Below the pieces are notes generated by a model. That model did no database searches. It saw only the letters and a program-made list of their open reading frames with translations, and had not been told where the DNA came from. Below are positions 1 to 64,000 of a DNA stretch of 64,000 nucleotides, in pieces (the first letter of the stretch is position 1; the number at the start of each line of letters is the position of its first letter). The position numbers were made by a program, and so were the translations under genes. Source of the stretch: Sandarakinorhabdus limnophila DSM 17366 (lineage in GTDB: Bacteria > Pseudomonadota > Alphaproteobacteria > Sphingomonadales > Sphingomonadaceae); contig NZ_ATVO01000007.1 in assembly GCF_000420765.1 (NCBI RefSeq), positions 1 to 64,000 on the forward strand, read 5' to 3'.

Positions 1-20
1 ATCGCGGCAGGCGTCACCAT
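1..20 (-). CDS. IS3-family transposase OrfB, first codons only
   Basis: In the -1 frame relative to OrfA an ATG at 20-18 opens a frame reading M-V-T-P-A-A before the window ends. This overlaps the OrfA end and lies at the A7 slippery run, as in IS3-family elements where OrfB (the DDE integrase catalytic part) is made mainly as an OrfA-OrfB frameshift fusion. Only six codons are visible, so integrity of the catalytic part is unknown. Confidence 0.6.
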
Positions 21-280
21 TTTTTTGCCAGAAGGTCCTTCAGCGCAGCGTTATCGAGCATCGTGTCGGCCAACAGCCGCTTGAGCTTGGCATTCTCGTC
101 CTCCAGCGACCGCAGCCGCTTGGCCTCCGAAACCTCCAGCCCGCCGTACTTGGCCTTCCAGTTGTAGATGGTCGCTTCCGACACGCCGTGCCGCCGCGCG
201 AGATCAGCCGTCTTCGCGCCCGCCTCGGCCTCCTTCAAAAGCCCGATGATCTGCTCTTCCGTGAACCTCGTTCGCTTCAT
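14..280 (-). CDS. IS3-family transposase OrfA
   Basis: An 88-residue DNA-binding subunit of an IS3-type transposase. It starts MKRTRFTEEQIIGLLKEAE, carries a helix-turn-helix at about residues 20-45 (DLARRHGVSEATIYNWKAKY), and then a leucine-rich coiled coil at about 52-85 used for multimerisation, which is the normal OrfA plan and length. It ends KKW followed by TGA, directly on a run of seven A (minus strand, plus-strand T at 20-26). Ribosome slippage there would join it to OrfB. It looks intact. Confidence 0.92.
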   Translation of the reverse strand: MKRTRFTEEQIIGLLKEAEAGAKTADLARRHGVSEATIYNWKAKYGGLEVSEAKRLRSLEDENAKLKRLLADTMLDNAALKDLLAKKW

Positions 281-470
281 CGTCCGTCCTCTCCAAGGGC
301 CGGACTCTAATCGATCGTGGAGGAAAATCAGGGGGTCAGGTCAGGTGGTTGTAACATTTTTGATCCGAACACGTCATGAAGTTGCAGCGATAACTTCAAA
401 TTAGTGTCTGTTTTCAGCCACACACCGACCTTAAAGGGAACTCCTGTCCAAAACCAAACGGGGTCCAATC

Positions 471-2990
471 ATGTCATTCTCAACCGTCAGTCTCTCGCGG
501 TTGCTGCTCGCTTCGGCTTTTGCCGGCACTCTGGCTGACCCGGGCCTGGCACAAGCGCAAGCGCCGGCCGCGAGCACGGCGGCCGCCGACGAGAAGGCGG
601 CGCCGGAAGACGACGTGATCATCGTCACCGGTTCGTCGACGGCGCAGCGCAAGTTCGATGTGTCTTATGCGGTGACGTCGCTGTCCAACGCCGACATCCA
701 GAAATTGGCGCCGCTGAACTTTGCCGATCTGCTCGGCAATATTCCCGGCATTCAGGCCGAAGCCACCGGCGGCGAAGTCCAGAATGTCTATCGTCTGCGC
801 GGCATTCCCAACGAAGGCAGTTTCCAGGCCTTCCATCAGGATGGCCTGCCGCTTTATCACGACAACGACGGCCCCTTCTTCAAGGGCGACGTGCTCAACC
901 GCGTCGATCTGATGACCCGCACCGTCGAATTCGTGCGCGGCGGCCCGGCGCCGATTTTCGCCAGCAACGCTTCGGCGATTTACAACATGATCACCGTCAC
1001 CGGTTCCGACACGCCGGCTGGTGCGGTGCGCCTGACGCTGGGTGACACCGGGCTGTATCGCTTCGATGCCTATCATTCCGGTCCGATTGGCAAGCGCACC
1101 TATTTCGCGCTCGGTGGCTTTGTGCGCCGCCACGAGGGCTATCGCCCGGGCGGCTTCCCCAGCGATGACGGCGGCCAGTTCCGCGCCAACATCCGCCACG
1201 AGTTCGAAGGCGGGGAAGTCAAGGCCTCGGTGCTGTATCTGAATGACAAGAATGTGTTTTATCTGCCGATCCCGGTCGCCGATCCGCGCAATCCGACCAG
1301 CTCGCTGGATCCGTTCCTCGATTATTTCACCGGCACGCTGAATTCGCCAGCGCTGCGCAATGCCCGGCTGGTCTATTCGGATGGCGCGGGGAGCAAGCTG
1401 TCGGAAGATCGCGATCTCGCCGACGGCCGTCACACCAAGATGCTGAGTTTCGGCCTTGAATACAAGCAAGCGCTGGGTGACTGGACGCTGGATGCCAAAG
1501 GCCGCTGGACCGACGGCAAGGTCGATTTCGACGCGCTCTATTCCACCACCAATCCGGCCGACAGCAACGTGTTTGCCAGCGGCTTCCTGGCGGCGGCGCG
1601 CACCGCCTTCAACACGCCGACGCAGACGGTGGCCCGCCTGGGCTATGCGATCGGCGGCACCAACGGCGCCACCGTGTTCGATCCGCGCGCCACGTCGGGG
1701 CTAGTGCTGAGCGCCCAGTATCGCGCGATCGCGAGCGATTTCTACTCGGGCCAGGGCGAAGTGCGCCTGTATCGCGATATCAAGACCGGCCTTGGCAAGC
1801 ACAGCGTCGTCTTTGGCGGCTATGCGTCGGCCTATGGCAACGAATATGGCCAGCGCTATCAGGATTATCTGTTCGAACTGGCCACCAAGCCACGCACGCT
1901 GGACCTGATCGCCTATTCAGACACCAACCAGATCCTGGGTTATGTGACCGACAAGGGTGTCCTGCGCTATTCCACCACGATCACGGCGGGTGAAAGCGAC
2001 GTGACGATATGGGCGGCGTTTGCCAACGATACCTGGCAGGTGACCGACAATCTGCGCATCGATGCTGGCGTCCGCCACGAACGCTACACGTTCCGCGGCT
2101 TCGGCATCGGCCAGACCACGGTCAACCTCGGCGATCCGACCACCCTGGCCGACAACGCCACGCGGGCCTACACCGGCATCCCGAACAACACCCGCTTTAC
2201 GGTCAACGTCACGCCGTGGACGTTCGGCGCCAATTTCGATCTCAGCTCGCAGTTCGGCATCTATGGCCGCGTGTCGGAAGCATTCCGCGTGCCCAGCGAG
2301 TTCAACGTCTATTCGGGTGCCGCCAACGTCGTGCCCAAGGCGCGCCAGTATGAAGCCGGCGTGAAGATCGCGATGCCGGGCGTTTCGGCCTATCTGACCG
2401 GTTTCTACACCAAGTTCGATCCATTCAATGCGTCGTTCCTGGCCTTCAACCCGGTGACTGGCCAGAACAATGTACCGTTGACCTTCATCGGTTCGGCGGT
2501 GACCAAGGGCGCTGAAGCCGATATCGACATCCGCCCGGTGAAGTGGCTGTCGCTCGCCGGCACGGTGACGGTCAGCGATCCGACGATTTCCGATCTGGTC
2601 AACGAACAGGGTGCGTCGGCCGCCGCGGTGGACGGCAACCAGCCGATCCGCCAGCCCAAGGTGTACGGCAACTTCCGCCCGGCCATCAGCTTCGATGTCG
2701 GCGAGGCGAATGTGCAGACCTATCTGCGCTATAATTATGTCGGCAAGCGCTTCGTCGATCTGTTCAACCGCACCGAACTGCCGTCTTATGACACGCTGGG
2801 CGCTGGCCTGATCGTCGAATATCGCTCCTGGAATTTCCAGGTGGTGGGTGACAACATCACCAACGCCCGCGGCCTCACCGAAGGCAATCCGCGCACTGAT
2901 CAGCTGGCCGGGCAAGGGTCCAGCACGGCGATCTATGGCCGCCCGCTGTTCGGCCGCAACGTCCGCTTCGTGGTGACAAAAGCTTGGTGA
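471..2990 (+). CDS. TonB-dependent outer-membrane receptor
   Basis: An 839-residue outer-membrane beta-barrel receptor that would import a ligand using TonB energy. Residues 1-28 are a signal peptide, residues 47-54 (DDVIIVTG) match a TonB box, a plug domain follows (NFADLLGNIPGIQ, VYRLRGI), then a long barrel ending NVRFVVTKAW with a terminal aromatic residue. The ATG at 471 has only a weak GGGG-type ribosome site. The last codons overlap the next gene, so it is co-transcribed with three secreted phosphoester-type enzymes, suggesting a phosphorylated or phospholipid-derived ligand; that is inference. The IS3 end 127 bases upstream may have replaced or altered the native promoter. Confidence 0.9.
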   Translation: MSFSTVSLSRLLLASAFAGTLADPGLAQAQAPAASTAAADEKAAPEDDVIIVTGSSTAQRKFDVSYAVTSLSNADIQKLAPLNFADLLGNIPGIQAEATGGEVQNVYRLRGIPNEGSFQAFHQDGLPLYHDNDGPFFKGDVLNRVDLMTRTVEFVRGGPAPIFASNASAIYNMITVTGSDTPAGAVRLTLGDTGLYRFDAYHSGPIGKRTYFALGGFVRRHEGYRPGGFPSDDGGQFRANIRHEFEGGEVKASVLYLNDKNVFYLPIPVADPRNPTSSLDPFLDYFTGTLNSPALRNARLVYSDGAGSKLSEDRDLADGRHTKMLSFGLEYKQALGDWTLDAKGRWTDGKVDFDALYSTTNPADSNVFASGFLAAARTAFNTPTQTVARLGYAIGGTNGATVFDPRATSGLVLSAQYRAIASDFYSGQGEVRLYRDIKTGLGKHSVVFGGYASAYGNEYGQRYQDYLFELATKPRTLDLIAYSDTNQILGYVTDKGVLRYSTTITAGESDVTIWAAFANDTWQVTDNLRIDAGVRHERYTFRGFGIGQTTVNLGDPTTLADNATRAYTGIPNNTRFTVNVTPWTFGANFDLSSQFGIYGRVSEAFRVPSEFNVYSGAANVVPKARQYEAGVKIAMPGVSAYLTGFYTKFDPFNASFLAFNPVTGQNNVPLTFIGSAVTKGAEADIDIRPVKWLSLAGTVTVSDPTISDLVNEQGASAAAVDGNQPIRQPKVYGNFRPAISFDVGEANVQTYLRYNYVGKRFVDLFNRTELPSYDTLGAGLIVEYRSWNFQVVGDNITNARGLTEGNPRTDQLAGQGSSTAIYGRPLFGRNVRFVVTKAW

Positions 2991-4186
2991 ATCGCTGGTT
3001 CTGGCGGCTGCTGGTGGCGGCATTGCTGCCTGCCGCCGCCAGCGCCGCGCCGGCGATTGATCCGCCCATCAACGCGATTCAGGTGGTTGGCACCCACAAC
3101 AGTTATGCCATTCCGGCCGATCCGCGGGTGATGGGGCTGATGGCGCCCAAACTGGCGGCGCTTTATGCTGCCGGCATGGTGCGCTTGCCGGCGGACCGGC
3201 GCGCCGCATTCGCCGAAGAGCATCCGGGCGGCATCAACGATCCGGCGCTGGCGCTCGATTATGTGCAGATGCCGCTGGAAGCCCAGTTGCGCACCGGCGT
3301 GCGCAGCATCGAGCTTGATCTTCACCCCGATCCGGCCGGCGGCCTCTATACCGATCCGCTGCCGTACCGCGAATTGCGCGCCGCCGGGATCACGGATCTG
3401 GCGCCGTTGCCGGTGGACACGCTGCGCCAGCCGGGCATGAAGGTGCTGCATGTCGCCGATCTCGATGTACGCAGCCAGTGCCCGCGGCTGCGCGATTGCC
3501 TGGGCCTGCTGCGGCGCTGGTCGGACGCCAATCCCGGCCACAGCCCGGTGTTCGTGCTGCTCGAACCCAAAGGCTCTGCCTTTGCCGGTGTGGTGCCCGG
3601 CGCCGTCGCCGTGCCGCCGTTCGATGCCGCAGCCTTTGAGGAGGTGGACGTCAGCATCCGCGCGGCGCTGGGCGCGGAGCGCCTTTTCACCCCCGATGAT
3701 CTGCGTGGGCGCCATCCCACGCTGGAGGCCGCCGCGCTGGCCAAGGCATGGCCGCGCCTGTCGGCGGCGCGCGGCAAGTTCGTGTTTCTCTATCTGGTGC
3801 CGGGGCTGAACCTGGTGGCGTTCGCGCCTTACATGCAGGATCGGCCGTCGTTGCAGGGGCGTGTCGCCTTCGTGCAGGGCCTGCCGGGGATGGCGCACAC
3901 TGCCTTCGTGCTGGTGGACAATGCGTTGACCCGGCCGGATCGCATCCCGGCGCTGGTCAAGGCCGGCTATCTGGTCCGCTCGCGTGCGGACATCGACACT
4001 GACGAGGCAAGACGCGGGGATGGCACACGGCGTGACCGCACGCTGGCCAGCGGCGCGCAGATCGTTTCCACCGATTATCTCACCCGGCCGAATGTGCACG
4101 GCAATGATTATCACCTGGCGCCCTTTGTTGGCGGCTGGCGCTGCAATCCTGTGGGCAACCCGCTCGCCAAGGGCTGCCGCAAATGA
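2987..4186 (+). CDS. Secreted phosphatidylinositol-specific phospholipase C-like protein, calcium-dependent type
   Basis: A 399-residue secreted protein with a PI-PLC-type TIM-barrel signature. After a signal peptide (residues 1-21) it has VVGTHNSY with the first candidate catalytic His (H37) and SIELDLHPD with E109, D111 and H113, the pattern of calcium-dependent bacterial PI-PLC C1-like proteins; a further His lies in VLHVADLD. Substrate could be phosphatidylinositol or another phosphodiester. The start is taken as GTG at 2987, which overlaps the TonB receptor stop as GTGA; TTG at 2984 is possible. The stop overlaps the next gene as ATGA, implying translational coupling. Confidence 0.8.
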   Translation: MNRWFWRLLVAALLPAAASAAPAIDPPINAIQVVGTHNSYAIPADPRVMGLMAPKLAALYAAGMVRLPADRRAAFAEEHPGGINDPALALDYVQMPLEAQLRTGVRSIELDLHPDPAGGLYTDPLPYRELRAAGITDLAPLPVDTLRQPGMKVLHVADLDVRSQCPRLRDCLGLLRRWSDANPGHSPVFVLLEPKGSAFAGVVPGAVAVPPFDAAAFEEVDVSIRAALGAERLFTPDDLRGRHPTLEAAALAKAWPRLSAARGKFVFLYLVPGLNLVAFAPYMQDRPSLQGRVAFVQGLPGMAHTAFVLVDNALTRPDRIPALVKAGYLVRSRADIDTDEARRGDGTRRDRTLASGAQIVSTDYLTRPNVHGNDYHLAPFVGGWRCNPVGNPLAKGCRK

Positions 4187-5439
4187 AGAAGGCCACGCTG
4201 TTTGCGGCCTTGCTGGCGGCGGTGATGGCAGCGCCAACTCAGGTGATGGCGATGGACCCGCCCGGTTATGCCGCCCCCTTTGCCGAGACGTTGGAAACGC
4301 TGAACTTCCCGCTGCTTGCTATGATCAGGCAGGTGCCAGGCTGGGCGGCGGCGGTGCGAGCCGATCCCGCCCTGCAGACGCTGGCGACGGCACGGGCGCA
4401 GCGGGTCACGGCCGCCAGCGCCTGCACGCCGCGGCCCAGTTGCTTGGCCGAAGCTTGGTTGTGGACCCCGGCCGACACTGAAACCATGACCAGCGCGCTG
4501 CGCAGCATCGCGGCGCGGCCGGGCCTGGCGGATGCGCTGGTGCGTACCCACCTGCGCGCCTCTGGCCGGTTTGCCCGCCATGCCGGGCTGGGCGATGCCG
4601 AACTGCTGGCGGCGGCCTGGGCCGATACGGCGGCTGGCCTGAACAATCTTGTGGCCGTCTATGGCCAGGGCAAGCCGCCGCGTTACCCGCTGATCGATGC
4701 AGGCATTCTTGATGTGAACCGGCCGGAGTTTGCCGGCGCTCTCGATGCGCATGCGCAGGTGACCTTCGCGGCGGCGCGCGGCGATGATCTGCCGTTCGAT
4801 CCGTCGCTTCGCTTTGCCGTCGGCCTGCTGCGCATGAACGAGCGGACCGAGGCGGCGGCGTTCCGGCCGCTGCTGGCTGGCGAGAATGCGCAGGCCGTGG
4901 CCCAGGCGCGCCGCACGCGTTGGGCCAGCTGGCGCTATCCGGCGCTTCTGGTGTTCGGTCACGGCCCGGAAGACGCGCAGTCGCGCACTGGGGTGCTGGG
5001 CCATATCCGCTTGGCGCGCGCCGCCGATCTGTTTGCGCAGCGGTTGGCGCCGTTCATAATTGTCAGCGGCGGCAACGTGCACCCCAATCGCACGCCGTTC
5101 AACGAAGCCATCGAAATGAAGCGGCTGCTGATCGCGCACTATGCCATTCCGGCGGATCGCATCCTGATCGACCCCCACGCCCGGCACACCACCACCAATT
5201 TGCGCAACAGTGCGCGCCTGTTGTTTGCCGCGCGTTTTCCCACCGATCGCCCGTCGCTGATCGTCACCGATCCGATGACCGCGCGCTATATTGGCAGCCC
5301 GGTGCTGCTGGAGCGCACGCGCGCCGAAACCGGCGTGCTGCCCGGCCAGGTGACGCCGGCAGACATCGCATTTGCCTTCGAATTCCGGCCGGACCGGGTG
5401 GCTTTTCACGTCGAACCGCTCGATCCGCTCGATCCCTGA
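4183..5439 (+). CDS. Secreted YdcF/SanA-like protein (DUF218 domain)
   Basis: 418 residues with a cleavable signal peptide (MKKATLFAALLAAVMAAP...). The N-terminal half (about 25-240) is alanine-rich and not recognised. The C-terminal half (about 245-400) is a DUF218 domain: ALLVFGHG, IIVSGGNVHPNRTPFNEA, then a DPHARHTTTNLRNSARLL segment resembling the conserved ARNTxEN region of YdcF/ElyC/SanA proteins, and LIVTDPMTARY. DUF218 proteins bind nucleotides or act in envelope biology, but the activity is generally unknown. It starts at an ATGA overlap with the PI-PLC-like gene and precedes the zinc PLC/P1 gene by 16 bases. Secretion plus the operon suggests a role in processing the same substrate. 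Confidence 0.72.
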   Translation: MKKATLFAALLAAVMAAPTQVMAMDPPGYAAPFAETLETLNFPLLAMIRQVPGWAAAVRADPALQTLATARAQRVTAASACTPRPSCLAEAWLWTPADTETMTSALRSIAARPGLADALVRTHLRASGRFARHAGLGDAELLAAAWADTAAGLNNLVAVYGQGKPPRYPLIDAGILDVNRPEFAGALDAHAQVTFAAARGDDLPFDPSLRFAVGLLRMNERTEAAAFRPLLAGENAQAVAQARRTRWASWRYPALLVFGHGPEDAQSRTGVLGHIRLARAADLFAQRLAPFIIVSGGNVHPNRTPFNEAIEMKRLLIAHYAIPADRILIDPHARHTTTNLRNSARLLFAARFPTDRPSLIVTDPMTARYIGSPVLLERTRAETGVLPGQVTPADIAFAFEFRPDRVAFHVEPLDPLDP

Positions 5440-5455
5440 GCGAAAGGATGAACCC

Positions 5456-6457
5456 ATGCGCAATCGTTTCAAGATCATTGCGGTCGGCCTGCAACTGGCG
5501 TTGATCGTTACAGCCACGCCGGCGGCGGCCTGGGGTGATCGGGCGCACGCTGCGATCAACCGCGCCGCGCTGGCCAGCCTGCCAGCCGATGGCCCGGTGT
5601 TCCTGCAGGCGCATGCCGATTTCATCGGCGGCATGGCCAGCCTGCCCGATCTTTGGCGGCAGCCGGTCGATCCCTTCGCCAAGATGGAGGAGGACCCCAA
5701 CCATGGCTGGTTCCGCGAACAGTTCGCCTTCATGAAAAAGCCGCCGCGCTCACGATATGAATTCGTCATTGCGCTGCTCGACGCGCAGCGCAAGATGCCG
5801 CCTGGTTCAGACGCGGCACTGCGCACAAACGTGCGATGGACCGGCACCATGGCTTACGCCACCGTGGAAGCCTTTGACCGGCTGGTGGCCGGCATGCGCA
5901 TGCACCGCCGGTTGGCCGCGCAGGGCCAAGACACGCGGCATATCGATCAGGCACTGGCCTATGATGTGGTGCGGATCGCCCATTATGTCGGCGATGGCGC
6001 GCAACCGCTGCACGCCTCCATTCACAGCGATGGCTGGCGCGGCGCCAATCCGAAACAGTATACGACCGATCGCAGTATCCACAGCCGCTTTGAAACCATG
6101 TTCGTCGATGCGATCGGCCTGACTGAACAGGATGTGCTGCGCGGCGTGCCGGCCCCGGCGCGGCAGCAGGGCGACGTGTTCGACGCGGTGCTGGCGTTCC
6201 TTGACGACAGCGCCGCGAACATGGAGCGTGTCTACCAACTGGATCAGCAGGGCGCGCTCGCCGATCCCGCCTCGCGCCCAGCGCGCGATCTGGTCTATGC
6301 CCGCACCGCCACCGGCGCGGCCATGCTGCGCGACCTGCTGCACCGCGCCTGGCTGGTCTCAGCCCTTCCGCCACAGAACCCAGCCGCCGATCCGTTGAGC
6401 CCGGCCAATCCGGCCTACAACCCCGAAACCGGTTCGGCGCCCGCACCCGTCAAATGA
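5456..6457 (+). CDS. Secreted zinc-dependent phospholipase C / S1-P1 nuclease family protein
   Basis: 333 residues. Signal peptide cleavage after AAA at residue 25 would expose Trp26, and the spacing W26-x4-H31 equals the W1...H6 zinc ligands of P1 nuclease. HYVGDGAQPLH supplies H176, D180 and H186 in exact P1/PLC register, and H209...E213 completes the set; Glu in the last place is as in Bacillus cereus PLC, whereas P1 has Asp. D65 and H83 are the likely remaining ligands. It should hydrolyse phosphodiesters (phospholipid headgroups or nucleic acid) outside the cytoplasm. ATG 5456 is chosen because GAAAGGA lies 8 bases before it and the signal peptide starts there. Confidence 0.8.
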   Translation: MRNRFKIIAVGLQLALIVTATPAAAWGDRAHAAINRAALASLPADGPVFLQAHADFIGGMASLPDLWRQPVDPFAKMEEDPNHGWFREQFAFMKKPPRSRYEFVIALLDAQRKMPPGSDAALRTNVRWTGTMAYATVEAFDRLVAGMRMHRRLAAQGQDTRHIDQALAYDVVRIAHYVGDGAQPLHASIHSDGWRGANPKQYTTDRSIHSRFETMFVDAIGLTEQDVLRGVPAPARQQGDVFDAVLAFLDDSAANMERVYQLDQQGALADPASRPARDLVYARTATGAAMLRDLLHRAWLVSALPPQNPAADPLSPANPAYNPETGSAPAPVK

Positions 6458-6748
6458 TGGCGTCAGTTGCGGCCGGCCTTTTGGCGCAGACTTTTTTTCT
6501 CGGGGCCTCTCCTTGCGAGACCAAAATCTTCTCTCCGTCTTTCAGTATGGCCTCGCGATATTGAACCTTACTGGTTCCGGAGCGCTTCGTCAGGTTGGGA
6601 TTGTTCATCAATTACACTCGCTTCGGCTACGGTTCGTCACGTGAGCCGCAACAGGTCGCGGGCAGATGTCGCTGATGTGGCGTAAGCATTTGGGATAAAA
6701 CTGATTGGGTCTCTAACGTTTTGCGTCCTGGCTTCCCGACCATAGTGG
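6458..6748. other. Intergenic region without a convincing gene
   Basis: About 290 bases between the zinc PLC/P1 gene and the terminator of the facing TonB receptor gene. Its composition is less GC-rich than the flanking genes. A 35-codon frame opens with an ATG overlapping the previous stop (6457) but has no recognisable features. No tRNA, repeat or clear promoter was seen. Confidence 0.5.
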
Positions 6749-6781
6749 AAACGGCCCCGGCAATGTTTGCCGGGGCCGTTT
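6749..6781 (-). terminator. Hairpin terminator of the minus-strand TonB receptor gene
   Basis: A perfect 15-bp stem (AAACGGCCCCGGCAA paired with its complement) with a TGT loop, 19 bases after the stop of the gene at 6800-9454. The stem ends in AAA/TTT on both sides, so it could also act on transcripts from the plus-strand operon that ends at 6457. Confidence 0.8.
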
Positions 6782-6799
6782 CGCGTCAGAGGCCGAGCG

Positions 6800-9454
6800 T
6801 CAGAAACGCTGGCCGAATTTCACGCCGAAGAACTGCGGCCGGATCGGGAAGTTCCGCGATGAGCCCGAGCAGATCGAGATCGAGCAGAAGGTGTTCGTCG
6901 TCAGGATGCCGCGGCGATCGAAGGCGTTCTGGATGAACACGTCCACCGACCACTTGTCCTTCTTCACACCGGCCGAGAAATCGAACGAGACAAAGCCCGC
7001 CGAATTGCCGAGCAGATCGTTCAGTTCGGTGTTCAGATCCTGGGTGGCGCCAGTCTGATACAGGGCGGCACCCTGCACATAGGCATCCATCTTGCCCAGC
7101 ATCGTATCAAAGCGCACCGATGTGGTGCCCTTGAACTTGGGCTGGCGCGGCAGGCGGGTGCCATCGGCGGCGGCGACTTCCGGCGTGGGCGGGTTGCCCG
7201 GCGCGAAGGCGCCAAGCGTGCAGGACGCCAGCTGTGCGATGGACAAGGTCGCGGCGTTGGCGGCAAAGTTGCAGAAGTTGCCCTTCAGCTTGCCATCATT
7301 GTACGAGCCCGATGTGGAGATGGTGAACTTGCCGAGCCGCAGATCGGCATCGAATTCGACCCCCTTCACCTCGGCGTTGCCGGCGTTACCGGTGATGCCC
7401 GCGCCCTGGGCGCCGGCGACAACCACCGTATATTGCAGGTCATTCCACTTTTCGAGGTAGAAGGCCGCGTTCAGGCGGAAGACATTGCCCCAGGTTGTCT
7501 TAAAGCCGATTTCATAGTTGGTCAGATCTTCCGAGCGGAATGGCGCCACGGCATAGACCTGGCCACCGATACGAAGCGGCCGGCCCTGGCCACCGGGGCG
7601 GAAGCCGGTGGAATAGTTGGCATAGATCATCTTGCCGGGGGCCACCTGCCAATCCAGCGCGATCTTGTGGGTTTGGCCCTGTTCCCGATAGATCAGCTGG
7701 TGATCGGGCCGCGAGAAGTTGGTGTTGAGGCAGGTCAGGCGTTCCGTGGCCGACAGCGGGGTGGGGCAGCCGCCCGCCTGGCCAGTTGCTGCCACGGTGC
7801 TGCGCACGTTTTGCGCCGATGCGGCGACACCGGCAAAGCCGACCACGTTCAGTTCCGTCCAGAAATAACGGATGCCACCAGTGATCTTCAGCGCTGGCGT
7901 GATGTTGTAATGGCCCTCGGCAAACACGGCATAGTCGCGCGTGACGCGGTCCTGTTCGGTAATGTAGAAGGCATCCCGCTTCACGGCGGGAGTGCCCAGG
8001 ATCATGCTGCCGCCTTGCGTATCAGGCACGCCGAATGATGTGGCGAAATCGGCGCGATCACCGCCGCCGGCTTCGGTATAGCCGGCAACATTGCCCAAGC
8101 CGCGCGTGGCGTAGTCGTCGTTGATCTCGTTCTTCTGATACTGGTAGAAACCGCCGAACGTGACATCGAACGGCCAGCTTTCCGGCGTCTTCATCCGCAA
8201 TTCCTGCGTGAAGATGCGCTCGTGGCGGTTGCCGCTGTAATACTGGGTCGGGTTCAGCAGGGTGGAGCAGCGCAGCGACGCGCCCGAACCGGTGCAGCCC
8301 GCCTTGTCGAAGAACTGCAGATAGCTCTCATAGCCAGGGCCAAAGCTGTCATAGGCCACGGTGTAATAAGTGTAGTCGTTCAACAGTTTGATGTTGCGGC
8401 GGAAATAGCCGGTGGCGCTGACCACATCGAAATCGCCGATGTGGCCGTGGATGGTGGCCTGCGCCTGATACCATTGGTCGTTCTGGCGGGTGTCGTCATA
8501 ATCATGCACCTGCAGATCGCCCACCCGGGGATCAAAGCCGAAATAGCCCAGCGAAATCTGCTTTTGCGCGGTGATCTGCGGGTTGATCGACCAGCCTTCG
8601 ACCGGTTCCCACAGCAGCGACAGGCGGCCGCCGACTTCATCGATGCTGTTGTAGTTGTTCTTTGTCTTGCTGGCGTTGTTCAGCGTGAAGCTGGTAAGCG
8701 GGTTCTCATCGCCCAGGTTCAGGATGGCCGGGCTGCCGTCGGCAAACTTGCCGTTGTTGGCCACGTTGTCGACGTAACCGCCTTCCTTGCGGTAATAGCC
8801 CATGGCGCGGATCGCCAGCGTCTCAGTGACCGGGATATTGATGAAGCCCTGGGCCTGGCCGCCGAAATCGCCGCCGCCAAACTTGTTGGCTTCCAGGTCC
8901 ATGCCGCCGGAAAATTCGCCAAGCTTGGGCTTGTTGGTGATGACGCGGATGGTGCCGGCCAGCGAGCCGGCGCCGAACAATGTGCCCTGCGGGCCAGACA
9001 GCGCTTCGATGCGTTCTACGTCATAGACGTGGACATCGGGCAGGCCGTTCACGTTTATGGAGATATCGTCGAGATAATAGCCGGTGGCAGGGTAGGCGCC
9101 GCCGGCCGGCACGATACCGCGGAAATAGACTTCGGTGCGGCCCGGCCCGAGGCCGGCGAACGAGACGGACGGGATCAACGCGGCAAAATCGGTCAGGCCC
9201 TTCACGCTGCGCTGCTGCAGCGTATCGGCGCTGAGCGCCTGCATGGAGATCGGCACCTTCTGGATGCTGGTGGCCGTGCGGGTGGCCGTGACGATGATTT
9301 CCTCGAAGCCCTTTTCCTCTTCGGCGACCGCGGTGGCCTGATCATCGGCGGCAAGCGCCGGGCTGGCAAGGCCGGCCAGCATGGTGGTGATGCCCAGCAA
9401 TCGGATGAACCGTGTGCGGCTGTTGCCTTGTTGAAGCGCCTGCGTGCCCGTCAT
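6800..9454 (-). CDS. TonB-dependent outer-membrane receptor
   Basis: 884 residues. The signal peptide ends near residue 36 (SPALAADD), the TonB box is EEIIVTAT (51-58), and the plug contains LTDFAALIPSVSFAG and GPQGTLFGAGSLAGTIRVIT, typical of the large sphingomonad receptor subfamily. The C-terminus PQFFGVKFGQRF ends in Phe as barrels do. ATG 9454 is chosen because AAGGGGGAA lies just upstream and a signal peptide begins there; an in-frame start at 9520 would add an unlikely leader. It diverges from the TPR-sulfotransferase gene, a pairing often seen in sphingomonads. Ligand unknown. Confidence 0.92.
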   Translation of the reverse strand: MTGTQALQQGNSRTRFIRLLGITTMLAGLASPALAADDQATAVAEEEKGFEEIIVTATRTATSIQKVPISMQALSADTLQQRSVKGLTDFAALIPSVSFAGLGPGRTEVYFRGIVPAGGAYPATGYYLDDISINVNGLPDVHVYDVERIEALSGPQGTLFGAGSLAGTIRVITNKPKLGEFSGGMDLEANKFGGGDFGGQAQGFINIPVTETLAIRAMGYYRKEGGYVDNVANNGKFADGSPAILNLGDENPLTSFTLNNASKTKNNYNSIDEVGGRLSLLWEPVEGWSINPQITAQKQISLGYFGFDPRVGDLQVHDYDDTRQNDQWYQAQATIHGHIGDFDVVSATGYFRRNIKLLNDYTYYTVAYDSFGPGYESYLQFFDKAGCTGSGASLRCSTLLNPTQYYSGNRHERIFTQELRMKTPESWPFDVTFGGFYQYQKNEINDDYATRGLGNVAGYTEAGGGDRADFATSFGVPDTQGGSMILGTPAVKRDAFYITEQDRVTRDYAVFAEGHYNITPALKITGGIRYFWTELNVVGFAGVAASAQNVRSTVAATGQAGGCPTPLSATERLTCLNTNFSRPDHQLIYREQGQTHKIALDWQVAPGKMIYANYSTGFRPGGQGRPLRIGGQVYAVAPFRSEDLTNYEIGFKTTWGNVFRLNAAFYLEKWNDLQYTVVVAGAQGAGITGNAGNAEVKGVEFDADLRLGKFTISTSGSYNDGKLKGNFCNFAANAATLSIAQLASCTLGAFAPGNPPTPEVAAADGTRLPRQPKFKGTTSVRFDTMLGKMDAYVQGAALYQTGATQDLNTELNDLLGNSAGFVSFDFSAGVKKDKWSVDVFIQNAFDRRGILTTNTFCSISICSGSSRNFPIRPQFFGVKFGQRF

Positions 9455-9674
9455 GAAACCATTCCCCCTTGAAACTGTTATAACCTTCCCCAGCGCAACT
9501 GACCTGAAGTGTAGCAACACCTGTCGGAGCTGGTCACGTCACTTTTCTGTCATCTCATAATGCAGCATCGGCCGGCTGCGCCTATGCGCCATTCTCCCCA
9601 CCCGCAGGGCTGCGCCGCCAATTGTCTGTTCGGCCATCTGCGCCTAGCGTTGCAACACGATCAGGGGGAGCGAA
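9455..9674. promoter_or_regulatory. Divergent promoter region, TonB receptor / TPR-sulfotransferase
   Basis: 220 bases between two genes that start outward. The first 90 bases (to about 9560) are noticeably richer in A and T than the genes. No -35/-10 pair or operator could be assigned with confidence. Ribosome sites for both genes are clear: AAGGGGGAA on the minus strand and AGGGGGAGC before 9675. Confidence 0.45.
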
Positions 9675-11717
9675 ATGCAATCGGGCAACACGCGATCACG
9701 GCCAGCGGAGACGGTGTTGGCCGCAGCGACAGCGCAGCTGGCGACCGATCCGGCTGCCGCTCTGGCCGTGGCCGAAGATCTGTTGGCCAGCGCGCCCGAT
9801 CTGCTGCCGGCGCAATTGCTGGCGGGCCAGGCGCTGCGCCATTTGGGCCAGTTCGATGCGGCCGTTGCGCGGCTTTCGGCGCTGGCGGCACTAGCACCCA
9901 CTGTGCCGGCCGTGCGCTGGGAACTGGCGCAGGCCGCCGTCGCTGCCGGCCAGCCGGAAGTTGCCATCACCGCGCTTGAACAACTGACCCGGCAATTGCC
10001 GGCGGTGCCGGGCGGCTGGTTCCTGCTCGCCAACCAATATCGCGCCGCCGGCCGCGCCCGCGATGGCTGGCTGGCCGATCTGAAGGGCGTGAACGCCGCC
10101 ACGCAGGATGCCGAACTGGTGCAGGCCGCCCTGGCCATGCAGCAGGGCAAGCTGGATGATGCCGCCGCCCTGCTGGTGGCGCGCCGCGTGCGGGCCGGCG
10201 ATGATCCCCCCGCCAGCCGGCTGGCGGCGGAAATCCGCTGGCGCCAGGGCGACATGCCGGGCGCCATCGCCGGGCTGGAGGCGGTGCTGAACCAAGCACC
10301 GGGCTATGACATGGCGCGCGAATTTCTGATTCGCCTGCTGGTGCAATCGAACCGCTTGCCCGATGCGCTGGTGCATGCAGAATTGCTGGCCACCTCGCCG
10401 GTGGACAATCCCGGCCATGATCTCATCCTCGCCTCCGTGCTGGTGCATCTGGGCGAACAGGGCCGGGCGCGCGACCTGTATGAAGGGCTGCTCGCCCGCA
10501 ATCCCGGCCAGCCGCAGGTGTGGCAGAACCTTGGCCACGTGCTGAAGACGCTGGGCGAACAGGCCGGCGCCGTTACCGCCTATCGTGAAGCCGTCACCCG
10601 CCAGCCCACCTTGGGCGAAGCCTGGTGGAGCCTGGCCAATCTGAAGACGGTGAAGCTGGGCGCGGCCGACATTGCCGCGATGGAGGCGGCTTTGGCCGCG
10701 CTCGCCGGGCAGGAATCGCCGCGCGCCGAAGACCTGTTCCACATGCATTTCGCGCTGGGCAAGGCGCACGAGGATCTGGGCGAATCGCAAGCCGCGTTCC
10801 GCCATTACACGGAGGGCAATCGCCTGCGCCGCGCCGGGATCGTGCATGATGCCGATGCCTTCTCCGCCGAAATCGATGCCGCCGTTTCAACCTTCACCGC
10901 GCCATTCCTCGCGGCACGCCGGGATGGCGGGTGCCCCGCGCCCGATCCCATCTTCATCGTCGGCCTGCCGCGCTCCGGCTCCACGCTGATCGAGCAGATC
11001 CTTGCCAGCCACAGCCAGGTCGAAGGCACGATGGAACTGCCCGACATGATGATGATCGCCAGCCGGCTGGCCGCGCGGGTGGAGGCAGGGGAATTTGCCG
11101 ATTTCGGTTCGATGATGGCGGCGCTCACCCCGACGGATCGCCAGCGGCTGGGCGAGGAATATCTCGAACGCACCCGCATCCACCGCAAGTCCGGCAAGCC
11201 GCGTTTCATCGACAAGATGCCCAACAACTGGCAGCACGTCGGCCTGATCCGGCTGATCCTGCCGAATGCCACCATCATCGATGCCCGCCGCCACCCGATG
11301 GGCTGCTGTTTTTCGGCGTGGAAACAGCATTTTGCCCGCGGGCAGGGCTTTTCCTACGATCTGGTCGACGTGGGCCGCTATTACCGCGATTATGTGCGGC
11401 TGATGGCGCACTTCGATGCCGCTGCCCCCGGTGCCACCACCCGAGTCGTCTATGAGGAGATGGTGGCCGACACCGAAACCCAGGTGCGCCGCCTGCTCAG
11501 CGCTGTCGGGCTGGCGTATGAGCCGGCCTGCCTTGAATTCTGGCGTAATGATCGCGCGGTGCGCACCGCCAGTTCCGAACAGGTGCGCCAGCCGATCTTC
11601 ACCGACGGCGTGGACCATTGGAAGGCCTATGCCGCCTGGCTGGGTCCGCTGGGCGAAACATTGGGCGATGTGGCAACGCTCTATCCGGCGGTGCCGGCGT
11701 CATTGTCGCCTATTTGA
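9675..11717 (+). CDS. TPR-repeat sulfotransferase
   Basis: 680 residues with no signal peptide, so cytoplasmic. Residues about 10-400 are tetratricopeptide-like helical repeats; residues about 424-660 form a sulfotransferase domain. The PAPS phosphosulfate loop is PIFIVGLPRSGSTLIE (425-440), and IIDARRHPMGCCFSAWKQ carries the Arg expected to bind the 3'-phosphate. The acceptor is unknown. The family is widespread in sphingomonads and often lies beside a TonB receptor, as here (divergent). A strong ribosome site, AGGGGGAGC, precedes the ATG. Its 3' end overlaps the convergent cytochrome c gene by 8 bases. Confidence 0.88.
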   Translation: MQSGNTRSRPAETVLAAATAQLATDPAAALAVAEDLLASAPDLLPAQLLAGQALRHLGQFDAAVARLSALAALAPTVPAVRWELAQAAVAAGQPEVAITALEQLTRQLPAVPGGWFLLANQYRAAGRARDGWLADLKGVNAATQDAELVQAALAMQQGKLDDAAALLVARRVRAGDDPPASRLAAEIRWRQGDMPGAIAGLEAVLNQAPGYDMAREFLIRLLVQSNRLPDALVHAELLATSPVDNPGHDLILASVLVHLGEQGRARDLYEGLLARNPGQPQVWQNLGHVLKTLGEQAGAVTAYREAVTRQPTLGEAWWSLANLKTVKLGAADIAAMEAALAALAGQESPRAEDLFHMHFALGKAHEDLGESQAAFRHYTEGNRLRRAGIVHDADAFSAEIDAAVSTFTAPFLAARRDGGCPAPDPIFIVGLPRSGSTLIEQILASHSQVEGTMELPDMMMIASRLAARVEAGEFADFGSMMAALTPTDRQRLGEEYLERTRIHRKSGKPRFIDKMPNNWQHVGLIRLILPNATIIDARRHPMGCCFSAWKQHFARGQGFSYDLVDVGRYYRDYVRLMAHFDAAAPGATTRVVYEEMVADTETQVRRLLSAVGLAYEPACLEFWRNDRAVRTASSEQVRQPIFTDGVDHWKAYAAWLGPLGETLGDVATLYPAVPASLSPI

Positions 11718-12174
11718 TCACACCAGTTTCCGCCAGCTTGGCACGCAGGGCGTTATTTTCAGCCATGCTCACCCGGCCGGCGGTGCGCACCGCGGCGATT
11801 TCGGCGGCCTTGAACGGCTTGGCCGGCTTGGCCGGCTTGCCCAGCGTGACGGCGTGGCTCAGGATTTCGGCGATCTCGGCATCCGCCATGCTGGCCATGC
11901 CCGGCATTACGCCCATCAACGGCGCGCCTTCCACCGTGATCGGGCCGGCCATGCCCCACAGCACGACGCGCGCCATATAGGCCCGCCCTTCCGGGCTTTG
12001 GGCGATGGCGGCGGCGCGGGTGGCCAAGCGCGGAAACTGGCCGGACAGACCTTCGCCGCCGGCCTGATGGCACATGGCACAGCGCGCCACGAACGCCGCC
12101 TTGGGTTCGGCCGCCGCCGGCATTGCCACCCCGGCTCCAACAGCCAAAGCCAAAAGCCAGCGATTTGAAATCAT
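11710..12174 (-). CDS. Periplasmic monoheme cytochrome c, paralogue of the 16124 cytochrome
   Basis: 154 residues: a signal peptide (MISNRWLLALAVGAGVAMPAAA), a heme c site CAMCH (C32, C35, H36) and a Met-rich stretch PLMGVMPGMASM likely holding the axial Met. The C-terminal part (KPFKAAEIAAVRTAG) clearly resembles KPFTAAEVAVGRTKA in the cytochrome at 16124-16714, so the two are paralogues. ATG 12174 is chosen because AAGGAAAAA precedes it; an ATG at 12192 would weaken the signal peptide. It diverges from the TetR gene and probably carries electrons from the amine dehydrogenase; that is inferred from position. Confidence 0.82.
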   Translation of the reverse strand: MISNRWLLALAVGAGVAMPAAAEPKAAFVARCAMCHQAGGEGLSGQFPRLATRAAAIAQSPEGRAYMARVVLWGMAGPITVEGAPLMGVMPGMASMADAEIAEILSHAVTLGKPAKPAKPFKAAEIAAVRTAGRVSMAENNALRAKLAETGVIK

Positions 12175-12329
12175 GCCGATTTTTCCTTGCAATCAGGATG
12201 GGGCGGCCCAGCGTGGGCCACGATGTGCGGCAAATACTGGACAGTCATCAAGGCGGCGTCAAGCCGTCCTCCATGGGGCAAACCGCGCATCGCTGGACGC
12301 CGGCAGACGGCTGCGTTAAGCCGGATACA

Positions 12330-12995
12330 ATGACAAAAACAGCCGAAAAGCCGGCGCGAACAGCGCCTGTGCGTCCGGGGATCTATGGGCGCGGCACCGA
12401 AACGGTGGATCTGATCCTGAATGCCGCGCTGGATGTGCTGGTGGAAGAAGGCGCGGCGGCCTTCACCCTGCGCCGGATCGCGACGCGCTGCGGCATGCAG
12501 GTGGGCCGCCTGTCTTATCATTTTGCCCGCAAGGAGTTGCTGATCCAGCTGCTGCTCGATGATCTGCTCGATTATTATGAGCGCATGCTCGACGAAACGG
12601 TGCGCCAGCCGCACCTCGATCCGGCCGAACAGCTGCGCCGGATGATTACCCTGGTGCTCGATGATATCGGTACCAAGCGCACCACGCATGTGTTCACCGA
12701 ACTCTGGGCGCTGTCCAATCACAATCCGGCGGTGGCGGAACGGGTGGCGGCCTTCTACCGCTATGCCCACGCCAATATCGCGGCCGCCATCGCGCCGCTC
12801 AATCCGGCGCTGTCGCCCGCGCAGCTGGACGTGGTGGCACGCTTTGTCAGTTCCGCGCTGGAAGGCACCACCATCTTTGCCGGCCACGGCAAGCCCTGGG
12901 CCCACCAGATGCCGCAAATGCAGCGCCTCGCCGTGCACGCCCTGCTGCACCTGGCCCGCACCATAAAGCCCGAAGACCTGCCCGATCTCGGCTGA
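12330..12995 (+). CDS. TetR-family transcriptional regulator
   Basis: 221 residues, the usual TetR length. The N-terminal DNA-binding domain has LILNAALDVLVEEGAAAFTL followed by the helix-turn-helix RRIATRCGMQVGRLSYHF (about 53-70). The C-terminal ligand domain is divergent. It lies between a cytochrome c gene on the minus strand and the amine dehydrogenase operon on the plus strand, so it may respond to an amine or its aldehyde and repress one or both. ATG 12330 is chosen because upstream in-frame starts would add a non-conserved leader running into the divergent promoter. Confidence 0.85.
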   Translation: MTKTAEKPARTAPVRPGIYGRGTETVDLILNAALDVLVEEGAAAFTLRRIATRCGMQVGRLSYHFARKELLIQLLLDDLLDYYERMLDETVRQPHLDPAEQLRRMITLVLDDIGTKRTTHVFTELWALSNHNPAVAERVAAFYRYAHANIAAAIAPLNPALSPAQLDVVARFVSSALEGTTIFAGHGKPWAHQMPQMQRLAVHALLHLARTIKPEDLPDLG

Positions 12996-13050
12996 AACCC
13001 GCTACGTTATTCAGGCATTGTGCCGGCCGGCGCGCTGGCTTGACGAATAC

Positions 13051-13064
13051 TTGACGTGCGTCCA
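13051..13064. promoter_or_regulatory. Candidate TetR operator upstream of amine dehydrogenase operon
   Basis: TTGACG-TG-CGTCCA is an inverted repeat of two 6-base halves with one mismatch and a 2-base centre, about 113 bases before the mauB start. Another TTGACG half-site lies 10 bases upstream (13040-13045). The form fits a TetR-family operator for the adjacent regulator. No matching site was found in the 12175-12329 divergent region. Confidence 0.4.
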
Positions 13065-13176
13065 GTCTGAAGTTGCATGGCGCCGGGTATCCGGTCGCCG
13101 GTTCGGAGTCGCCGGTCCGTAAGTGGGCAAGCGGGCGGTCGCCGAATGGGCATTTGGGGGAAGGGCTTTGGCAAGC

Positions 13177-14379
13177 ATGATCAGTGCAACAACCATGGCA
13201 GGGATTGGCCGGCTGGCAGGCACGGTCGCGATTTCGCTGCTCGCCCTTGCTGCCGCACAGGCCCAGCCGGCCGCCGCGCCGGCGCCAGCCGCCACGATGG
13301 CCCCGGTCGAGCCGGAAGAGCCCTTCACCCACAAACTGCCGGAATGGTCCCCGCACTGGGGCTTCGTGCGCGGCGGCTGGGAAAGTGGCGGCACCCGCAT
13401 CTGGAACGGTGATACCGGCAAGATGGTCGGCCTCGTTTCCACGGGTCGCTGGTCCGATCTCGCCCTCGATCCCAAGCGGCGCTTCATCTACGTTTCGGAA
13501 AGCATCTGGACCAAGGTGAACCGCGGCACCCGACAGGACATGATCTCGGTCTATGATTCGGTGAACATGGCGCTGGTGACGGAAATTCCGCTGCCGGGCC
13601 GGCTGATCATCGGCACCATGAAGAACAATTTCGTCATCAGCGATGATGGCAAGACGGGCTTCGTCTATGATTTCAGCCCGGCATCTTCGGTGATCGTGGT
13701 TGATCTGGAAAAGCGCAAGGTTGGACAGGTCGTCGAACTGCCGGGCTGTGCCAGCCTCGTGCCGGTGACAGGCATCGGCTTCTCGGCGCTGTGCTCAGAT
13801 GGCACCATCGCCACGGTGACGGTGGGCCCGAAAACCTCCACCGTCAGCCACAGCCAGCCCTTCTTCAAGGCCGCTGAAGACGGCGTGTTCGATTTCTTCA
13901 CCTATGATCGCACCAAGGGTGAGATCGTGACGCTCACCTACACCGGCCTTATCCGCACGGTGAAGCTGGGCGCGGCGCCCACCATCGGCGATGCCTGGTC
14001 GATCCAGGCGGCGGCGGGTGTGCGCCCCGGCGATACCCGCCCGCTGGACATCAACTGGTTCCCTGGCGGCCGCGCGGCGACGACGCTGCACCGCGCCACC
14101 GGCATGCTTTATGTGCTGATGCACCGGGGCGAATACTGGACCCAGAAGGCCGATGGCGAGGAAATCTGGGTGGTCAACATGGCCACCCGCAAGGTCGTCA
14201 AGCGTGTGCCGCTGAAAAAGCCGATCGGCAATATCGAGGTGACGCAAGACGCCAAGCCACTGATCTTCCTGTCGGGTGACGAAGGCGTGGTGCAGGTGAT
14301 GGATGCCGCCACCTACGAGATCAAGCATGACATCGAACGCGGCGGCGGCGGCATGATCGTCGTGCCGGACGTGGATTGA
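13177..14379 (+). CDS. mauB: TTQ amine dehydrogenase large (heavy) subunit
   Basis: 400 residues, the normal length of the beta-propeller heavy chain of methylamine or aromatic amine dehydrogenase. A signal sequence (GIGRLAGTVAISLLALAAAQAQ) sends it to the periplasm. Propeller-like repeats are visible (RRFIYVSESIWTKVNRGTRQ, ISVYDSVNMALVTEIPLPGR, LYVLMHRGEYWTQKADGEEI, EIWVVNMATRKVVKRVPLKK, VVQVMDAATYEIKHDIERG). The YWTQKADGEEIW segment matches the heavy-chain signature. The heterotetramer oxidises a primary amine to aldehyde and ammonia. ATG 13177 follows GGGGAAGGG by 11 bases; GTG 13123 and ATG 13195 are alternatives. The next gene starts immediately after its stop. Methylamine and aromatic amine types cannot be told apart here. 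Confidence 0.85.
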   Translation: MISATTMAGIGRLAGTVAISLLALAAAQAQPAAAPAPAATMAPVEPEEPFTHKLPEWSPHWGFVRGGWESGGTRIWNGDTGKMVGLVSTGRWSDLALDPKRRFIYVSESIWTKVNRGTRQDMISVYDSVNMALVTEIPLPGRLIIGTMKNNFVISDDGKTGFVYDFSPASSVIVVDLEKRKVGQVVELPGCASLVPVTGIGFSALCSDGTIATVTVGPKTSTVSHSQPFFKAAEDGVFDFFTYDRTKGEIVTLTYTGLIRTVKLGAAPTIGDAWSIQAAAGVRPGDTRPLDINWFPGGRAATTLHRATGMLYVLMHRGEYWTQKADGEEIWVVNMATRKVVKRVPLKKPIGNIEVTQDAKPLIFLSGDEGVVQVMDAATYEIKHDIERGGGGMIVVPDVD

Positions 14380-14910
14380 GTGGAACAGGCGCTGCCTCTT
14401 CTGGGTGTGGCGGCCAGCGTCGCTGTGGCGCTGCTGTTTGCCGTCGCCGGCATCGACAAGCTGCGCCACCGCGATCTGCTGCCCGGCGTGATCGCCAACT
14501 ATCGGTTGCTGCCCGATGCACTGGTGGCGCTCGCTGCGGCGGTGCTGCCGGGGATGGAACTGCTGGTGGCGGCCGGGCTGCTGCTGGGCTTTGCCCCGCT
14601 TGCGCCGATGGTGGCCATCGCGCTGCTGCTGGTTTTTGCGGCGGCCATGGCGATCAACATCGGGCGCGGCCGCCGGCATATCGATTGCGGCTGCGGCCAT
14701 GTGGGCTTGCGCCAGCAACTGGGCTGGAGCCAGGTGGCGCGCAACCTCGTGCTGGCTACGGCACTGTTGCCGGCGCTGGCGGCAGGGCGGGCTGATCTGG
14801 GCATGGCCGATGTGGGCCTTGGCGCGGCGGCGGGCGTTGCCCTCTATCTGTTGTTGCTGATGTTCTCGGCAGTGGGCGCATTGGTTGCGTCGGCGCCCAA
14901 GCAGGGTTGA
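14380..14910 (+). CDS. mauE: MauE-type membrane protein for amine dehydrogenase maturation
   Basis: 176 residues, GTG start directly after the mauB stop. About five hydrophobic segments make it an inner-membrane protein of the MauE/DoxX-like group: LFAVAGIDKLRHRD near the N-terminus and IDCGCGH at about 105-111, the conserved Cys pair of MauE. MauE is known to be needed, with MauD, for making or stabilising the disulfide-rich small subunit. Position between B and D matches mau and aau clusters. Confidence 0.85.
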   Translation: MEQALPLLGVAASVAVALLFAVAGIDKLRHRDLLPGVIANYRLLPDALVALAAAVLPGMELLVAAGLLLGFAPLAPMVAIALLLVFAAAMAINIGRGRRHIDCGCGHVGLRQQLGWSQVARNLVLATALLPALAAGRADLGMADVGLGAAAGVALYLLLLMFSAVGALVASAPKQG

Positions 14911-14922
14911 GGAAGGGTTTTG

Positions 14923-15528
14923 ATGTCAACCTTGGGACTCATCAACGAAGCGCTGCAGTGGCTGGTCCTGATCGGCCTGGGTGTGGCTGGCTTGGCGCTG
15001 GCGCGGCAGGTGGGCGTGCTGCATGTGCGCGTGGCCCCGGCCGGTGCATTGGATGCCAATCGCGGCCCCGCCATTGGCGACAAAGCGCCGGTAACGCCGG
15101 TGACGACGCTGGAAGGGCGCCCCTATCTGATCGGCGGCCCGGCCCAGGGCCTGCAACTGCTGATGTTCGTTTCGGCCTCCTGCCCGATGTGCAAGAGCCT
15201 GATTCCGGTCGCCAAGTCGTTCGCCGCCGCAGAGCGCGTGAGCCTGGTGTTCGTTGGTGATGATGATCCGGCCGCGCAGAGGGCGCTGGTCGCCAAGCAT
15301 GATCTGGCGGCCTTCCCGTTCATCAACAGCGACGTTGTCGGCCGCCTGTTCGAGGTGGACAAGCTGCCCCACGCCGTACTGCTCGATGCGACCGGCACCG
15401 TGCTGGCCAAGGGGCTGGTCAACAGCCGCGAGCATTTCGAAAGCCTGATCATCAGCCACGAGATGGGCGTGCACAGCGTTCAGGATTATATTGCTGGTCT
15501 GCCGACACCGGCGAAGGTGGACGCATGA
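14923..15528 (+). CDS. mauD: MauD-type thioredoxin-like protein for small-subunit disulfides
   Basis: 201 residues: an N-terminal membrane anchor (LQWLVLIGLGVAGLALAR) and a periplasmic thioredoxin-like domain with the redox motif SCPMC (C87, C90) and a cis-Pro type region KLPHAVLLDATG. MauD is the family protein that handles the many disulfides of the TTQ small subunit. ATG 14923 is chosen over TTG 14920; AGGAAGGG precedes it. The stop overlaps the mauA start as ATGA. Confidence 0.88.
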   Translation: MSTLGLINEALQWLVLIGLGVAGLALARQVGVLHVRVAPAGALDANRGPAIGDKAPVTPVTTLEGRPYLIGGPAQGLQLLMFVSASCPMCKSLIPVAKSFAAAERVSLVFVGDDDPAAQRALVAKHDLAAFPFINSDVVGRLFEVDKLPHAVLLDATGTVLAKGLVNSREHFESLIISHEMGVHSVQDYIAGLPTPAKVDA

Positions 15529-16103
15529 GCGGCAAGGGGAGCCAAGGGGGAAAAGGCATGAAGCGTTTCGATATCGATGGCCTTGGCGAGAAGCTGCTGC
15601 GCAAATTTGCCGGCAACAGTTCGCGGCGTTCCTTCCTCACCAAGCTGGGGGCCACGATCGTGGCCGCGCCGGCCTTCCCGTTGCTGCCGGTCAGCCGGGC
15701 CAGCGCCGCCACCAAGGATCGTTCGCCCGAGGCCAAGACCGCCTTTGCCCGCAACGCCCAGACCAAGGATGACACCAAGTGCGATTACTGGCGCTATTGC
15801 GCCATCGATGGCAGCCTGTGCTCCTGCTGCGGCGGCGGCATGAGCAGCTGCCCGCCCGGCGCCGAGCCCTCGCCGGTGTCGTGGGTCGGCACCTGCATCA
15901 ATCCCGATGACGGCAAGGCCTATCTGATCGCCTATCGCGATTGCTGCGGCAAATCGGCGTGTGGCCAGTGCGGCTGCGACAACACCGATCGCGAAACCCA
16001 GCTGTACATGCCGCAGCTGAACAACAACGTGATCTGGTGCTTTGGCACCAAGAGCATGGAATATCACTGCTCCACCGCCGTTCTCGTCGGCAAGGCTTCG
16101 TGA
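15525..16103 (+). CDS. mauA: TTQ amine dehydrogenase small subunit
   Basis: 192 residues carrying the TTQ cofactor. A twin-arginine signal (SRRSFLTKLG, 33-42) exports it folded. The mature part is cysteine-rich. The TTQ tryptophans are W120 (SPVSWVGTC) and W171 (NNVIWCFG); their spacing of 51 equals W57/W108 in Paracoccus methylamine dehydrogenase, and D95 and D139 fall exactly at D32 and D76, the maturation and catalytic Asp. The sequence mixes aromatic-type (CSCCGG, PSPVSW) and methylamine-type (AYRDCCG, VGKAS) features. ATG 15525 overlaps mauD; an alternative ATG 15558 has a better ribosome site (AAGGGGGAAAAGG). Maturation normally needs the diheme enzyme MauG, which is not in this window. 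Confidence 0.93.
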   Translation: MSGKGSQGGKGMKRFDIDGLGEKLLRKFAGNSSRRSFLTKLGATIVAAPAFPLLPVSRASAATKDRSPEAKTAFARNAQTKDDTKCDYWRYCAIDGSLCSCCGGGMSSCPPGAEPSPVSWVGTCINPDDGKAYLIAYRDCCGKSACGQCGCDNTDRETQLYMPQLNNNVIWCFGTKSMEYHCSTAVLVGKAS

Positions 16104-16123
16104 CGCGCGGGCAGGGCTGAACC

Positions 16124-16714
16124 ATGGCTCTGCCCACACGTTCGGTCTGGGCGCCGGCTGGCGCACTGGCGGGGCTGTTGCTTCTGGTGGCCGCCGCCCC
16201 GCCGGCCGTTGATTACCGCGCCCCCGGCGATGAAACCGGCCTGCCGGTCAGCTACCCGGCCGATATGGACGTCGCGCAATCCGATTATGTCGAACAATGC
16301 GGCGGCTGCCACGGCATCAAGGGCAATGCCGCGCCGGCTGAACTGCCCAATCTGCAGGGCCGCGTCGGCTGGTTCATGTGCCTGCCCGAAGGCCGCGATT
16401 ATCTGATGCGGCTGCCCAACATCGCCCGCAGCCGCATTGACGACAACGAACAACTCGCCGCGCTGATGAACTTCATGGTGTTCGGCCTGGGCGGCAAGTC
16501 CACGCCCGCCGGCACCAAGCCCTTCACCGCCGCCGAAGTTGCGGTTGGCCGCACCAAGGCCTTCACTTCGGTTAGCCTGATCAAGACCCGCGCACAGATC
16601 GTCGAAAAGGTGATCCAGAAATGCGGCGCGCCGGCCTCCTTGCGGCTGATGTATCCGCAAGGAACCAGCGCCATGCCGGTGCTGGCTGCGGCCGGCAAAC
16701 CGCCCAAATCCTGA
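16124..16714 (+). CDS. Periplasmic cytochrome c of the amine dehydrogenase operon
   Basis: 196 residues: signal peptide (about 1-25), then heme c site CGGCH (C59, C62, H63). The rest has no second heme motif. It starts 20 bases after mauA and is likely the electron acceptor for the dehydrogenase or the next carrier, filling the place amicyanin or azurin take elsewhere. Its C-terminal half resembles the cytochrome at 11710-12174 (KPFTAAEVAVGRT versus KPFKAAEIAAVRT). It has a C-terminal extension (about 170-196) the other lacks. Confidence 0.85.
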   Translation: MALPTRSVWAPAGALAGLLLLVAAAPPAVDYRAPGDETGLPVSYPADMDVAQSDYVEQCGGCHGIKGNAAPAELPNLQGRVGWFMCLPEGRDYLMRLPNIARSRIDDNEQLAALMNFMVFGLGGKSTPAGTKPFTAAEVAVGRTKAFTSVSLIKTRAQIVEKVIQKCGAPASLRLMYPQGTSAMPVLAAAGKPPKS

Positions 16715-16743
16715 CCGTCCCTCCCCACCGGGGAAGGTTCAGC

Positions 16744-18234
16744 TCACGGCTTCGGCGGCTGCCAGCGCCATTCCAGCGCCTGCAGTTGCGGCGTGGGCGT
16801 GGGGGCGAGCAGGGCATAGGCGATGATCATGCCACGTTCGCACTTCCACCAAAATTCGCCTTCCAGTGCACCCTTTGCCGAGACGCCGGGCGCGTTGGGA
16901 CAACGGCCGGCCTTGGCGGTGATGGCGGCAATATCGGCACGCCGGTGGGCGGCGTCGCGGTCCATCAGGAAATTCACCGCCAGCCCGGCGTTGCCCACTT
17001 CGCCCGTGGTCAGCACCTTGTGCATCGGTTCCGCCAGCCCGGCCAGCGCTGGCGACAGCGCCAGCACATCGTTGGGGGCAAGGCCGGCTTCGCGGATGGC
17101 GATCAGCGCGTCCCAGGTGGGGGCGGCTGGCCCGGCATAGGTGCGGTTGGTCAACACAAAGGCGCCCCAGCCGCTTTCCGGCGCGATCAGCATGTAACTG
17201 CCATAACCGGGATAGCCGCCGCCGTGGAACGCCACCCGGCCCAGCGTGCAATCATCGCCAACCCTGAGCCCGCCGCCATAGACGACCGCCACCGCACAGG
17301 GCGAGCTTGCTGCCTGCGTGGGCCGCATCATCCGGCGCGGTGAACCTTCGCCGCGCAGCAGGGCACGCACCGTGGCACGGGCCGGCGCTTCGGCCTCGCC
17401 CGGTGCTGCGGCCGGCCAGGCAGAGAGCAGATGCCCCACCCATTTGGCATAATCCGGCCCGGTGGTGATCACGCCGCCCATGGCGCCAAAGGTGCCGGGG
17501 GCCATGTCAGGCTCGCGTTGCCATTTGCCGTCTTCCCAGCGCCAGCCGCTGGCCAGCAGCCCACGCGGCACATCGGCCAGATCAAATGTCGTGGCCGCCA
17601 TGCCCAGCGGCCGGAACCGGCGCTTGGCAATTTCGGCTTCGAACGGCTGGCCGCTCACATTGCGGATGATGCGGCCCAGCAGGGCATAGCCCAGGTTGCT
17701 GTATTCATGGATCAGCCCCGGTGCGCGGGTGAAGGGCACACCGTTTTTCAACAGCGCGCTGAACTGCGCTTCGGGCAGCGGCGTCTGGCGATCACCCCAG
17801 GGATCATCGGTGACGAAACCGCCCATGTGGTGCACCAGATCGGTGACGGTGAGCGCGTCGCCCCAACCGGCCACTTCCGGCACATGCGCCGCCACCTTGT
17901 CGTCCAGCCGCAGCCTGCCTTCGCCGGCCAGATCAAACAGCGTCAGCGCCGTGAAGGCCTTGGTCATGCTGGCAATGCGAAAGCGCGTGTCGGCTTCTAC
18001 AGGGCGGGCAGCATCGACATCGGCGATGCCGGAAACGCCACTGTGCACCAGGCCTTCGCCGCGCTTGACGATCCCCCAGGTCAGGCCCGGCACCTGGTTG
18101 GCGTCGGCCCATTCCCGCATGCTGCGATCGATGCTGGCGGCAAGTTCGGGCGGAAAAGTCGCAGTCGGGGGGGCAGCGGTTGCCGGTGCGGCGAGCAGGG
18201 CGCCAAACGCCAGTGGGGCGAGCAGCGTCCTCAC
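16744..18234 (-). CDS. Serine beta-lactamase-fold hydrolase (beta-lactamase/esterase family), secreted
   Basis: 496 residues. Signal peptide MRTLLAPLAFGALLAAPATA, then the serine hydrolase motifs S89-M-T-K92 and Y178-S-N180, with HGGG (in VAFHGGGYPGYG) at the usual third-motif place. This fold covers class C beta-lactamases, D-peptidases and esterases; nothing here singles out antibiotic resistance. It has roughly 100 residues beyond the core domain. GTG 18234 is chosen since it overlaps the DUF3299 gene stop as GTGA and starts the signal peptide. It is last in the ABC-DUF3299 operon. Confidence 0.85.
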   Translation of the reverse strand: MRTLLAPLAFGALLAAPATAAPPTATFPPELAASIDRSMREWADANQVPGLTWGIVKRGEGLVHSGVSGIADVDAARPVEADTRFRIASMTKAFTALTLFDLAGEGRLRLDDKVAAHVPEVAGWGDALTVTDLVHHMGGFVTDDPWGDRQTPLPEAQFSALLKNGVPFTRAPGLIHEYSNLGYALLGRIIRNVSGQPFEAEIAKRRFRPLGMAATTFDLADVPRGLLASGWRWEDGKWQREPDMAPGTFGAMGGVITTGPDYAKWVGHLLSAWPAAAPGEAEAPARATVRALLRGEGSPRRMMRPTQAASSPCAVAVVYGGGLRVGDDCTLGRVAFHGGGYPGYGSYMLIAPESGWGAFVLTNRTYAGPAAPTWDALIAIREAGLAPNDVLALSPALAGLAEPMHKVLTTGEVGNAGLAVNFLMDRDAAHRRADIAAITAKAGRCPNAPGVSAKGALEGEFWWKCERGMIIAYALLAPTPTPQLQALEWRWQPPKP

Positions 18235-18704
18235 ATCTCTTTCCCGTCGCGAATCTTGTAGAACACGCCGGCGCCGTCGCCGCCGGCCAGTTCCAGCGTG
18301 CCTTCGATGGTGCGCACGTCGTAATTCATCGGCACGGCGCTGGAGACCTTCACCTCGATGAACTGCTGCGGGCCGGGATTGAGGTGGAACGGGCAATCGG
18401 GCGGATAGGCCAGCAGCACGAAATGGCTCTGGCTGGCGCCCTTGCCCAGCGGCAGCATGTAGCCATTGATCTTCACCCGCTTGCCCGCCAGCGATTTCAC
18501 CGTGGCGGGATAGACTGGCTTCACCGCGCCGACCTTGGCAGCGGCGGGATCTTCCTTGGCGCTTTCCAGCACCGCCCACGGCACGCCGCCGGGCGGGGTG
18601 GGGGCCGGTTTCCAGATCGATTCCGATGGCTTCAGCGCGGTTTGCGCGAGCGCCGCCGGAGCAGCGAGCATCAGGACGGCGGTGATGACAACACGGGCGA
18701 GCAT
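18231..18704 (-). CDS. DUF3299 secreted protein
   Basis: 157 residues with a signal peptide (MLARVVITAVLMLAAPAALA). KRVKINGYMLPLG, FVLLAYPPDCPFHLNPGP and FIEVKVSSAVPMNYD match DUF3299, periplasmic proteins of unknown activity. The PPDCPFH Cys/His pair is a possible metal site. DUF3299 genes are often next to an ATPase/FtsX-type permease pair, as here. The family is linked to zinc-regulated ABC loci in Vibrio; that link is from memory and not shown by this sequence. Confidence 0.78.
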   Translation of the reverse strand: MLARVVITAVLMLAAPAALAQTALKPSESIWKPAPTPPGGVPWAVLESAKEDPAAAKVGAVKPVYPATVKSLAGKRVKINGYMLPLGKGASQSHFVLLAYPPDCPFHLNPGPQQFIEVKVSSAVPMNYDVRTIEGTLELAGGDGAGVFYKIRDGKEM

Positions 18705-18713
18705 TGGTCCCTC

Positions 18714-19940
18714 CTAGCGGGCATTTGCCAGCGTTTCGGCAATATCATTCTTGAGCACACGCAAGGCTGGAATCAAGGCGGCAATCAGCCCGATCCCCAG
18801 CGCGGCGGCGACAATCAGCGCCTCGCCGGGGTGGAAGGCGAAAGCGTTCAGGCCCAGCGCACGCAATTGTTCGATGCTGGCCGCCGCCATCCCGATCACG
18901 CCATGGCCCAGCAACAGACCCAACGTGGCACCGGCACTGGCCAGGATCAGCCCCTCGCTGGCCACCTGGCCGATGATCGCCGCGCGGCTGGCCCCGATCA
19001 CCCGCAGCATGGCCATGTCGCCCTCCCGCTCCTTCAGCGCGGTGAGCAGCGCCACGAAGATGGACAGGCCGGCGGTGAGCATCAGCAACACGGCAAAGGC
19101 GCGCACCGCGTCCAGCCCGACGCCGACCAGCGCCAACAGGCGGGAGACTTCCACGGCGGGCACGGCGGCCTGCAGATTGGTCTGGCGGTTGATGAAGCCG
19201 GGCAGGCGCACCGCCGCAATCGGCGATCCGAAGCGCACCAGCACGGCTGTCACCTCAGCGGCACCGGCATGGGCTTCATGGTCTTCGGCGCTCTCCCCGT
19301 CGTGATGGTCTTCGCCGGGATCTTCGATGCCGTGCACGCCCCACACGCTTTCAACGCGGGTCAGAATCAACCGGTCGATCACCGTGCCGGTCGGTTTCAG
19401 GCGGCCAACCACGATGAACGGCGTTTCCTCGTGCTTCGGCCCTTCGTCACCACTGCTCATGCCGTGGCCGCCCACGAAGCGCTGGCCCAGCGTCGCGCCG
19501 GTGCGGGCCGCCACATCGGCACCGATCACCGCCTCCATCTTCGCCGAAAACATGCGGCCATCGGCAAGGCTGGCGCCGAGCAGCGCCGGATAGGCCGGTT
19601 CGGTGCCGACAATACGGAAGCTGCGAAAACTGTCGCCCAGCGCCAGCGGGATCGCTTCGGCCACGCCCAATTGGCGGCGCAGCAGCGGGACGGTATCCAG
19701 CGGCACATTCCCGGTCGGGATATCGACATGATAGACCGAACTCAGGATCAGCTGCAGCGGCGAGCCCTTGGCACCCACCACCATGTCGATGCCTTGCGCA
19801 TCCTTGTCGAAGCGGTTTTCCAACTGGCTGGAAAAGAGCAGCAGGATAACGAGGCTGGCAACGCTCAAGGCCAGCAACAGGATGTTGAGCGCGGTGTTGA
19901 GGCCGCGGTCCTTCAGATAGGCAAGGCTCAGCCCGATCAT
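18714..19940 (-). CDS. ABC transporter permease, FtsX/MacB-type, with His-rich insert
   Basis: 408 residues with the FtsX-type plan: one N-terminal membrane helix (about 17-38), a large periplasmic domain (about 40-270), and three C-terminal helices (about 278-300, 325-345, 368-390), the middle preceded by LKEREGDMAMLRVIGASRA. The periplasmic part holds GDEGPKHEE and, at 201-225, a stretch rich in His and acid residues (H203, H212, H213, H221, H224), suggesting metal binding. Start overlaps the ATPase stop as ATGA. FtsX-type permeases move lipoproteins or transmit force rather than import small molecules in the classic way. Confidence 0.85.
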   Translation of the reverse strand: MIGLSLAYLKDRGLNTALNILLLALSVASLVILLLFSSQLENRFDKDAQGIDMVVGAKGSPLQLILSSVYHVDIPTGNVPLDTVPLLRRQLGVAEAIPLALGDSFRSFRIVGTEPAYPALLGASLADGRMFSAKMEAVIGADVAARTGATLGQRFVGGHGMSSGDEGPKHEETPFIVVGRLKPTGTVIDRLILTRVESVWGVHGIEDPGEDHHDGESAEDHEAHAGAAEVTAVLVRFGSPIAAVRLPGFINRQTNLQAAVPAVEVSRLLALVGVGLDAVRAFAVLLMLTAGLSIFVALLTALKEREGDMAMLRVIGASRAAIIGQVASEGLILASAGATLGLLLGHGVIGMAAASIEQLRALGLNAFAFHPGEALIVAAALGIGLIAALIPALRVLKNDIAETLANAR

Positions 19941-20629
19941 GCGGCCACCGGCGCCATCAGATTGAGCCGGTTGGCAAAACGGTGCGCGATGCGGCCATCG
20001 TGGGTGGCAACCAGCAGCGTGGCGCCGGTGGCATCGGCCACGTCGAACATCAGATCGATCATGCGCGCGGCGTTGGCATCGTCCAGCGCACTGGTTGGCT
20101 CATCGGCAACAACCAGCCGCGACCGGGTGATCAGTGCGCGCGCGATGGCAGCGCGCTGGCCTTCGCCCTGCGAAAGCTGGCGCGGCCGGGCGGCGGCACG
20201 GTGGGCAAGGCCAACCCGATCGATCATGCCGGCAATGGCAGCGCGGTCAACATGACCCAGCGCCAGTTGCTGGGCCAGGGCCAGATTGTCGGTCACGCTC
20301 AAGGCCGGGATCAGCCGCAGCGTCTGGAACACCAGACCGATGGTGCGGCGGCGCAAGGCATCGCGGGAAGCCGGGGGCAGGGCGCTCATCACCTCGCCAG
20401 CGACGCTGATCGCGCCGTGGCTGGGGGTGAGCAGGCCGGTGACGATGTTGATGAAGGTGGTCTTGCCCGAACCCGATGGCCCCAGCAGCAGGGCGTGGGC
20501 GCCGGGTTGCAGTTGCCAATCGCCGATGGCCATCACCGTGCGGCCATCACGCACATGCGAAAGGCCCCTGGCTTCCACCAGGGGCCCTTGCGCGGTCTTC
20601 GAATTGGTCAGCGTGTCAGGGCTGGACAT
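19937..20629 (-). CDS. ABC transporter ATP-binding protein (LolD/MacB-like)
   Basis: 230 residues. Walker A GPSGSGKTT (50-58), signature LSQGE (152-156), Walker B LVVADE (172-177) and the H-loop ATHD are all present. The Q-loop region LVFQTLRLIPALSV is of the LolD/MacB/FtsE class that works with FtsX-type permeases, as encoded next door. ATG 20629 is chosen because it overlaps the upstream gene by 14 bases and avoids a proline-arginine leader from a further upstream in-frame start. Confidence 0.9.
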   Translation of the reverse strand: MSSPDTLTNSKTAQGPLVEARGLSHVRDGRTVMAIGDWQLQPGAHALLLGPSGSGKTTFINIVTGLLTPSHGAISVAGEVMSALPPASRDALRRRTIGLVFQTLRLIPALSVTDNLALAQQLALGHVDRAAIAGMIDRVGLAHRAAARPRQLSQGEGQRAAIARALITRSRLVVADEPTSALDDANAARMIDLMFDVADATGATLLVATHDGRIAHRFANRLNLMAPVAA

Positions 20630-20903
20630 TGGCCACGGCAACCGCGCCGGCAGCAGCCTGCGCAGTGGCGACGTCATCCTTCATGCCCAACCGCTTCAGC
20701 ATGGCAAGGCGTGCGGTTTCGATGGCTTCCTGGCGACGCTGCTCGGCAATGCGGGCAGCGGCTTCGGCATAGGCGCCGGCATAGGGATCGGTGCCGTCGG
20801 GGGCGTAGTGGCTGTAACCCGGCATGCCATCAAAGGCGCAGGCAACAGCCGGGCCGGCGACAGCGAGCATGGCAGTGGCGGCAACAACAGCGATCAGACG
20901 CAT
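20616..20903 (-). CDS. Small secreted protein of unknown function, first gene of ABC operon
   Basis: 95 residues: signal peptide MRLIAVVAATAMLAVAGPAVA followed by CAFDGMPGYSHYAPDG, then a charged alpha-helical tail (IAEQRRQEAIETARLAMLKRLG). The Cys right after the predicted cleavage site hints at a lipoprotein, but the lipobox (AVAC) is imperfect. ATG 20903 has GGGAAGGG eight bases before it. It overlaps the ATPase gene and probably works with the transporter. No family recognised. Confidence 0.65.
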   Translation of the reverse strand: MRLIAVVAATAMLAVAGPAVACAFDGMPGYSHYAPDGTDPYAGAYAEAAARIAEQRRQEAIETARLAMLKRLGMKDDVATAQAAAGAVAVANVQP

Positions 20904-21067
20904 GGAAAACCCTTCCCATCGACTCAGACACGACACATTGTCACATTCGCGCACCCCCGGCAACGCGTCTGCCGGTGGGCAAATGCCGCAGACGCGGTGG
21001 CGGTGCTTGCCAAGGCCCGGCCAGCGCGGCAATGGGCAACGATTGAGCTGCAAGGGACGGGATCAAG

Positions 21068-23470
21068 ATGCGCGTGCTGGGACGGGTAGTGATGTGGGCG
21101 GCGCTCGCCCTGCTGGGGGCAACGGCACAGGCCAGCCCGATCGTTCAGACCAAGGGCGATTTCGTCGACAAGTTCCGCCAGCTGGAAGGCGAGGATTGGC
21201 CAACCCCCACCGACACCCGCAACGCCGCCGGCGCGCCGGGCCATCGTTACTGGCAGCAGAAGGTGGATTACCGCATCACGGCAAAGCTTGATGAAGCCAC
21301 CCGCACCATCAGCGCCAGCGAGACCGTTACCTATCACAACAACAGCCCGGATGCGTTGAAGTATCTCTGGCTGCTGCTCGATCAGAATTACAAGCGCGAC
21401 CACATTGCGGAGCGCGCCGAAACCGTGTCGCCCGGCGGCCAGATCAGCATGACCGACGTGCGCAAGGCCATGCGCTACAAGGAATGGGAAGGCGGCTTCA
21501 ACAATCTGAAGGTGACCGACGCTTCGGGCCGCGCGCTGAAGTTCACCGTGGTCGATACGCTGCTGCGCATCGATTTGGCCGCAGCGCTGGCCAGCGGCGG
21601 CGTGGTGACGGTGAAGATCGATTTCACCTTGCCGATGCCGGAAACCCGCGTGGTTGGCGGCCGGTCGGGCTATGAATGCTTCACCAAGCCGGATCAGGAT
21701 GGCAATTGCATCTTCCTTGGCGCGCAATGGTTCCCGCGCGCGGCGGTCTATTCCGATTATGAAGGCTGGCACAACAAGGCCTTTGTTGGCGGCGGCGAAT
21801 TCACGCTGGAATTCGGCGATTATGATGTCAGCCTCACCGTGCCGGCCGATCACGTCGTCTCGGCGACCGGCGAACTGGCCAACCCGGATATCCTCTCTGC
21901 AGCGCAGCGCGCTCGCCTGAGCCAGGCCCGCACTGCCAAGGAGCCGGTCTATATCGTCACGCCCGAGGAAGCGCTGGCCGCCGAAAAGGGCAAGGCCAGT
22001 GGCACCCGCACCTGGCGCTTCACCGCAAAGAATGTCCGCGATTTCGCCTTTGCCTCGTCACGCAAGTTCGTGTGGGACGCGATGGGCGTCAAACAGGACG
22101 ATGCCGCCGTGCCGCTGGTGATGGCGATGAGCTTCTACCCCAAGGAAGCCCGGCCGCTGTGGGATGCCTATTCCACCAAGTCGATCGCCCACACCATCGA
22201 CGTCTACAGCGATTTCGCCTTCCCCTATCCCTATCCCACCGCGCAGAGCATCAACGGCCCGGTGGGCGGGATGGAATATCCGATGATGACCTTCAACGGC
22301 CCGCGCCCGGTGAAGGACAAGAAGACCGGCCAGCTCACCTATACCGAGCGTGCCAAATATGGCCTGATCGGCGTGGTGATCCACGAAGTCGGCCACATCT
22401 GGTTCCCGATGAGCGTCAACAGCGACGAGCGCCAGTGGACGTGGATGGACGAAGGCATCAACAGCTTCCTGCAGTTCGAAGCTGAAAAGCGCTGGGACCC
22501 GGTGAAGACCCGTGGCCGCGGCGAGCCGCGTGACATCACCGAGTATATGGTCAGCCGCGATCAGGTGCCGCTGATGACGCACAGCGACAGCCTGCTGCAG
22601 TTCGGCAACAACGGCTATTCCAAGCCGGCCACCGCGATGGTGATCCTGCGCGAAACCATCCTGGGCCGCGAACTGTTCGATTTCGCCTTCAAGGAATATA
22701 GCCGCCGCTGGCGCTTCAAGCGGCCGACACCGTACGATTTCTTCCGCACCATGGAAGAAGCCTCGGGCGTGGACCTCGACTGGTTCTGGCGCGGCTGGTT
22801 CTACACCACCGATCATGTCGACATCAGCCTCGACAAGGTGGTGCAGGCCCGGCTCGACACCCGCAATCCGGAGGTGGAGAAGGCGTGGGCAAAGGACCGC
22901 GACAAGACCGCGCCGACCCCGCTCACCGCGGTGCGCAACACCGAGCCGCCGATGATCGATCGTGATCCGAAAACGCGCGATTTCTACGACGAAACCGATC
23001 GCTTCACTGTGACCGCCAAGGACCGCAAGGACTACGCGGCCAGCCTGAAGAAGCTGGAGCCGGAACAGGCGGCTGCGCTGGCCTTCAAGGACAATTTCTA
23101 TCACTTCAGCTTCCGCAATATCGGCGGCCTGGTGATGCCGGTGATCCTGAAGCTGGATTATGAGGATGGCTCGACTGAAACCATCCGCATCCCGGCCGAG
23201 CTGTGGCGCTATAATGCCAAGGCGGTGACCTGGCAGCATGTGACGCCGAAGACGCTGAAGGCCGCCGAAGTCGATCCGCTGTGGGAAACCGCGGACGCTG
23301 ATCGCAGCAACAACGCCTATCCGCGCCGCATCGAACCAACCGTGCTGAAGGTGCGCGACGATCCGGCCGGCGGCGACAACCGCATGGCCGACAGCGAACT
23401 GGAAGTGTCGCCGGACAGCATCAAGACGCGTCCGGTGAAGAAGGACGAGAAGAAGAAGGACGACGAGTGA
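21068..23470 (+). CDS. Secreted M1-family aminopeptidase-like metalloprotease
   Basis: 800 residues with a signal peptide (MRVLGRVVMWAALALLGATAQA). The zinc site is HEVGH (H439, E440, H443) with E462 (WMDEGIN) 19 residues after H443, and GGMEYPM (400-406) takes the place of the GxMEN exopeptidase motif. The central 280-560 region is the catalytic domain; the C-terminus ends in a Lys/Glu-rich tail (KKDEKKKDDE). It likely trims peptides outside the cytoplasm. The stop overlaps the DUF6702 gene as GTGA. Confidence 0.88.
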   Translation: MRVLGRVVMWAALALLGATAQASPIVQTKGDFVDKFRQLEGEDWPTPTDTRNAAGAPGHRYWQQKVDYRITAKLDEATRTISASETVTYHNNSPDALKYLWLLLDQNYKRDHIAERAETVSPGGQISMTDVRKAMRYKEWEGGFNNLKVTDASGRALKFTVVDTLLRIDLAAALASGGVVTVKIDFTLPMPETRVVGGRSGYECFTKPDQDGNCIFLGAQWFPRAAVYSDYEGWHNKAFVGGGEFTLEFGDYDVSLTVPADHVVSATGELANPDILSAAQRARLSQARTAKEPVYIVTPEEALAAEKGKASGTRTWRFTAKNVRDFAFASSRKFVWDAMGVKQDDAAVPLVMAMSFYPKEARPLWDAYSTKSIAHTIDVYSDFAFPYPYPTAQSINGPVGGMEYPMMTFNGPRPVKDKKTGQLTYTERAKYGLIGVVIHEVGHIWFPMSVNSDERQWTWMDEGINSFLQFEAEKRWDPVKTRGRGEPRDITEYMVSRDQVPLMTHSDSLLQFGNNGYSKPATAMVILRETILGRELFDFAFKEYSRRWRFKRPTPYDFFRTMEEASGVDLDWFWRGWFYTTDHVDISLDKVVQARLDTRNPEVEKAWAKDRDKTAPTPLTAVRNTEPPMIDRDPKTRDFYDETDRFTVTAKDRKDYAASLKKLEPEQAAALAFKDNFYHFSFRNIGGLVMPVILKLDYEDGSTETIRIPAELWRYNAKAVTWQHVTPKTLKAAEVDPLWETADADRSNNAYPRRIEPTVLKVRDDPAGGDNRMADSELEVSPDSIKTRPVKKDEKKKDDE

Positions 23471-23961
23471 GGCTGCTGGCCGCGATTGCGCTGCTGCTTG
23501 GGCTTGCTGCCCCGGCCAACGCGCATCGCGGCCACGCCAGCCTGGCGGTGGTGGAGATTGACGCCAAATCCGGCGCCGCCACCGTGACCCACCATCTGCA
23601 GGCCCATGATGTCGAACCGGCGCTGGTCGATATCGCGCCCGATGCCCAGCCCAGCCTGGATGATCCCGACGCGCTCAAGGCGCTGGTCGCCTATGTTGGC
23701 CAGCGTTTCCGGATCGCCGGTGTCCGCCTCGCGCCGGCCGGGCAGCGGCTTGATGGCGATACGGTGGTGCTGCGCTACATCGGCCTGCTGAAGGGCAAGC
23801 CCAAGCAATTGCTGATCAGCGGCGCGCTGTTCGGCGAGACGTGGGACGATCACAGCACCCAGGTCAACATCCGCATTGTCGGACGAGGGGCCGGCATCAC
23901 CCGCAGCCTGAATTTCGGCGCGCACGATCCGGAAAAGCCCATCGCGCTGCCGGGCAGCTGA
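23467..23961 (+). CDS. DUF6702 family secreted protein
   Basis: 164 residues. Signal peptide MRLLAAIALLLGLAAPANA, then HRGHASLAVVEIDAKSGAA and a beta-rich domain with LLKGKPKQLLISGALFGETW and QVNIRI, the pattern of DUF6702 proteins commonly found beside M1 peptidases. The mature N-terminus has three His (H-R-G-H and later HH), a possible metal site. GTG start overlaps the peptidase stop, so the two are coupled. Function unknown. Confidence 0.7.
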   Translation: MRLLAAIALLLGLAAPANAHRGHASLAVVEIDAKSGAATVTHHLQAHDVEPALVDIAPDAQPSLDDPDALKALVAYVGQRFRIAGVRLAPAGQRLDGDTVVLRYIGLLKGKPKQLLISGALFGETWDDHSTQVNIRIVGRGAGITRSLNFGAHDPEKPIALPGS

Positions 23962-24174
23962 GGCGCCTGCGCGCTGTTGCCGCAGGTGCGGCACGCATTG
24001 CCGCCGCTTGCCTACGCCAAACAACGTAACGCCCCGCGCGGCGCTGTCATGCATCTGTCACGCGCAGGATTTGGAGAGAATCGGGTTTTGAAGGGCATGA
24101 AACGCTCCGGCCCATCGCCCGATCTGGCAGGGTTCGCTCCGGTGCAGGCCGGGCATTTCTGGGGGTCTTGATTG

Positions 24175-27078
24175 ATGACGACGAACCACCGTGCTGTTGC
24201 CGATATCCGCCGCATGGCCTTGCTGGGGGTCGCCAGCCTGGCGCTGATCACGCCGGCCTTCGCCCAGACCGCGCCCGCCGCAACGGCTGCCGCCGATCCG
24301 GCCGCCGAAGAGGCTGAAACCAGCGTCATCACCGTTACCGGCAGCCGCATCGCCCGCACCGGCTATGATGCGCCGACCCCTGTTTCTGTTGTCACCGAAG
24401 CCGAACTGAAGGCTGAACCGCAGGCCAATATCGGCGATTATGTGAACACGTTGCCATCGGTGCGCGGTTCGCAAAGCTCGTCCACCAACTCGGGTTCGCT
24501 GTCCAACGGCCAGGCCGGTATCGCCACGGTCAACCTGCGCAACCTGGGTGCGGCGCGCACGCTGGTGCTGATCGACGGGCAACGCTCGGTCGCGTCCTCG
24601 CCGGTGGGTCTCGTCGATACGCAAACCGTGCCGCAGGGCCTGATCAAGGGCGTTGAAGTGGTCACCGGCGGTGCGTCGTCGGCCTATGGCTCCGATGCCG
24701 TCGCCGGGGTGATCAACTTCGCGCTCAATCGCGATTTCAAGGGCTTCCGCGCCGAATATGAATTCGGCATCACCGATTATGGTGACACGCCCAACCATAC
24801 GTTCCGCATCACCAGCGGTTTCGATTTCGCCGATGGCCGCGGCAAGGTGCTGCTGGCCGGCGACTATTTCACCCAGAAGGGCGTCGATACCTATGATCGC
24901 CCGTGGCAGGAAAGCGGCTTTTTCCAGATCGACAATCCGGCCTTCGTCGCCGGCAATGGCCAGCCCGAACGCCTCGTGGCCAGCGGCATCGGCACCTATC
25001 AGTTCACACCCGGCGGCATCATCAATTCCGGCCCGCTGCGTGGCACCTATTTCGGCCAGATCACCAACGGTCAGGCCAGCCTGAACCAGTTCACCTATGG
25101 CCCCAATCGCGGCCAGTGGATGGTGGGTGGCGATTTCCGGGTCAGCCGCGAAGGCCATTGGAACAGCAACAGCCTGTCGCCCGATGAAGAGCGCGGCAAC
25201 GTGTTTGGCCGCCTCAGCTTCGAGGTGAGCAGCGCCTTCGTGCCCTTCGTGCAGTACAGCTATTCCGGCTACAATGGCCGCAGCTTCTACCAGCAGACGC
25301 CGTCCACCGGCATCACCATCCAGCGTGACAACGCCTTCCTGCCCACCGCGCTGGTCACCGACATGACCGCGCGCGGCCTGACCAACATCTCGATCGGCAC
25401 CAGCAATGCCGGCTTCCCGGCCGCTGGTTCCAACAACACCCGCGAAGTCTATCGCTTTGTCGCCGGCGCCGATGGCGCATTCGAAACCGGCAAGATCGGC
25501 TGGAAATATGCGGCCTATTATCAGGTCGGTGTTGCCAAGACCAACGAACTGCTCACCAACACCTGGCTCAACAGCCGGGTCAGCCTCGCGCAGGATGCGG
25601 TGCGCGCCCCCGCCGGCAATGCCGCCGGCATCGCGGCCGGCACCATCGTCTGCCGTTCGACCCTGACCGCTCCGACCAACGGCTGCGTTCCCTTGAACCG
25701 CATCGGCATCGGCGGCGTGACGCAGGCTGCCATCGATTATGTGTTCAACAACGGCCAGCAGCCGCAGCGCTTCCAGTCGTTGCGTCAGGACGTGGCGGCC
25801 ATCAACATCTCCACCAACGAACTGTTCGACACCTGGGCTGGTCCGGTCAGCTTCGCCTTCGGCGGTGAATATCGTCGGGAGCGGGTGAATGGCTCGGTCG
25901 ATCCGCAGTTCAATTCCGGCTGGCTCTACGGCAACTATCTGGTCACCCAGGGTGCCTATGACGTGAAGGAAGCCTTCGTCGAAACCGTGGTGCCGCTGGC
26001 CAAGGGTCTGGATTTCAACGGCGCCATCCGCGTCACCGATTATTCCACTTCCGGCAGCGTCACCACCTGGAAGGCCGGTGCCACCTGGCAGGTGATCGAT
26101 GATTTCAAACTGCGCGTCGTGCGCAGCCGCGACATCCGCGCGCCCAACCTCAATGAACTGTTCGCCCCCGGCACCGCCCGCACCAACACGGTGAACGTGC
26201 TGCAGCCCGGCGGCGCCCAGCGTACCGATCAGTTCCTCGAACAGACCACCGGCAACACCGCGTTGCAGCCGGAAACCGCACTGACCTGGGGCATCGGCGG
26301 CGTGTTCACGCCCAGCTTCCTGCCCGGCTTTGCCGCCTCGGTGGATTATTTCGACATCGATCTGTCGGGCGCCATCGCCACCATCACCGCACAGACCATC
26401 ACGTCGCTGTGCATCGAACAGAACCGCCAGGATCTGTGCCAGTTCATCACCTTCAACGGTACCCCCGGCGCCGCCAGCCCGATCACCTCGATCAAGCTGG
26501 TGCCGTTCAACTTCGCTTCGGTGAAGGTGCGCGGGATCGATCTGGAAGCCAGCTACCGCTTTGATCTGGGCGGCGGCAAGGCCACGCTGCGCGCGCTGGC
26601 CAGCCATTATATCGATAACATCATCGATAACGGCATCGATGTCGCCCGCGATCTGGCTGGCCAGAATGCCGGCGGCGGCGATGCCACGCCATCGTGGAAC
26701 TACCGCCTGACCGCCAATTACGAGATCGACAGCTGGAGCTTCAACCTCGTCGGCCGCGGCTTCTCGGGCGGGGTGTATGATAACAACTTCATCGAATGCA
26801 CCACCGGCTGCCCGGCCTCCACGCCGCAGGCCCGCACCATCAACAACAACCAGATCGCCGGCCAATGGTATGTGGATGCCTCCATCACCAAGAAGGTGAA
26901 GCTGGGCGGATCCAAGGTCGATCTGTTCCTGTATGTCCGCAACCTGCTGAACAGCGATCCGGTGCTGGTGGGCAACGGCCCGACCGGCAACAACACGCCG
27001 GCCTATCCGATGACCAACCGCAACTTGTATGATGTGCTCGGCCGCGTGTACCGTATGGGCGTGCGTTTCGAATATTGA
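24175..27078 (+). CDS. TonB-dependent outer-membrane receptor, peptide/amino-acid conjugate type by context
   Basis: 967 residues. Signal peptide ends near residue 30 (ITPAFA), TonB box ETSVITVTGSR (48-58), plug motif NIGDYVNTLPSVRGS and GGASSAYGSDAVAGVINF, barrel to C-terminal YRMGVRFEY. The Ser/Asn-rich plug is typical of the large Proteobacterial receptor subfamily that includes many receptors of unknown substrate. The M20 amidohydrolase gene follows by 24 bases, so the ligand may be an N-acylated or amide-linked amino acid or peptide. The 213 bases upstream (23962-24174) hold its promoter but no element could be assigned. Confidence 0.92.
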   Translation: MTTNHRAVADIRRMALLGVASLALITPAFAQTAPAATAAADPAAEEAETSVITVTGSRIARTGYDAPTPVSVVTEAELKAEPQANIGDYVNTLPSVRGSQSSSTNSGSLSNGQAGIATVNLRNLGAARTLVLIDGQRSVASSPVGLVDTQTVPQGLIKGVEVVTGGASSAYGSDAVAGVINFALNRDFKGFRAEYEFGITDYGDTPNHTFRITSGFDFADGRGKVLLAGDYFTQKGVDTYDRPWQESGFFQIDNPAFVAGNGQPERLVASGIGTYQFTPGGIINSGPLRGTYFGQITNGQASLNQFTYGPNRGQWMVGGDFRVSREGHWNSNSLSPDEERGNVFGRLSFEVSSAFVPFVQYSYSGYNGRSFYQQTPSTGITIQRDNAFLPTALVTDMTARGLTNISIGTSNAGFPAAGSNNTREVYRFVAGADGAFETGKIGWKYAAYYQVGVAKTNELLTNTWLNSRVSLAQDAVRAPAGNAAGIAAGTIVCRSTLTAPTNGCVPLNRIGIGGVTQAAIDYVFNNGQQPQRFQSLRQDVAAINISTNELFDTWAGPVSFAFGGEYRRERVNGSVDPQFNSGWLYGNYLVTQGAYDVKEAFVETVVPLAKGLDFNGAIRVTDYSTSGSVTTWKAGATWQVIDDFKLRVVRSRDIRAPNLNELFAPGTARTNTVNVLQPGGAQRTDQFLEQTTGNTALQPETALTWGIGGVFTPSFLPGFAASVDYFDIDLSGAIATITAQTITSLCIEQNRQDLCQFITFNGTPGAASPITSIKLVPFNFASVKVRGIDLEASYRFDLGGGKATLRALASHYIDNIIDNGIDVARDLAGQNAGGGDATPSWNYRLTANYEIDSWSFNLVGRGFSGGVYDNNFIECTTGCPASTPQARTINNNQIAGQWYVDASITKKVKLGGSKVDLFLYVRNLLNSDPVLVGNGPTGNNTPAYPMTNRNLYDVLGRVYRMGVRFEY

Positions 27079-27102
27079 GAAGCCAACAGGGGGGCTTTGA
27101 CG

Positions 27103-28686
27103 ATGAAGACTGCCAAGATGATCGCCGCGTTGCTGGCGGCAAGTGTGATGGCCAGCCCGGCGCTGGCGCTGGCCACGCCGGCCCAGAAGAAACTGAGCGC
27201 CGAACTGGTCGACGCGCAGAGCAAGCTGGCGCAGGAAATGGTGGACATGGTGTTCAGCTATGCCGAACCCGGTTTCCAGGAACACAAGACCAGCGAATAT
27301 CTGACCGGCATCCTGGAAAAGAACGGCTTCACCGTGGTGCGCGGCGCCGCCGGCATCCCGACGGCCTTCACCGCCACGTGGAGCAACGGCCCCGGCCCGA
27401 AGATCGCGCTGGGCAGTGACATCGATGGCCTGCTCGGCCTGTCGCAATATCCCGGCGTCGTGCAGATGAAGCCGATGGTGGAAGGCGGCCCCGGCCACGG
27501 CGAAGGCCACAACAGCGGCATGCCGATGATGATCGTCGCCGCCATCGCCGCCAAGCAGGTGATGGAAAAGAACGGCATCAAGGGCACGCTGATGCTGTGG
27601 CCCGGCGTTGCCGAAGAACTGCTCGCCACCAAGGCCTATTATGTGCGCGCCGGCATGTTCAAGGATGTGGATGCGTCGATCTTCGCTCACGTTGGCCGCG
27701 ATTTCGGCGTGAGTTGGGGCCCAGCCGGCAACAATGGCATGGTCAGCGTGGAATACACGTTCAAGGGCAAGACCGCGCACGCCGCCGGCCAGCCCTGGGA
27801 CGGCCGCAGCGCGCTGGACGCCGTTGAACTGATGAACATCGGCTGGAACATGCGGCGCGAGCATCTGCCCGTCACCCAGCGCAGCCATTATGTGATCACC
27901 GAAGGCGGCGGCCAGCCCAACATCGTGCCGGAAAAGGCCAGCGTCTGGTATTATTTCCGCGAAGGCAGCTTCGCCAAGATCCGCGGCCTTTATGAAATCG
28001 GCAACCGCATCGCCGATGCCGCCGCCATGGCCACCGATACCACGGTGACTAAGCGCACTCTGGGCTATGCCGCGCCGAACTATGGCAACAAGCCGTTGGC
28101 CGAAGCGCTGTACGCCAACATCAAGAGCGTGGGCCTGCCCAGCTGGTCTGCGGCCGACCAAGGCTTTGCCAAGGCGATGCAGCAGGCCAACGGCCAGAAG
28201 GTGGAGGCGCTCTCCACCACGCTTGCCCCGCTTTCGACGCCCGATCTGCGCGGCGTTTCGATGGGCGGCGGTTCGGATGATATTGGCGACATCATGTGGA
28301 CGGTGCCCACTGTCACCATCCGTTATCCGTCCAACATCCCCAACGCCATCGGCCATAACCGCCAATCGGCCATCGCCATGGCGACGCCGATCGCCCACAA
28401 GGGCGTGGTGGTCGCCGCCAAGGCCGTTGCCATGACCATCCTCGATCTGGCGACCACGCCCAAGATCATCTCGGATGCCAAGACCTATCAGCAGGACGTG
28501 CAGTTCAAGAGCGACAAGTACGACCCGCTGCTGACGCCGGAGGACAAGCCAGCGATCTGGCTGAACGCCGACATCATGAGCAAGATGCGCCCGCAACAGG
28601 AAAAATTCTATTACGACCCGGCCAAGTACAAGAGCTACCTGGAACAACTGGGCATCAATTACGAGGATTTCGCCAAGGTGAAGTGA
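27103..28686 (+). CDS. M20-family amidohydrolase (AbgB-like), secreted
   Basis: 527 residues. Signal peptide MKTAKMIAALLAASVMASPALA. Metallopeptidase motifs: GSDIDGL (with D106, D108), GHGEGHN (131-137) and VAEE (E171/E172); a dimerisation domain follows (SVEYTFKGKTAHAAGQPWDG). AbgB-type enzymes cleave p-aminobenzoyl-glutamate and related amides and usually have Cys in the GHxCGHN motif; here it is Glu. ATG 27103 has CAGGGGGGC before it; TTG 27097 is less likely. Co-transcribed with the TonB receptor upstream, and followed by a strong terminator. Confidence 0.86.
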   Translation: MKTAKMIAALLAASVMASPALALATPAQKKLSAELVDAQSKLAQEMVDMVFSYAEPGFQEHKTSEYLTGILEKNGFTVVRGAAGIPTAFTATWSNGPGPKIALGSDIDGLLGLSQYPGVVQMKPMVEGGPGHGEGHNSGMPMMIVAAIAAKQVMEKNGIKGTLMLWPGVAEELLATKAYYVRAGMFKDVDASIFAHVGRDFGVSWGPAGNNGMVSVEYTFKGKTAHAAGQPWDGRSALDAVELMNIGWNMRREHLPVTQRSHYVITEGGGQPNIVPEKASVWYYFREGSFAKIRGLYEIGNRIADAAAMATDTTVTKRTLGYAAPNYGNKPLAEALYANIKSVGLPSWSAADQGFAKAMQQANGQKVEALSTTLAPLSTPDLRGVSMGGGSDDIGDIMWTVPTVTIRYPSNIPNAIGHNRQSAIAMATPIAHKGVVVAAKAVAMTILDLATTPKIISDAKTYQQDVQFKSDKYDPLLTPEDKPAIWLNADIMSKMRPQQEKFYYDPAKYKSYLEQLGINYEDFAKVK

Positions 28687-28708
28687 GCCTTGCGCGATCC
28701 GCAAACCG

Positions 28709-28740
28709 AAGGGCCGGTGCCGCGAGGCGCCGGCCCTTTT
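28709..28740 (+). terminator. Rho-independent terminator after the M20 gene
   Basis: 13-bp GC-rich stem (AAGGGCCGGTGCC against GGCGCCGGCCCTT, one G-T pair) with GCGA loop, ending in four T (28737-28740). It lies 22 bases after the M20 stop and 20 before the end of the facing protease gene. Confidence 0.88.
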
Positions 28741-28759
28741 CGTAACGGTTCCGTCTGGC

Positions 28760-31150
28760 TTACAGCGGCGGCCCCGGCGGCAGCGGGTTGCGGCTGCGCG
28801 GGCCCTTGCCCCAGGGAATGCCAACCGATTTGGGTGCCTTACCCGCCGGATCGGCGAGATAGGCCGCGATATCGGCCGCCGTCTGTCGGTTGAAGGCCGC
28901 CCCCAGCGCATCGCCGCCCTTCGCAGGCAGGGCGCTCGCCAACCCGGCCAGCGTTTGCAATGCCAGTGCCCGGGCTTCCGGCGCAGTGGTGGACGACGCG
29001 CCCAGGATCATCAGGCCATCCAGCACCGCCTTCTGCACCACGCGCAGCAGGGCCGCATCGCCGCTTTTGGCGCTCCAGCTCGCCGCCATCAGCGCGTCGA
29101 TCAGTTCGGGCAGCGTCACGCCATCCGCCCCGCGCGCCTGCAAACTCACCAGCCGCGCCGCGCGGTCGGGGGCGAGCAGGGGCTCCACCACCAGCGCCGC
29201 GGCAATTCGCGCGGCCTGCAACTGGTTGAACACCGGATCGTCGGACAGATCCTCAAGATTGCGGCCCGGATCGGGGGTCAGCTCGGCCAGCAGTTTCTCC
29301 GGCATCGCCAGTTCGGCCGGCTGCAAGCTCTCCAGCAGCCGCCCCAGCGTGTCGCGCTGCAACTTGGCCGGGATGGCGATGGTCGCCGGGCCAGGTTCGC
29401 CCTTCACCTTGATGTCGGTATAGAGCCCGCCGATATATTTCACGGCCGATTCAACCTGATAGCGGTGATGGAGATAGACCATCCACAGCCGCAGATTGCG
29501 CAATTCCCCCACCGGCTCGCCGGGCAACAGCACGCTGTCCGCACCATAATTGGCCAGCATGATCCGCCGCGCCGCCAGCGCTTCTGCAAGGCCCTCCGCC
29601 GGGGTTGCCCGATCATCGTACCAGGTCCAGCGCGGATCGCTTTCGGGCACATAGAGCAGGCCCTGTTTGCGCATGTCGGCAATGATCGCGTCCAGCCCGG
29701 CCTTCTCATCCTTCAAAGGCGTATAGGCATAACGCGCCATCATCGTGTCGTACGCGCCGATCGCCTTCTGGAAACTCTCGGACAGGTCCAGCTTGCCGCC
29801 TTTCACCGTCACCCGCGGTGTCGGATATTCCATCACCGAAGCGCGGTTGTTCAGGCTCGACGCGAAATTATGGCCAAAACCCAGCGCATGGCCGAATTCA
29901 TGCGCCGTCAGCAACGCCTGGCGCAGCAGCACCATGTCGCGCTGCCCCTGCGGCATGGCGGCGAACTGGCCGTTCACCAACGAAGCATCCGCCACGGTCA
30001 CGCCGCTGCCATCGCCCGGCAGGCCGCCGGCATAGGCATCCCAATAATTGCCCACAGTGCGAATGCGGTGGCTGTCCATCCGCACCTTGGCGCCCAAAAT
30101 CTCACCGGTGCGCGGATCGCGATAGGAACCGCCCGACGAAAATCCGCGCTCATCCCGGTTGATCCATTGCATGTAGTTGTAGCGGATATCCTGCGCATCC
30201 ATCTCCGCCGGCGCGTCCTTCGCCACCAGCGCGTTCGTGAAACCGGCCGCTTCATAGGCCTTGTTCCACCACAGCAGGCCCTGCTTCATAGCGTGACGAA
30301 TGGGGGCCGGGATGGCCGGATCGAAATAGACGGTGATGGGCGTCACCGGTTCGGACAGCGCCGCCGTCGGATCCTTCTTCTCCAGCCGCCAGCGCGTCAC
30401 CCACTCGGTATCGATGCCGCCCGAAAACGGCGCGCTGAAATCCTTGAACTTCAACGTGGAAACCCCGATGCGCGGGTCCGCCACGCGCGGGGTGTAGCCG
30501 GTGGGCGGCGCCTTCAGGAAACTGTGGTGCACCCGCATCGTCACCTGGCCGGGTGTGGGCGCCACCTCGCGCACCAGCCCACCGGGATTGTCGGCGGTGA
30601 AGTTGGCAAAAATCTCCAGCTCCGTGTTCAGCGGATAGGCCTTGGTGCGCGCCGCGTTCAGCGCCGAACGGCCAGCATCAAACTTGTACGCGCCCTGGTT
30701 GGCCCGGCGCATGATCGCCTCCACGCCCGCCGCATCGCGCATCACCAGTGCGGTCGCATCCACCACGATCTTCCCGCCGGCATCGCTTTCGATCGGCAGG
30801 CTGGCGATGATGGAGGTGGGGAAACTGTCCTTCACGCCCTGGCTGTGCGCGGCATCGCCAGCAAGGCTGCGGAAGGACAGGTTCTGCTCCTCCACCAGGA
30901 TCTTGCTGCCCACGCGGCGGAAATGGATCAGGCTTGAATCCATCGTGCCACGATCCAACGGCAATTCCACCGATCCGCCGCCACTGGCCAGGCTGACGTA
31001 GTAAAGAATATCCGTATCCAGCGCCGGCACGGAGAGCAGCACGCGGCCTTTCGCGGCGTCGATGCTCACCGGCATATAGGCCGTTTCCTGCGTCAGAGCC
31101 GGAGCCGCCAACAGCGCCACAACCGCCGTGCCCAACAAATACCGCTTCAT
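28760..31150 (-). CDS. Large secreted zinc metalloprotease, DUF5117/DUF4953 type
   Basis: 796 residues with a signal peptide (MKRYLLGTAVVALLAAPALT). The active site is HEFGHALGFGHN (from residue 417), an HExxHxxGxxH zinc motif as in metzincins. The N-terminal region with YYVSLASGGGSVELPLDRG and IEVEEQNLSFR-like strands matches DUF5117, and the C-terminal half DUF4953. The C-terminus is Pro/Gly-rich. ATG 31150 is chosen for its GGGGGCAGG ribosome site; ATG 31162 would add four residues. It faces the peptide-uptake operon and completes a block of secreted proteases. Confidence 0.88.
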   Translation of the reverse strand: MKRYLLGTAVVALLAAPALTQETAYMPVSIDAAKGRVLLSVPALDTDILYYVSLASGGGSVELPLDRGTMDSSLIHFRRVGSKILVEEQNLSFRSLAGDAAHSQGVKDSFPTSIIASLPIESDAGGKIVVDATALVMRDAAGVEAIMRRANQGAYKFDAGRSALNAARTKAYPLNTELEIFANFTADNPGGLVREVAPTPGQVTMRVHHSFLKAPPTGYTPRVADPRIGVSTLKFKDFSAPFSGGIDTEWVTRWRLEKKDPTAALSEPVTPITVYFDPAIPAPIRHAMKQGLLWWNKAYEAAGFTNALVAKDAPAEMDAQDIRYNYMQWINRDERGFSSGGSYRDPRTGEILGAKVRMDSHRIRTVGNYWDAYAGGLPGDGSGVTVADASLVNGQFAAMPQGQRDMVLLRQALLTAHEFGHALGFGHNFASSLNNRASVMEYPTPRVTVKGGKLDLSESFQKAIGAYDTMMARYAYTPLKDEKAGLDAIIADMRKQGLLYVPESDPRWTWYDDRATPAEGLAEALAARRIMLANYGADSVLLPGEPVGELRNLRLWMVYLHHRYQVESAVKYIGGLYTDIKVKGEPGPATIAIPAKLQRDTLGRLLESLQPAELAMPEKLLAELTPDPGRNLEDLSDDPVFNQLQAARIAAALVVEPLLAPDRAARLVSLQARGADGVTLPELIDALMAASWSAKSGDAALLRVVQKAVLDGLMILGASSTTAPEARALALQTLAGLASALPAKGGDALGAAFNRQTAADIAAYLADPAGKAPKSVGIPWGKGPRSRNPLPPGPPL

Positions 31151-31252
31151 GCCTGCCCCCATTGATCAAATCCCCGGTAGAGTGGCACCCGAACCCGGCC
31201 AGCGAAAGCCGGTTTTTGACGCAGGCCCAGCCCTGCGCCACACTCACCACGC

Positions 31253-31813
31253 ATGAACACGCCCGATCCCCTGATGCGCTTCATCGCCGCCGTGCACGTC
31301 GCCCTCGGTCAGCCCGCCGCCCACGAAACCGTGAGCGCCGCCCTCGCTCGCCTCGTCGCCCACGATTATTGGCTGCCCCCCGCCTATGCCCAGCCGCACC
31401 CCGAACATCATCAGCAATATCTGCTTCACGCTGATCCCACGGGGCGATTTTCCATCGTCAGCTTCGTCTGGGGCCCGGGGCAGGCGACGCCCATCCACGA
31501 TCATGGCGTTTGGGGCGCTGTCGGCGTGCTCCGCGGCGCCGAGCACAGCCAGGCCTACACCGCCGACGGCACCACCCCACCGCGCCCCATCGGCGATCGC
31601 CACACACTCCACCCCGGCATGGTCGAACTGGTCGGCCCGGATGTGGGTGACATCCACAAGGTCTCGAACGCCGTCGAAGCCGTCTCGGTGAGCATCCACG
31701 TCTATGGCACCGACATCGGCCGCCACCCGCGCCACGTCTATCCGCCAGAGGGCGGCATCAAGCCCTTCATCTCCGGCTACGCCAACGGTCCGGACACGCC
31801 AGCGTTTTCGTGA
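31253..31813 (+). CDS. Cupin thiol dioxygenase (cysteine / 3-mercaptopropionate dioxygenase family)
   Basis: 186 residues, the normal length. Iron ligands H82 and H84 in TPIHDHGVWG and H135 in VGDIHKVSN; the outer-sphere triad S147-x-H149-x-Y151 (SIHVY) is complete. It would oxidise a thiol such as cysteine or 3-mercaptopropionate to a sulfinate, in the cytoplasm. Bacterial members without the Cys-Tyr crosslink are often 3-mercaptopropionate dioxygenases; substrate cannot be settled here. It diverges from the protease gene. Confidence 0.85.
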   Translation: MNTPDPLMRFIAAVHVALGQPAAHETVSAALARLVAHDYWLPPAYAQPHPEHHQQYLLHADPTGRFSIVSFVWGPGQATPIHDHGVWGAVGVLRGAEHSQAYTADGTTPPRPIGDRHTLHPGMVELVGPDVGDIHKVSNAVEAVSVSIHVYGTDIGRHPRHVYPPEGGIKPFISGYANGPDTPAFS

Positions 31814-31826
31814 AGTCGGACAAGAG

Positions 31827-31860
31827 GCCTCCGGCGGGCAGGGGCTGAGCCCCTGCACCC
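31827..31860 (+). repeat. REP-like palindromic repeat, copy 1
   Basis: A 34-base element containing a hairpin CAGGGGCTGAGCCCCTG and a conserved GCCTCCGGCGGG flank. It is an inverted copy of 31919-31952: 28 of 34 bases agree after reverse complementing. It lies between convergent genes, the usual place of REP elements. Confidence 0.7.
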
Positions 31861-31918
31861 GCTTTCGTGATCTGTCGCTTTGGATGACGTTGGGGATCGA
31901 GGCTGCCTGAAAGCAAAC

Positions 31919-31952
31919 GGGTCCAGGGTCTGCGACCCTGGCCGCCGGAGGC
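31919..31952 (-). repeat. REP-like palindromic repeat, copy 2 (inverted)
   Basis: Inverted partner of 31827-31860, with hairpin CCAGGGTCTGCGACCCTGG and the CCGCCGGAGGC flank. Of six differences, two pairs are compensatory (G-C to C-G and G-C to T-A), so the stem is kept. The two copies face each other across 58 bases, a BIME-like arrangement. Confidence 0.7.
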
Positions 31953-31971
31953 CACTTTGGCTTCTCTCCGT

Positions 31972-32796
31972 TCAGCGCACGCCGATCACCCGCCGCTGCC
32001 CATCCAGCCGTAAGGTGAGGCCAGCGTGGCGGGGCGTATCCGCCAATTGCCAGCGGGTGAGGTGTTCGTAGTGGGCGCAGAAGCGGGTGATAGCGGTGGG
32101 GGACATGCCCGTGCGGCCGGTGGCGCGGGTGAGGCCGGCTTCCTGCTGGGCGCGCCAGCGGGGGACGGTTTCCCAATCGGGGGCGGCGAGGAAGGCGAGG
32201 GCGTCGAGCATCGCCCAGGCGCGGGCATAGCTGCCGGCCAAGGCCTGGTTGATGTGGGTGCGCCAGAGGGCGTTGGGGTCTTCGGCGGCTTCCAGCGCGT
32301 TCACTGGTTCGGCGAGCAGGGCGGCGGGCTGCGGGCGGGCGCCGATGCACCAGCCTTCCAGGATCAGCACGTCGATCCGCGCGAAGTGCCGCCAGTGCTG
32401 CGGGGGCAGGCGGTCGTCGGCCAATTTGTCGAACACCGGCAGCGAAACCGGCCGGCCGGAACGGACGCGCAGCAGCACATCCAGCAGCAGCGGCAGATCA
32501 TGCGTGGCGGGTGGCCCGCGGGTGGCAAACAGCGGGTGGACGTGGGCGGCCAGCGCCTGCCGGCGAGCGCGGGTCAGGTAGAAATCGTCGAGGGACACGG
32601 CAACCACGCTGCCGCCAGCGTCCGGCAGCGCGCCGGCACCGTTTGGCAGCGCGCCGGTACAGAACGGCAGCCGCTGCGCTAGTTGCGCCGCCAATGTGGA
32701 CTTGCCACTGCCTTGTGCACCGGCCAGGCCGATGATCAACGGGCCATGCCCCAGCCGGGGCTTCAGCCAATCGAGGAGCAGGGGCAGGGCGTCCAT
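31972..32796 (-). CDS. D-glycerate 3-kinase-like P-loop kinase
   Basis: 274 residues. P-loop GAQGSGKST (26-34), then VAVSLDDFYLTRARRQALA with the catalytic Asp pair, and LILEGWCIGARP, the EGWC signature of plant-type glycerate 3-kinases and related proteins. It would phosphorylate D-glycerate to 3-phosphoglycerate. An internal stretch (about 45-62, rich in Gly/Ala/Pro) is an insertion. ATG 32796 is chosen as the start closest to the conserved core; an ATG at 32841 is an alternative. It diverges from the acyl-CoA dehydrogenase operon by 89 bases. Confidence 0.82.
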   Translation of the reverse strand: MDALPLLLDWLKPRLGHGPLIIGLAGAQGSGKSTLAAQLAQRLPFCTGALPNGAGALPDAGGSVVAVSLDDFYLTRARRQALAAHVHPLFATRGPPATHDLPLLLDVLLRVRSGRPVSLPVFDKLADDRLPPQHWRHFARIDVLILEGWCIGARPQPAALLAEPVNALEAAEDPNALWRTHINQALAGSYARAWAMLDALAFLAAPDWETVPRWRAQQEAGLTRATGRTGMSPTAITRFCAHYEHLTRWQLADTPRHAGLTLRLDGQRRVIGVR

Positions 32797-32885
32797 GCCG
32801 CCACGCTGCCCCGGCTTGGGCGGGCCCGCAACCCTGCCCATCAGGAGGGCTTGCAGACAAGGCGCTGGCAGGGCCTGATGGCGGC

Positions 32886-34028
32886 ATGAACGATTGGCCT
32901 GATATCCGCGCCGCAGTGGCGAAACTCTGTACTGGCTTCCCCGGCGAATATTGGCGGGCGAAGGACAAGAGCAGCGCCTATCCCATTGAATTTGTGCAGG
33001 CGTTGACGCGCGAAGGCTGGCTTTCGGCGTTGATTCCGGAAGAGTTTGGCGGCTCTGGCCTGCCGCTGTCGGCGGCCTGCGCGATATTGGAAGAGATCCA
33101 CGCCAGCGGCGGCAATGGTGCGGCGGCGCATGCGCAGATGTATGTGATGGGCACATTGCTGCGCCATGGTTCGACGGCGCAAAAAGGCCAATATTTGCCG
33201 GCCGTTGCGCGGGGCGAGCTGCGCCTGCAGGCCTTTGGCGTGACCGAGCCAACGTCGGGCAGTGACACGCTGTCCTTGCGCACGACAGCAGTAAGGGACG
33301 GCGACAACTATCTGATTAATGGTCAGAAAATTTGGACCAGTCGCGCCGCGCAGAGCGATCTGATGGTGCTGCTCGCCCGCACGACGCCCAAGGATCAGGT
33401 GGCCAAGCGCACCGAGGGCCTGTCGGTGTTCCTGCTCGACATGCGGGATTGTCCCGGCCTTTCGATCCAACCGATTGAAACCATGATGAATCATGGCACG
33501 ACGGCGGTGTTCTTTGACAATGTGTGCATCCCCGCCGCCAATCGCATCGGGGAGGAAGGGCAGGGCTTTCGCTATATCCTGTCCGGCATGAACGCAGAGC
33601 GGATCCTGATCGCCGCCGAATGCATCGGCGATGCGCGGTTTTTCCTCGATCGCGCAACCAGTTACGCGAAGGAGCGCCAGGTGTTTGGGCGCCCCATCGG
33701 GCAGAACCAGGGCATCCAGTTCCCGCTCGCCCAGGCCCACGCCCGCGCTCATGCCGCAAAGCTGGTCGTCGCCGATGCCTGCCGACGTTACGAGTCCGGC
33801 GAAGTGGCCGGGGCGGAGGCCAATATGGCCAAGATGCTAGCCGCCGAAGCCAGCTGGCAGGCCGGCGAGGCGGCGATGCAGACTCTGGGCGGATTCGCCT
33901 TCGCCGCCGAGTATGACATTGAGCGCAAGTTCCGGGAAACACGGCTTTATCAGGTCGCGCCGGTCTCCACCAACCTGATCCTCGCCTATATCGCCGAGCA
34001 TGTGCTGGGCCTGCCCAAGAGTTACTGA
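32886..34028 (+). CDS. Acyl-CoA dehydrogenase, first gene of CoA operon
   Basis: 380 residues, full ACAD fold. FAD-binding signatures FGVTEPTSGSDT (117-128) and INGQKIWTS (144-152), and the C-terminal GGFAFAAEYDIERKFRE. The usual catalytic Glu near the C-terminus (YEGT) is Gln356 (LYQVAPVST). E238 in MNAERI sits at the alternative base position used by isovaleryl-CoA and long-chain enzymes, so activity is likely retained. Substrate may be a branched acyl-CoA. It starts the run of five further genes to 39731. Confidence 0.88.
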   Translation: MNDWPDIRAAVAKLCTGFPGEYWRAKDKSSAYPIEFVQALTREGWLSALIPEEFGGSGLPLSAACAILEEIHASGGNGAAAHAQMYVMGTLLRHGSTAQKGQYLPAVARGELRLQAFGVTEPTSGSDTLSLRTTAVRDGDNYLINGQKIWTSRAAQSDLMVLLARTTPKDQVAKRTEGLSVFLLDMRDCPGLSIQPIETMMNHGTTAVFFDNVCIPAANRIGEEGQGFRYILSGMNAERILIAAECIGDARFFLDRATSYAKERQVFGRPIGQNQGIQFPLAQAHARAHAAKLVVADACRRYESGEVAGAEANMAKMLAAEASWQAGEAAMQTLGGFAFAAEYDIERKFRETRLYQVAPVSTNLILAYIAEHVLGLPKSY

Positions 34029-34101
34029 GACTGCCAAAAACCGCAATCGACGCAGGCGCCGACAAGCGTAGGGTACGCCGGTTCCATAAGGGAGAAGATC
34101 A

Positions 34102-35355
34102 ATGGCCGAAGCCTATATCATCGATACCGTCCGCACCCCGCGTGGCATTGGCAAGGTGGGCAAGGGCAGCCTGGCTGACATGCACCCGCAGCACCTCGCC
34201 GCGGCCGTGCTGAAGGCCATTGCCGAACGTAACCATCTGAATACGGCTGAAGTTGACGATATCATCTGGTCCACCTCCACCCAGAAGGGCAAGCAGGGCG
34301 GCGATCTTGGCCGCATGGCCGCGCTTGATGCCGGCTATGATCTGAAGGCCAGCGGCATGACGCTGGATCGCTTCTGCGGCGGCGGCATCACTTCGGTGAA
34401 CCTGGCTTCCGCCCAGATCATGAGCGGCATGGAAGATCTGCTGATCGCCGGTGGCACCGAGATGATGAGCTATACCGCCACCATGGCCCAGGAAGAGCGT
34501 GCGGCCGGTCTGCCGCCGATGATGATGGGCAGCGGCAACGCCCGCCTGCAGGCGCACCACCCGCAAAGCCACCAGGGCGTGTGCGGTGATGCCATCGCCA
34601 GCATGGAAGGCATCAGCCGCGCCGATGTTGACGCGTTGGGCCTGGAAAGCCAGAAGCGCGCCGCGCAAGCCATTGCCGAAGGACGCTTTTCCAAGAGTGT
34701 GATCCCGGTTTACCGCGAAGACGGCACGCTGGCGCTGGATCATGAAGAGTTCCCGCGCCCGCAGACCACGATGGAAGGCCTGTCGGCGCTGGAGCCGAGC
34801 TTCACCAAGATCGCGGACATGCCGCTGGACGCGCAGGGCACGACCTTCCGCAAGCTGATCAACGCCAAATATCCCGATCTGAAGATCGAGCATATGCACC
34901 ATGCCGGCAACTCGTCGGGCGTGGTCGATGGCGCCGCCGCCGTTTTGCTGGCCAGCAAGGCCTATGCCGAAAAGAACGGCCTGAAGCCGCGCGCCCGTAT
35001 CGTGACCATGGCCAACATGGGCGATTGCCCGACACTGATGCTGAATGCGCCGGTGCCGGCCGCCCGCAAGGCGCTGGCCAAGGCCGGGCTTACCGTTGAT
35101 GATATCGACCTGTGGGAAATCAACGAAGCCTTTGCCGTGGTTGCGGAAAAGTTCATCCGTGATCTGAAGTTGGATCGCGACAAGGTGAACGTGAACGGCG
35201 GCGCCATCGCGCTGGGCCATCCGATCGGCGCCACCGGTTCGATGCTGATCGGCACGGTGCTTGATGAACTGGAACGCCGCGATCTGAAGCGCGGCCTGGT
35301 GACGATGTGCGCGGCTGGCGGCATGGCCCCGGCGATCATTATCGAGCGCATGTGA
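34102..35355 (+). CDS. Thiolase (acetyl-CoA acetyltransferase family)
   Basis: 417 residues. Nucleophile C92 in LDRFCGGG, GHPIGATG (372-379, with H373) and CAAGGMAPA (C403) complete the thiolase active site. NEAFAV is also present. It cleaves a 3-ketoacyl-CoA to acetyl-CoA plus a shortened acyl-CoA, or runs the condensation. GGAGAAGA precedes the ATG. 73 bases follow the ACAD gene, 22 precede the CoA transferase. The other thiolase at 38535 is distinct, so two different ketoacyl chains may be handled. Confidence 0.9.
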   Translation: MAEAYIIDTVRTPRGIGKVGKGSLADMHPQHLAAAVLKAIAERNHLNTAEVDDIIWSTSTQKGKQGGDLGRMAALDAGYDLKASGMTLDRFCGGGITSVNLASAQIMSGMEDLLIAGGTEMMSYTATMAQEERAAGLPPMMMGSGNARLQAHHPQSHQGVCGDAIASMEGISRADVDALGLESQKRAAQAIAEGRFSKSVIPVYREDGTLALDHEEFPRPQTTMEGLSALEPSFTKIADMPLDAQGTTFRKLINAKYPDLKIEHMHHAGNSSGVVDGAAAVLLASKAYAEKNGLKPRARIVTMANMGDCPTLMLNAPVPAARKALAKAGLTVDDIDLWEINEAFAVVAEKFIRDLKLDRDKVNVNGGAIALGHPIGATGSMLIGTVLDELERRDLKRGLVTMCAAGGMAPAIIIERM

Positions 35356-35377
35356 TTGCAGAGCGGGGGAGGGGCTG

Positions 35378-36586
35378 ATGTACCAGCTCCTCTCCGGCCT
35401 GCGCGTCGTTGAAGCGGCGGCCTTTGTCGCCGGGCCGACCGGCGGGCTTTATCTGACCCAGATGGGCGCCGAGGTGATCCGCATCGATCAGATCGGCGGT
35501 GGCCCGGATTACAAGCGCTGGCCGCTGACCAAGGCTGGTGACAGCCTCTATTGGGAGGGGCTGAACAAGGCCAAGCGTTCCATCCAGATTGATCTGTCGC
35601 GCGCTGAAGGCCGCGAGTTGGCCCTCGCCCTGGCCACCGCGCCGGGCGACGAGGCCGGCCTGTTCCTAACCAATTTTCCGGTGGATGGCTTCTTGTCTCA
35701 CGCCAATCTCGCCGCGCGCCGGCCGGACATCATCACCGCACGTATCATGGGCTGGGCCGACGGCAAGCCGGCGCTGGATTACACGGTGAATGCCGCCGTG
35801 GGTGTGCCAGCAATGACCGGGCCGGTGGACGACACGCGCCCGGTGAATGCCGTGTTGCCGGCCTGGGATCTGCTGGGCGGCACCTGGGCGGCGTTTGCGA
35901 TGGTCAGCGCGTTGCATCGCCGCCGGCAGACGGGGGAGGGAGCCGAGATCCGCGTTCCGCTGTCGGATTTGGCGGCCACGTCGCTGTCTCACCTCGGTTT
36001 TGCTGCCGAAGCCCTGTTGCAGGGGGATCGCGGCCGGTTGGGCAATGATCTGTTCGGCGCGTTCGGGCGAGATTTTGCCACCGCAGATGGCCTGCGCATT
36101 TACCTTGTCGCCATCACGCCGAAACAATGGCGCGGCTTGGTGGCGGCGCTGGGCTTGGGTGAGGCCGTGGCGGCGGTGGAGGCCGCGACTGGCGCTGATT
36201 TCACGGCCGATGAAGGTGCCCGCTTCACCCATCGCGGCCTGCTGTTCCCGTTGTTCGAAGCGGCGATGGCGGCGCAGAAACTTGTCGAGCTTGGCCCACG
36301 CCTTGATGCGGCCGGCGTGACCTGGGGTCCCTATCAGACATTGGCTGAGGCCGTGCACGGCGATGCGCGGCTGTTCACCGCCAACCCGATTTTCCAGACC
36401 ATCACGCACAAATCCGGCCTCACCTATCCCGCTGCCGGTCCGGCGGCGACGCTGGCTGGCGAACCGCGCGGCCCGGTGCGCCCGGCGCCGCAATTGGGGG
36501 CCGATACCGATCACGTGCTTGGCGAGGTGCTGGGGCTGTCCGGCAGCGCCATCGGCGCGTTGCATGACAAGGGGCTGGTGGCATGA
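35378..36586 (+). CDS. Family III CoA transferase resembling mesaconyl-CoA C1-C4 CoA transferase/isomerase (Mct)
   Basis: 402 residues, CaiB/BaiF fold. The catalytic Asp is D164 (VLPAWDLLGG). It shares with Chloroflexus Mct (2-methylfumaryl-CoA isomerase) the unusual opening GLRVVEAAAFVAGPTGG, the IGGGPDYKRWP segment (39-49), LNKAKRSIQIDL, LFGAFGRDF, VTWGPYQT and VRPAPQLGADTD; this comparison is from memory. Mct moves CoA within mesaconate. The overlapping next gene is an HTD2-type hydratase, like Meh, which acts next. Ribosome site GGGGAGGGG. A general CoA transferase for another dicarboxylate is the main alternative. Confidence 0.75.
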   Translation: MYQLLSGLRVVEAAAFVAGPTGGLYLTQMGAEVIRIDQIGGGPDYKRWPLTKAGDSLYWEGLNKAKRSIQIDLSRAEGRELALALATAPGDEAGLFLTNFPVDGFLSHANLAARRPDIITARIMGWADGKPALDYTVNAAVGVPAMTGPVDDTRPVNAVLPAWDLLGGTWAAFAMVSALHRRRQTGEGAEIRVPLSDLAATSLSHLGFAAEALLQGDRGRLGNDLFGAFGRDFATADGLRIYLVAITPKQWRGLVAALGLGEAVAAVEAATGADFTADEGARFTHRGLLFPLFEAAMAAQKLVELGPRLDAAGVTWGPYQTLAEAVHGDARLFTANPIFQTITHKSGLTYPAAGPAATLAGEPRGPVRPAPQLGADTDHVLGEVLGLSGSAIGALHDKGLVA

Positions 36587-37383
36587 CGCCCGAAGACATC
36601 GCCCATTGGCAAAGCTGGTGTGGCAAGCCGGAATGGCGCGAGGAGGTGCTGCACGGCCCGGATGTGGTGCGGCTGGCCGAGGCGTTGAGTTGGGACGTGG
36701 AGACGCTGGGCTGGCCGCCTTTGGGCCATCTTGCGCTGTTCCTGCCGCCGCCCGGCCAGCGCGGGGTGGACGGCCACCCGGTTCGCGGCGGTTTCTTCCC
36801 GCCGGTTTTCTTGCCGCGCCGCATGTTCGCCAGTGCGGACTATCAGTTTCATCGCCCGCTGATCGCCGGCATGCCCGCCATGCAGATGCGGGTGCTGGAA
36901 AGCCTTGCGCCCAAGCATGGCAAGACCGGCACGCTGCTGCTCGGCCAGGTGCGGATCGAGATCTGGCAGGAGGGCGAAAAGGCGCTGGAGGAAGTGCAGA
37001 CGATTGTGTGGCGCGATGATGGCCCGCCCGTGCCGCTGCCTATCCCCGTAAGTCCGCCGCCCACGTGTGATGTCGCCTTCACCCCCGGCCCGGTGCAGCT
37101 CTTTCTGTTTTCCGCCGCCACCGCCAACGCGCACCGCATCCATTATGATCTGGCCCATGCAAGCGGCGAGGAGGGCTATCCCGGCCTTGTTGTCCACGGC
37201 CCGCTGGTGGCAGCGCAACTGCTTGGCCTGTGGGAACAGCGACACGGGCCGGCGAAGACATTCGCCTTCCGGGCCCAGGCGCCGCTATTCGCCGGGCAGC
37301 CGATTGCGCTGGCAGCGAGTGATGATGGCTTGCAGGCGCTGCGCTGTGACGGCACGGTGGCAATGCAAGCGAACGCGGGGTGA
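36583..37383 (+). CDS. HTD2-type / FAS1-like hydratase resembling mesaconyl-C4-CoA hydratase (Meh)
   Basis: 266 residues. The C-terminal hot-dog half shows ANAHRIHYDLAHASGEEG and YPGLVVHGPLVAAQLLGL, the His and VVHGPL motifs of HTD2-type hydroxyacyl-thioester dehydratases, the group that includes Meh. The N-terminal half is a decayed second hot-dog domain (PEDIAHWQSWCGKPEWREE). It would hydrate an unsaturated dicarboxylyl-CoA, (S)-citramalyl-CoA being the Meh product. ATGA overlap with the CoA transferase gene. No citramalyl-CoA lyase is encoded nearby. Confidence 0.75.
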   Translation: MTPEDIAHWQSWCGKPEWREEVLHGPDVVRLAEALSWDVETLGWPPLGHLALFLPPPGQRGVDGHPVRGGFFPPVFLPRRMFASADYQFHRPLIAGMPAMQMRVLESLAPKHGKTGTLLLGQVRIEIWQEGEKALEEVQTIVWRDDGPPVPLPIPVSPPPTCDVAFTPGPVQLFLFSAATANAHRIHYDLAHASGEEGYPGLVVHGPLVAAQLLGLWEQRHGPAKTFAFRAQAPLFAGQPIALAASDDGLQALRCDGTVAMQANAG

Positions 37384-37389
37384 AGCGCG

Positions 37390-38538
37390 ATGGACACTGA
37401 AACCTTTGGTCTGCTGAAAGACCAGCTGGCCCGCTATGTCGAAGAACGGCTGATCCCGGCCGAAGACTCGGTGGAAGAAGCCGACGATATCCCGCCCGAT
37501 ATCGTAGCCGAATTCAAGGCGATGGGCCTGTTCGGCCTGTCGGTGCCGGAAGAGTTTGGCGGCCTTGGCCTGACCATGGCGGAGGAATCGCAGCTGGTAC
37601 GCATCCTCACCCGCGCCAGCGTCACCTTCCGCAGCCTGATCGGCACCACGGTCGGCATCGGCAGCCAGGGCATCATGATCGAAGGCACGGCGGAACAGAA
37701 GGCCACGTGGCTGCCGAAGTTCGCCACCGGTGAGGCCATTGCCAGCTTCGCGCTGACTGAGCCGGGCGCCGGTTCCGATGCGGCGTCCTTGCGCTGCTCG
37801 GCGGTGCGCGAAGGCGATCATTACCGCATCAACGGCACCAAGCGCTACATCACCAACGCCCCACGCGCGACGGTGTTCACCCTGATGGCGCGGACGGAAC
37901 CCGACGTGAAGGGCGCCGGCGGCATCAGCGCCTTCATCGTGCCCGCCGACAGCCCCGGCATCTCGCTGGGCAAGCCCGATCGCAAGATGGGGCAACGCGG
38001 GGCCAAGACCTGCGATGTGATTCTGGAAGACGTGATGGTGCCCGCCGCCAACATCATCGGCGGCGTGCCCGGTCAGGGTTTCCGCACCGCCATGAAGGTG
38101 CTCGATCGTGGCCGCATCCACATCGCTGCCGTTGCACTGGGCATGGCGGACCGGCTGATCGACATGAGCCTGACTTACGCCATGGAGCGCCAGCAATTCG
38201 GCAGCCGCATCGGCGATTTCCAGCTGGTGCAGGCCATGCTGGCCGATATGGAGGTGGATCGGTTGACCACCGCTGCCCTGCTTGAGCGCACCGCCGCGCG
38301 CTTTGATGCCGGCCAAGTCAGCGCCCGCGAATGTTCGGTGCTGAAACTCCACGCCAGCGAGGGCGTGGGCCGCATTGCCGATCGCGCCGTGCAGATCCAC
38401 GGCGGCGCCGGTTACATGGCGGAATACAAGGTGGAACGTTTCTATCGCGATGTACGGCTGCTCAGGATCTATGAAGGCACCAGCCAGATCCAGCAGACGA
38501 TCATCGCCAAGGCCATGATGCGGGAGAAGACCCAATGA
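37390..38538 (+). CDS. Acyl-CoA dehydrogenase, canonical catalytic Glu
   Basis: 382 residues. FAD-binding ASFALTEPGAGSDAASLRC, INGTKRYITNA, C-terminal GGAGYMAEYKVERFYRDVR and the standard catalytic E362 (RIYEGTSQIQ). Position E238-equivalent is Gly (DRGRI), so it uses the short/medium-chain type active site, unlike the other ACADs here. Starts 6 bases after the hydratase gene with GGGGTGAAG before the ATG, and its stop overlaps the thiolase start (ATGA). Confidence 0.9.
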   Translation: MDTETFGLLKDQLARYVEERLIPAEDSVEEADDIPPDIVAEFKAMGLFGLSVPEEFGGLGLTMAEESQLVRILTRASVTFRSLIGTTVGIGSQGIMIEGTAEQKATWLPKFATGEAIASFALTEPGAGSDAASLRCSAVREGDHYRINGTKRYITNAPRATVFTLMARTEPDVKGAGGISAFIVPADSPGISLGKPDRKMGQRGAKTCDVILEDVMVPAANIIGGVPGQGFRTAMKVLDRGRIHIAAVALGMADRLIDMSLTYAMERQQFGSRIGDFQLVQAMLADMEVDRLTTAALLERTAARFDAGQVSARECSVLKLHASEGVGRIADRAVQIHGGAGYMAEYKVERFYRDVRLLRIYEGTSQIQQTIIAKAMMREKTQ

Positions 38539-39731
38539 GGCGCGCAGCAATTGTTTCCCCCATTCGCACTGGGGTTGGCCGTTTTGGTGGGTCGCTGGCG
38601 GGCTTTCCGGCCGGCGAATTGGGCGCGATCATCCTGAAGGCGCTGGTGGAGCGCACGAAGATCGATCCGGAACGCGTGGACGACGTGGTGTTCGCGCACG
38701 GCTACCCCAACGGCGAGGCGCCGTGCGTGGCGCGCTGGTCGTGGCTGGCGGCGGGCTTTCCCGAATCCGTGCCAGGCGTCTCGCTCGACCGGCGGTGCGG
38801 ATCGGGCCTGCAGGCGGTGATCGATGCATCGATGCGGGTGGCAACGGGCGCGGCTGATATCGTTGTCGCCGGCGGCGTCGAAAGCATGAGCCAGGTTGAA
38901 TATTACAGCACCGATCACCGCAATGGCGCCCGCATGGGCAGTACCACTTTCCACGACCGCCTGGTGCGGGGCCGGGTGATGAGCCAGCCAATTAGCCGTT
39001 ACGGCGTGATTTCAGGCATGATTGAAACCGCCAACAATCTGGCCAAGGATTATGGCATCAGCCGCGAAGAATGCGATGCCTATGCCGCGCAAAGCCACCA
39101 GCGCGCCGCCAAGGCCTGGGCAGACGGCAAATTCGTCGATGAACTGGTGCCGGTGGAAATCCCGCAGAAGAAGGGCCCGCCCATCATCTTTGCGGCGGAC
39201 GAGGGCATCCGCGCCGACGCGACGCCGGAAAGCCTGGTGCTGTTGAAGTCCATCGAGAAAGACGGCGTGGTGACCGCCGGCAACGCCAGCCAGCAGAACG
39301 ACGGGGCGTCTGCTTGCCTCGTGGTGGCCGAAGAGCTCCTGGAACCGCTGGGCCTTGAACCTATGGCCTGGCTGACCGGCTGGGCCGCGGCCGGCTGCGA
39401 CCCGTCACGCATGGGCATCGGCCCAGTGCCGGCGGTGGAGCGGTTGTTCGCGCGGACCGGCATGAAATGGGATGATATTGATCTGGTCGAATTGAACGAA
39501 GCCTTTGCACCGCAAGTGCTGGCGGTGTTGAAAGGCTGGGGCTGGAACGACCCCGACAAGCTCAATGTCAACGGCTCCGGCATTAGCCTTGGCCACCCGA
39601 TCGGGGCAACTGGTGGGCGCATATTGGCGACGATGTTGAACGAAATGCACCGCCGTGATGCACGGTTCGGATTGGAGACCATGTGCATCGGCGGTGGCCA
39701 GGGATTGGCGGCCATCTTTGAGAAAGCATAA
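38535..39731 (+). CDS. Thiolase (acetyl-CoA acetyltransferase family)
   Basis: 398 residues. C88 in LDRRCGSGLQ, H354 in GHPIGATG, C384 in MCIGGGQG and NEAFAP make a complete active site. Last gene of the 32886-39731 operon. A decayed copy of its last ~45 codons is found at 40473-40605, beyond the PEP-CTERM gene, so the 3' end has been duplicated. Confidence 0.92.
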   Translation: MRRAAIVSPIRTGVGRFGGSLAGFPAGELGAIILKALVERTKIDPERVDDVVFAHGYPNGEAPCVARWSWLAAGFPESVPGVSLDRRCGSGLQAVIDASMRVATGAADIVVAGGVESMSQVEYYSTDHRNGARMGSTTFHDRLVRGRVMSQPISRYGVISGMIETANNLAKDYGISREECDAYAAQSHQRAAKAWADGKFVDELVPVEIPQKKGPPIIFAADEGIRADATPESLVLLKSIEKDGVVTAGNASQQNDGASACLVVAEELLEPLGLEPMAWLTGWAAAGCDPSRMGIGPVPAVERLFARTGMKWDDIDLVELNEAFAPQVLAVLKGWGWNDPDKLNVNGSGISLGHPIGATGGRILATMLNEMHRRDARFGLETMCIGGGQGLAAIFEKA

Positions 39732-39820
39732 GAGGAATCGCGCCAAGGCCATTGTCTTGTTTGTGTTTTCTTAACGTTAATACATTATGTCATCGCCCGG
39801 GGTCGACGCGGAGCAAGCAC

Positions 39821-40471
39821 ATGATTGTGCGTTCAATCGCATTTGGATTGCTGGTCATTGCTGCGGTTCCAGCGCAGGCCGTCGTGGCCATTCCAGGGCT
39901 GTTCAACAGTGGCCGGCTAGCCAATAATTCGGCTGTCACAACCGGCACAGTGCAAGAACAGAACTGGTTCTTGAATGGCATCAGCCGGCCTTGGAATAGC
40001 GGCTCCATCAATGGCGCGTGGCTGGCCAACAACAGCGTTTCGCGTTGGATGACGCCAACCAGCAACGGCAACCAATCGCTGGACCCCATTTCAAACGGCT
40101 TCTACACCTATTCGATCGCCTTCGATCTCGGCAAATTCGTGCCCGGTACGGCGAGCTTCAACGGCCGTTTCGCGTCCGATAATACGGTGACCTCGATCCT
40201 GCTCAATGGCACCCAGATCACCCAGGCCGGACTGGGGACATTCAACCAGTGGACCAGTTTTTCGGCCGGCACCGGCTTTATTGGCGGTCTCAATACGCTC
40301 AGTTTTCGGCTTCTCAACCTCGCCTAGGCCAATGGCAACCCCTCAGGCTTGCGCGTTGAAATCCTGAGCAGTGCTTATGAGCCGGTGCCGGAACCGGCCA
40401 GTTGGACGATGATGATCGCCGGCTTTGGCATGGTGGGCACCATTTTGCGCCGCCGCACCGCCATGGCCTGA
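39821..40471 (+). pseudogene. PEP-CTERM protein gene with in-frame amber stop
   Basis: A frame of 217 codons with a signal peptide (MIVRSIAFGLLVIAAVPAQA) and, at 190-212, the sorting signal VPEPASWTMMIAGFG plus basic tail, interrupted by TAG at codon 169 (40325-40327). Before it reads LSFRLLNLA and after it ANGNPSGLRVEI, with no shift of frame. The simplest origin is CAG (Gln) to TAG. The shortened 168-residue product would be secreted without its anchor unless the stop is read through. The domain before it is a beta-rich extracellular type rich in Asn and Gly. ATG 39821 has GGAG before it. Confidence 0.85.
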
Positions 40472-40472
40472 C

Positions 40473-40605
40473 CAGCCCTATAACTGGCGGGCGCACATTG
40501 GCTTCGATGTGCCACGAAATGCAGCGGTGAAAGGCCCATTTTGGATTGCAGACCATGTATATCGGTGGTGGCCAAGGACTGTCCGCCATCTTTGAAAGTG
40601 TCTGA
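40473..40605 (+). pseudogene. Decayed thiolase 3'-end fragment
   Basis: From 40483 the frame reads T-G-G-R-T-L-A-S-M-C-H-E-M-Q-R-stop-K-A-H-F-G-L-Q-T-M-Y and then IGGGQGLSAIFESV-stop, matching the last 41 residues of the thiolase at 38535-39731 (TGGRILATMLNEMHRR..., MCIGGGQGLAAIFEKA). It has one internal stop and about one lost base at the left edge. It carries no start and cannot make an enzyme. Confidence 0.9.
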
Positions 40606-40792
40606 TCACCTCTGTGTCAAGTTGTTAACTTCTTTCCGCTTTGTTGGACCTTCATAGTTTGGTAACAGAGACTTGAGTGTGATTCGGGGGAGTCAGTCGC
40701 GTACAGGGGCGTTCAGTCACGATCGCGGCAAACTTCTCCAGATCGGGGCAATCGCCCTTCAGCAACGGCTAACCCCGGTCGGGGGCTAGGAG

Positions 40793-40830
40793 CGGTGCCA
40801 GTCCTTGTGGGCTGGCACCGTTTTCTTTTT
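40793..40830 (+). terminator. Rho-independent terminator with no gene directly before it
   Basis: 12-bp stem (CGGTGCCAGTCC / GGGCTGGCACCG, one mismatch), short loop, then a T-rich run (TTTTCTTTTT, 40821-40830), ending 18 bases before the CoA transferase ATG. The 185 bases upstream hold no reading frame of note. They may encode a small RNA or a leader that controls the 40848 gene; a candidate start region is the AT-richer stretch at about 40620-40680. Confidence 0.65.
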
Positions 40831-40847
40831 CCGGTTACCTCCAGATC

Positions 40848-42035
40848 ATGACTGAAATGACCGCTCCCGCCGCTCTGGCCGGCATTCGTGTGCTTGATTT
40901 GTCGCGCGTGCTGGCCGGGCCGTGGAGCACGCAGATCCTGGCCGATCTGGGCGCCGACGTAGTGAAGGTGGAAGTGCCCGGCCGCGGCGATGATACCCGC
41001 GCCTGGGGCCCACCCTTCCTGAAAGGCGCGGACGGTGAGGACGAGATCGGCACTTCGGCCTATTATCTCGCTGCCAATCGCAACAAGCGCAGCATCGCAG
41101 TCGATTTTGCCTCGTCCGAAGGCGCCGCGCTGCTGCGCCAACTGGCGACCAAGGCCGATGTTGTCATCGAGAATTTCAAGGTGGGCGGCCTGAAGAAATA
41201 TGGCCTCGATTGGGAAAGCCTGCGGGCGGTGAAGCCCAACCTTGTCTATTGTTCCGTCACCGGTTTCGGGCAGACCGGGCCTTATGCCAGCCGCGGCGGT
41301 TATGATTTCGTGGCGCAGGGCATGGGCGGCTTCATGGCCATCACCGGCGAGGAAGGCGGCCAGCCGTTGCGGGCCGGGGTCGCCATGGCCGATGTCACCA
41401 CCGGGCTTTATGCCACCATCTCCATCCTGGCCGCGCTGCGCCATGCCGAACGCACCGGGGAAGGCCAGCACATCGATATCAGTCTGCTCGACACCCAGAT
41501 CGCCTGCCTGGCCAACCAGGCGATGAACTGGCTGGTGGGCGGCGTCGATCCCGGCCGGCTGGGCAACCGCCACCCCACGGTGGTGCCCTACAAGACCTTC
41601 GATGTGGCTGATGGCACCATCATCATCGCCATCGGCAACGATGGCCAGTTCCGTGCCTTCTGCGCGCTGATGGGCGTGCCGCAACTGGCGCAGGATGCGC
41701 GTTTCGTCACCGCCAGCGCCCGCCTGATCAACCGCGACGCCATCGAGGCCGAAGTGCAGCGGCTGGTGGCGAACGAACCCGGCCTGCCACTGATCGACCG
41801 GCTGGCCGCCGCCGGGGTTCCGGCCGGACCGGTGAACAAGGTGAGCGAGGTGTTTGCCGATCCCTTCATCACCGCGCGCAATGTCGTGCATGATTTCGTG
41901 CGTGCCGATGGCGCCCATATCCCCAGCGTCGCTTTCCCCGGCAAACTCAGCGCCACGCCGGCCACAATGCGCCGCCCGCCACCGCGCGTGGGTGAAGACG
42001 AGCAGAGTATTTTGGCCGATTGGTTGGATGGTTAA
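40848..42035 (+). CDS. Family III CoA transferase, SUGCT-like
   Basis: 395 residues of the CaiB/BaiF type, catalytic D182 (VAMADVTTG). GRGDDTRAWGPPF (45-57), RNKRSIAVDF and RLGNRHPTVVPYKTF closely resemble succinyl-CoA:glutarate/hydroxymethylglutarate CoA transferase (SUGCT) and formyl-CoA-transferase relatives. It likely moves CoA between succinate and a dicarboxylate, feeding the beta-oxidation genes upstream. It follows an orphan terminator by 18 bases and so may have its own regulated leader. Confidence 0.85.
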   Translation: MTEMTAPAALAGIRVLDLSRVLAGPWSTQILADLGADVVKVEVPGRGDDTRAWGPPFLKGADGEDEIGTSAYYLAANRNKRSIAVDFASSEGAALLRQLATKADVVIENFKVGGLKKYGLDWESLRAVKPNLVYCSVTGFGQTGPYASRGGYDFVAQGMGGFMAITGEEGGQPLRAGVAMADVTTGLYATISILAALRHAERTGEGQHIDISLLDTQIACLANQAMNWLVGGVDPGRLGNRHPTVVPYKTFDVADGTIIIAIGNDGQFRAFCALMGVPQLAQDARFVTASARLINRDAIEAEVQRLVANEPGLPLIDRLAAAGVPAGPVNKVSEVFADPFITARNVVHDFVRADGAHIPSVAFPGKLSATPATMRRPPPRVGEDEQSILADWLDG

Positions 42036-42103
42036 CCTGGATTTTACGTAAAACGACGATAATTACACCCGTATTGGATGCATAGTTGCGGGTGGCAAGA
42101 GTG

Positions 42104-42502
42104 ATGGAAGATCGTGATACCGACGTCGGCGGCGTTGTTTGGGTGCGGCGCGCCTTCTTGGTGATGTCGGCATTGTGGTTGGTAGTGCAGGGCCATCTTG
42201 GCAGTTTTCTGGGGCGCTGGGATGAAAGCCATCTCGCCGGCAATATCTGCTGGCTGCTGATCTTCTATTGCCTGGCGCGGACGTTGCTGGATTGGGGCCT
42301 GACCAGCCTTCGCCTGCACCGCCTGTCATCCGATGCCTTGTTTCTGCTCGCCGTGATGCTGGGCTTGGAAGTGGCGTGGCGGGCCATCGCCGGGCCGAGC
42401 GGGATGGCGGAAAGTGCTGGCTTTGCGACCTTCGTGATGCAGCCCTTCTTGGTGGTGATCGGGATGGCCACGCTGCACCGCCGCGCCTTCAACGCCCGCT
42501 GA
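42104..42502 (+). CDS. Small integral membrane protein of unknown function
   Basis: 132 residues with about four membrane helices (VWVRRAFLVMSALWLVVQGH, ICWLLIFYCLARTLLDWGL, ALFLLAVMLGLEVAWRAI, GFATFVMQPFLVVIGMATL). The N-terminal MEDRDTDVGG is acidic. ATG 42104 is chosen; in-frame TTG 42086 and GTG 42101 are alternatives. It is followed at once by the end of the facing crotonase gene. No family recognised. Confidence 0.6.
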   Translation: MEDRDTDVGGVVWVRRAFLVMSALWLVVQGHLGSFLGRWDESHLAGNICWLLIFYCLARTLLDWGLTSLRLHRLSSDALFLLAVMLGLEVAWRAIAGPSGMAESAGFATFVMQPFLVVIGMATLHRRAFNAR

Positions 42503-42503
42503 A

Positions 42504-43304
42504 CTACTGTCCTTTGAACTGCGGCGGACGCTTTTCGAGGAAGGCCGTCATCGCTTCCTTGTTGTCGCTGGTCGTGTGGGCCAGCGCCTGCATGGCGGCG
42601 GAAAGCTGCAGCACGGTTTCCAGACTGGCCTGACGGGCCTCCCACAGCAGCCGCTTGGTCATCCGCACCGCCTGCGGTGGGTTGGCAGCGATGCGGTTTG
42701 CATAAGCGCGGGCCGCATCCAGCAATTCCGCATCCGGCACCACCTTGCTCACCAGCCCGATGCGCAGTGCTTCGGCAGCGTCCACCAAGTCGCCGGTCAG
42801 CGCCATTTCAGCCGCCTTGGCATGGCCCACCACGTGCGGCAGCAGCCAGGCGCCGCCGTCACCGGGGATGATGCCCAATTTCACGAAGCTCTCGGCAAAT
42901 TTCGCGCTCTCGCCGGCGACACGGATGTCGCACATGCAGGCGAGGTCGCAGCCGGCACCGATGGCCGGGCCGTTGACCGCCGCCACGATCGGCACTTCCA
43001 GCGCGGCAAAGGCGCGGGGCAGGCGCTGGATACCGGTGAGATAATTGCGCCGGGTCTTGATCGGCGACGCACTGGCCAGCCCGTCGCCACTCGCCATCTT
43101 CTTCAGGTTGCCGCCCGAGGAGAAGGCACTGCCGGCTCCGGTGAGGATGGCAACGCGCGCATCCGGGTCATTCTCCAGCCGGATGAGCGCCGCCAGGATC
43201 GCATCCACCATGTCGTCATCCGAAACCGGGTTGCGCAGTTCCGGCTGATTGAGGGTCAGCGTGACGATGTGGCCATCGCGTTCGTAAAGGACATGCTCGG
43301 TCAT
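42504..43304 (-). CDS. Crotonase-fold protein with altered active site
   Basis: 266 residues with the enoyl-CoA hydratase fold: oxyanion segments SAFSSGGNLKKM and AIGAGCDLACMCD, then KLGIIPGDGGAWLLP. The two Glu used by hydratases (rat E144 and E164) align with D120 and F140, so it is unlikely to be a standard hydratase; an isomerase or other crotonase-superfamily activity is more likely. Gene pair with the fusion ACAD upstream (9 bases apart), so probably part of the same acyl-CoA pathway. Confidence 0.82.
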   Translation of the reverse strand: MTEHVLYERDGHIVTLTLNQPELRNPVSDDDMVDAILAALIRLENDPDARVAILTGAGSAFSSGGNLKKMASGDGLASASPIKTRRNYLTGIQRLPRAFAALEVPIVAAVNGPAIGAGCDLACMCDIRVAGESAKFAESFVKLGIIPGDGGAWLLPHVVGHAKAAEMALTGDLVDAAEALRIGLVSKVVPDAELLDAARAYANRIAANPPQAVRMTKRLLWEARQASLETVLQLSAAMQALAHTTSDNKEAMTAFLEKRPPQFKGQ

Positions 43305-43313
43305 TTCACTCTC

Positions 43314-45200
43314 CTATCGGACGCCAAGGCCGCGCGCGATGATGCCGCGCAATATTTCGCGGGTGCCGCCGCGCAAACTCACCATCGGCGCGATCTGTAC
43401 GGTGGCGTGCAGCGTGGCCAGCAGCGATCCGGGCGGATCGGGGATCAGCGGCAACAGGCTGCGGGCGATTTCGGGGATGGCCTGTTCGAAGGTCGCGCCA
43501 AGGTCCTTCACCATCGCCGCTTCCAACGCGGGATCTTCGCCGGCTTCCAGCAGGGCCGCCATACCGCGCGCCATCAGCCGCAGCACCATCAGGTGCGCCG
43601 CCAGCCGGCCCAGCGGGGCATGGGCGGCCGCCGCGTCTTCGGGCAGTGCCGCGACCAGTTCCTCGGCCAGCACCAGTGTCGACAGGAAGCGTTCGGGGCC
43701 GGAGCGTTCATAAGCCAGCTCACTCATCACCTGCGCCCAGCCATTGCCCTCGCTGCCGACCAGCGCATCGGTGGGTACGAACACATCATCGAAATGCACT
43801 TCGTTGAAATGATGTTCGCCCATCAGATCGATGATCGGGCGCAGCTTCAGGCCCGGCGAGTCCATCGGCACCAGCAACTGGCTCAGACCTTCATGCCGCT
43901 GGCCTTCGCCCGTGCGGCACAGCAACAGCATGGCGTGCGCCTTGTGGGCATAGGTGGTCCACAATTTCGTGCCGTTCACCCGCCAGCCGCCGTCCACCGG
44001 CCGCGCGCGGGTCGTGAGCGCGGCCAGGTCCGATCCCGCCCCCGGCTCGCTCATGCCAATGCAGGCAAATAGCTCACCGCGCGCGATGGCGGGCAGATAC
44101 GCCGCCTGCTGTTCCGGCGTGCCATATTTCAGCAGCAACGGCCCGGTCTGCCGGTCGGCAATCCAGTGCGCCGCGACGGGCGCTCCGGCGGCCAACAGTT
44201 CCTCGATCACCACCAGTCGGTCGAGCGCGCTGCGCTCATGCCCGCCTACCGCCTTCGGCCATGTCATCGCCAGCCAACCGCGTTCGCCCAGCTTGCGACT
44301 GAAATCCGGGCTGTGGCCGTTCCAGCTGTGGGCGCGGACATCCGGGGGCAGGGCGGCGAGCTCCTCGGCCAGGAAATCCCGCACGTCGCAGCGCAAATCG
44401 GCGCGCGCGGCGGTTTCGGCCACCACCGGAAAGCGGAAACGATCACCGGCCGCGGCCGATTCGGCCGGACCGAGCAGCGGTTCATCCGTCGCCAGCCGCC
44501 ACAGGCTGCCGCGCGCCAGCACGTCAGCCCCCAGCCGTGTGTGCCAATCATGTTCGCTACCGGCCGTATCGCGGCGCTGCCATAGCGCACGGGTGAACAG
44601 GTGCAGCCGGTGTTCCGCCGTCACGCCGATGGCGCCGTGCAACTGGTGCGCCAGCGCCGCGACCACGCCGGCCGCTTCGCTGGCGCGGGCCTTGCCTGCC
44701 GCCACCATCGCCCAGTTTTCACCCGCCAGCCCCAATCCTGCCAGCCCGACCGCTGCACCGGCTGCAGCGGTTTCGGCCGCCATCTGCGCCAGGCTGTGCT
44801 GCACCGCCTGGTTCTTCGACAGCGGCTTGCTGAACTGCTGGCGCGTCTGGGTCCACTCCAGGGTCAGCGCCAGCACGGTTTCGGCGAGGCCGGCGATCTC
44901 GGCGCTGGCCAGCGCCGGCGCCCATAGCTCGGCCGGACACTCTGGCGCCGCGTCGATCATCGCTTCGGCCAGCGGCCATGGCGCGCCGGCCTTGCCGTGC
45001 GCGCGGGCGATAGCCAGCACGGTCGCGGCATCCAGCGCCAATCCCCCCGCCGCCTCACTGGCCAGCGCCAGCGGCAGGCCGGCAGCGGTGATGGCGTCCC
45101 AGCCGTCCGCTCGGCCGCCTGCTCGCGCCGCGCGCAGGCGCGCGTCGGTCGCTTCATGCGCGAGCAGCCGGCTCACTTGATCGATCAGCACTTCATCCAT
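43314..45200 (-). CDS. Fused double acyl-CoA dehydrogenase
   Basis: 628 residues joining two ACAD units. The N-terminal unit (about 1-225) is short and lacks the middle beta domain but keeps C-terminal helices (TLEWTQTRQQFSKPLSKNQ, LAHQLHGAIGVTAEHRLHL). The C-terminal unit (about 255-628) is complete: ACIGMSEPGAGSDLAALTTR, VNGTKLWTTYAHKAH. Its YEGT Glu is replaced (LRGGTREI), while E498 (AYERSG) holds the alternative base position. Such pairs are normally two separate subunits of a heterotetramer in steroid and cyclic-substrate FadE enzymes; here they are one chain. ATG 45200 gives MDEVLIDQVSR. Confidence 0.85.
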   Translation of the reverse strand: MDEVLIDQVSRLLAHEATDARLRAARAGGRADGWDAITAAGLPLALASEAAGGLALDAATVLAIARAHGKAGAPWPLAEAMIDAAPECPAELWAPALASAEIAGLAETVLALTLEWTQTRQQFSKPLSKNQAVQHSLAQMAAETAAAGAAVGLAGLGLAGENWAMVAAGKARASEAAGVVAALAHQLHGAIGVTAEHRLHLFTRALWQRRDTAGSEHDWHTRLGADVLARGSLWRLATDEPLLGPAESAAAGDRFRFPVVAETAARADLRCDVRDFLAEELAALPPDVRAHSWNGHSPDFSRKLGERGWLAMTWPKAVGGHERSALDRLVVIEELLAAGAPVAAHWIADRQTGPLLLKYGTPEQQAAYLPAIARGELFACIGMSEPGAGSDLAALTTRARPVDGGWRVNGTKLWTTYAHKAHAMLLLCRTGEGQRHEGLSQLLVPMDSPGLKLRPIIDLMGEHHFNEVHFDDVFVPTDALVGSEGNGWAQVMSELAYERSGPERFLSTLVLAEELVAALPEDAAAAHAPLGRLAAHLMVLRLMARGMAALLEAGEDPALEAAMVKDLGATFEQAIPEIARSLLPLIPDPPGSLLATLHATVQIAPMVSLRGGTREILRGIIARGLGVR

Positions 45201-45317
45201 GGCAGCAGCTTAGGCGCAGCTTTCGTCTGCGCACAGGCTGGAGTTTCCGCCAGCCATTGCAGCCCGCCATTGCGGCCCCCCATTGCCCCTCTGCGCCGCC
45301 TCGTCCACGATTGCGCC

Positions 45318-46661
45318 ATGCTTTCGGTGCTCGACATGTTTCGCGTGGGCGTTGGCCCTTCCAGTTCGCACACGGTGGGGCCGATGCGCATTGCGCTGCG
45401 TTATGGCCAACGGCTGGCGCGGCGGCGCTGGCCGGAAGGCGCGCGGGTGGTGGTGACGCTGCAAGGCAGTCTCGCCTTCACCGGCCATGGTCACGGCACG
45501 CTGCGCGCGACGGCGCTGGGGCTGCTGGGCCATGCGCCGGAGACGTTCGACGCGCTGCAGGCCGAGCGCGATCTGGCTGCGCTGGAGCGGACGCAGCAGC
45601 TGAGTGGCCTCGCCTTCGATCCTGCCACCGATATAAGCCTCGATTACGACACCCGCGATCTGCTGCACCCCAACGCCATGCGCCTCGCCGTGCTGGCCGG
45701 CGATGCAGTGCTGGCCGAAGAGGAGTGGTTCTCCACCGGTGGCGGCTTCATCGCCAGCCGGCGCCAGCTGGAGCAGGCCGCCCCGGCCGATCGGGTGGCG
45801 ACTGGTCGGGACGTGCCGCACCCCTTTGCCAGCGCCGCCGAGCTGCTGGCCATTGCCGAAGCGACCGGCCAGAGCCTCGAAATCATCGTGCTGGCCAATG
45901 AAGACGCCATCCGCCCGCGCGCCGAGACACTGGCCGGGCTGGATCATGTTGCCGCCATGATGCTGGCTTGCATCGATCGCGGGCTGACGACCGAAGGCAT
46001 ATTGCCCGGTGGCCTGAAAGTGGAACGCCGCGCGCCATCGCTGTGGCAGCAGTTGCAGCAGGGCCGCAGCGCCAACGAGCCGGAGCGGCTGTTTGATTGG
46101 CTCAACGTCTATGCCATGGCGGTGAACGAGGAAAATGCCGCCGGCGGCCAGGTGGTGACCGCGCCGACCAACGGCGCGGCCGGCATCCTGCCCGCCGTGA
46201 TGAAGCATTATTGCGAAGGGGCGGAACAACGCCGCCGCTTCCTCGCCACTGCCGGCGCCATTGGCCTGCTCTACAAGCAGCGCGCGTCGATCTCCGGGGC
46301 GGAAATGGGCTGCCAGGGCGAAGTGGGTGTCGCCTGCTCGATGGCGGCGGCGGGGCTGGCCGCCGTTTGGAACGCCTCGCCCACACAAGTCGCCAATGCG
46401 GCCGAGATCGGCATGGAGCATAATCTGGGCCTCACCTGCGATCCCGTTGGCGGGCTGGTGCAAATCCCCTGCATCGAACGCAACGCCATCGGCGCCGTGA
46501 AGGCCGCCAACGCCGCGCGGCTGGCCCTGCACCGGCCCGGCCTGAGCCGTGTCAGCCTTGATCAGGTGATCGAGACGATGCGCCAGACCGGCATCGACAT
46601 GAGCCACAAGTACAAGGAAACCAGCCAGGGTGGGCTGGCCGTGAACGTGGTGGAGTGCTGA
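45318..46661 (+). CDS. sdaA: L-serine ammonia-lyase (iron-sulfur L-serine dehydratase)
   Basis: 447 residues, single-chain type. It deaminates L-serine to pyruvate and ammonia. Cysteines C332, C374 and C385 have the same spacing as the cluster ligands C343, C385 and C396 of the Legionella enzyme, and the C-terminal residue C447 falls exactly at C458, the tail-in-mouth cysteine. N-terminal [20 protein letters not shown] is the conserved opening. ATG 45318 is chosen on this motif. The next gene starts two bases after its stop. Confidence 0.94.
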
Positions 46662-46662
46662 A

Positions 46663-47448
46663 ATGGACGTGACCCTTTCCGTGAGCGACACGATCGCCAC
46701 CATTACCCTCAACCGCCCGGAAAAGCGCAATGCGCTGAGCCAGGCGATGCTGGCGGAACTGGAGCGGCTGGCGGACAGTTTGCGTGGGAGCGGCGATGTG
46801 CGTGCGGTGGTGCTGCGCGGGGAGGGGACGGATTTCTCCGTGGGGGCCGATATTGGCGAGATGGAAGGCCGGCTGGCGGCGCCCGCGCCATTGGCTGAAG
46901 CCCGCCGCGCTGCGCAGCTTGGCGCGCGGGTGATGCGGGCGGTGCAGGGCATTGATCAGCCAACTATTGTGGCGCTGAAAGGCGTGGCCACCGGCGGCGC
47001 CACCTGCATCGCCACGGCCTGCGATTTCCGGGTGGCGGCGGCGGGTTCGCGGGCAGGCTATGGCGAGGTGAAGATCGGCATCAACCTGATGTGGAACGCG
47101 TTGGGGCCGCTGATCGAACTGGTCGGGCCGGCCCGCGCCAAGCGCATGGTGATGACCGGTGCGCTGTTCGATGCCGAAACGCTCGAGCGATGGGGCCTGA
47201 TCGATGAAATCGTGCCGGCCGGCACCGAGGAAGCGCGGGCGCTGGCCCTGGCTTCCGACTATGCCGCGCTGCCGCCGATGGCCGTGCAGATGATCAAGCG
47301 CAGCATCAACGCCGTTTCGGGCGCGCTCCATGCCGCCGTGCTGCACGCCGATGCCGATCAATGGCTGCTGGCGACGCAAGGCGCGGATTTTGCCGAGGCG
47401 TTGGCCGCCTTCCGCGAGAAACGCCCCGGACGATTCAGCGGAAACTGA
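46663..47448 (+). CDS. Enoyl-CoA hydratase/isomerase family protein
   Basis: 261 residues, crotonase fold: TDFSVGADIGEM and VATGGATCIATACDFR form the oxyanion hole, YGEVKIGINLMWNALGP follows. E135 matches the second catalytic Glu (rat E164), while the first is Cys (C115), so an isomerase or modified hydratase is possible. C-terminal FREKRPGRFSGN is typical. It starts two bases after sdaA, an unexpected partner for a CoA enzyme. Confidence 0.85.
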   Translation: MDVTLSVSDTIATITLNRPEKRNALSQAMLAELERLADSLRGSGDVRAVVLRGEGTDFSVGADIGEMEGRLAAPAPLAEARRAAQLGARVMRAVQGIDQPTIVALKGVATGGATCIATACDFRVAAAGSRAGYGEVKIGINLMWNALGPLIELVGPARAKRMVMTGALFDAETLERWGLIDEIVPAGTEEARALALASDYAALPPMAVQMIKRSINAVSGALHAAVLHADADQWLLATQGADFAEALAAFREKRPGRFSGN

Positions 47449-47511
47449 CGCTCAAGGTAATTGCCACGCCTCCCTCGCCGCCCGATGATGAGCCATCACG
47501 GGGAGAATTTC

Positions 47512-47835
47512 ATGCTCATCATCCGCCTGCTCTGCATCGTCATCTTTGCCAGCCTGACCATCTACACCGCGCCGGTGCTGATGGCGGAACCGAACCTGTT
47601 TCCCGCCTTCTTCGGTGCCATTTCCGGCGGCGGCTGGCAGGGGCAGTTCAACCTGGATTTCATGTTCATGCTCACCCTGTCCGGCCTCTATATCGGCTGG
47701 CGGCACCGTGGCACGCCGGCCGGGCTGGCGCTGGCCGTTGTTGCCTTTCTGGGCGGAGCGATGTTCCTTTCGGTCTATCTGTTCGTGCAGAGTTTCCGCT
47801 GCAACGGCGACGTGCGCAAACTGCTGGTGGGTTGA
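47512..47835 (+). CDS. Small membrane protein of unknown function
   Basis: 107 residues with three membrane helices: MLIIRLLCIVIFASLTIYTA, FMFMLTLSGLYIGWRHRG and ALAVVAFLGGAMFLSVYLFV. ATG 47512 is preceded by GGGGAGAA. The NLDF...LYIGWRHR pattern recalls DUF2834-like proteins, but this is weak. It precedes the GH36 gene by 30 bases. Confidence 0.65.
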   Translation: MLIIRLLCIVIFASLTIYTAPVLMAEPNLFPAFFGAISGGGWQGQFNLDFMFMLTLSGLYIGWRHRGTPAGLALAVVAFLGGAMFLSVYLFVQSFRCNGDVRKLLVG

Positions 47836-47865
47836 CGGAATCGCCCGCGCCGCCAATCTGGCGCG

Positions 47866-49929
47866 GTGACGATATTTGCGCTCCACAGCCCCGAAGCCAG
47901 CCTGGTCCTTGAACAGTCAGGCGATGCGCTGTTGTGGCGTCACCTGGGTTTGCCGGTCGAGACCACCGGCCTGCCGCCACTCGCCAGCACGAGCGGCGCG
48001 GCGACCTTCAGCCTGGATGAAGATGTGCCCTTTGCCACCGCGCCCGGCCTGGGCTGGTTCGGGCCGCTGGCGGTGTCGGTCGCCGGCCGGGTGCTGCGCT
48101 GGGCAGTGAAGGACGTCGCGGCGGACGCGGACTCGCTGCGTTGCACCCTAACCGATCCGGATAGCGGCCTGCTGCTCGAACAGACTGTCTGCTTGGCTCC
48201 CGGCGGCGGCTTCGCGATCAGCGCGACACTGGGCAACGATGGCCCGGTGCCGCTCACGGTCGCTCATCTGGCCAGTGCGCTGCTGCCGCTGCCCGCTGGG
48301 CTCGACCGCATTCTCAGTTGGCGCGGCCGCCATGCCGCCGAGTTCGTGGAGTGCGTGGAACCGTTGCCCGCCCACCAGTGGCGGCGGGAGGGCCGGCGCG
48401 GCTTGCCCGGCCATGGCGGGCCGCCCGGCCTGTATCTGCTGGGTCAGGGAGCCGGTTGGGATCAGGGCCTCGTGCTGGCGGCGCAACTGGCCTGGTCAGG
48501 TGATGCCGCGTTGGCGGTGGAGCGCGACGATGAAGGCCGGCATTTCCTATCGGCGGGCATGGCAGATGGCTTTATCCTGCAACCCGGAGAATGTTTCGAA
48601 GCCCCGCGGCTGCTGCTGGCAATGAGCGCCAAGGGCCGCAACGGCGCAATGCAGCAGATGCATGGGCTGGTGCGGGCGCGGCCGGACTGGCCGGGCAAAG
48701 AGATGCGCCCGCGCCCGGTGCACTTGAACAGCTGGGAAGCCTGCTATTTCCGCCATGACGAATCCCGCATTCTTGATCTCGCCCGCGCTGCCGCCGCCAT
48801 CGGGGCGGAGCGCTTCATCCTCGATGACGGCTGGTTCCTCGGCCGCAACCATGACCGTGCCGGGCTGGGCGATTGGGTGGCCGATCCGGCGAAATATCCC
48901 GACGGGTTGAAGCCGCTGGCACAGGGCGTCAACGCGCTGGGGCTGGAGTTCGGCCTGTGGGTCGAACCGGAAATGGTCAATCCTGACAGTGATTTGTACC
49001 GCACCCACCCCGATTGGGCGCTGCATGTGCCGGGTGCGCCGCAGCCCACTGCGCGCAATCAGCTGGTGCTGAACCTGTCACTGCCAGAGGTGGAGGATTA
49101 TCTCTTCGCCGCGCTCGACACACTGCTCAGCGACGTGCCGATCGCCTACCTGAAATGGGATCACAACCGCGATCTGGCGCCCGCCGGCGGGCTGGGCCAG
49201 GTGCAGGGCCTCTATCGCCTGCTCGCCCGCCTGCGCGCGGCGCACCCGGATGTGGAAATCGAAAGCTGTGCCGGCGGCGGCGGCCGCATCGATGCCGGCA
49301 TTGCTGCCTTCACCCACCGCTTCTGGACCAGCGACAATCTTGATGCCGTCTCCCGCGCCACCATCCAGCGCGGGTTCCAGGCGTTCTTCCCGCCCGAATT
49401 GATGGGCGCCCACGTGGGCGCCAGCCCGGCCCATGCCACCGGCCGCCGCCAGACGTTGGGTTTCCGCGCCGGCGTGGCGCTGCCCGGCCATTTCGGGGTT
49501 GAGCTGGACCCTGACAAGCTGCCCGAAACCGAGCGCGCCGAACTGGCCGGCTGGATCGCTTTCCACAAAAAGTGGCGACAGTTGCTGCATTTGCAGACGT
49601 TGTTGATGGGCGAGGGGCCGGACGGATTGCTGTGGCAGGCCAGCGGCGATGGTAATGAGTGGGTGCTGTTCGTCACCCGTATCGCGCCGCCGCAGGATCG
49701 CCGGCCGCAGCCACTGACGCTGCCGTTCCTGGCCGGTGCTGGGCCTGTCCACGCCCGCCTACTGGCCCGTGCCGGCACGCTGCCGCACAAGGGTTTTGGC
49801 GAACCGGAATTGCTGGCCGCGCTCTCAGGCGATGGCGTCACTTTCCCGGCCAATTGGCTGGCTCACGCCGGCCTGCCGCTGCCGCCGCTGCTGGCGGAAA
49901 GCGTGGCGGTCTTCCACTTGAAAGCCTGA
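47866..49929 (+). CDS. Alpha-galactosidase, glycoside hydrolase family 36
   Basis: 687 residues, no signal peptide, so cytoplasmic. Residues about 1-270 are the N-terminal beta-sandwich; the TIM barrel follows with FILDDGWF (318-324), YLKWDHNRD with nucleophile D432, ESCAGGGGR, and the acid/base D490 in TSDNLDA. It should release alpha-galactose from oligosaccharides. GTG start at 47866 (ACG ATA TTT next) with weak ribosome site. No transporter or other sugar gene is adjacent, so it stands alone among CoA genes. Confidence 0.93.
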   Translation: MTIFALHSPEASLVLEQSGDALLWRHLGLPVETTGLPPLASTSGAATFSLDEDVPFATAPGLGWFGPLAVSVAGRVLRWAVKDVAADADSLRCTLTDPDSGLLLEQTVCLAPGGGFAISATLGNDGPVPLTVAHLASALLPLPAGLDRILSWRGRHAAEFVECVEPLPAHQWRREGRRGLPGHGGPPGLYLLGQGAGWDQGLVLAAQLAWSGDAALAVERDDEGRHFLSAGMADGFILQPGECFEAPRLLLAMSAKGRNGAMQQMHGLVRARPDWPGKEMRPRPVHLNSWEACYFRHDESRILDLARAAAAIGAERFILDDGWFLGRNHDRAGLGDWVADPAKYPDGLKPLAQGVNALGLEFGLWVEPEMVNPDSDLYRTHPDWALHVPGAPQPTARNQLVLNLSLPEVEDYLFAALDTLLSDVPIAYLKWDHNRDLAPAGGLGQVQGLYRLLARLRAAHPDVEIESCAGGGGRIDAGIAAFTHRFWTSDNLDAVSRATIQRGFQAFFPPELMGAHVGASPAHATGRRQTLGFRAGVALPGHFGVELDPDKLPETERAELAGWIAFHKKWRQLLHLQTLLMGEGPDGLLWQASGDGNEWVLFVTRIAPPQDRRPQPLTLPFLAGAGPVHARLLARAGTLPHKGFGEPELLAALSGDGVTFPANWLAHAGLPLPPLLAESVAVFHLKA

Positions 49930-49933
49930 TTGT

Positions 49934-51142
49934 TCAGCTGTTCCGCCGCGCCAGATATTGCCAGAGGATGCCGCGCTGGATTTCGTTGGTGCCGGCATAG
50001 ATCGAACCGGCGCGGTCGTTGAGATATTTGGGGAAGGCTTTCGCCGCCCACGCCGGGCCAACGCCCAGACCGTCTGCAGGCGCGGCGAAACCGGGCACCG
50101 GACCGCCGGGCAGGGTGAGGTGCGGCTGATAGGCTTCCACCCAGGGCAGGGCGGCTTCCACTTCCAGTTCGGTGAGCCGCTGGCTCAGTTCGGTGCCAAG
50201 GATCTTCAGCGCGCTGGCCATCGGCCCCGGCGCGGCGCCGTTGGACAGGCCGGCATTGAACTGCAGTTCCAGCGCATCCAGCGCCTCGATCTCGGTGCGC
50301 AAGGCCGCAATGCGCCCCGGCATCGCTTGGCCGGTTTCGGCGAGGTGCACCACCAGCGTATCGACCCGCTTTACCAAAGACGGCGCATAGGCATGGCCGC
50401 CGCGCTCGAATTCCATCAGATATTTGGCCACCGTCCAGCCATCGTCGATCCGGCCGACCGCATTGGCCACCGGCACCCGCACTTCATCGAAGATCACTTC
50501 GTTCTGCACATGCTCGCCCGACAGTGAGACGATGGGGCGCACGGACACGCCCGGCGTTTTCATGTCGATCAGCAGGAAGGTGATGCCGAGCTGCGGCTTC
50601 TCCAGCCTTGTGGTGCGCACCAGGCAGAAGATCCAGTCCGCATAATGGGCGTGCGTCGTCCAGATCTTGCGGCCAGTGCAGACGAAGTGATCGCCGTCGC
50701 GTTCCGCCTTCATCTGCAGCGAGGCGAGGTCCGATCCGCTGTTGGGCTCCGAATAACCCTGGCACCAGAATTCATCGCCGGCCAGCATCGGCGGCAGGAA
50801 GCGGCGCTTCTGTTCCTCGGTGCCATAATGCAGCAGCACCGGCCCGCACATGCCCAGCCCCATCGGGGAGAGTGGCGGCGCGCCGGCTTCGGTGGTTTCG
50901 CGGGCGAAGATGTAGCGGCGCGCCACGCTCCAGTCGCAGCCGCCGGCCTCCACTGGCCAGCTTGGCGCCACCCAGCCCTTGGCATGCAGTTTCTTCTGCC
51001 AGGCCAGCGCCACATCGGGCGGCGCATAGACGCTGGTCATGCCGGCGGCGGCCATCTTGAGTTCGGGCGTCAGTTCGGCGGCGAGGAAGGCCCGCACCTC
51101 GTCACGAAAAGCCAGATCGTCTGCGCTCCAGGCCAATTGCAT
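49934..51142 (-). CDS. Acyl-CoA dehydrogenase, FadE-type
   Basis: 402 residues. FAD-binding YSEPNSGSDLASLQMKAERD (130-149) and CTGRKIWTTHAH. The YEGT catalytic Glu is Ala (A383 in SIYAGTNEIQ), but E246 (MEFERGG) holds the alternative base position, as in isovaleryl-CoA and many FadE enzymes. The region 245-380 is longer than in short-chain ACADs. ATG 51142 follows AGGGAGAAC; the ATG at 51175 lies further up. Ends 5 bases from the convergent GH36 stop. Confidence 0.9.
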   Translation of the reverse strand: MQLAWSADDLAFRDEVRAFLAAELTPELKMAAAGMTSVYAPPDVALAWQKKLHAKGWVAPSWPVEAGGCDWSVARRYIFARETTEAGAPPLSPMGLGMCGPVLLHYGTEEQKRRFLPPMLAGDEFWCQGYSEPNSGSDLASLQMKAERDGDHFVCTGRKIWTTHAHYADWIFCLVRTTRLEKPQLGITFLLIDMKTPGVSVRPIVSLSGEHVQNEVIFDEVRVPVANAVGRIDDGWTVAKYLMEFERGGHAYAPSLVKRVDTLVVHLAETGQAMPGRIAALRTEIEALDALELQFNAGLSNGAAPGPMASALKILGTELSQRLTELEVEAALPWVEAYQPHLTLPGGPVPGFAAPADGLGVGPAWAAKAFPKYLNDRAGSIYAGTNEIQRGILWQYLARRNS

Positions 51143-51211
51143 CGCCGTTCTCCCTGGGCGCACTCTGGCCCGCAAGGCGGTGTAGCGAAACCGGCGCTTT
51201 GGGGAGGCGCG

Positions 51212-52513
51212 TCAGAAGGCGGCGGGCGTTTTCGCATCCTGCAGCGTCACGCCCAGCCGGGCGGCCACGGCCGGCGCAATGGCGCGCATGTCGATCACGC
51301 CCAGATCGCGGCCAGCGGTGATGCCGGGGCCATTGGCGATCAGGCTGGCGCGCATCGCCGGCACATCGGGGAAATAACCGTGCATGCCCCTGGTTGCGGT
51401 GGGCTCACCCTGCACGCCATCCAGCTTGCCGCCCATCAGCCAGCCCGGCTGGCAATTCACCCAGAAGGCGGCATCGGCACTTCCGCCGGCTACCGCAATG
51501 GCGGCTGCATCCAGCACGCGCTCAATGCCAGCGGCGGGATCGGCGGCCACCTCGGCCAGCACAGCGGCGACCTTGGCTTTCAAGGCGGCATCATCGGGCC
51601 GGGCCAGACGGATGGCGGCGCTGCCACCGGCGGTCCACGGGATGGCATCCCAGCTGGCGATGGCGTTGCCGTTCAGCCGGATCAGCCCGGCCTTGATGAA
51701 CGGCACGAACAAATTGGTGGTGCGAGCGGTTGGTGCAAAGCCATGATCGGAGACGACCACCACCGTCGTTTGCGGGTTGATGGCGCGGGCCGCAGCGACC
51801 AGCTGGCCCACGGCGGCATCGATCCGCACCAGCACGGCACGCGCAGCGGGCGAATCCGGCCCGGCTTCATGCTGTTCATGATCAAAACCGGTGAGATAGA
51901 CGGTGGCGAAATCCGGCTTCACCCGGCGCAACAGGGCAATGGCCTGGGCGGTGCGGCCTTCGTCGCCGGCGATGCTTTCGTCCTTGCCGGTGGGGTAGGG
52001 GCCGGCTTCGGCAAGTGGCAGGCCGGGGGTGGCTAGGGCGGCCATCAACTTGTCGTCATCGGGCAGGCCGGTGCGCCAGATCTGCGGCAGGTTGGCGGTG
52101 AGGCCAGTCACGCCAACGCTCACTGGCCAATGGACGTTCACCACCTTCTGCCCAGCGCGGCTGGCGGCCTGCCACAGCGTATCGGCCTTGATGTCGCTGG
52201 CATACCAGTACCAGCCGTCGGCATTGCCGCGCAGCGGATCGAACGTGAGGTTGTTGGCAATGCCGTGCCGGCGTGGGGTGGCGCCGGTGATCAGTGTGGT
52301 GTGGCTGGGGTAGGTGACGGTGGGCAGCACGCCGGTCACCGCTGCGCTGGTGCCGCCCGCTGCCAGCCCGCGCAGGGCGGGCAGATCGAGGCCGTTGTCG
52401 CGGCGCTGCCATTCCTGTGGGCGCAGGCCATCGATGGCGATCATCAGCACCGGCGGCCCGGCAGCGGCGGGCAGGGCAAACAGGGCGATAGTGAGGGCGA
52501 GGATGCGTTTCAT
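51212..52513 (-). CDS. Secreted type I phosphodiesterase / nucleotide pyrophosphatase family protein
   Basis: 433 residues with a signal peptide (MKRILALTIALFALPAAAG). Alkaline-phosphatase superfamily metal sites: D28 (AIDGLRP), nucleophile T67 (PTVTYPSHTT), TGFDHEQHEAG with Asp/His ligands, VVSDHGF, and GMHGYF. This is the NPP pattern, so it would cleave nucleotide pyrophosphates or phosphodiesters in the periplasm. Monocistronic by spacing. Confidence 0.9.
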   Translation of the reverse strand: MKRILALTIALFALPAAAGPPVLMIAIDGLRPQEWQRRDNGLDLPALRGLAAGGTSAAVTGVLPTVTYPSHTTLITGATPRRHGIANNLTFDPLRGNADGWYWYASDIKADTLWQAASRAGQKVVNVHWPVSVGVTGLTANLPQIWRTGLPDDDKLMAALATPGLPLAEAGPYPTGKDESIAGDEGRTAQAIALLRRVKPDFATVYLTGFDHEQHEAGPDSPAARAVLVRIDAAVGQLVAAARAINPQTTVVVVSDHGFAPTARTTNLFVPFIKAGLIRLNGNAIASWDAIPWTAGGSAAIRLARPDDAALKAKVAAVLAEVAADPAAGIERVLDAAAIAVAGGSADAAFWVNCQPGWLMGGKLDGVQGEPTATRGMHGYFPDVPAMRASLIANGPGITAGRDLGVIDMRAIAPAVAARLGVTLQDAKTPAAF

Positions 52514-52551
52514 ACGCCTGCCATGCCCACGCCGTGTTGCAGGCGTGTGAC

Positions 52552-53349
52552 CTATTCCCAGTCGCGCACGCGCAGGCCGGCTTCGAACATGCCGCGCGCG
52601 CGCAGACGGGGGCTAAGGAAATCGTAGAAGAACCAGTCCTTCACCGCATAGGGGGTGAGGGCATAGAGCAGCCGTTCGGTGAGATTCCAGCGCACATGGC
52701 CCTTCACCTGGCGGCGCGGCGCCGGCCAGCAGACATGATCGGCGGCGTGGGTGAGGCGGCCCTGTTTCAGCACGCGGTGGATCAATTCATGATCGTACAG
52801 CACGAACGGCCAGTCATCGCTCTTGGGGCCACCGGCCGCCACCAGTGGCGCAATGCGGAAAGCCTGTCCGAAGGTGCCGGTGTGGCCCTGGCCGCTCAAG
52901 AGATTGGCGGTGAGCGCCATGCGGTGCCGGACGATGCGGTTCTTGGGGCTGTCGTAGGGGCCATAGATGTCGAAGGCCTGGACACCCACGATGCGCTGGT
53001 CCGTACCGAGCAGTGCATCGGCGCGGCTGATGTAATGCGGCGGGTAGAAGGTATCGGCATCCCAGAAGGCGATGTTTTCGGCGCCCAACTCCTGCGCGAT
53101 GGCAAGGCCGCGACGCAGGGCAAAGGTGTGGCCCTGGTTGGTTTCGGTCACCAGCATGGCGCGCGGATTGCCGGCGATGGCATCGGCGACGATTTGCGGG
53201 CTGGCATCGGTGGAGGCATTGTCCACGCACACCAGCATGATGTCGTCGCGATCCTGCGCCAGCGCGCACTGCACGGTGGGCGCGATATAGTTCGCCTCGT
53301 TGTAGAAGGCGATGACGACAAACCATTTGGGGCGGAAAGCGGTGGCCAT
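52552..53349 (-). CDS. Family 2 glycosyltransferase-like protein
   Basis: 265 residues. GT-A fold start KWFVVIAFYNEANYIAPTV, CVDNASTDASPQIVA, and the metal-binding AFWDADTFYPPHYI (DxD). The C-terminal part has LYDHELIHRVLKQGRL, typical of GT2 acceptor regions, and no membrane helix. Donor and acceptor unknown. ATG 53349 is chosen as it starts the conserved fold. Upstream in the same frame is only a Pro/Arg-rich leader. Confidence 0.85.
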   Translation of the reverse strand: MATAFRPKWFVVIAFYNEANYIAPTVQCALAQDRDDIMLVCVDNASTDASPQIVADAIAGNPRAMLVTETNQGHTFALRRGLAIAQELGAENIAFWDADTFYPPHYISRADALLGTDQRIVGVQAFDIYGPYDSPKNRIVRHRMALTANLLSGQGHTGTFGQAFRIAPLVAAGGPKSDDWPFVLYDHELIHRVLKQGRLTHAADHVCWPAPRRQVKGHVRWNLTERLLYALTPYAVKDWFFYDFLSPRLRARGMFEAGLRVRDWE

Positions 53350-53411
53350 GGCCGCTGCCTTACGGCGGCGATGCTTGACCGGCAAGCCATCGCCCGGCAC
53401 GGCTGTTGCCG

Positions 53412-53576
53412 ATGCTTTCGAACGCTGATCTGGCGCGGCTGGTGATGCCGCTGGCCATCGGCCTGTTGATCGGGCTGGAACGCGGCTGGCGCCAACCCCG
53501 CAGCCAGCCGGAGCTGGCGCCGTGGAGCGATGATTTCGCTTCGGTGCTGCCCGTCCTGCGCTGGCGCAGTGATTGA
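53412..53576 (+). pseudogene. Deletion scar: MgtC/SapB-like N-terminus joined to a foreign tail
   Basis: A 54-codon frame begins MLSNADLARLVMPLAIGLL and IGLERGWRQP, the first helix and conserved LERGWR of MgtC/DUF4010 membrane proteins. It then switches to ELAPWSDDFASVLPVLRW, which is not MgtC-like and resembles the C-terminal WTDDFSN end of spermidine-synthase-like proteins (weak). A deletion joining the start of one gene to the end of another would explain it. Too short to be either protein. Confidence 0.6.
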
Positions 53577-53637
53577 CGGGGCGATTGATGGCCACACGGG
53601 TTGATTGGCAGGCCCCGTGCCATTAGGGGTGGAGCCC

Positions 53638-54627
53638 ATGGCGCGCACCCCCTCCCATCCGGCTCTTGCAGACGGCGCGCACCCGTTTCCGCATGAACAT
53701 CTGCTCGGCATCGCGCACTTGAAACCGTGGGAAATCGCCTTCCTGCTCGATGAAGCCGAACAATGGGTGGAGATGAACCGCGCCCGCACGGCCAAGCGCG
53801 ATGATCGTCTGGCCGGCCTCACCCAGATCAACGCCTTCTTCGAAAATTCCACCCGCACGCTGCTCAGCTTCGAAATCGCCGGCAAGCGGCTGGGGGCAGA
53901 CGTGGTCAATCTCGGCGTCTCCGGCTCCAGCCTTAAGAAGGGCGAGACCCTGCTCGATACCGCGCTGACGCTGAACGCCATGCATCCTGACATGATCGTG
54001 ATCCGCCACGGATCGTCGGGCGCGGTGCAGCTTATTTCGGAAAAGGTCGATTGCCCGGTCTTGAATGCCGGCGATGGCCGCCACGAACACCCCACCCAGG
54101 CGCTGCTCGACGCGCTCACCATCCGCCGCCGCAAGGGCCGCATCGCCGGGCTGCGCGTGGCGATCTGCGGCGATATCCTGCACAGCCGCGTTGCCCGTTC
54201 CAATTTCCAGCTGCTGGCCAGCCTGGGCGCCGAAGTGCGCGCCGTGGCCCCGTCCACCCTGCTGCCCGACGGGCTTGATGGCTATGCCGTGCAAAGCTTC
54301 ACCGACATGGATGCCGGCCTCGCCGGCGCCGACGTGGTGATGATGCTGCGCCTGCAGACGGAGCGGATGGAGGGCGCCTATGTGCCCAGTCCGAGGGAAT
54401 ATTTCCGCTTCTACGGCCTCACCGAAGCCCGGCTGGCCAAGGCCGCGCCCGATGTGCTGGTGATGCATCCCGGCCCGATGAACCGCGGCGTGGAGATCGA
54501 CGGGGCGATTGCCGACGATATCGCCCGCAGCGCCGTCACCGAACAGGTGGAAATGGGCGTGGCGGTGCGCATGGCCTGCCTTGATGTGTTGACCCGCAAG
54601 CGGCGCGGTGTGGAGGGCTGGGCATGA
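53638..54627 (+). CDS. pyrB: Aspartate carbamoyltransferase catalytic subunit
   Basis: 329 residues. Carbamoyl-phosphate loop [12 protein letters not shown] (S71-T-R-T74), [24 protein letters not shown] and MHPGPMNRG are diagnostic. It makes N-carbamoyl-aspartate in pyrimidine synthesis. ATG 53638 with AGGGGTGGAG before it. Stop overlaps the dihydroorotase-like gene (ATGA), and no pyrI is present, so it is of the class that pairs with a PyrC-like subunit. Confidence 0.96.
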
Positions 54628-55862
54628 TGCAAAGCGCCCCCCTCGCGCTCACCGGCGCCCGCGTCATCTGCCCGGCAACCGGGCATGACGCGATTGCCAC
54701 TATCCTGCTGAAGGACCGCAAGGTTGCCGGCATCGGTCATGCCGAACCGCCATCGGATGCCACGGTGATCGATGCGCGTGGGTTGGTGGTCGCGCCGGGG
54801 ATCATCGATGCCGGCGTGTTCAAGGCCGATACCGCTGCGGCGAACGCGGGCGGCATCACCCGCATGGTGCTGATGCCCGATCAGTCGCCACCCCTGGATG
54901 AGCCGGCGCTGGTCGCCTATGCCCAAGGCTCGGGCAAGCCGGACGTGTGGGTGCACCCGCTCGCCGCCGCGACGCGCGGGCTGAACGGCGCGGAACTGGC
55001 CGAAATCGGCCTGGCCAAGGCCGCCGGCGCCGTGGGCGTTGCCACCGGCCGCCACGCCATTGCCGATGCCCGCGTCATGCACCGGCTGCTCGCCTATGCC
55101 CACGGCCACGGCCTGACAGTGGTGAGCCATGCGGAAGATCCCGCGCTGACCGCTGGTGCCGTCGCCACGGCCGGCGAATATGCGACGCGGCTGGGCTTGG
55201 CCGCCGCGCCGGCCTTCGCGGAAAGCCTGGCCATCAGCCGCGATTGCCGGCTCGCTGAAGCCACCGGCGCCGCGCTGCACATCCGTCAGGTCACCACTGC
55301 CGAAGGGCTCGCTGTGCTCGCCGCTGCCCGCGCGCGCGGCGTGGATGTGACGGCCGGCATCACGCCCGCCCACCTGTTCCTCAACGATATGGCCGTTTCC
55401 GGCTTCCGCAGTTTTGCCCGCCTGTCCCCGCCGCTGCGCGATGAGCGCGACCGGCTGGCGGCGATCGAGGGCATCCGCGCCGGTCTGATCACCATAATCT
55501 CTTCAGGCCATGATCCGCAAAGCCAGGAAGACAAGCGCCAGCCCTTCGCCGATGCCCGCGCCGGGATGGCTGGCGCCGAAACCCTGCTGGCGCTGGGCCT
55601 TGGCCTTGTGCGCGATGGTGTGATCGATTTGCCGCGCCTGGTGGCCATGCTCAGCCTCAATCCGGCCCGCCGCTTTGGGCTCATCGCCGGAACGCTGCAA
55701 CTGGGCGCACCTGCGGACCTTGTGGTCTTTGATGAAGCTGCCCCCTGGCGTATCGACGGACGGAAATTTCACGGAGCCGGCAATACGCCTTTTGATGGTG
55801 TGCCAACCGCCGGCATCGTGCGCATGACAATCAAAGGTGGAGACGTGGTTTGGCGGGTGTAA
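54624..55862 (+). CDS. pyrC': Dihydroorotase-like protein lacking metal ligands (pseudo-dihydroorotase, PyrC' type)
   Basis: 412 residues with the amidohydrolase barrel and the end segment [26 protein letters not shown]. The HxH metal site expected after PGIID is DAGVFKADT (62-70), and the catalytic Asp motif TDHAPH is SGHDPQ. It is therefore unlikely to be an active dihydroorotase. In Pseudomonas an inactive PyrC' scaffolds a dodecameric PyrB enzyme; the overlap with pyrB fits that role. An active dihydroorotase must be encoded elsewhere. Confidence 0.88.
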
Positions 55863-57124
55863 GGATCATTGGCGCCCTGCTGGTGCTGGCCCTAGTGGCC
55901 GGCGATCCTGCGCTCGCCGCCCGCAAGAAGAAGGGCAAGAAAAAGCGTGCCAGCCGCCCGGCCGCTGCCGCACCTGCCCGCGCCACGCCGCCGCCGCCAT
56001 CTGTGCGCCAGGGCGTTGAACTGTGGCGCGCCAGCAAGTGGGATGCCGCCGTTTCCATGTGGCAGCCGTTTGCGGAAAACGGCGATGCCGATGCCATGTT
56101 CAATATGGGCCAGGCTTATAAACTCGGCCGCGGTGTCGCGCTCGACAAGACCACCGCCGGCGACTGGTATCGCCGCGCCGCCGTGAAGGGCCATCTGCCC
56201 GCGCAGGCCAATCTGGGCATCTTGTTGTTCCAGGCCACCGAAAAGGCCGAAGCCGTGCGCTGGCTGAAGGCCGCCGCCGATCGCGGCGAAATGCGCGCCC
56301 AATATGTGCTCGGCATCGTACACTGGAACGGCGATGGCGCGGTGAAATCTTTGCCGCTGGCTTATGCCTATCTGGTGCGCGCCGCCGCGCAAGGCCTGCC
56401 CGAAGCCACCAAGGCGCTGAATGAACTTTCCCAGGTGATCCAGTCGCTCGATCGCGCGAACGGCTGGCAGATCGCCACATCGCTCGCCAACGGCAGCGGC
56501 ATCCCGGCGCAGTTCCAGCCCGGCATACAGCCGCCGCCGATGATGGCCGTCACCACGCCGCCACCGGCGATCGTGGTCGCCAGTGCGCCAGCAGCGGCTT
56601 TCGGCACCAGCACTGCCGGTCTGAACGCCGCGGCGCTGAAAGCCGCCGAAGCCGATGCCGGCGAAGGCGACACCGAAGAGGCGCAAGATTCAGCGCCCGC
56701 TGCCGCCGAACCGATGCGCCAACCCGCCCCGGCCGCCAGCACGCCGCCGCTGGCGCCGCCCACCGCCCGGCCCAACCGTGCTGCCGAAGCTGCCGCGGAA
56801 AAGAAAGCCGCCGCCGCTGAAGCCGCTGCTGAAAAACGCGCCGCCGAAAGGAAACTGGCCGCCAAGAAGGCCGCTGAGCCGAAGGAAACCGGCTGGCGCA
56901 TCCAGCTCGGCACCTACCCCAGCCAGAAAACCGCCATGCAGGCCTGGACCAAGCTCGCCGCCGCAAACAAGAAGTCGACCAAGGGCCTGCGCCCGACGAT
57001 CGGCAAATTCGGCAGCAACTATCGCCTGCAGGTCGGCCCGTTCCCCACCCGCGACGAAGCCCGCGACGGCTGCAAGACGCTGGAAATCGGCAAGAACGGC
57101 TGCTTCGCCCTCAACATCGATTAA
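55850..57124 (+). CDS. Sel1-repeat and SPOR-domain envelope protein
   Basis: 424 residues. N-terminal signal/anchor ([20 protein letters not shown]), basic linker, Sel1-type repeats at about 70-200 (DADAMFNMGQAYKLGRG; LPAQANLGILLFQATEKAEA; MRAQYVLGIVHWNGDGA), then a Pro/Ala-rich and Ala/Lys coiled region, and a SPOR domain at about 345-422 (WRIQLGTYPSQKTAMQAWTK) that binds denuded peptidoglycan at septa. TTG start at 55850, with AAAGGTGGAGA before it, overlaps the upstream gene by 13 bases. Likely a division or cell-wall factor. Confidence 0.86.
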   Translation: MAGVRIIGALLVLALVAGDPALAARKKKGKKKRASRPAAAAPARATPPPPSVRQGVELWRASKWDAAVSMWQPFAENGDADAMFNMGQAYKLGRGVALDKTTAGDWYRRAAVKGHLPAQANLGILLFQATEKAEAVRWLKAAADRGEMRAQYVLGIVHWNGDGAVKSLPLAYAYLVRAAAQGLPEATKALNELSQVIQSLDRANGWQIATSLANGSGIPAQFQPGIQPPPMMAVTTPPPAIVVASAPAAAFGTSTAGLNAAALKAAEADAGEGDTEEAQDSAPAAAEPMRQPAPAASTPPLAPPTARPNRAAEAAAEKKAAAAEAAAEKRAAERKLAAKKAAEPKETGWRIQLGTYPSQKTAMQAWTKLAAANKKSTKGLRPTIGKFGSNYRLQVGPFPTRDEARDGCKTLEIGKNGCFALNID

Positions 57125-57139
57125 ACAGCGCGCCGCCGG

Positions 57140-58837
57140 TTACGCTGCCGGCAGATCCTTCGCCAACCGGTCGCGCAGTTCGCGCCGCAGGAACTTGCCG
57201 CTGGCATTGCGCGGCAGCGCTTCGGCCATGAACCAGACGTGGCGCGGCACCTTGTAGTTGGAGATCAGGCTGCCGACAAAGCTGCGCAGCGCCGCGTCAT
57301 CAAGGCTTTCACCGGGCTTCAGCACCACGGCCACGGCCACTTCCTCGCCCAGCCGGTGATCGGGGACGCCGAACACGCAGCATTCGGCCACCGCAGGATG
57401 GCGGTAGATGGCGGCTTCGACCTCGGCGCAATAAACATTCTCGCCGCCGCGCAGCACCATGTCCTTCTTGCGATCGACGATGAAGATGAAGCCGTCTTCA
57501 TCGATGCGGGCGATGTCGCCGGTGTGCAGCCAGCCATCGGTGATTGAAGCCGCCGTTGCTTCCGGGCGGTTGATATAGCCCTTGATGACGGCGGCGCCCT
57601 TCACCCACAGCTCGCCGATTTCGCCCGGCGCCACAGTGTTGCCGGCATCATCAACGCATTTGGCCTCATAGGCGGGCATGGCGGGCCCGGCACTGTCCGG
57701 CTTGTCGACAAAGAAATCGCCGGAGACCGACGTGATGATCCCGCAGGTCTCGGTCATGCCGTAACCGGTGCTTGGCCGGGCGCTGGCCACATTGTCCTCG
57801 ATCTTGTGAACCAGATCGGGCGGCACCTGTGCACCGCCGCCCGACATCGCCGTCAGGCTCGACATGTCGGTGGTGCCGAAATCCGGGTGGTAAATCAGTT
57901 CGCGCGCCATTACCGGCACGCCGCCGATGGAGGTGACGCGTTCCTGGGCGATGATGCGCAGCGCTTCGCCAGCGTCCCAGCGGTACATCAGCACGATGGT
58001 GCCGCCGGCCGCGGTCGTCGCATAGGCACCGCAATTGTTGGCGGTGACATGGAACAGCGGCGTCGTCAGCAGCGAGACGGGTACCGGCGCCACGGCAGGC
58101 GGCTCCACCCCGGTGGCGAGCTGCACCGCCCGCGCCGTCGATGCGCCGGCATAGAGCATGTTGAACAAATTGGTGATGCAGCCACGATGGGTGAGCTGCG
58201 CGCCCTTGGGAAAGCCGGTGGTGCCCGAGGTGTAGAAGATGCAGGCATCGGCATCGGGATCGATTTGCACCTGTGGCATGGCACCGCCGTGCGCCAGCAC
58301 ATCGGTAAACGGCGTCACCCCCGGCTCCGGCCCGCGCAGCCGCACCCCGATGAGCATCAGGCCGGCCGGCGGCGCGGCGATTTCGTGCATGCGGTCGAGC
58401 CGCTCGGCATCGAGGAACACGGCCTTGGGCGCCGAGTCCGCCAGTGCATAGGCCATTTCCTCGGGCGTCCACCAGGCGTTCATGCCGACAACGGCGATGC
58501 CGCAAGACACACAGGCCCAATAGATCAGCATCCATTCGGGATAGTTGCGCATGGCAATCGCCACCCGGTCGCCGGGCCCGATGCCCTGCGCCGCCAGCCA
58601 GGCTGCGATGGCGTCCACGCGGGCATGGGCTTGGCGGTAGGTCAGCCGCTCCTCGCCATAGACCAGGTAGGTGCGGTCGGCGAACGCGTGCGTTGATTGC
58701 CACAGCGCGCGCACATCGGGCAGCGCATGGCGATAGGCCCGCACCTGGATGCCATTGACGTTGACATGAGCGATCTCGAACGCGCCCCCGGGCCCCGTCA
58801 GCTCGTCGCGCGCCTGCGCCAGTTCCGTGTAGTGCAT
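57140..58837 (-). CDS. Acyl-CoA synthetase (class I adenylate-forming enzyme)
   Basis: 565 residues. AMP-binding loop CIFYTSGTTGFPKGAQLTH, GYGMTETCG, LHTGDIARIDEDGFIFIVDR and RGGENVYCAEVEAAIYRHP are standard; NASGKFLRRELRD carries the catalytic Lys of the C-terminal domain. It activates a carboxylic acid to its CoA ester, and could feed the CoA operons at 33-51 kb. ATG 58837 has GGGGAGAG before it. A palindromic candidate operator lies at 58942-58960. Confidence 0.92.
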   Translation of the reverse strand: MHYTELAQARDELTGPGGAFEIAHVNVNGIQVRAYRHALPDVRALWQSTHAFADRTYLVYGEERLTYRQAHARVDAIAAWLAAQGIGPGDRVAIAMRNYPEWMLIYWACVSCGIAVVGMNAWWTPEEMAYALADSAPKAVFLDAERLDRMHEIAAPPAGLMLIGVRLRGPEPGVTPFTDVLAHGGAMPQVQIDPDADACIFYTSGTTGFPKGAQLTHRGCITNLFNMLYAGASTARAVQLATGVEPPAVAPVPVSLLTTPLFHVTANNCGAYATTAAGGTIVLMYRWDAGEALRIIAQERVTSIGGVPVMARELIYHPDFGTTDMSSLTAMSGGGAQVPPDLVHKIEDNVASARPSTGYGMTETCGIITSVSGDFFVDKPDSAGPAMPAYEAKCVDDAGNTVAPGEIGELWVKGAAVIKGYINRPEATAASITDGWLHTGDIARIDEDGFIFIVDRKKDMVLRGGENVYCAEVEAAIYRHPAVAECCVFGVPDHRLGEEVAVAVVLKPGESLDDAALRSFVGSLISNYKVPRHVWFMAEALPRNASGKFLRRELRDRLAKDLPAA

Positions 58838-58941
58838 GGCTCTCCCCAGACCATAGTGTTTGGCCGAGAGTGATACACGCGATCCGGCGCGCGGAAAGCT
58901 ATCTAGAGCCAGCGGAAGCGCCATCGCCAGCAGCACCCGCC

Positions 58942-58960
58942 CTGTCACAGCCGGTGACAG
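58942..58960. promoter_or_regulatory. Candidate operator upstream of acyl-CoA synthetase
   Basis: CTGTCAC-AGCCG-GTGACAG, a perfect 7-base inverted repeat with 5-base spacer, 105 bases upstream of the synthetase ATG. Its size suits a dimeric repressor such as a TetR or GntR protein. The binding protein is unknown. Confidence 0.4.
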
Positions 58961-59055
58961 CAAGAAAGCCGCCAAAGGCCTGCGGCTGATGCCCGACACG
59001 GGGTCGGGCCGACCCCGCCGGTTTCACGATCGAGCCGATTCAGCAAAATCAAAAA

Positions 59056-59101
59056 GGTTCCATAATTATAAGTAAAAATATTTTTTCTATACAATGGAAC
59101 C
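59056..59101. repeat. Inverted repeat in AT-rich control region
   Basis: GGTTCCAT (59056-59063) and ATGGAACC (59094-59101) are 8-base inverted halves 30 bases apart. Between them is almost pure A/T. A third related half, AGGAAC, is at 59131. The block 59041-59220 is about 26 percent GC, very unlike the flanking genes. They may be half-sites for an activator. Confidence 0.5.
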
Positions 59102-59160
59102 AAATAGATTTTCGTGTATCTGCTCTATATAGGAACGATATGTTCATTATCAGAATCAAA

Positions 59161-59185
59161 AAAGTGTAAAGAGATTTTACACTTT
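59161..59185. promoter_or_regulatory. Candidate enhancer (activator) site of the PEP-CTERM promoter
   Basis: AAAGTGTAAA-GAGAT-TTTACACTTT: a perfect 10-base inverted repeat with a 5-base centre, 60 bases upstream of the sigma-54 element. Position and symmetry fit a binding site for an NtrC-class activator such as PrsR of PEP-CTERM systems. Confidence 0.6.
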
Positions 59186-59244
59186 ACAAATTGACGAAAT
59201 ATTCGGTTTCAATCTTTATAGTGCGTTAACCATTAATATTCGAT

Positions 59245-59260
59245 TGGCACGATATTTGCA
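59245..59260 (+). promoter_or_regulatory. Sigma-54 (-24/-12) promoter
   Basis: TGGCACG-N4-TTGCA matches the RpoN consensus in every fixed position. The start of transcription would be about 59270, giving a leader of some 74 bases before the ATG at 59344. It also rules out the upstream ATG at 59260 as the protein start. Confidence 0.85.
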
Positions 59261-59343
59261 TGGAGTTTAGTGGCGCTGGACAAGGATGCGGTCGTTTCCG
59301 GCCGAATTTTTTCGTTCTGGCACCATTTCATGGAGTGAAGTGC

Positions 59344-60135
59344 ATGTTGAAATCTCCACGCCTCGCATTGGCCACGGTCTTTGCCGTGGTCGGGCTCTCC
59401 GCCGCGCCGGCCCAAGCGGTGCTCACGACCTTCGCCAATTTCACCGGTATCAATTCCGTGTCCGGCGTTCGTTTCCAGAACAGCGCTCCCGACGATGTCA
59501 GCGGCGCCACCGGCTCGCTGTACACCATTGATCCTCTGACGAATGTGCCGGGCTCCCGCCTGGACAACTTTTCGTTCCTGCTGCCGGCGCTTGCCGCGTC
59601 CATCACCAATGTCACGGCATCGTTGACGTTGCTGTCCAGCACGGCGTCGCCGGCCCAGACTGTCGGTGGCTTCACCCTCCAGCCCGGCCTCGCTGGCGGC
59701 TTCTCGTTCCTGTCGACCAGCGCAATCTCGGTCGGCGGGACCAACTACGCTGCTGGCGCGAACCTGCTCTCGGGCACGTTCACCGATGTCAGCATCGCGG
59801 GGCAGTCCAATGCTTCGGCCGCGGCCTACAACGGTTCGACCGGCGGTGGTTCGACCATCTTGTTCACGTCGGATTTCGTGAGCTTCGTGCCCAATAGCGA
59901 CTTTGACATGTCGATTTCGCTGACCTCGCTGGCGCCGCTGTTGTTCGCTAACCCGGGCGCCGCTTTGCGTTCGTTCGAAGCCTACAGCACCGGCAGCTTC
60001 TCCAGTGACCCGGCAGCGATCGTCGTCGGCGGCGTTCCTGAACCGTCGGTCTGGGCCATGCTGATCGCCGGCTTCGGCCTCGTCGGCTTCCAGGCCCGTC
60101 GTCGCCGCATTGCGGCACTGGCCACCACTGCCTGA
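59344..60135 (+). CDS. PEP-CTERM sorting domain protein
   Basis: 263 residues: signal peptide (MLKSPRLALATVFAVVGLSAAPAQA), a Ser/Thr/Asn-rich beta domain, and at 231-263 the sorting tail VPEPSVWAMLIAGFGLVG plus QARRRR. Exosortase would cut it and move it out, as for proteins of exopolysaccharide or floc matrices. ATG 59344 is chosen from the sigma-54 promoter and GGAGTGAAG ribosome site. No exosortase gene is in the window. Low-complexity composition suggests a matrix or adhesive role. Confidence 0.92.
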   Translation: MLKSPRLALATVFAVVGLSAAPAQAVLTTFANFTGINSVSGVRFQNSAPDDVSGATGSLYTIDPLTNVPGSRLDNFSFLLPALAASITNVTASLTLLSSTASPAQTVGGFTLQPGLAGGFSFLSTSAISVGGTNYAAGANLLSGTFTDVSIAGQSNASAAAYNGSTGGGSTILFTSDFVSFVPNSDFDMSISLTSLAPLLFANPGAALRSFEAYSTGSFSSDPAAIVVGGVPEPSVWAMLIAGFGLVGFQARRRRIAALATTA

Positions 60136-60183
60136 TCCTGCCGGGCGGCGCCAAAACACCGCCCACAGGTTCAAGCGCGCCTT

Positions 60184-60213
60184 TCGGCGGCAGGCCTTTC
60201 AGCCTGCCGCCGA
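60184..60213. terminator. Hairpin between convergent genes
   Basis: 12-bp stem TCGGCGGCAGGC / GCCTGCCGCCGA with CTTTCA loop, 48 bases after the PEP-CTERM stop. It lacks a T run on the plus side, so it may act weakly or in both directions for the convergent genes. Confidence 0.55.
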
Positions 60214-60262
60214 TTGGCGTTCAAGGGCCCTTGCCGCCGGAGCCGGGAACCTCAGTTCAAGA

Positions 60263-63200
60263 TCAGGCGGCGGCCCTTGCCGCCAGCCCCGGCCATTTCG
60301 CCCACAGCGCCGTCCGGCGGGTTGCGACTTCACCGCGCGCCTTGTCCTTCACCGGGCCGAACCCGCGTACGTCCATCGGCAGTTTGGCGATGGCGATGGC
60401 GAGGCCGATGTTGGCGGGGTTCACGTCGGTGCAGAGGCGATCGACGTCGGCCTCAAACGCCGCGATGTCGGCGCGTTCGTGGCGGCGTTCTTCGCTGTAG
60501 CCGAAGATGTCGAGCTTGCTGCCGCGCAGGCCCTTGAACTTGGCCAACACGCCGAACGCCTTGAAGATCCATGGGCCGAAACTGATCTTCTTCGGGCGGC
60601 CGGTGGCGGGATCGGTGCGAGTGATCAGCGGCGGGGCCAGCAGCACGCGCGGTTTGCCGCCGGAGAATTGGGCGGAATATGCCGCTTCGAAACGGCCGTC
60701 GCTGTACAGGCGGGCGACTTCATATTCGTCCTTGTAGGCCATCAGCTTGTAGAGGCTCTTGGCGACCGCTTCGGCAAAGGCGTCGCCGCCGGCAGTGCGG
60801 GCCTTGTCCACTTGCGCACGGAAGCGCGCGGCGTAGGCGGCGTCTTGATAAAGGATCAGGTCGGCTTCGCGGCGGGCGATCATCTCGTCCAGCGTGGTGG
60901 CGGGCGGTTCCGGCTGGGGCCCGCGCGTGGCTTCAACGAGCGCCAGCACCTGATCGGGGCGGGTGGCGAGCAGGCGGCCCAGCGCAAAGGCCTTCTTGTT
61001 GAAGGGGATGGCGACGCCGTTCAGATCAATCGCGGCCTCGATGCTCTCGCGCTTCAGCGGGATCAGGCCCTTCTGCCAGGCATAGCCCATCAGCAGGATG
61101 TTGCTGCCGATGGCATCACCCAACAGCGCCGTGGCCACCGTATCGGCGGCGATGAAATCGCAGGCGTTGGGGTTGCTGGCCTTGCGGATGGTGCGTTCCA
61201 CCTGCGCGCTGTGGAAATCGAAATCGCGGTTGCGCACGAAATCGGATGTGGGCGCGATATCGGCGTTGGCGATCACGGCGGTGCGTTCCGGCACCATCAG
61301 CGTCTGGGTCGGCTTGTCGGCCGCGACCACGGCATCGCAGGCCAGCACGACATCGGCGCTGCCGGCCATGATGCGCGGGGAGAGGAGATCATCGTTGGAC
61401 CCGGCGATGCGGACATGGCTGTAAACCGCGCCGCCCTTCTGGGCGAGGCCGGCCATATCGGCGGTGGTGCTGGCCAGACCTTCGATATGGGCGGCGGTGC
61501 CGAGCAGGGCCGAGACGGTGAGCACACCGGTGCCGCCGATGCCGGTGACCATGATGTTATAGCCATGGCCGGGGGCCGGGATGACCGGATCGGCAACGCC
61601 ATCAAGGGAGAACTCCGCCTTGGATTTCTTCACGTCGGCATCATCCACCGTGACGAAGCTGGGGCAGAAGCCTTTGACGCAGCTGTAATCTTTGTTGCAG
61701 CTTGATTGGTTGATGCGGCGCTTGCGGCCGAATTCGGTTTCCAGCGGCTCAACCGAGACGCAGTTGGACTGCACCGAACAATCGCCGCAGCCTTCGCACA
61801 CGGCCGGGTTGATGAAGACGCGGCGGGCCGGATCGACCAGCTGCTTGCGCTTGCGGCGGCGGCGCTTTTCGGCGGCGCAGGTCTGATCGAAGATGATCAC
61901 CGTGCAACCCGGCGTGGCGGCGAATTCCTGGGAGATATTCTCCAGTTCGCCGCGATCGAGCAGGCGCACGGCGGGCGGGATGGCGACGCCCCCCTTTGCC
62001 TTGTCGTAGCGATCAAGGTCCTCGGTGAGGATCACCACCTTCTTGGCATGTTCGGCCAGCATCTGCGCGGCGATCTGGTCCACGCCCAGTTCGCCGTCAT
62101 GCTTCTGCCCGCCGGTCATGGCGACGGCGTCGTTGTAGAGGATCTTGTAGGTGATGTTCACACCCGCCGCGATCGACTGGCGGATGGCGAGCAGGCCGGA
62201 GTGGAAATAGGTGCCGTCGCCCAGATTGGCGAAGACGTGCTTTTCACCGACGAACGGCGCTTCGCCCACCCAGGTCACGCCTTCGCCGCCCATCTGGGTG
62301 AAGGTTTCGGCGCGGTCCATCCATAGCGCCATGATGTGGCAGCCGATGCCGGCCAGGGCGCGCTGGCCTTCCGGCGCCTTGGTGGAGGTGTTGTGCGGGC
62401 AGCCGGAGCAGAAATAGGGGCTGCGCTTGACCGGGGTGATGTGCGCGGCGGATTTGCCGGCCTGATCGCGGAAGAAGGCGAGTGCGCTGCGGATCCGGTC
62501 GGTGTCGTGGAAATGCTGCAGGCGCGCCGCGATCACGTGGGCGATGACGCCCGGCGAAAGTTCATTGTCCGGGCTGAGCAGCCATTCGCCGCTCTCGTCA
62601 TGCTTTCCAACGACGCGCGGGCGCACGGACTCGCGCCAGTTATACAGCTGCCATTTCAGCTGATGTTCGACGAATTCGCGCTTTTCCTCGATCACGAGGA
62701 CTTCATCCAGGCCTTCGGCAAAGGCGCGCATGCCATCGGGCTCCAGCGGCCACGGCATGCCGACCTTGTAGACCTTCAGGCCAATGTCCGCAGCGACGCG
62801 CGCATCAATGCCGAGTTCGTCCAGCGCTTCCATCGTGTCGGCAAAGGCCTTGCCGGTGGAAACGATGCCGATGCGGGGCTTGGGCGAATCCCACACCACC
62901 CGGTCAATGCCGTTGGCCTTGGCAAAGGCCATGGCGGCAAAGCCCTTGTAACGTTGCAGGCGGGTATCTTCCTCGCGCCAGATGTCGCCGGGGCGGATGT
63001 GGACGCCGCCATCGGGGAATTCAAATTGCGGGATGATGATGGAACGGTTCTCGTGCGCCAGATCGACGGTGGCACTGGTTTCCACCGTATCGGCGGTCGC
63101 CTTGAAGCCGACCCAGGTGCCGGCAAAGCGGCTCATGGCGATGCCCAGCAGGCCATATTCGACGAATTCATGCACCGACGCGGGCGCCAGGAACGGCACG

Positions 63201-63706
63201 AAGGCCGCCTGGAAGTTATGGTCGCTCTGGTGGGGCAGGGTGGAGGATTTGGCGCCGTGATCATCGCCCACGATAGCGAGCACGCCGCCATGCGCCGACG
63301 TGCCGGCGGCGTTGCCGTGTTTCAGCACGTCCATGGCGCGATCGAGGCCGGGGCCCTTGCCGTACCAGATGCCGAAGACGCCATCGCGCTGCGCCGACGG
63401 GTTGAGCGCAACGTGCTGGCTGCCCCAGACGGCGGTGGCGCCCAGTTCTTCGTTCACGCCGGGAACGAAGTGGATATCCTGTTCCTTCAGCCACTTCTTG
63501 GCGCGCCAAAGCTCCTGATCATAACCGCCCAGCGGCGAGCCGCGATAACCGGAAATGAAACCGCCGGTGTTCAGCCCGGCGGCGGTGTCGCGCCATTTCT
63601 GCACCAGCGGCAACCGCACCAGCGCCTGCACGCCCGACATGAACACGCGGCCTTCGCGGAAGCGATATTTGTCTTCGAGGCTGACAGGCGGTAGACCGGC
63701 GACCAT
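60263..63706 (-). CDS. Fused indolepyruvate ferredoxin oxidoreductase
   Basis: 1147 residues joining the IorA-like thiamine diphosphate/2-oxoacid parts and the IorB-like gamma part in one chain. Early region: FISGYRGSPLGGYDQELWRA and GVNEELGATA; middle: YFCSGCPHNTSTK; iron-sulfur Cys clusters CEGCGDCSVQSNC and CNKDYSCVKGFC; C-terminal NAD/FAD-like VTGIGGTGVLTVSALLG. It decarboxylates aryl pyruvates to aryl-acyl-CoA with ferredoxin. ATG 63706 starts MVAGLPPVSLEDKYRFREG. Such single-chain forms are known in Proteobacteria. It could feed acyl-CoAs to the acyl-CoA block. Confidence 0.92.
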   Translation of the reverse strand: MVAGLPPVSLEDKYRFREGRVFMSGVQALVRLPLVQKWRDTAAGLNTGGFISGYRGSPLGGYDQELWRAKKWLKEQDIHFVPGVNEELGATAVWGSQHVALNPSAQRDGVFGIWYGKGPGLDRAMDVLKHGNAAGTSAHGGVLAIVGDDHGAKSSTLPHQSDHNFQAAFVPFLAPASVHEFVEYGLLGIAMSRFAGTWVGFKATADTVETSATVDLAHENRSIIIPQFEFPDGGVHIRPGDIWREEDTRLQRYKGFAAMAFAKANGIDRVVWDSPKPRIGIVSTGKAFADTMEALDELGIDARVAADIGLKVYKVGMPWPLEPDGMRAFAEGLDEVLVIEEKREFVEHQLKWQLYNWRESVRPRVVGKHDESGEWLLSPDNELSPGVIAHVIAARLQHFHDTDRIRSALAFFRDQAGKSAAHITPVKRSPYFCSGCPHNTSTKAPEGQRALAGIGCHIMALWMDRAETFTQMGGEGVTWVGEAPFVGEKHVFANLGDGTYFHSGLLAIRQSIAAGVNITYKILYNDAVAMTGGQKHDGELGVDQIAAQMLAEHAKKVVILTEDLDRYDKAKGGVAIPPAVRLLDRGELENISQEFAATPGCTVIIFDQTCAAEKRRRRKRKQLVDPARRVFINPAVCEGCGDCSVQSNCVSVEPLETEFGRKRRINQSSCNKDYSCVKGFCPSFVTVDDADVKKSKAEFSLDGVADPVIPAPGHGYNIMVTGIGGTGVLTVSALLGTAAHIEGLASTTADMAGLAQKGGAVYSHVRIAGSNDDLLSPRIMAGSADVVLACDAVVAADKPTQTLMVPERTAVIANADIAPTSDFVRNRDFDFHSAQVERTIRKASNPNACDFIAADTVATALLGDAIGSNILLMGYAWQKGLIPLKRESIEAAIDLNGVAIPFNKKAFALGRLLATRPDQVLALVEATRGPQPEPPATTLDEMIARREADLILYQDAAYAARFRAQVDKARTAGGDAFAEAVAKSLYKLMAYKDEYEVARLYSDGRFEAAYSAQFSGGKPRVLLAPPLITRTDPATGRPKKISFGPWIFKAFGVLAKFKGLRGSKLDIFGYSEERRHERADIAAFEADVDRLCTDVNPANIGLAIAIAKLPMDVRGFGPVKDKARGEVATRRTALWAKWPGLAARAAA

Positions 63707-63757
63707 GGCTGAGGCTCTTTGTGCATGTGCAAGATGGGTCAATAGTACTGACCTTTC

Positions 63758-63973
63758 TTGCGTCGCGCAAGCGGTAGCTCTGTGCCGGCGGGCGTGCAGC
63801 AGATCGCCGATAGCACACTGGCCGCCGCGCCGGGCCAGCTGGGCGATCCGGCCGGCGGCCAGGTTCAGGTGAAGGCCCCAGCCGGCCACTATCGCATCAC
63901 CGCCCGGCTGGCGCGGCCGTGGGCGCCGGACCAGCCGGTGAAGACGGTCGAGATCGATCTCGTGATGCGCTGA
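63758..63973 (+). pseudogene. C-terminal fragment of an unrecognised gene
   Basis: A 71-codon frame opening at TTG three codons after an in-frame stop, with the orderly end GHYRITARLARPWAPDQPVK and then TVEIDLVMR-stop. It reads like the end of a longer beta-rich protein, but no start or ribosome site was found, and its 5' part overlaps the control region of the facing oxidoreductase. It could also be chance. Confidence 0.3.
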
Positions 63974-63992
63974 GCTGCTCTCTCAGCTCAGC
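63969..63992. terminator. Hairpin after the 63758 fragment
   Basis: 9-bp stem GCTGAGCTG / CAGCTCAGC with a 6-base loop overlapping the TGA of the fragment. No T run is visible before the window ends. Confidence 0.4.
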
Positions 63993-64000
63993 CCTTCGAT

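Follow-up and report, generated by a model that had tools for sequence, protein, structure and literature searches.

The protein oxidation that yields TTQ has so far been credited to the two hemes of MauG. Formation of TTQ without MauG is a known kind, exemplified by the AADH of Alcaligenes faecalis, whose aau cluster is reportedly arranged as aauBEDA-orf-2. How TTQ forms in MauG-less enzymes has, to our knowledge, been an open question since the aau cluster was sequenced, and the literature within reach of our search, from which subscription journals were mostly missing, gave nothing on how AADH-type TTQ forms. Here we describe a locus within a 64,000-nucleotide stretch (the window) of the Sandarakinorhabdus limnophila genome (2.61 Mb, 99.99% complete). 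Judging from sequence, we lean, by a little more than an even chance, towards a periplasmic TTQ amine dehydrogenase of the MauB/MauA type that matures without MauG, its maturation enzyme being the one-heme protein CytA, which would perform MauG's job.

As originally predicted, mauB, mauE, mauD and mauA follow one another in that order on the plus strand (13123-16103), each open reading frame having its profile match (Table 1). In most sphingomonad loci compared, as here, a TetR/BetI-type gene lies upstream of mauB, and its position suggests that the product regulates the operon. The original prediction had overlooked the two c-type cytochrome genes with which its own interval begins and ends, CytU and CytA.

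Table 1. Features of the TTQ amine dehydrogenase locus (window coordinates)
Feature	Coordinates	Strand	Profile matches and remarks
CytU	11710..12192	-	PF00034 29.8 bits, over its cut-off; likely start about 12174
TetR/BetI-type regulator (putative)	12327..12995	+	PF13977 52.2 bits, PF00440 36.5 bits
MauB-type large subunit	13123..14379	+	PF06433 146.7 bits; start possibly 13180
MauE, membrane redox protein	14380..14910	+	PF07291 85.1 bits
MauD, thioredoxin-like, CPMC motif	14920..15528	+	TIGR02661 164.6 bits, slightly below cut-off 188.6
MauA-type TTQ small subunit	15525..16103	+	PF02975 182.7-184 bits; TIGR02659 201.1
CytA, monoheme c-type	16124..16714	+	own profile 185.6 bits

The identity of mauA is not a matter of chance, since its product matches PF02975 with 184 bits and an E-value of 1.8e-54. 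Residues W120, W171, D95 and D139, in the numbering of the frame that starts at 15525, are where they had been said to be; all 121 non-mau rows and all 6 mau rows of our alignment have W120, W171 and D139, and D95 is kept in 117 and 6 of these, respectively. Nine of the 14 Cys of the window's small subunit are invariant across all 127 rows. Both TTQ Trp, the catalytic Asp and the conserved Cys, by which a TTQ amine dehydrogenase is recognized in sequence, are thus all present. The product carries a twin-arginine-like signal, SRRSFL, and its relatives point to a start at 15558. The single mau-type mark that we found is its TIGR02659 score, which passes the cut-off of 196.85, and the name given by NCBIfam, 'methylamine dehydrogenase (amicyanin) small subunit', also applies to loci that are by no means of the MauG type.

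The large subunit falls far below the cut-off of the MADH equivalog TIGR02658 (149.5 versus 454.45 bits); by score it is closer to MADH (132.5 bits) than to AADH (107.8 bits), and for the small subunit the match to the AADH light chain has an E-value of 2.1e-44. In the trees of both subunits, of which the small-subunit tree was built on 109 columns with the bootstrap not settled and the large-subunit tree by a quick method, the mau rows form one clade with the window outside. The window also lies outside a 13-row small-subunit clade containing the A. faecalis AADH chain 2agl_D, which we take to hold TTQ, and outside the AADH-like large-subunit rows of a tree that used AADH-like loci and left out the A. 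faecalis large subunit. It belongs instead, in both trees, to a third group nearer to the mau clade than to the A. faecalis-like AADH rows. The A. faecalis chain, from a TTQ enzyme of solved structure, groups with CytA-linked loci in the small-subunit tree. The earlier description of the small subunit as mixing aromatic and methylamine features is therefore right in a specific sense: the placement is nearer to the mau clade, yet the accessory gene set is AADH-like. The locus is also not the ordinary case that the original prediction had allowed for, as its subunits lie outside the mau cluster and no mauG was found elsewhere in the genome. The clade to which the locus belongs is distinct from both the AADH-like and the MauG-type enzymes.

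The predicted lack of MauG and MauF in the window was confirmed, our own profiles of MauG, MauF and MauJ finding no match there, and a search of the whole genome with TIGR03791 and PF03150, as the original prediction had called for, gave none at E<=0.001. Relaxing PF03150 to E<=10 brought up nothing but fragments of two unrelated hits to multiheme proteins, which by our reading of their sequences are a four-heme protein beside a putative photosynthetic reaction-centre subunit (L002) and another c-type protein (L003), and we reject a MauG elsewhere in this genome. As a test for MauG, TIGR03791 was set aside: its cut-off of 443.85 bits is passed by one of the six MauG proteins of mau loci, the P. 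denitrificans MauG reaching 96.8 bits, while matches below the cut-off occur in 18 of 28 genomes searched, and 13 of 385 class genomes match at E<=1e-80, none of them above the cut-off. Because of this, the MauG-free argument rests on those 23 of 72 TTQ genomes (L146's genome left out) in which the profile search found no PF03150; as a control, all five mau plasmid records match that profile. The PF03150 proteins of the other 49 genomes possibly have MauG function. The notion that a missing MauG makes this locus exceptional did not hold up. Among 43 intact small-subunit genes drawn from three even genome samples (family, phylum and class), 41 are MauG-less with CytA adjoining, and the remaining two are an orphan mauB-mauA pair and a gene with mauG. 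Among the loci of the window's type is one from Novosphingobium aromaticivorans DSM 12444 (L171).

In 124 of the 129 non-mau loci compared (about 125 distinct ones, with L037/L082, L040/L109, L044/L145 and L142/L200 as probable duplicates), CytA is found downstream of mauA, which makes both mauE (found in 117) and mauD (118) rarer companions than CytA. Some of the contigs are short, and absence near a locus refers here to the compared DNA only. Of the five exceptions, one lies at a contig end and the others are four orphan or split loci, with one of them counted twice, and the genomes of these four (those of L127, L142 and L156) hold CytA elsewhere. Strong CytA matches occur in exactly the genomes with an intact PF02975 small subunit, namely 16 of 149 in the family, and the two coincide in 11 of 398 in the phylum sample with no strong match in the others; these and all other genome counts exclude G435, with a broken frame (22 bits), and G405, with a 119-residue frame ending before the first TTQ Trp. 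Since at most 10 first-look candidates per genome were scored in one survey and 27 in the other, weak CytA relatives could be missed. CytA-like matches outside TTQ genomes, in G024 (51 bits) and G217 (45 bits), were rejected, as the CytU profile scores higher on them and the Met motif is present; another, in G317 of the same genus as G217, reaches 45 bits. The CytA and CytU profiles, like those of MauG, MauF and MauJ, were built from the loci of the present analysis. No CytA was found near mauG in any of the six MauG-type loci; the wider CytA search among mau-type genomes covered five plasmid records and genome G816, which carries one locus of each kind, MauG-type and CytA-linked. Because all six mau loci fall into a single clade, this exclusivity rests on one switch, with which mauF, mauJ and mostly amicyanin changed as well. 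Midpoint rooting places the mau clade within the CytA-linked rows, but in these trees, which have no outgroup, the root might instead lie on the mau branch, and the switch may have gone in either direction. As CytA accompanies such enzymes in the genomes examined, it is the prime suspect for building TTQ.

The CytA gene follows mauA directly, and its product has a signal-like N-terminal stretch, one CxxCH and no axial-Met loop. The sole Pfam match, to PF13442, reaches 20 bits, below the cut-off of 27, and NCBIfam gave no match. At the aligned column, the axial Met is found in none of 125 CytA rows, the window's included, versus all 53 CytU rows (the CytA matches of L126 and L165 and the CytU match of L113, all without CxxCH, were excluded), and CytA accordingly has the CxxCH of a class I cytochrome c without its axial Met. 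Met does occur within two columns of the axial position in 6 of the 125 rows and within about five in 29, so that some relatives may have a displaced Met ligand. Tyr93 is present in 107 of the 125 rows and is also common in CytU. The AlphaFold model, made without heme, has a mean pLDDT of 88.5 and a pTM of 0.80, and the nearest solved relative is Thermus thermophilus c552 (E 2.5e-08 by sequence, 1.1e-03 by Foldseek). The lost axial Met is what points to an open, perhaps high-spin heme.

We propose the following scenario. MauD and MauE would assist disulfide formation in the small subunit. The heme of CytA would be open on its distal side, so that the protein might react with H2O2 or O2, generate high-valent iron and complete TTQ on the exported subunits, through the W120-W171 cross-link, insertion of the second oxygen and oxidation to the quinone; a single heme would thereby achieve what takes two in MauG. 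Electrons from the mature enzyme would then pass to a cytochrome of the ordinary sort, such as CytU. This monoheme class I cytochrome c, which has Met at the axial position, is probably the electron acceptor here; as a universal partner CytU is rejected, being present at 53 of the 129 loci. The single heme of CytA counts against its being a maturase.

CytA might otherwise be the dedicated electron acceptor, a counterpart of amicyanin with unusual heme ligation, TTQ being formed by another route. We regard this as rather unlikely. CytA derives from class I electron-carrier cytochromes, amicyanin occupies its place after mauA in most mau loci, and at the 76 of 129 loci with no CytU (>=80 bits) near by CytA may, because of that absence, be the only local electron acceptor. 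Against this stand the absence of the axial Met at the aligned position, in a set of loci of which 53 have a normal CytU, and the Indioceanicola mau locus, which has MauG but neither an annotated amicyanin nor CytA, so that the absence of CytA there tracks MauG, not amicyanin. Less probable still is a reading in which TTQ comes from an unlinked enzyme that is not of the MauG family, or arises largely by autocatalysis, with CytA as some other helper, for example one supplying or removing electrons. Flavoproteins make the related cofactor CTQ, so that different cofactor-making solutions exist, and the first hydroxylation of MADH has been considered autocatalytic (PMC7876137); such a route leaves unexplained why all sampled enzymes of this type have retained CytA, even where unlinked. 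An inactive or decaying locus that yields no TTQ enzyme is scarcely credible, broken copies being known elsewhere (G435, G405) with nothing of the kind specific to the window, where all frames are open and the TTQ site complete, and the close relative L080, with 98% small-subunit identity, keeping the whole cassette.

The question of TTQ formation gains one named candidate gene, whose product is a dedicated heme protein, conserved alongside this enzyme type across the genomes sampled and lacking the usual axial Met. If CytA is indeed the maturation enzyme, a one-heme protein performs the oxidation for which two hemes had been held responsible. More tentatively, and at slightly less than an even chance, most TTQ enzymes might be matured by CytA as a single-heme, Met-less, protein-modifying oxidase, the textbook MauG pathway being a narrow substitute, possibly of later origin, within the methylamine branch.

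Lastly, we compare the locus with the systems described before. Class I cytochromes c such as c552 are the nearest to CytA in sequence and fold, but c552 has the axial-Met loop that CytA lacks. MauG and the other PF03150 diheme enzymes resemble CytA as c-type heme proteins encoded with a TTQ enzyme, and the same job is proposed for both; with two heme motifs there against one CxxCH and no PF03150 match here, CytA is rejected as a MauG-family homologue, though its function may be similar. The mau loci of Paracoccus and Methylobacterium share homologous B, E, D and A genes and the same TTQ site with the window. They differ in having MauG and no CytA, where the window is without MauG, MauF and MauJ, and their small subunits have Ala where the window has Gly122. 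The A. faecalis AADH differs in that the window falls outside the AADH groups of both trees; its aau cluster, like the window, has B, E, D and A in that order, then a gene for a monoheme c-type protein, and no mauG, and AADH-like plasmid loci such as L163 have a layout identical to the window's.

Judging from its sequence, the locus very likely codes for a TTQ amine dehydrogenase. The mauB, mauE, mauD and mauA genes of the original prediction were borne out by profile matches, and the small-subunit residues it had named, W120, W171, D95 and D139, are all retained in the conservation alignment; the window protein has 14 cysteines, of which nine are invariant (127/127 rows). What the prediction's inventory missed are two c-type cytochrome genes, coding for CytA and for CytU, a class I protein with an axial Met. 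No Pfam model matches CytA above its cut-off, and no NCBIfam model matches it at all. One gene in the genome (2,613,739 bases, 11 contigs, 99.99% complete) matches the small-subunit model PF02975. On its contig C8 a predicted four-heme c-type protein follows a putative reaction-centre M subunit (L002, 997-3107); the host, whose genome is small, is therefore probably an aerobic anoxygenic phototroph. Elsewhere in the window (32886-47448) lies a run of putative acyl-CoA dehydrogenase, thiolase, CoA transferase and enoyl-CoA hydratase genes.

Genes of the TTQ dehydrogenase locus in the window
Gene	Coordinates	Strand	Placement	Basis or type
CytU	11710-12192		upstream, divergent	second monoheme c-type gene
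mauB	13123-14379	+		Pfam, NCBIfam
mauE, mauD		+	between mauB and mauA	Pfam, NCBIfam
mauA	15525-16103	+		Pfam, NCBIfam
CytA	16124-16714		directly after mauA	monoheme c-type gene

For comparison, 31 neighbourhoods were fetched from the family and phylum genome samples and 13 from the class sample, together with 13 plasmid regions from 30 matching records and 80 named loci, a set biased to close relatives because it holds the best 80 of 580 confirmed relatives. Two of the 31, from G405 and G435, were dropped as truncated or broken small-subunit pieces, leaving 135 loci, which were annotated by profiles built in this analysis. Six loci (P. denitrificans, P. kondratievae, P. yeei, Indioceanicola, Methylobacterium and L203 of genome G816) have mauF, mauJ and mauG and no CytA, and the MauG profile matched none of the remaining 129. 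CytA lies within 2 kb downstream of mauA on the same strand in 124 of these 129, compared with mauE matches in 117 and mauD matches in 118. G816 also carries a CytA-type locus (L206), and thus offers a natural side-by-side comparison of both types. Among the five exceptions, the contig of L110 stops inside mauA, L200 is L142 again, and the genomes of L127, L142 and L156 have CytA elsewhere (131, 139.5 and 128.6 bits). For L127 and L142 this CytA adjoins a further mauE-D-A set; for L156 the 3.3 kb retrieved with it contain no mau gene. L127 (2362-4099) and L142 (8751-10501) are orphan mauB-mauA pairs that lack mauE, mauD and a cytochrome, and each genome has a second, complete set with CytA. 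L156 (3864-11227), from a K189A clade genome, has a 2Fe-2S ferredoxin and a cytochrome P450 before mauB (Pfam), with mauE/mauD split off, a second mauD-like gene ahead of mauA and CytA elsewhere. Possibly decayed copies are L165 (a small subunit with no large-subunit match nearby), L126 (mauB and CytA matches split) and L065 (9948-10307, a small-subunit fragment stopping before the first TTQ Trp).

The predicted lack of MauG held when the search was extended from the window to the whole genome, in which neither PF03150 nor TIGR03791 matched at E ≤ 0.001; looser PF03150 matches were rejected as pieces of two other multiheme proteins. The TIGR03791 cut-off alone is unsafe as a test for MauG, since only one of six MauG proteins of mau loci passes it (cut-off 443.85 bits; the P. 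denitrificans protein reaches 96.8), and we note that PF03150 matched in all five mau plasmid records used as control. PF03150 was absent from 10 of 26 TTQ genomes in a first set (28 minus G405 and G435) and from 15 of 49 in a second; the sets share three genomes, two of them without PF03150, so that 23 of 72 lack any match, completeness being at least 83% for TTQ genomes other than 38 named ones, which carry no figure. Maturation of the window enzyme without a MauG-family protein is strongly supported.

The association extends to whole genomes. In the family sample, PF02975 occurs in 16 of 149 genomes (18 genes) and strong CytA matches (18 genes, at least 113 bits) in the same 16, with none in the other 133, where the nearest is a CytU-like protein at 51 bits. 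In the phylum sample, intact PF02975 genes occur in 11 of 398 genomes (13 genes) and strong CytA (13 genes, at least 81 bits) in the same 11; the remaining genomes gave two CytA matches at 45 bits and no others. The paired searches had equal sample sizes and concordant listed handles. A CytU-like cytochrome c fused to a putative beta-propeller (L241, 1165-2676) was seen in genomes without a PF02975 match.

In the small-subunit tree (127 rows), the six mau rows form one clade (100/99), which joins eight CytA-type rows (99/91), and the A. faecalis AADH chain falls in a 13-row group (99/92) with L163, L166, L172 and others; CytA matches are present at these loci. The window protein groups with Sandarakinorhabdus, Sphingobium and Novosphingobium rows; one sampled genome, G106, belongs to the same genus as the window's genome. 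The large-subunit tree (129 rows) is concordant, placing the window on the mau side, outside both the mau clade and the AADH-like rows, so that neither subunit lies inside a known methylamine cluster. The residue two after the first TTQ Trp is Ala in 6/6 mau rows and Gly in all 121 others. The window's non-mau small subunit passes TIGR02659, the 'amicyanin' MADH model.

The axial column of CytA, defined by alignment with CytU and Thermus c552, its nearest solved fold (Foldseek E 1.1e-3), holds Met in 53/53 CytU rows versus 0/125 CytA rows. Pro immediately precedes it, with the preceding loop absent, in 124/125 CytA rows, and outside CxxCH no column of His, Met, Lys or Cys reaches 70%. This would leave an open heme site, although a shifted Met ligand is possible in some proteins, since Met lies within two columns of the axial position in 6/125 rows and in columns -4 to +6 in 29/125. 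Tyr93 is conserved at 70% or more in both CytA and CytU, Asn116 in 125/125 CytA versus 17/53 CytU rows; the AlphaFold model of CytA is confident, but apo.

Our best reading, which we favour somewhat, is that CytA carries out TTQ maturation, because it is a dedicated heme protein, retained even when unlinked and absent near MauG, and because the usual ligand of its class's electron carriers is missing. The main rival, that CytA is an unusual electron acceptor, seems to us rather unlikely. The mutual exclusion of CytA and MauG depends on one evolutionary switch, and alone cannot choose between MauG's role and amicyanin's; the mau locus of Indioceanicola, which has MauG and lacks both CytA and an annotated amicyanin, leans towards MauG's role for CytA.

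MauG-less TTQ formation is already known, since A. faecalis AADH reportedly acquires TTQ although its cluster lacks mauG; that cluster is also said to include a monoheme cytochrome gene, orf-2, for which its describers may already have suggested a role. Literature searches and passages of PMC7876137, PMC6405878, PMC7699789, PMC8746199 and PMC5739008 gave nothing on how TTQ of the AADH type is made or on a role of orf-2. From its accessory set and placement, the window locus combines AADH-like accessories with subunits nearer MADH. The present analysis adds the breadth of the arrangement (41 of 43 intact small-subunit genes in three even samples are MauG-less with CytA adjacent), the co-occurrence of PF02975 and CytA, the host genomes in which PF03150 has no match, and the loss of the axial Met in CytA.
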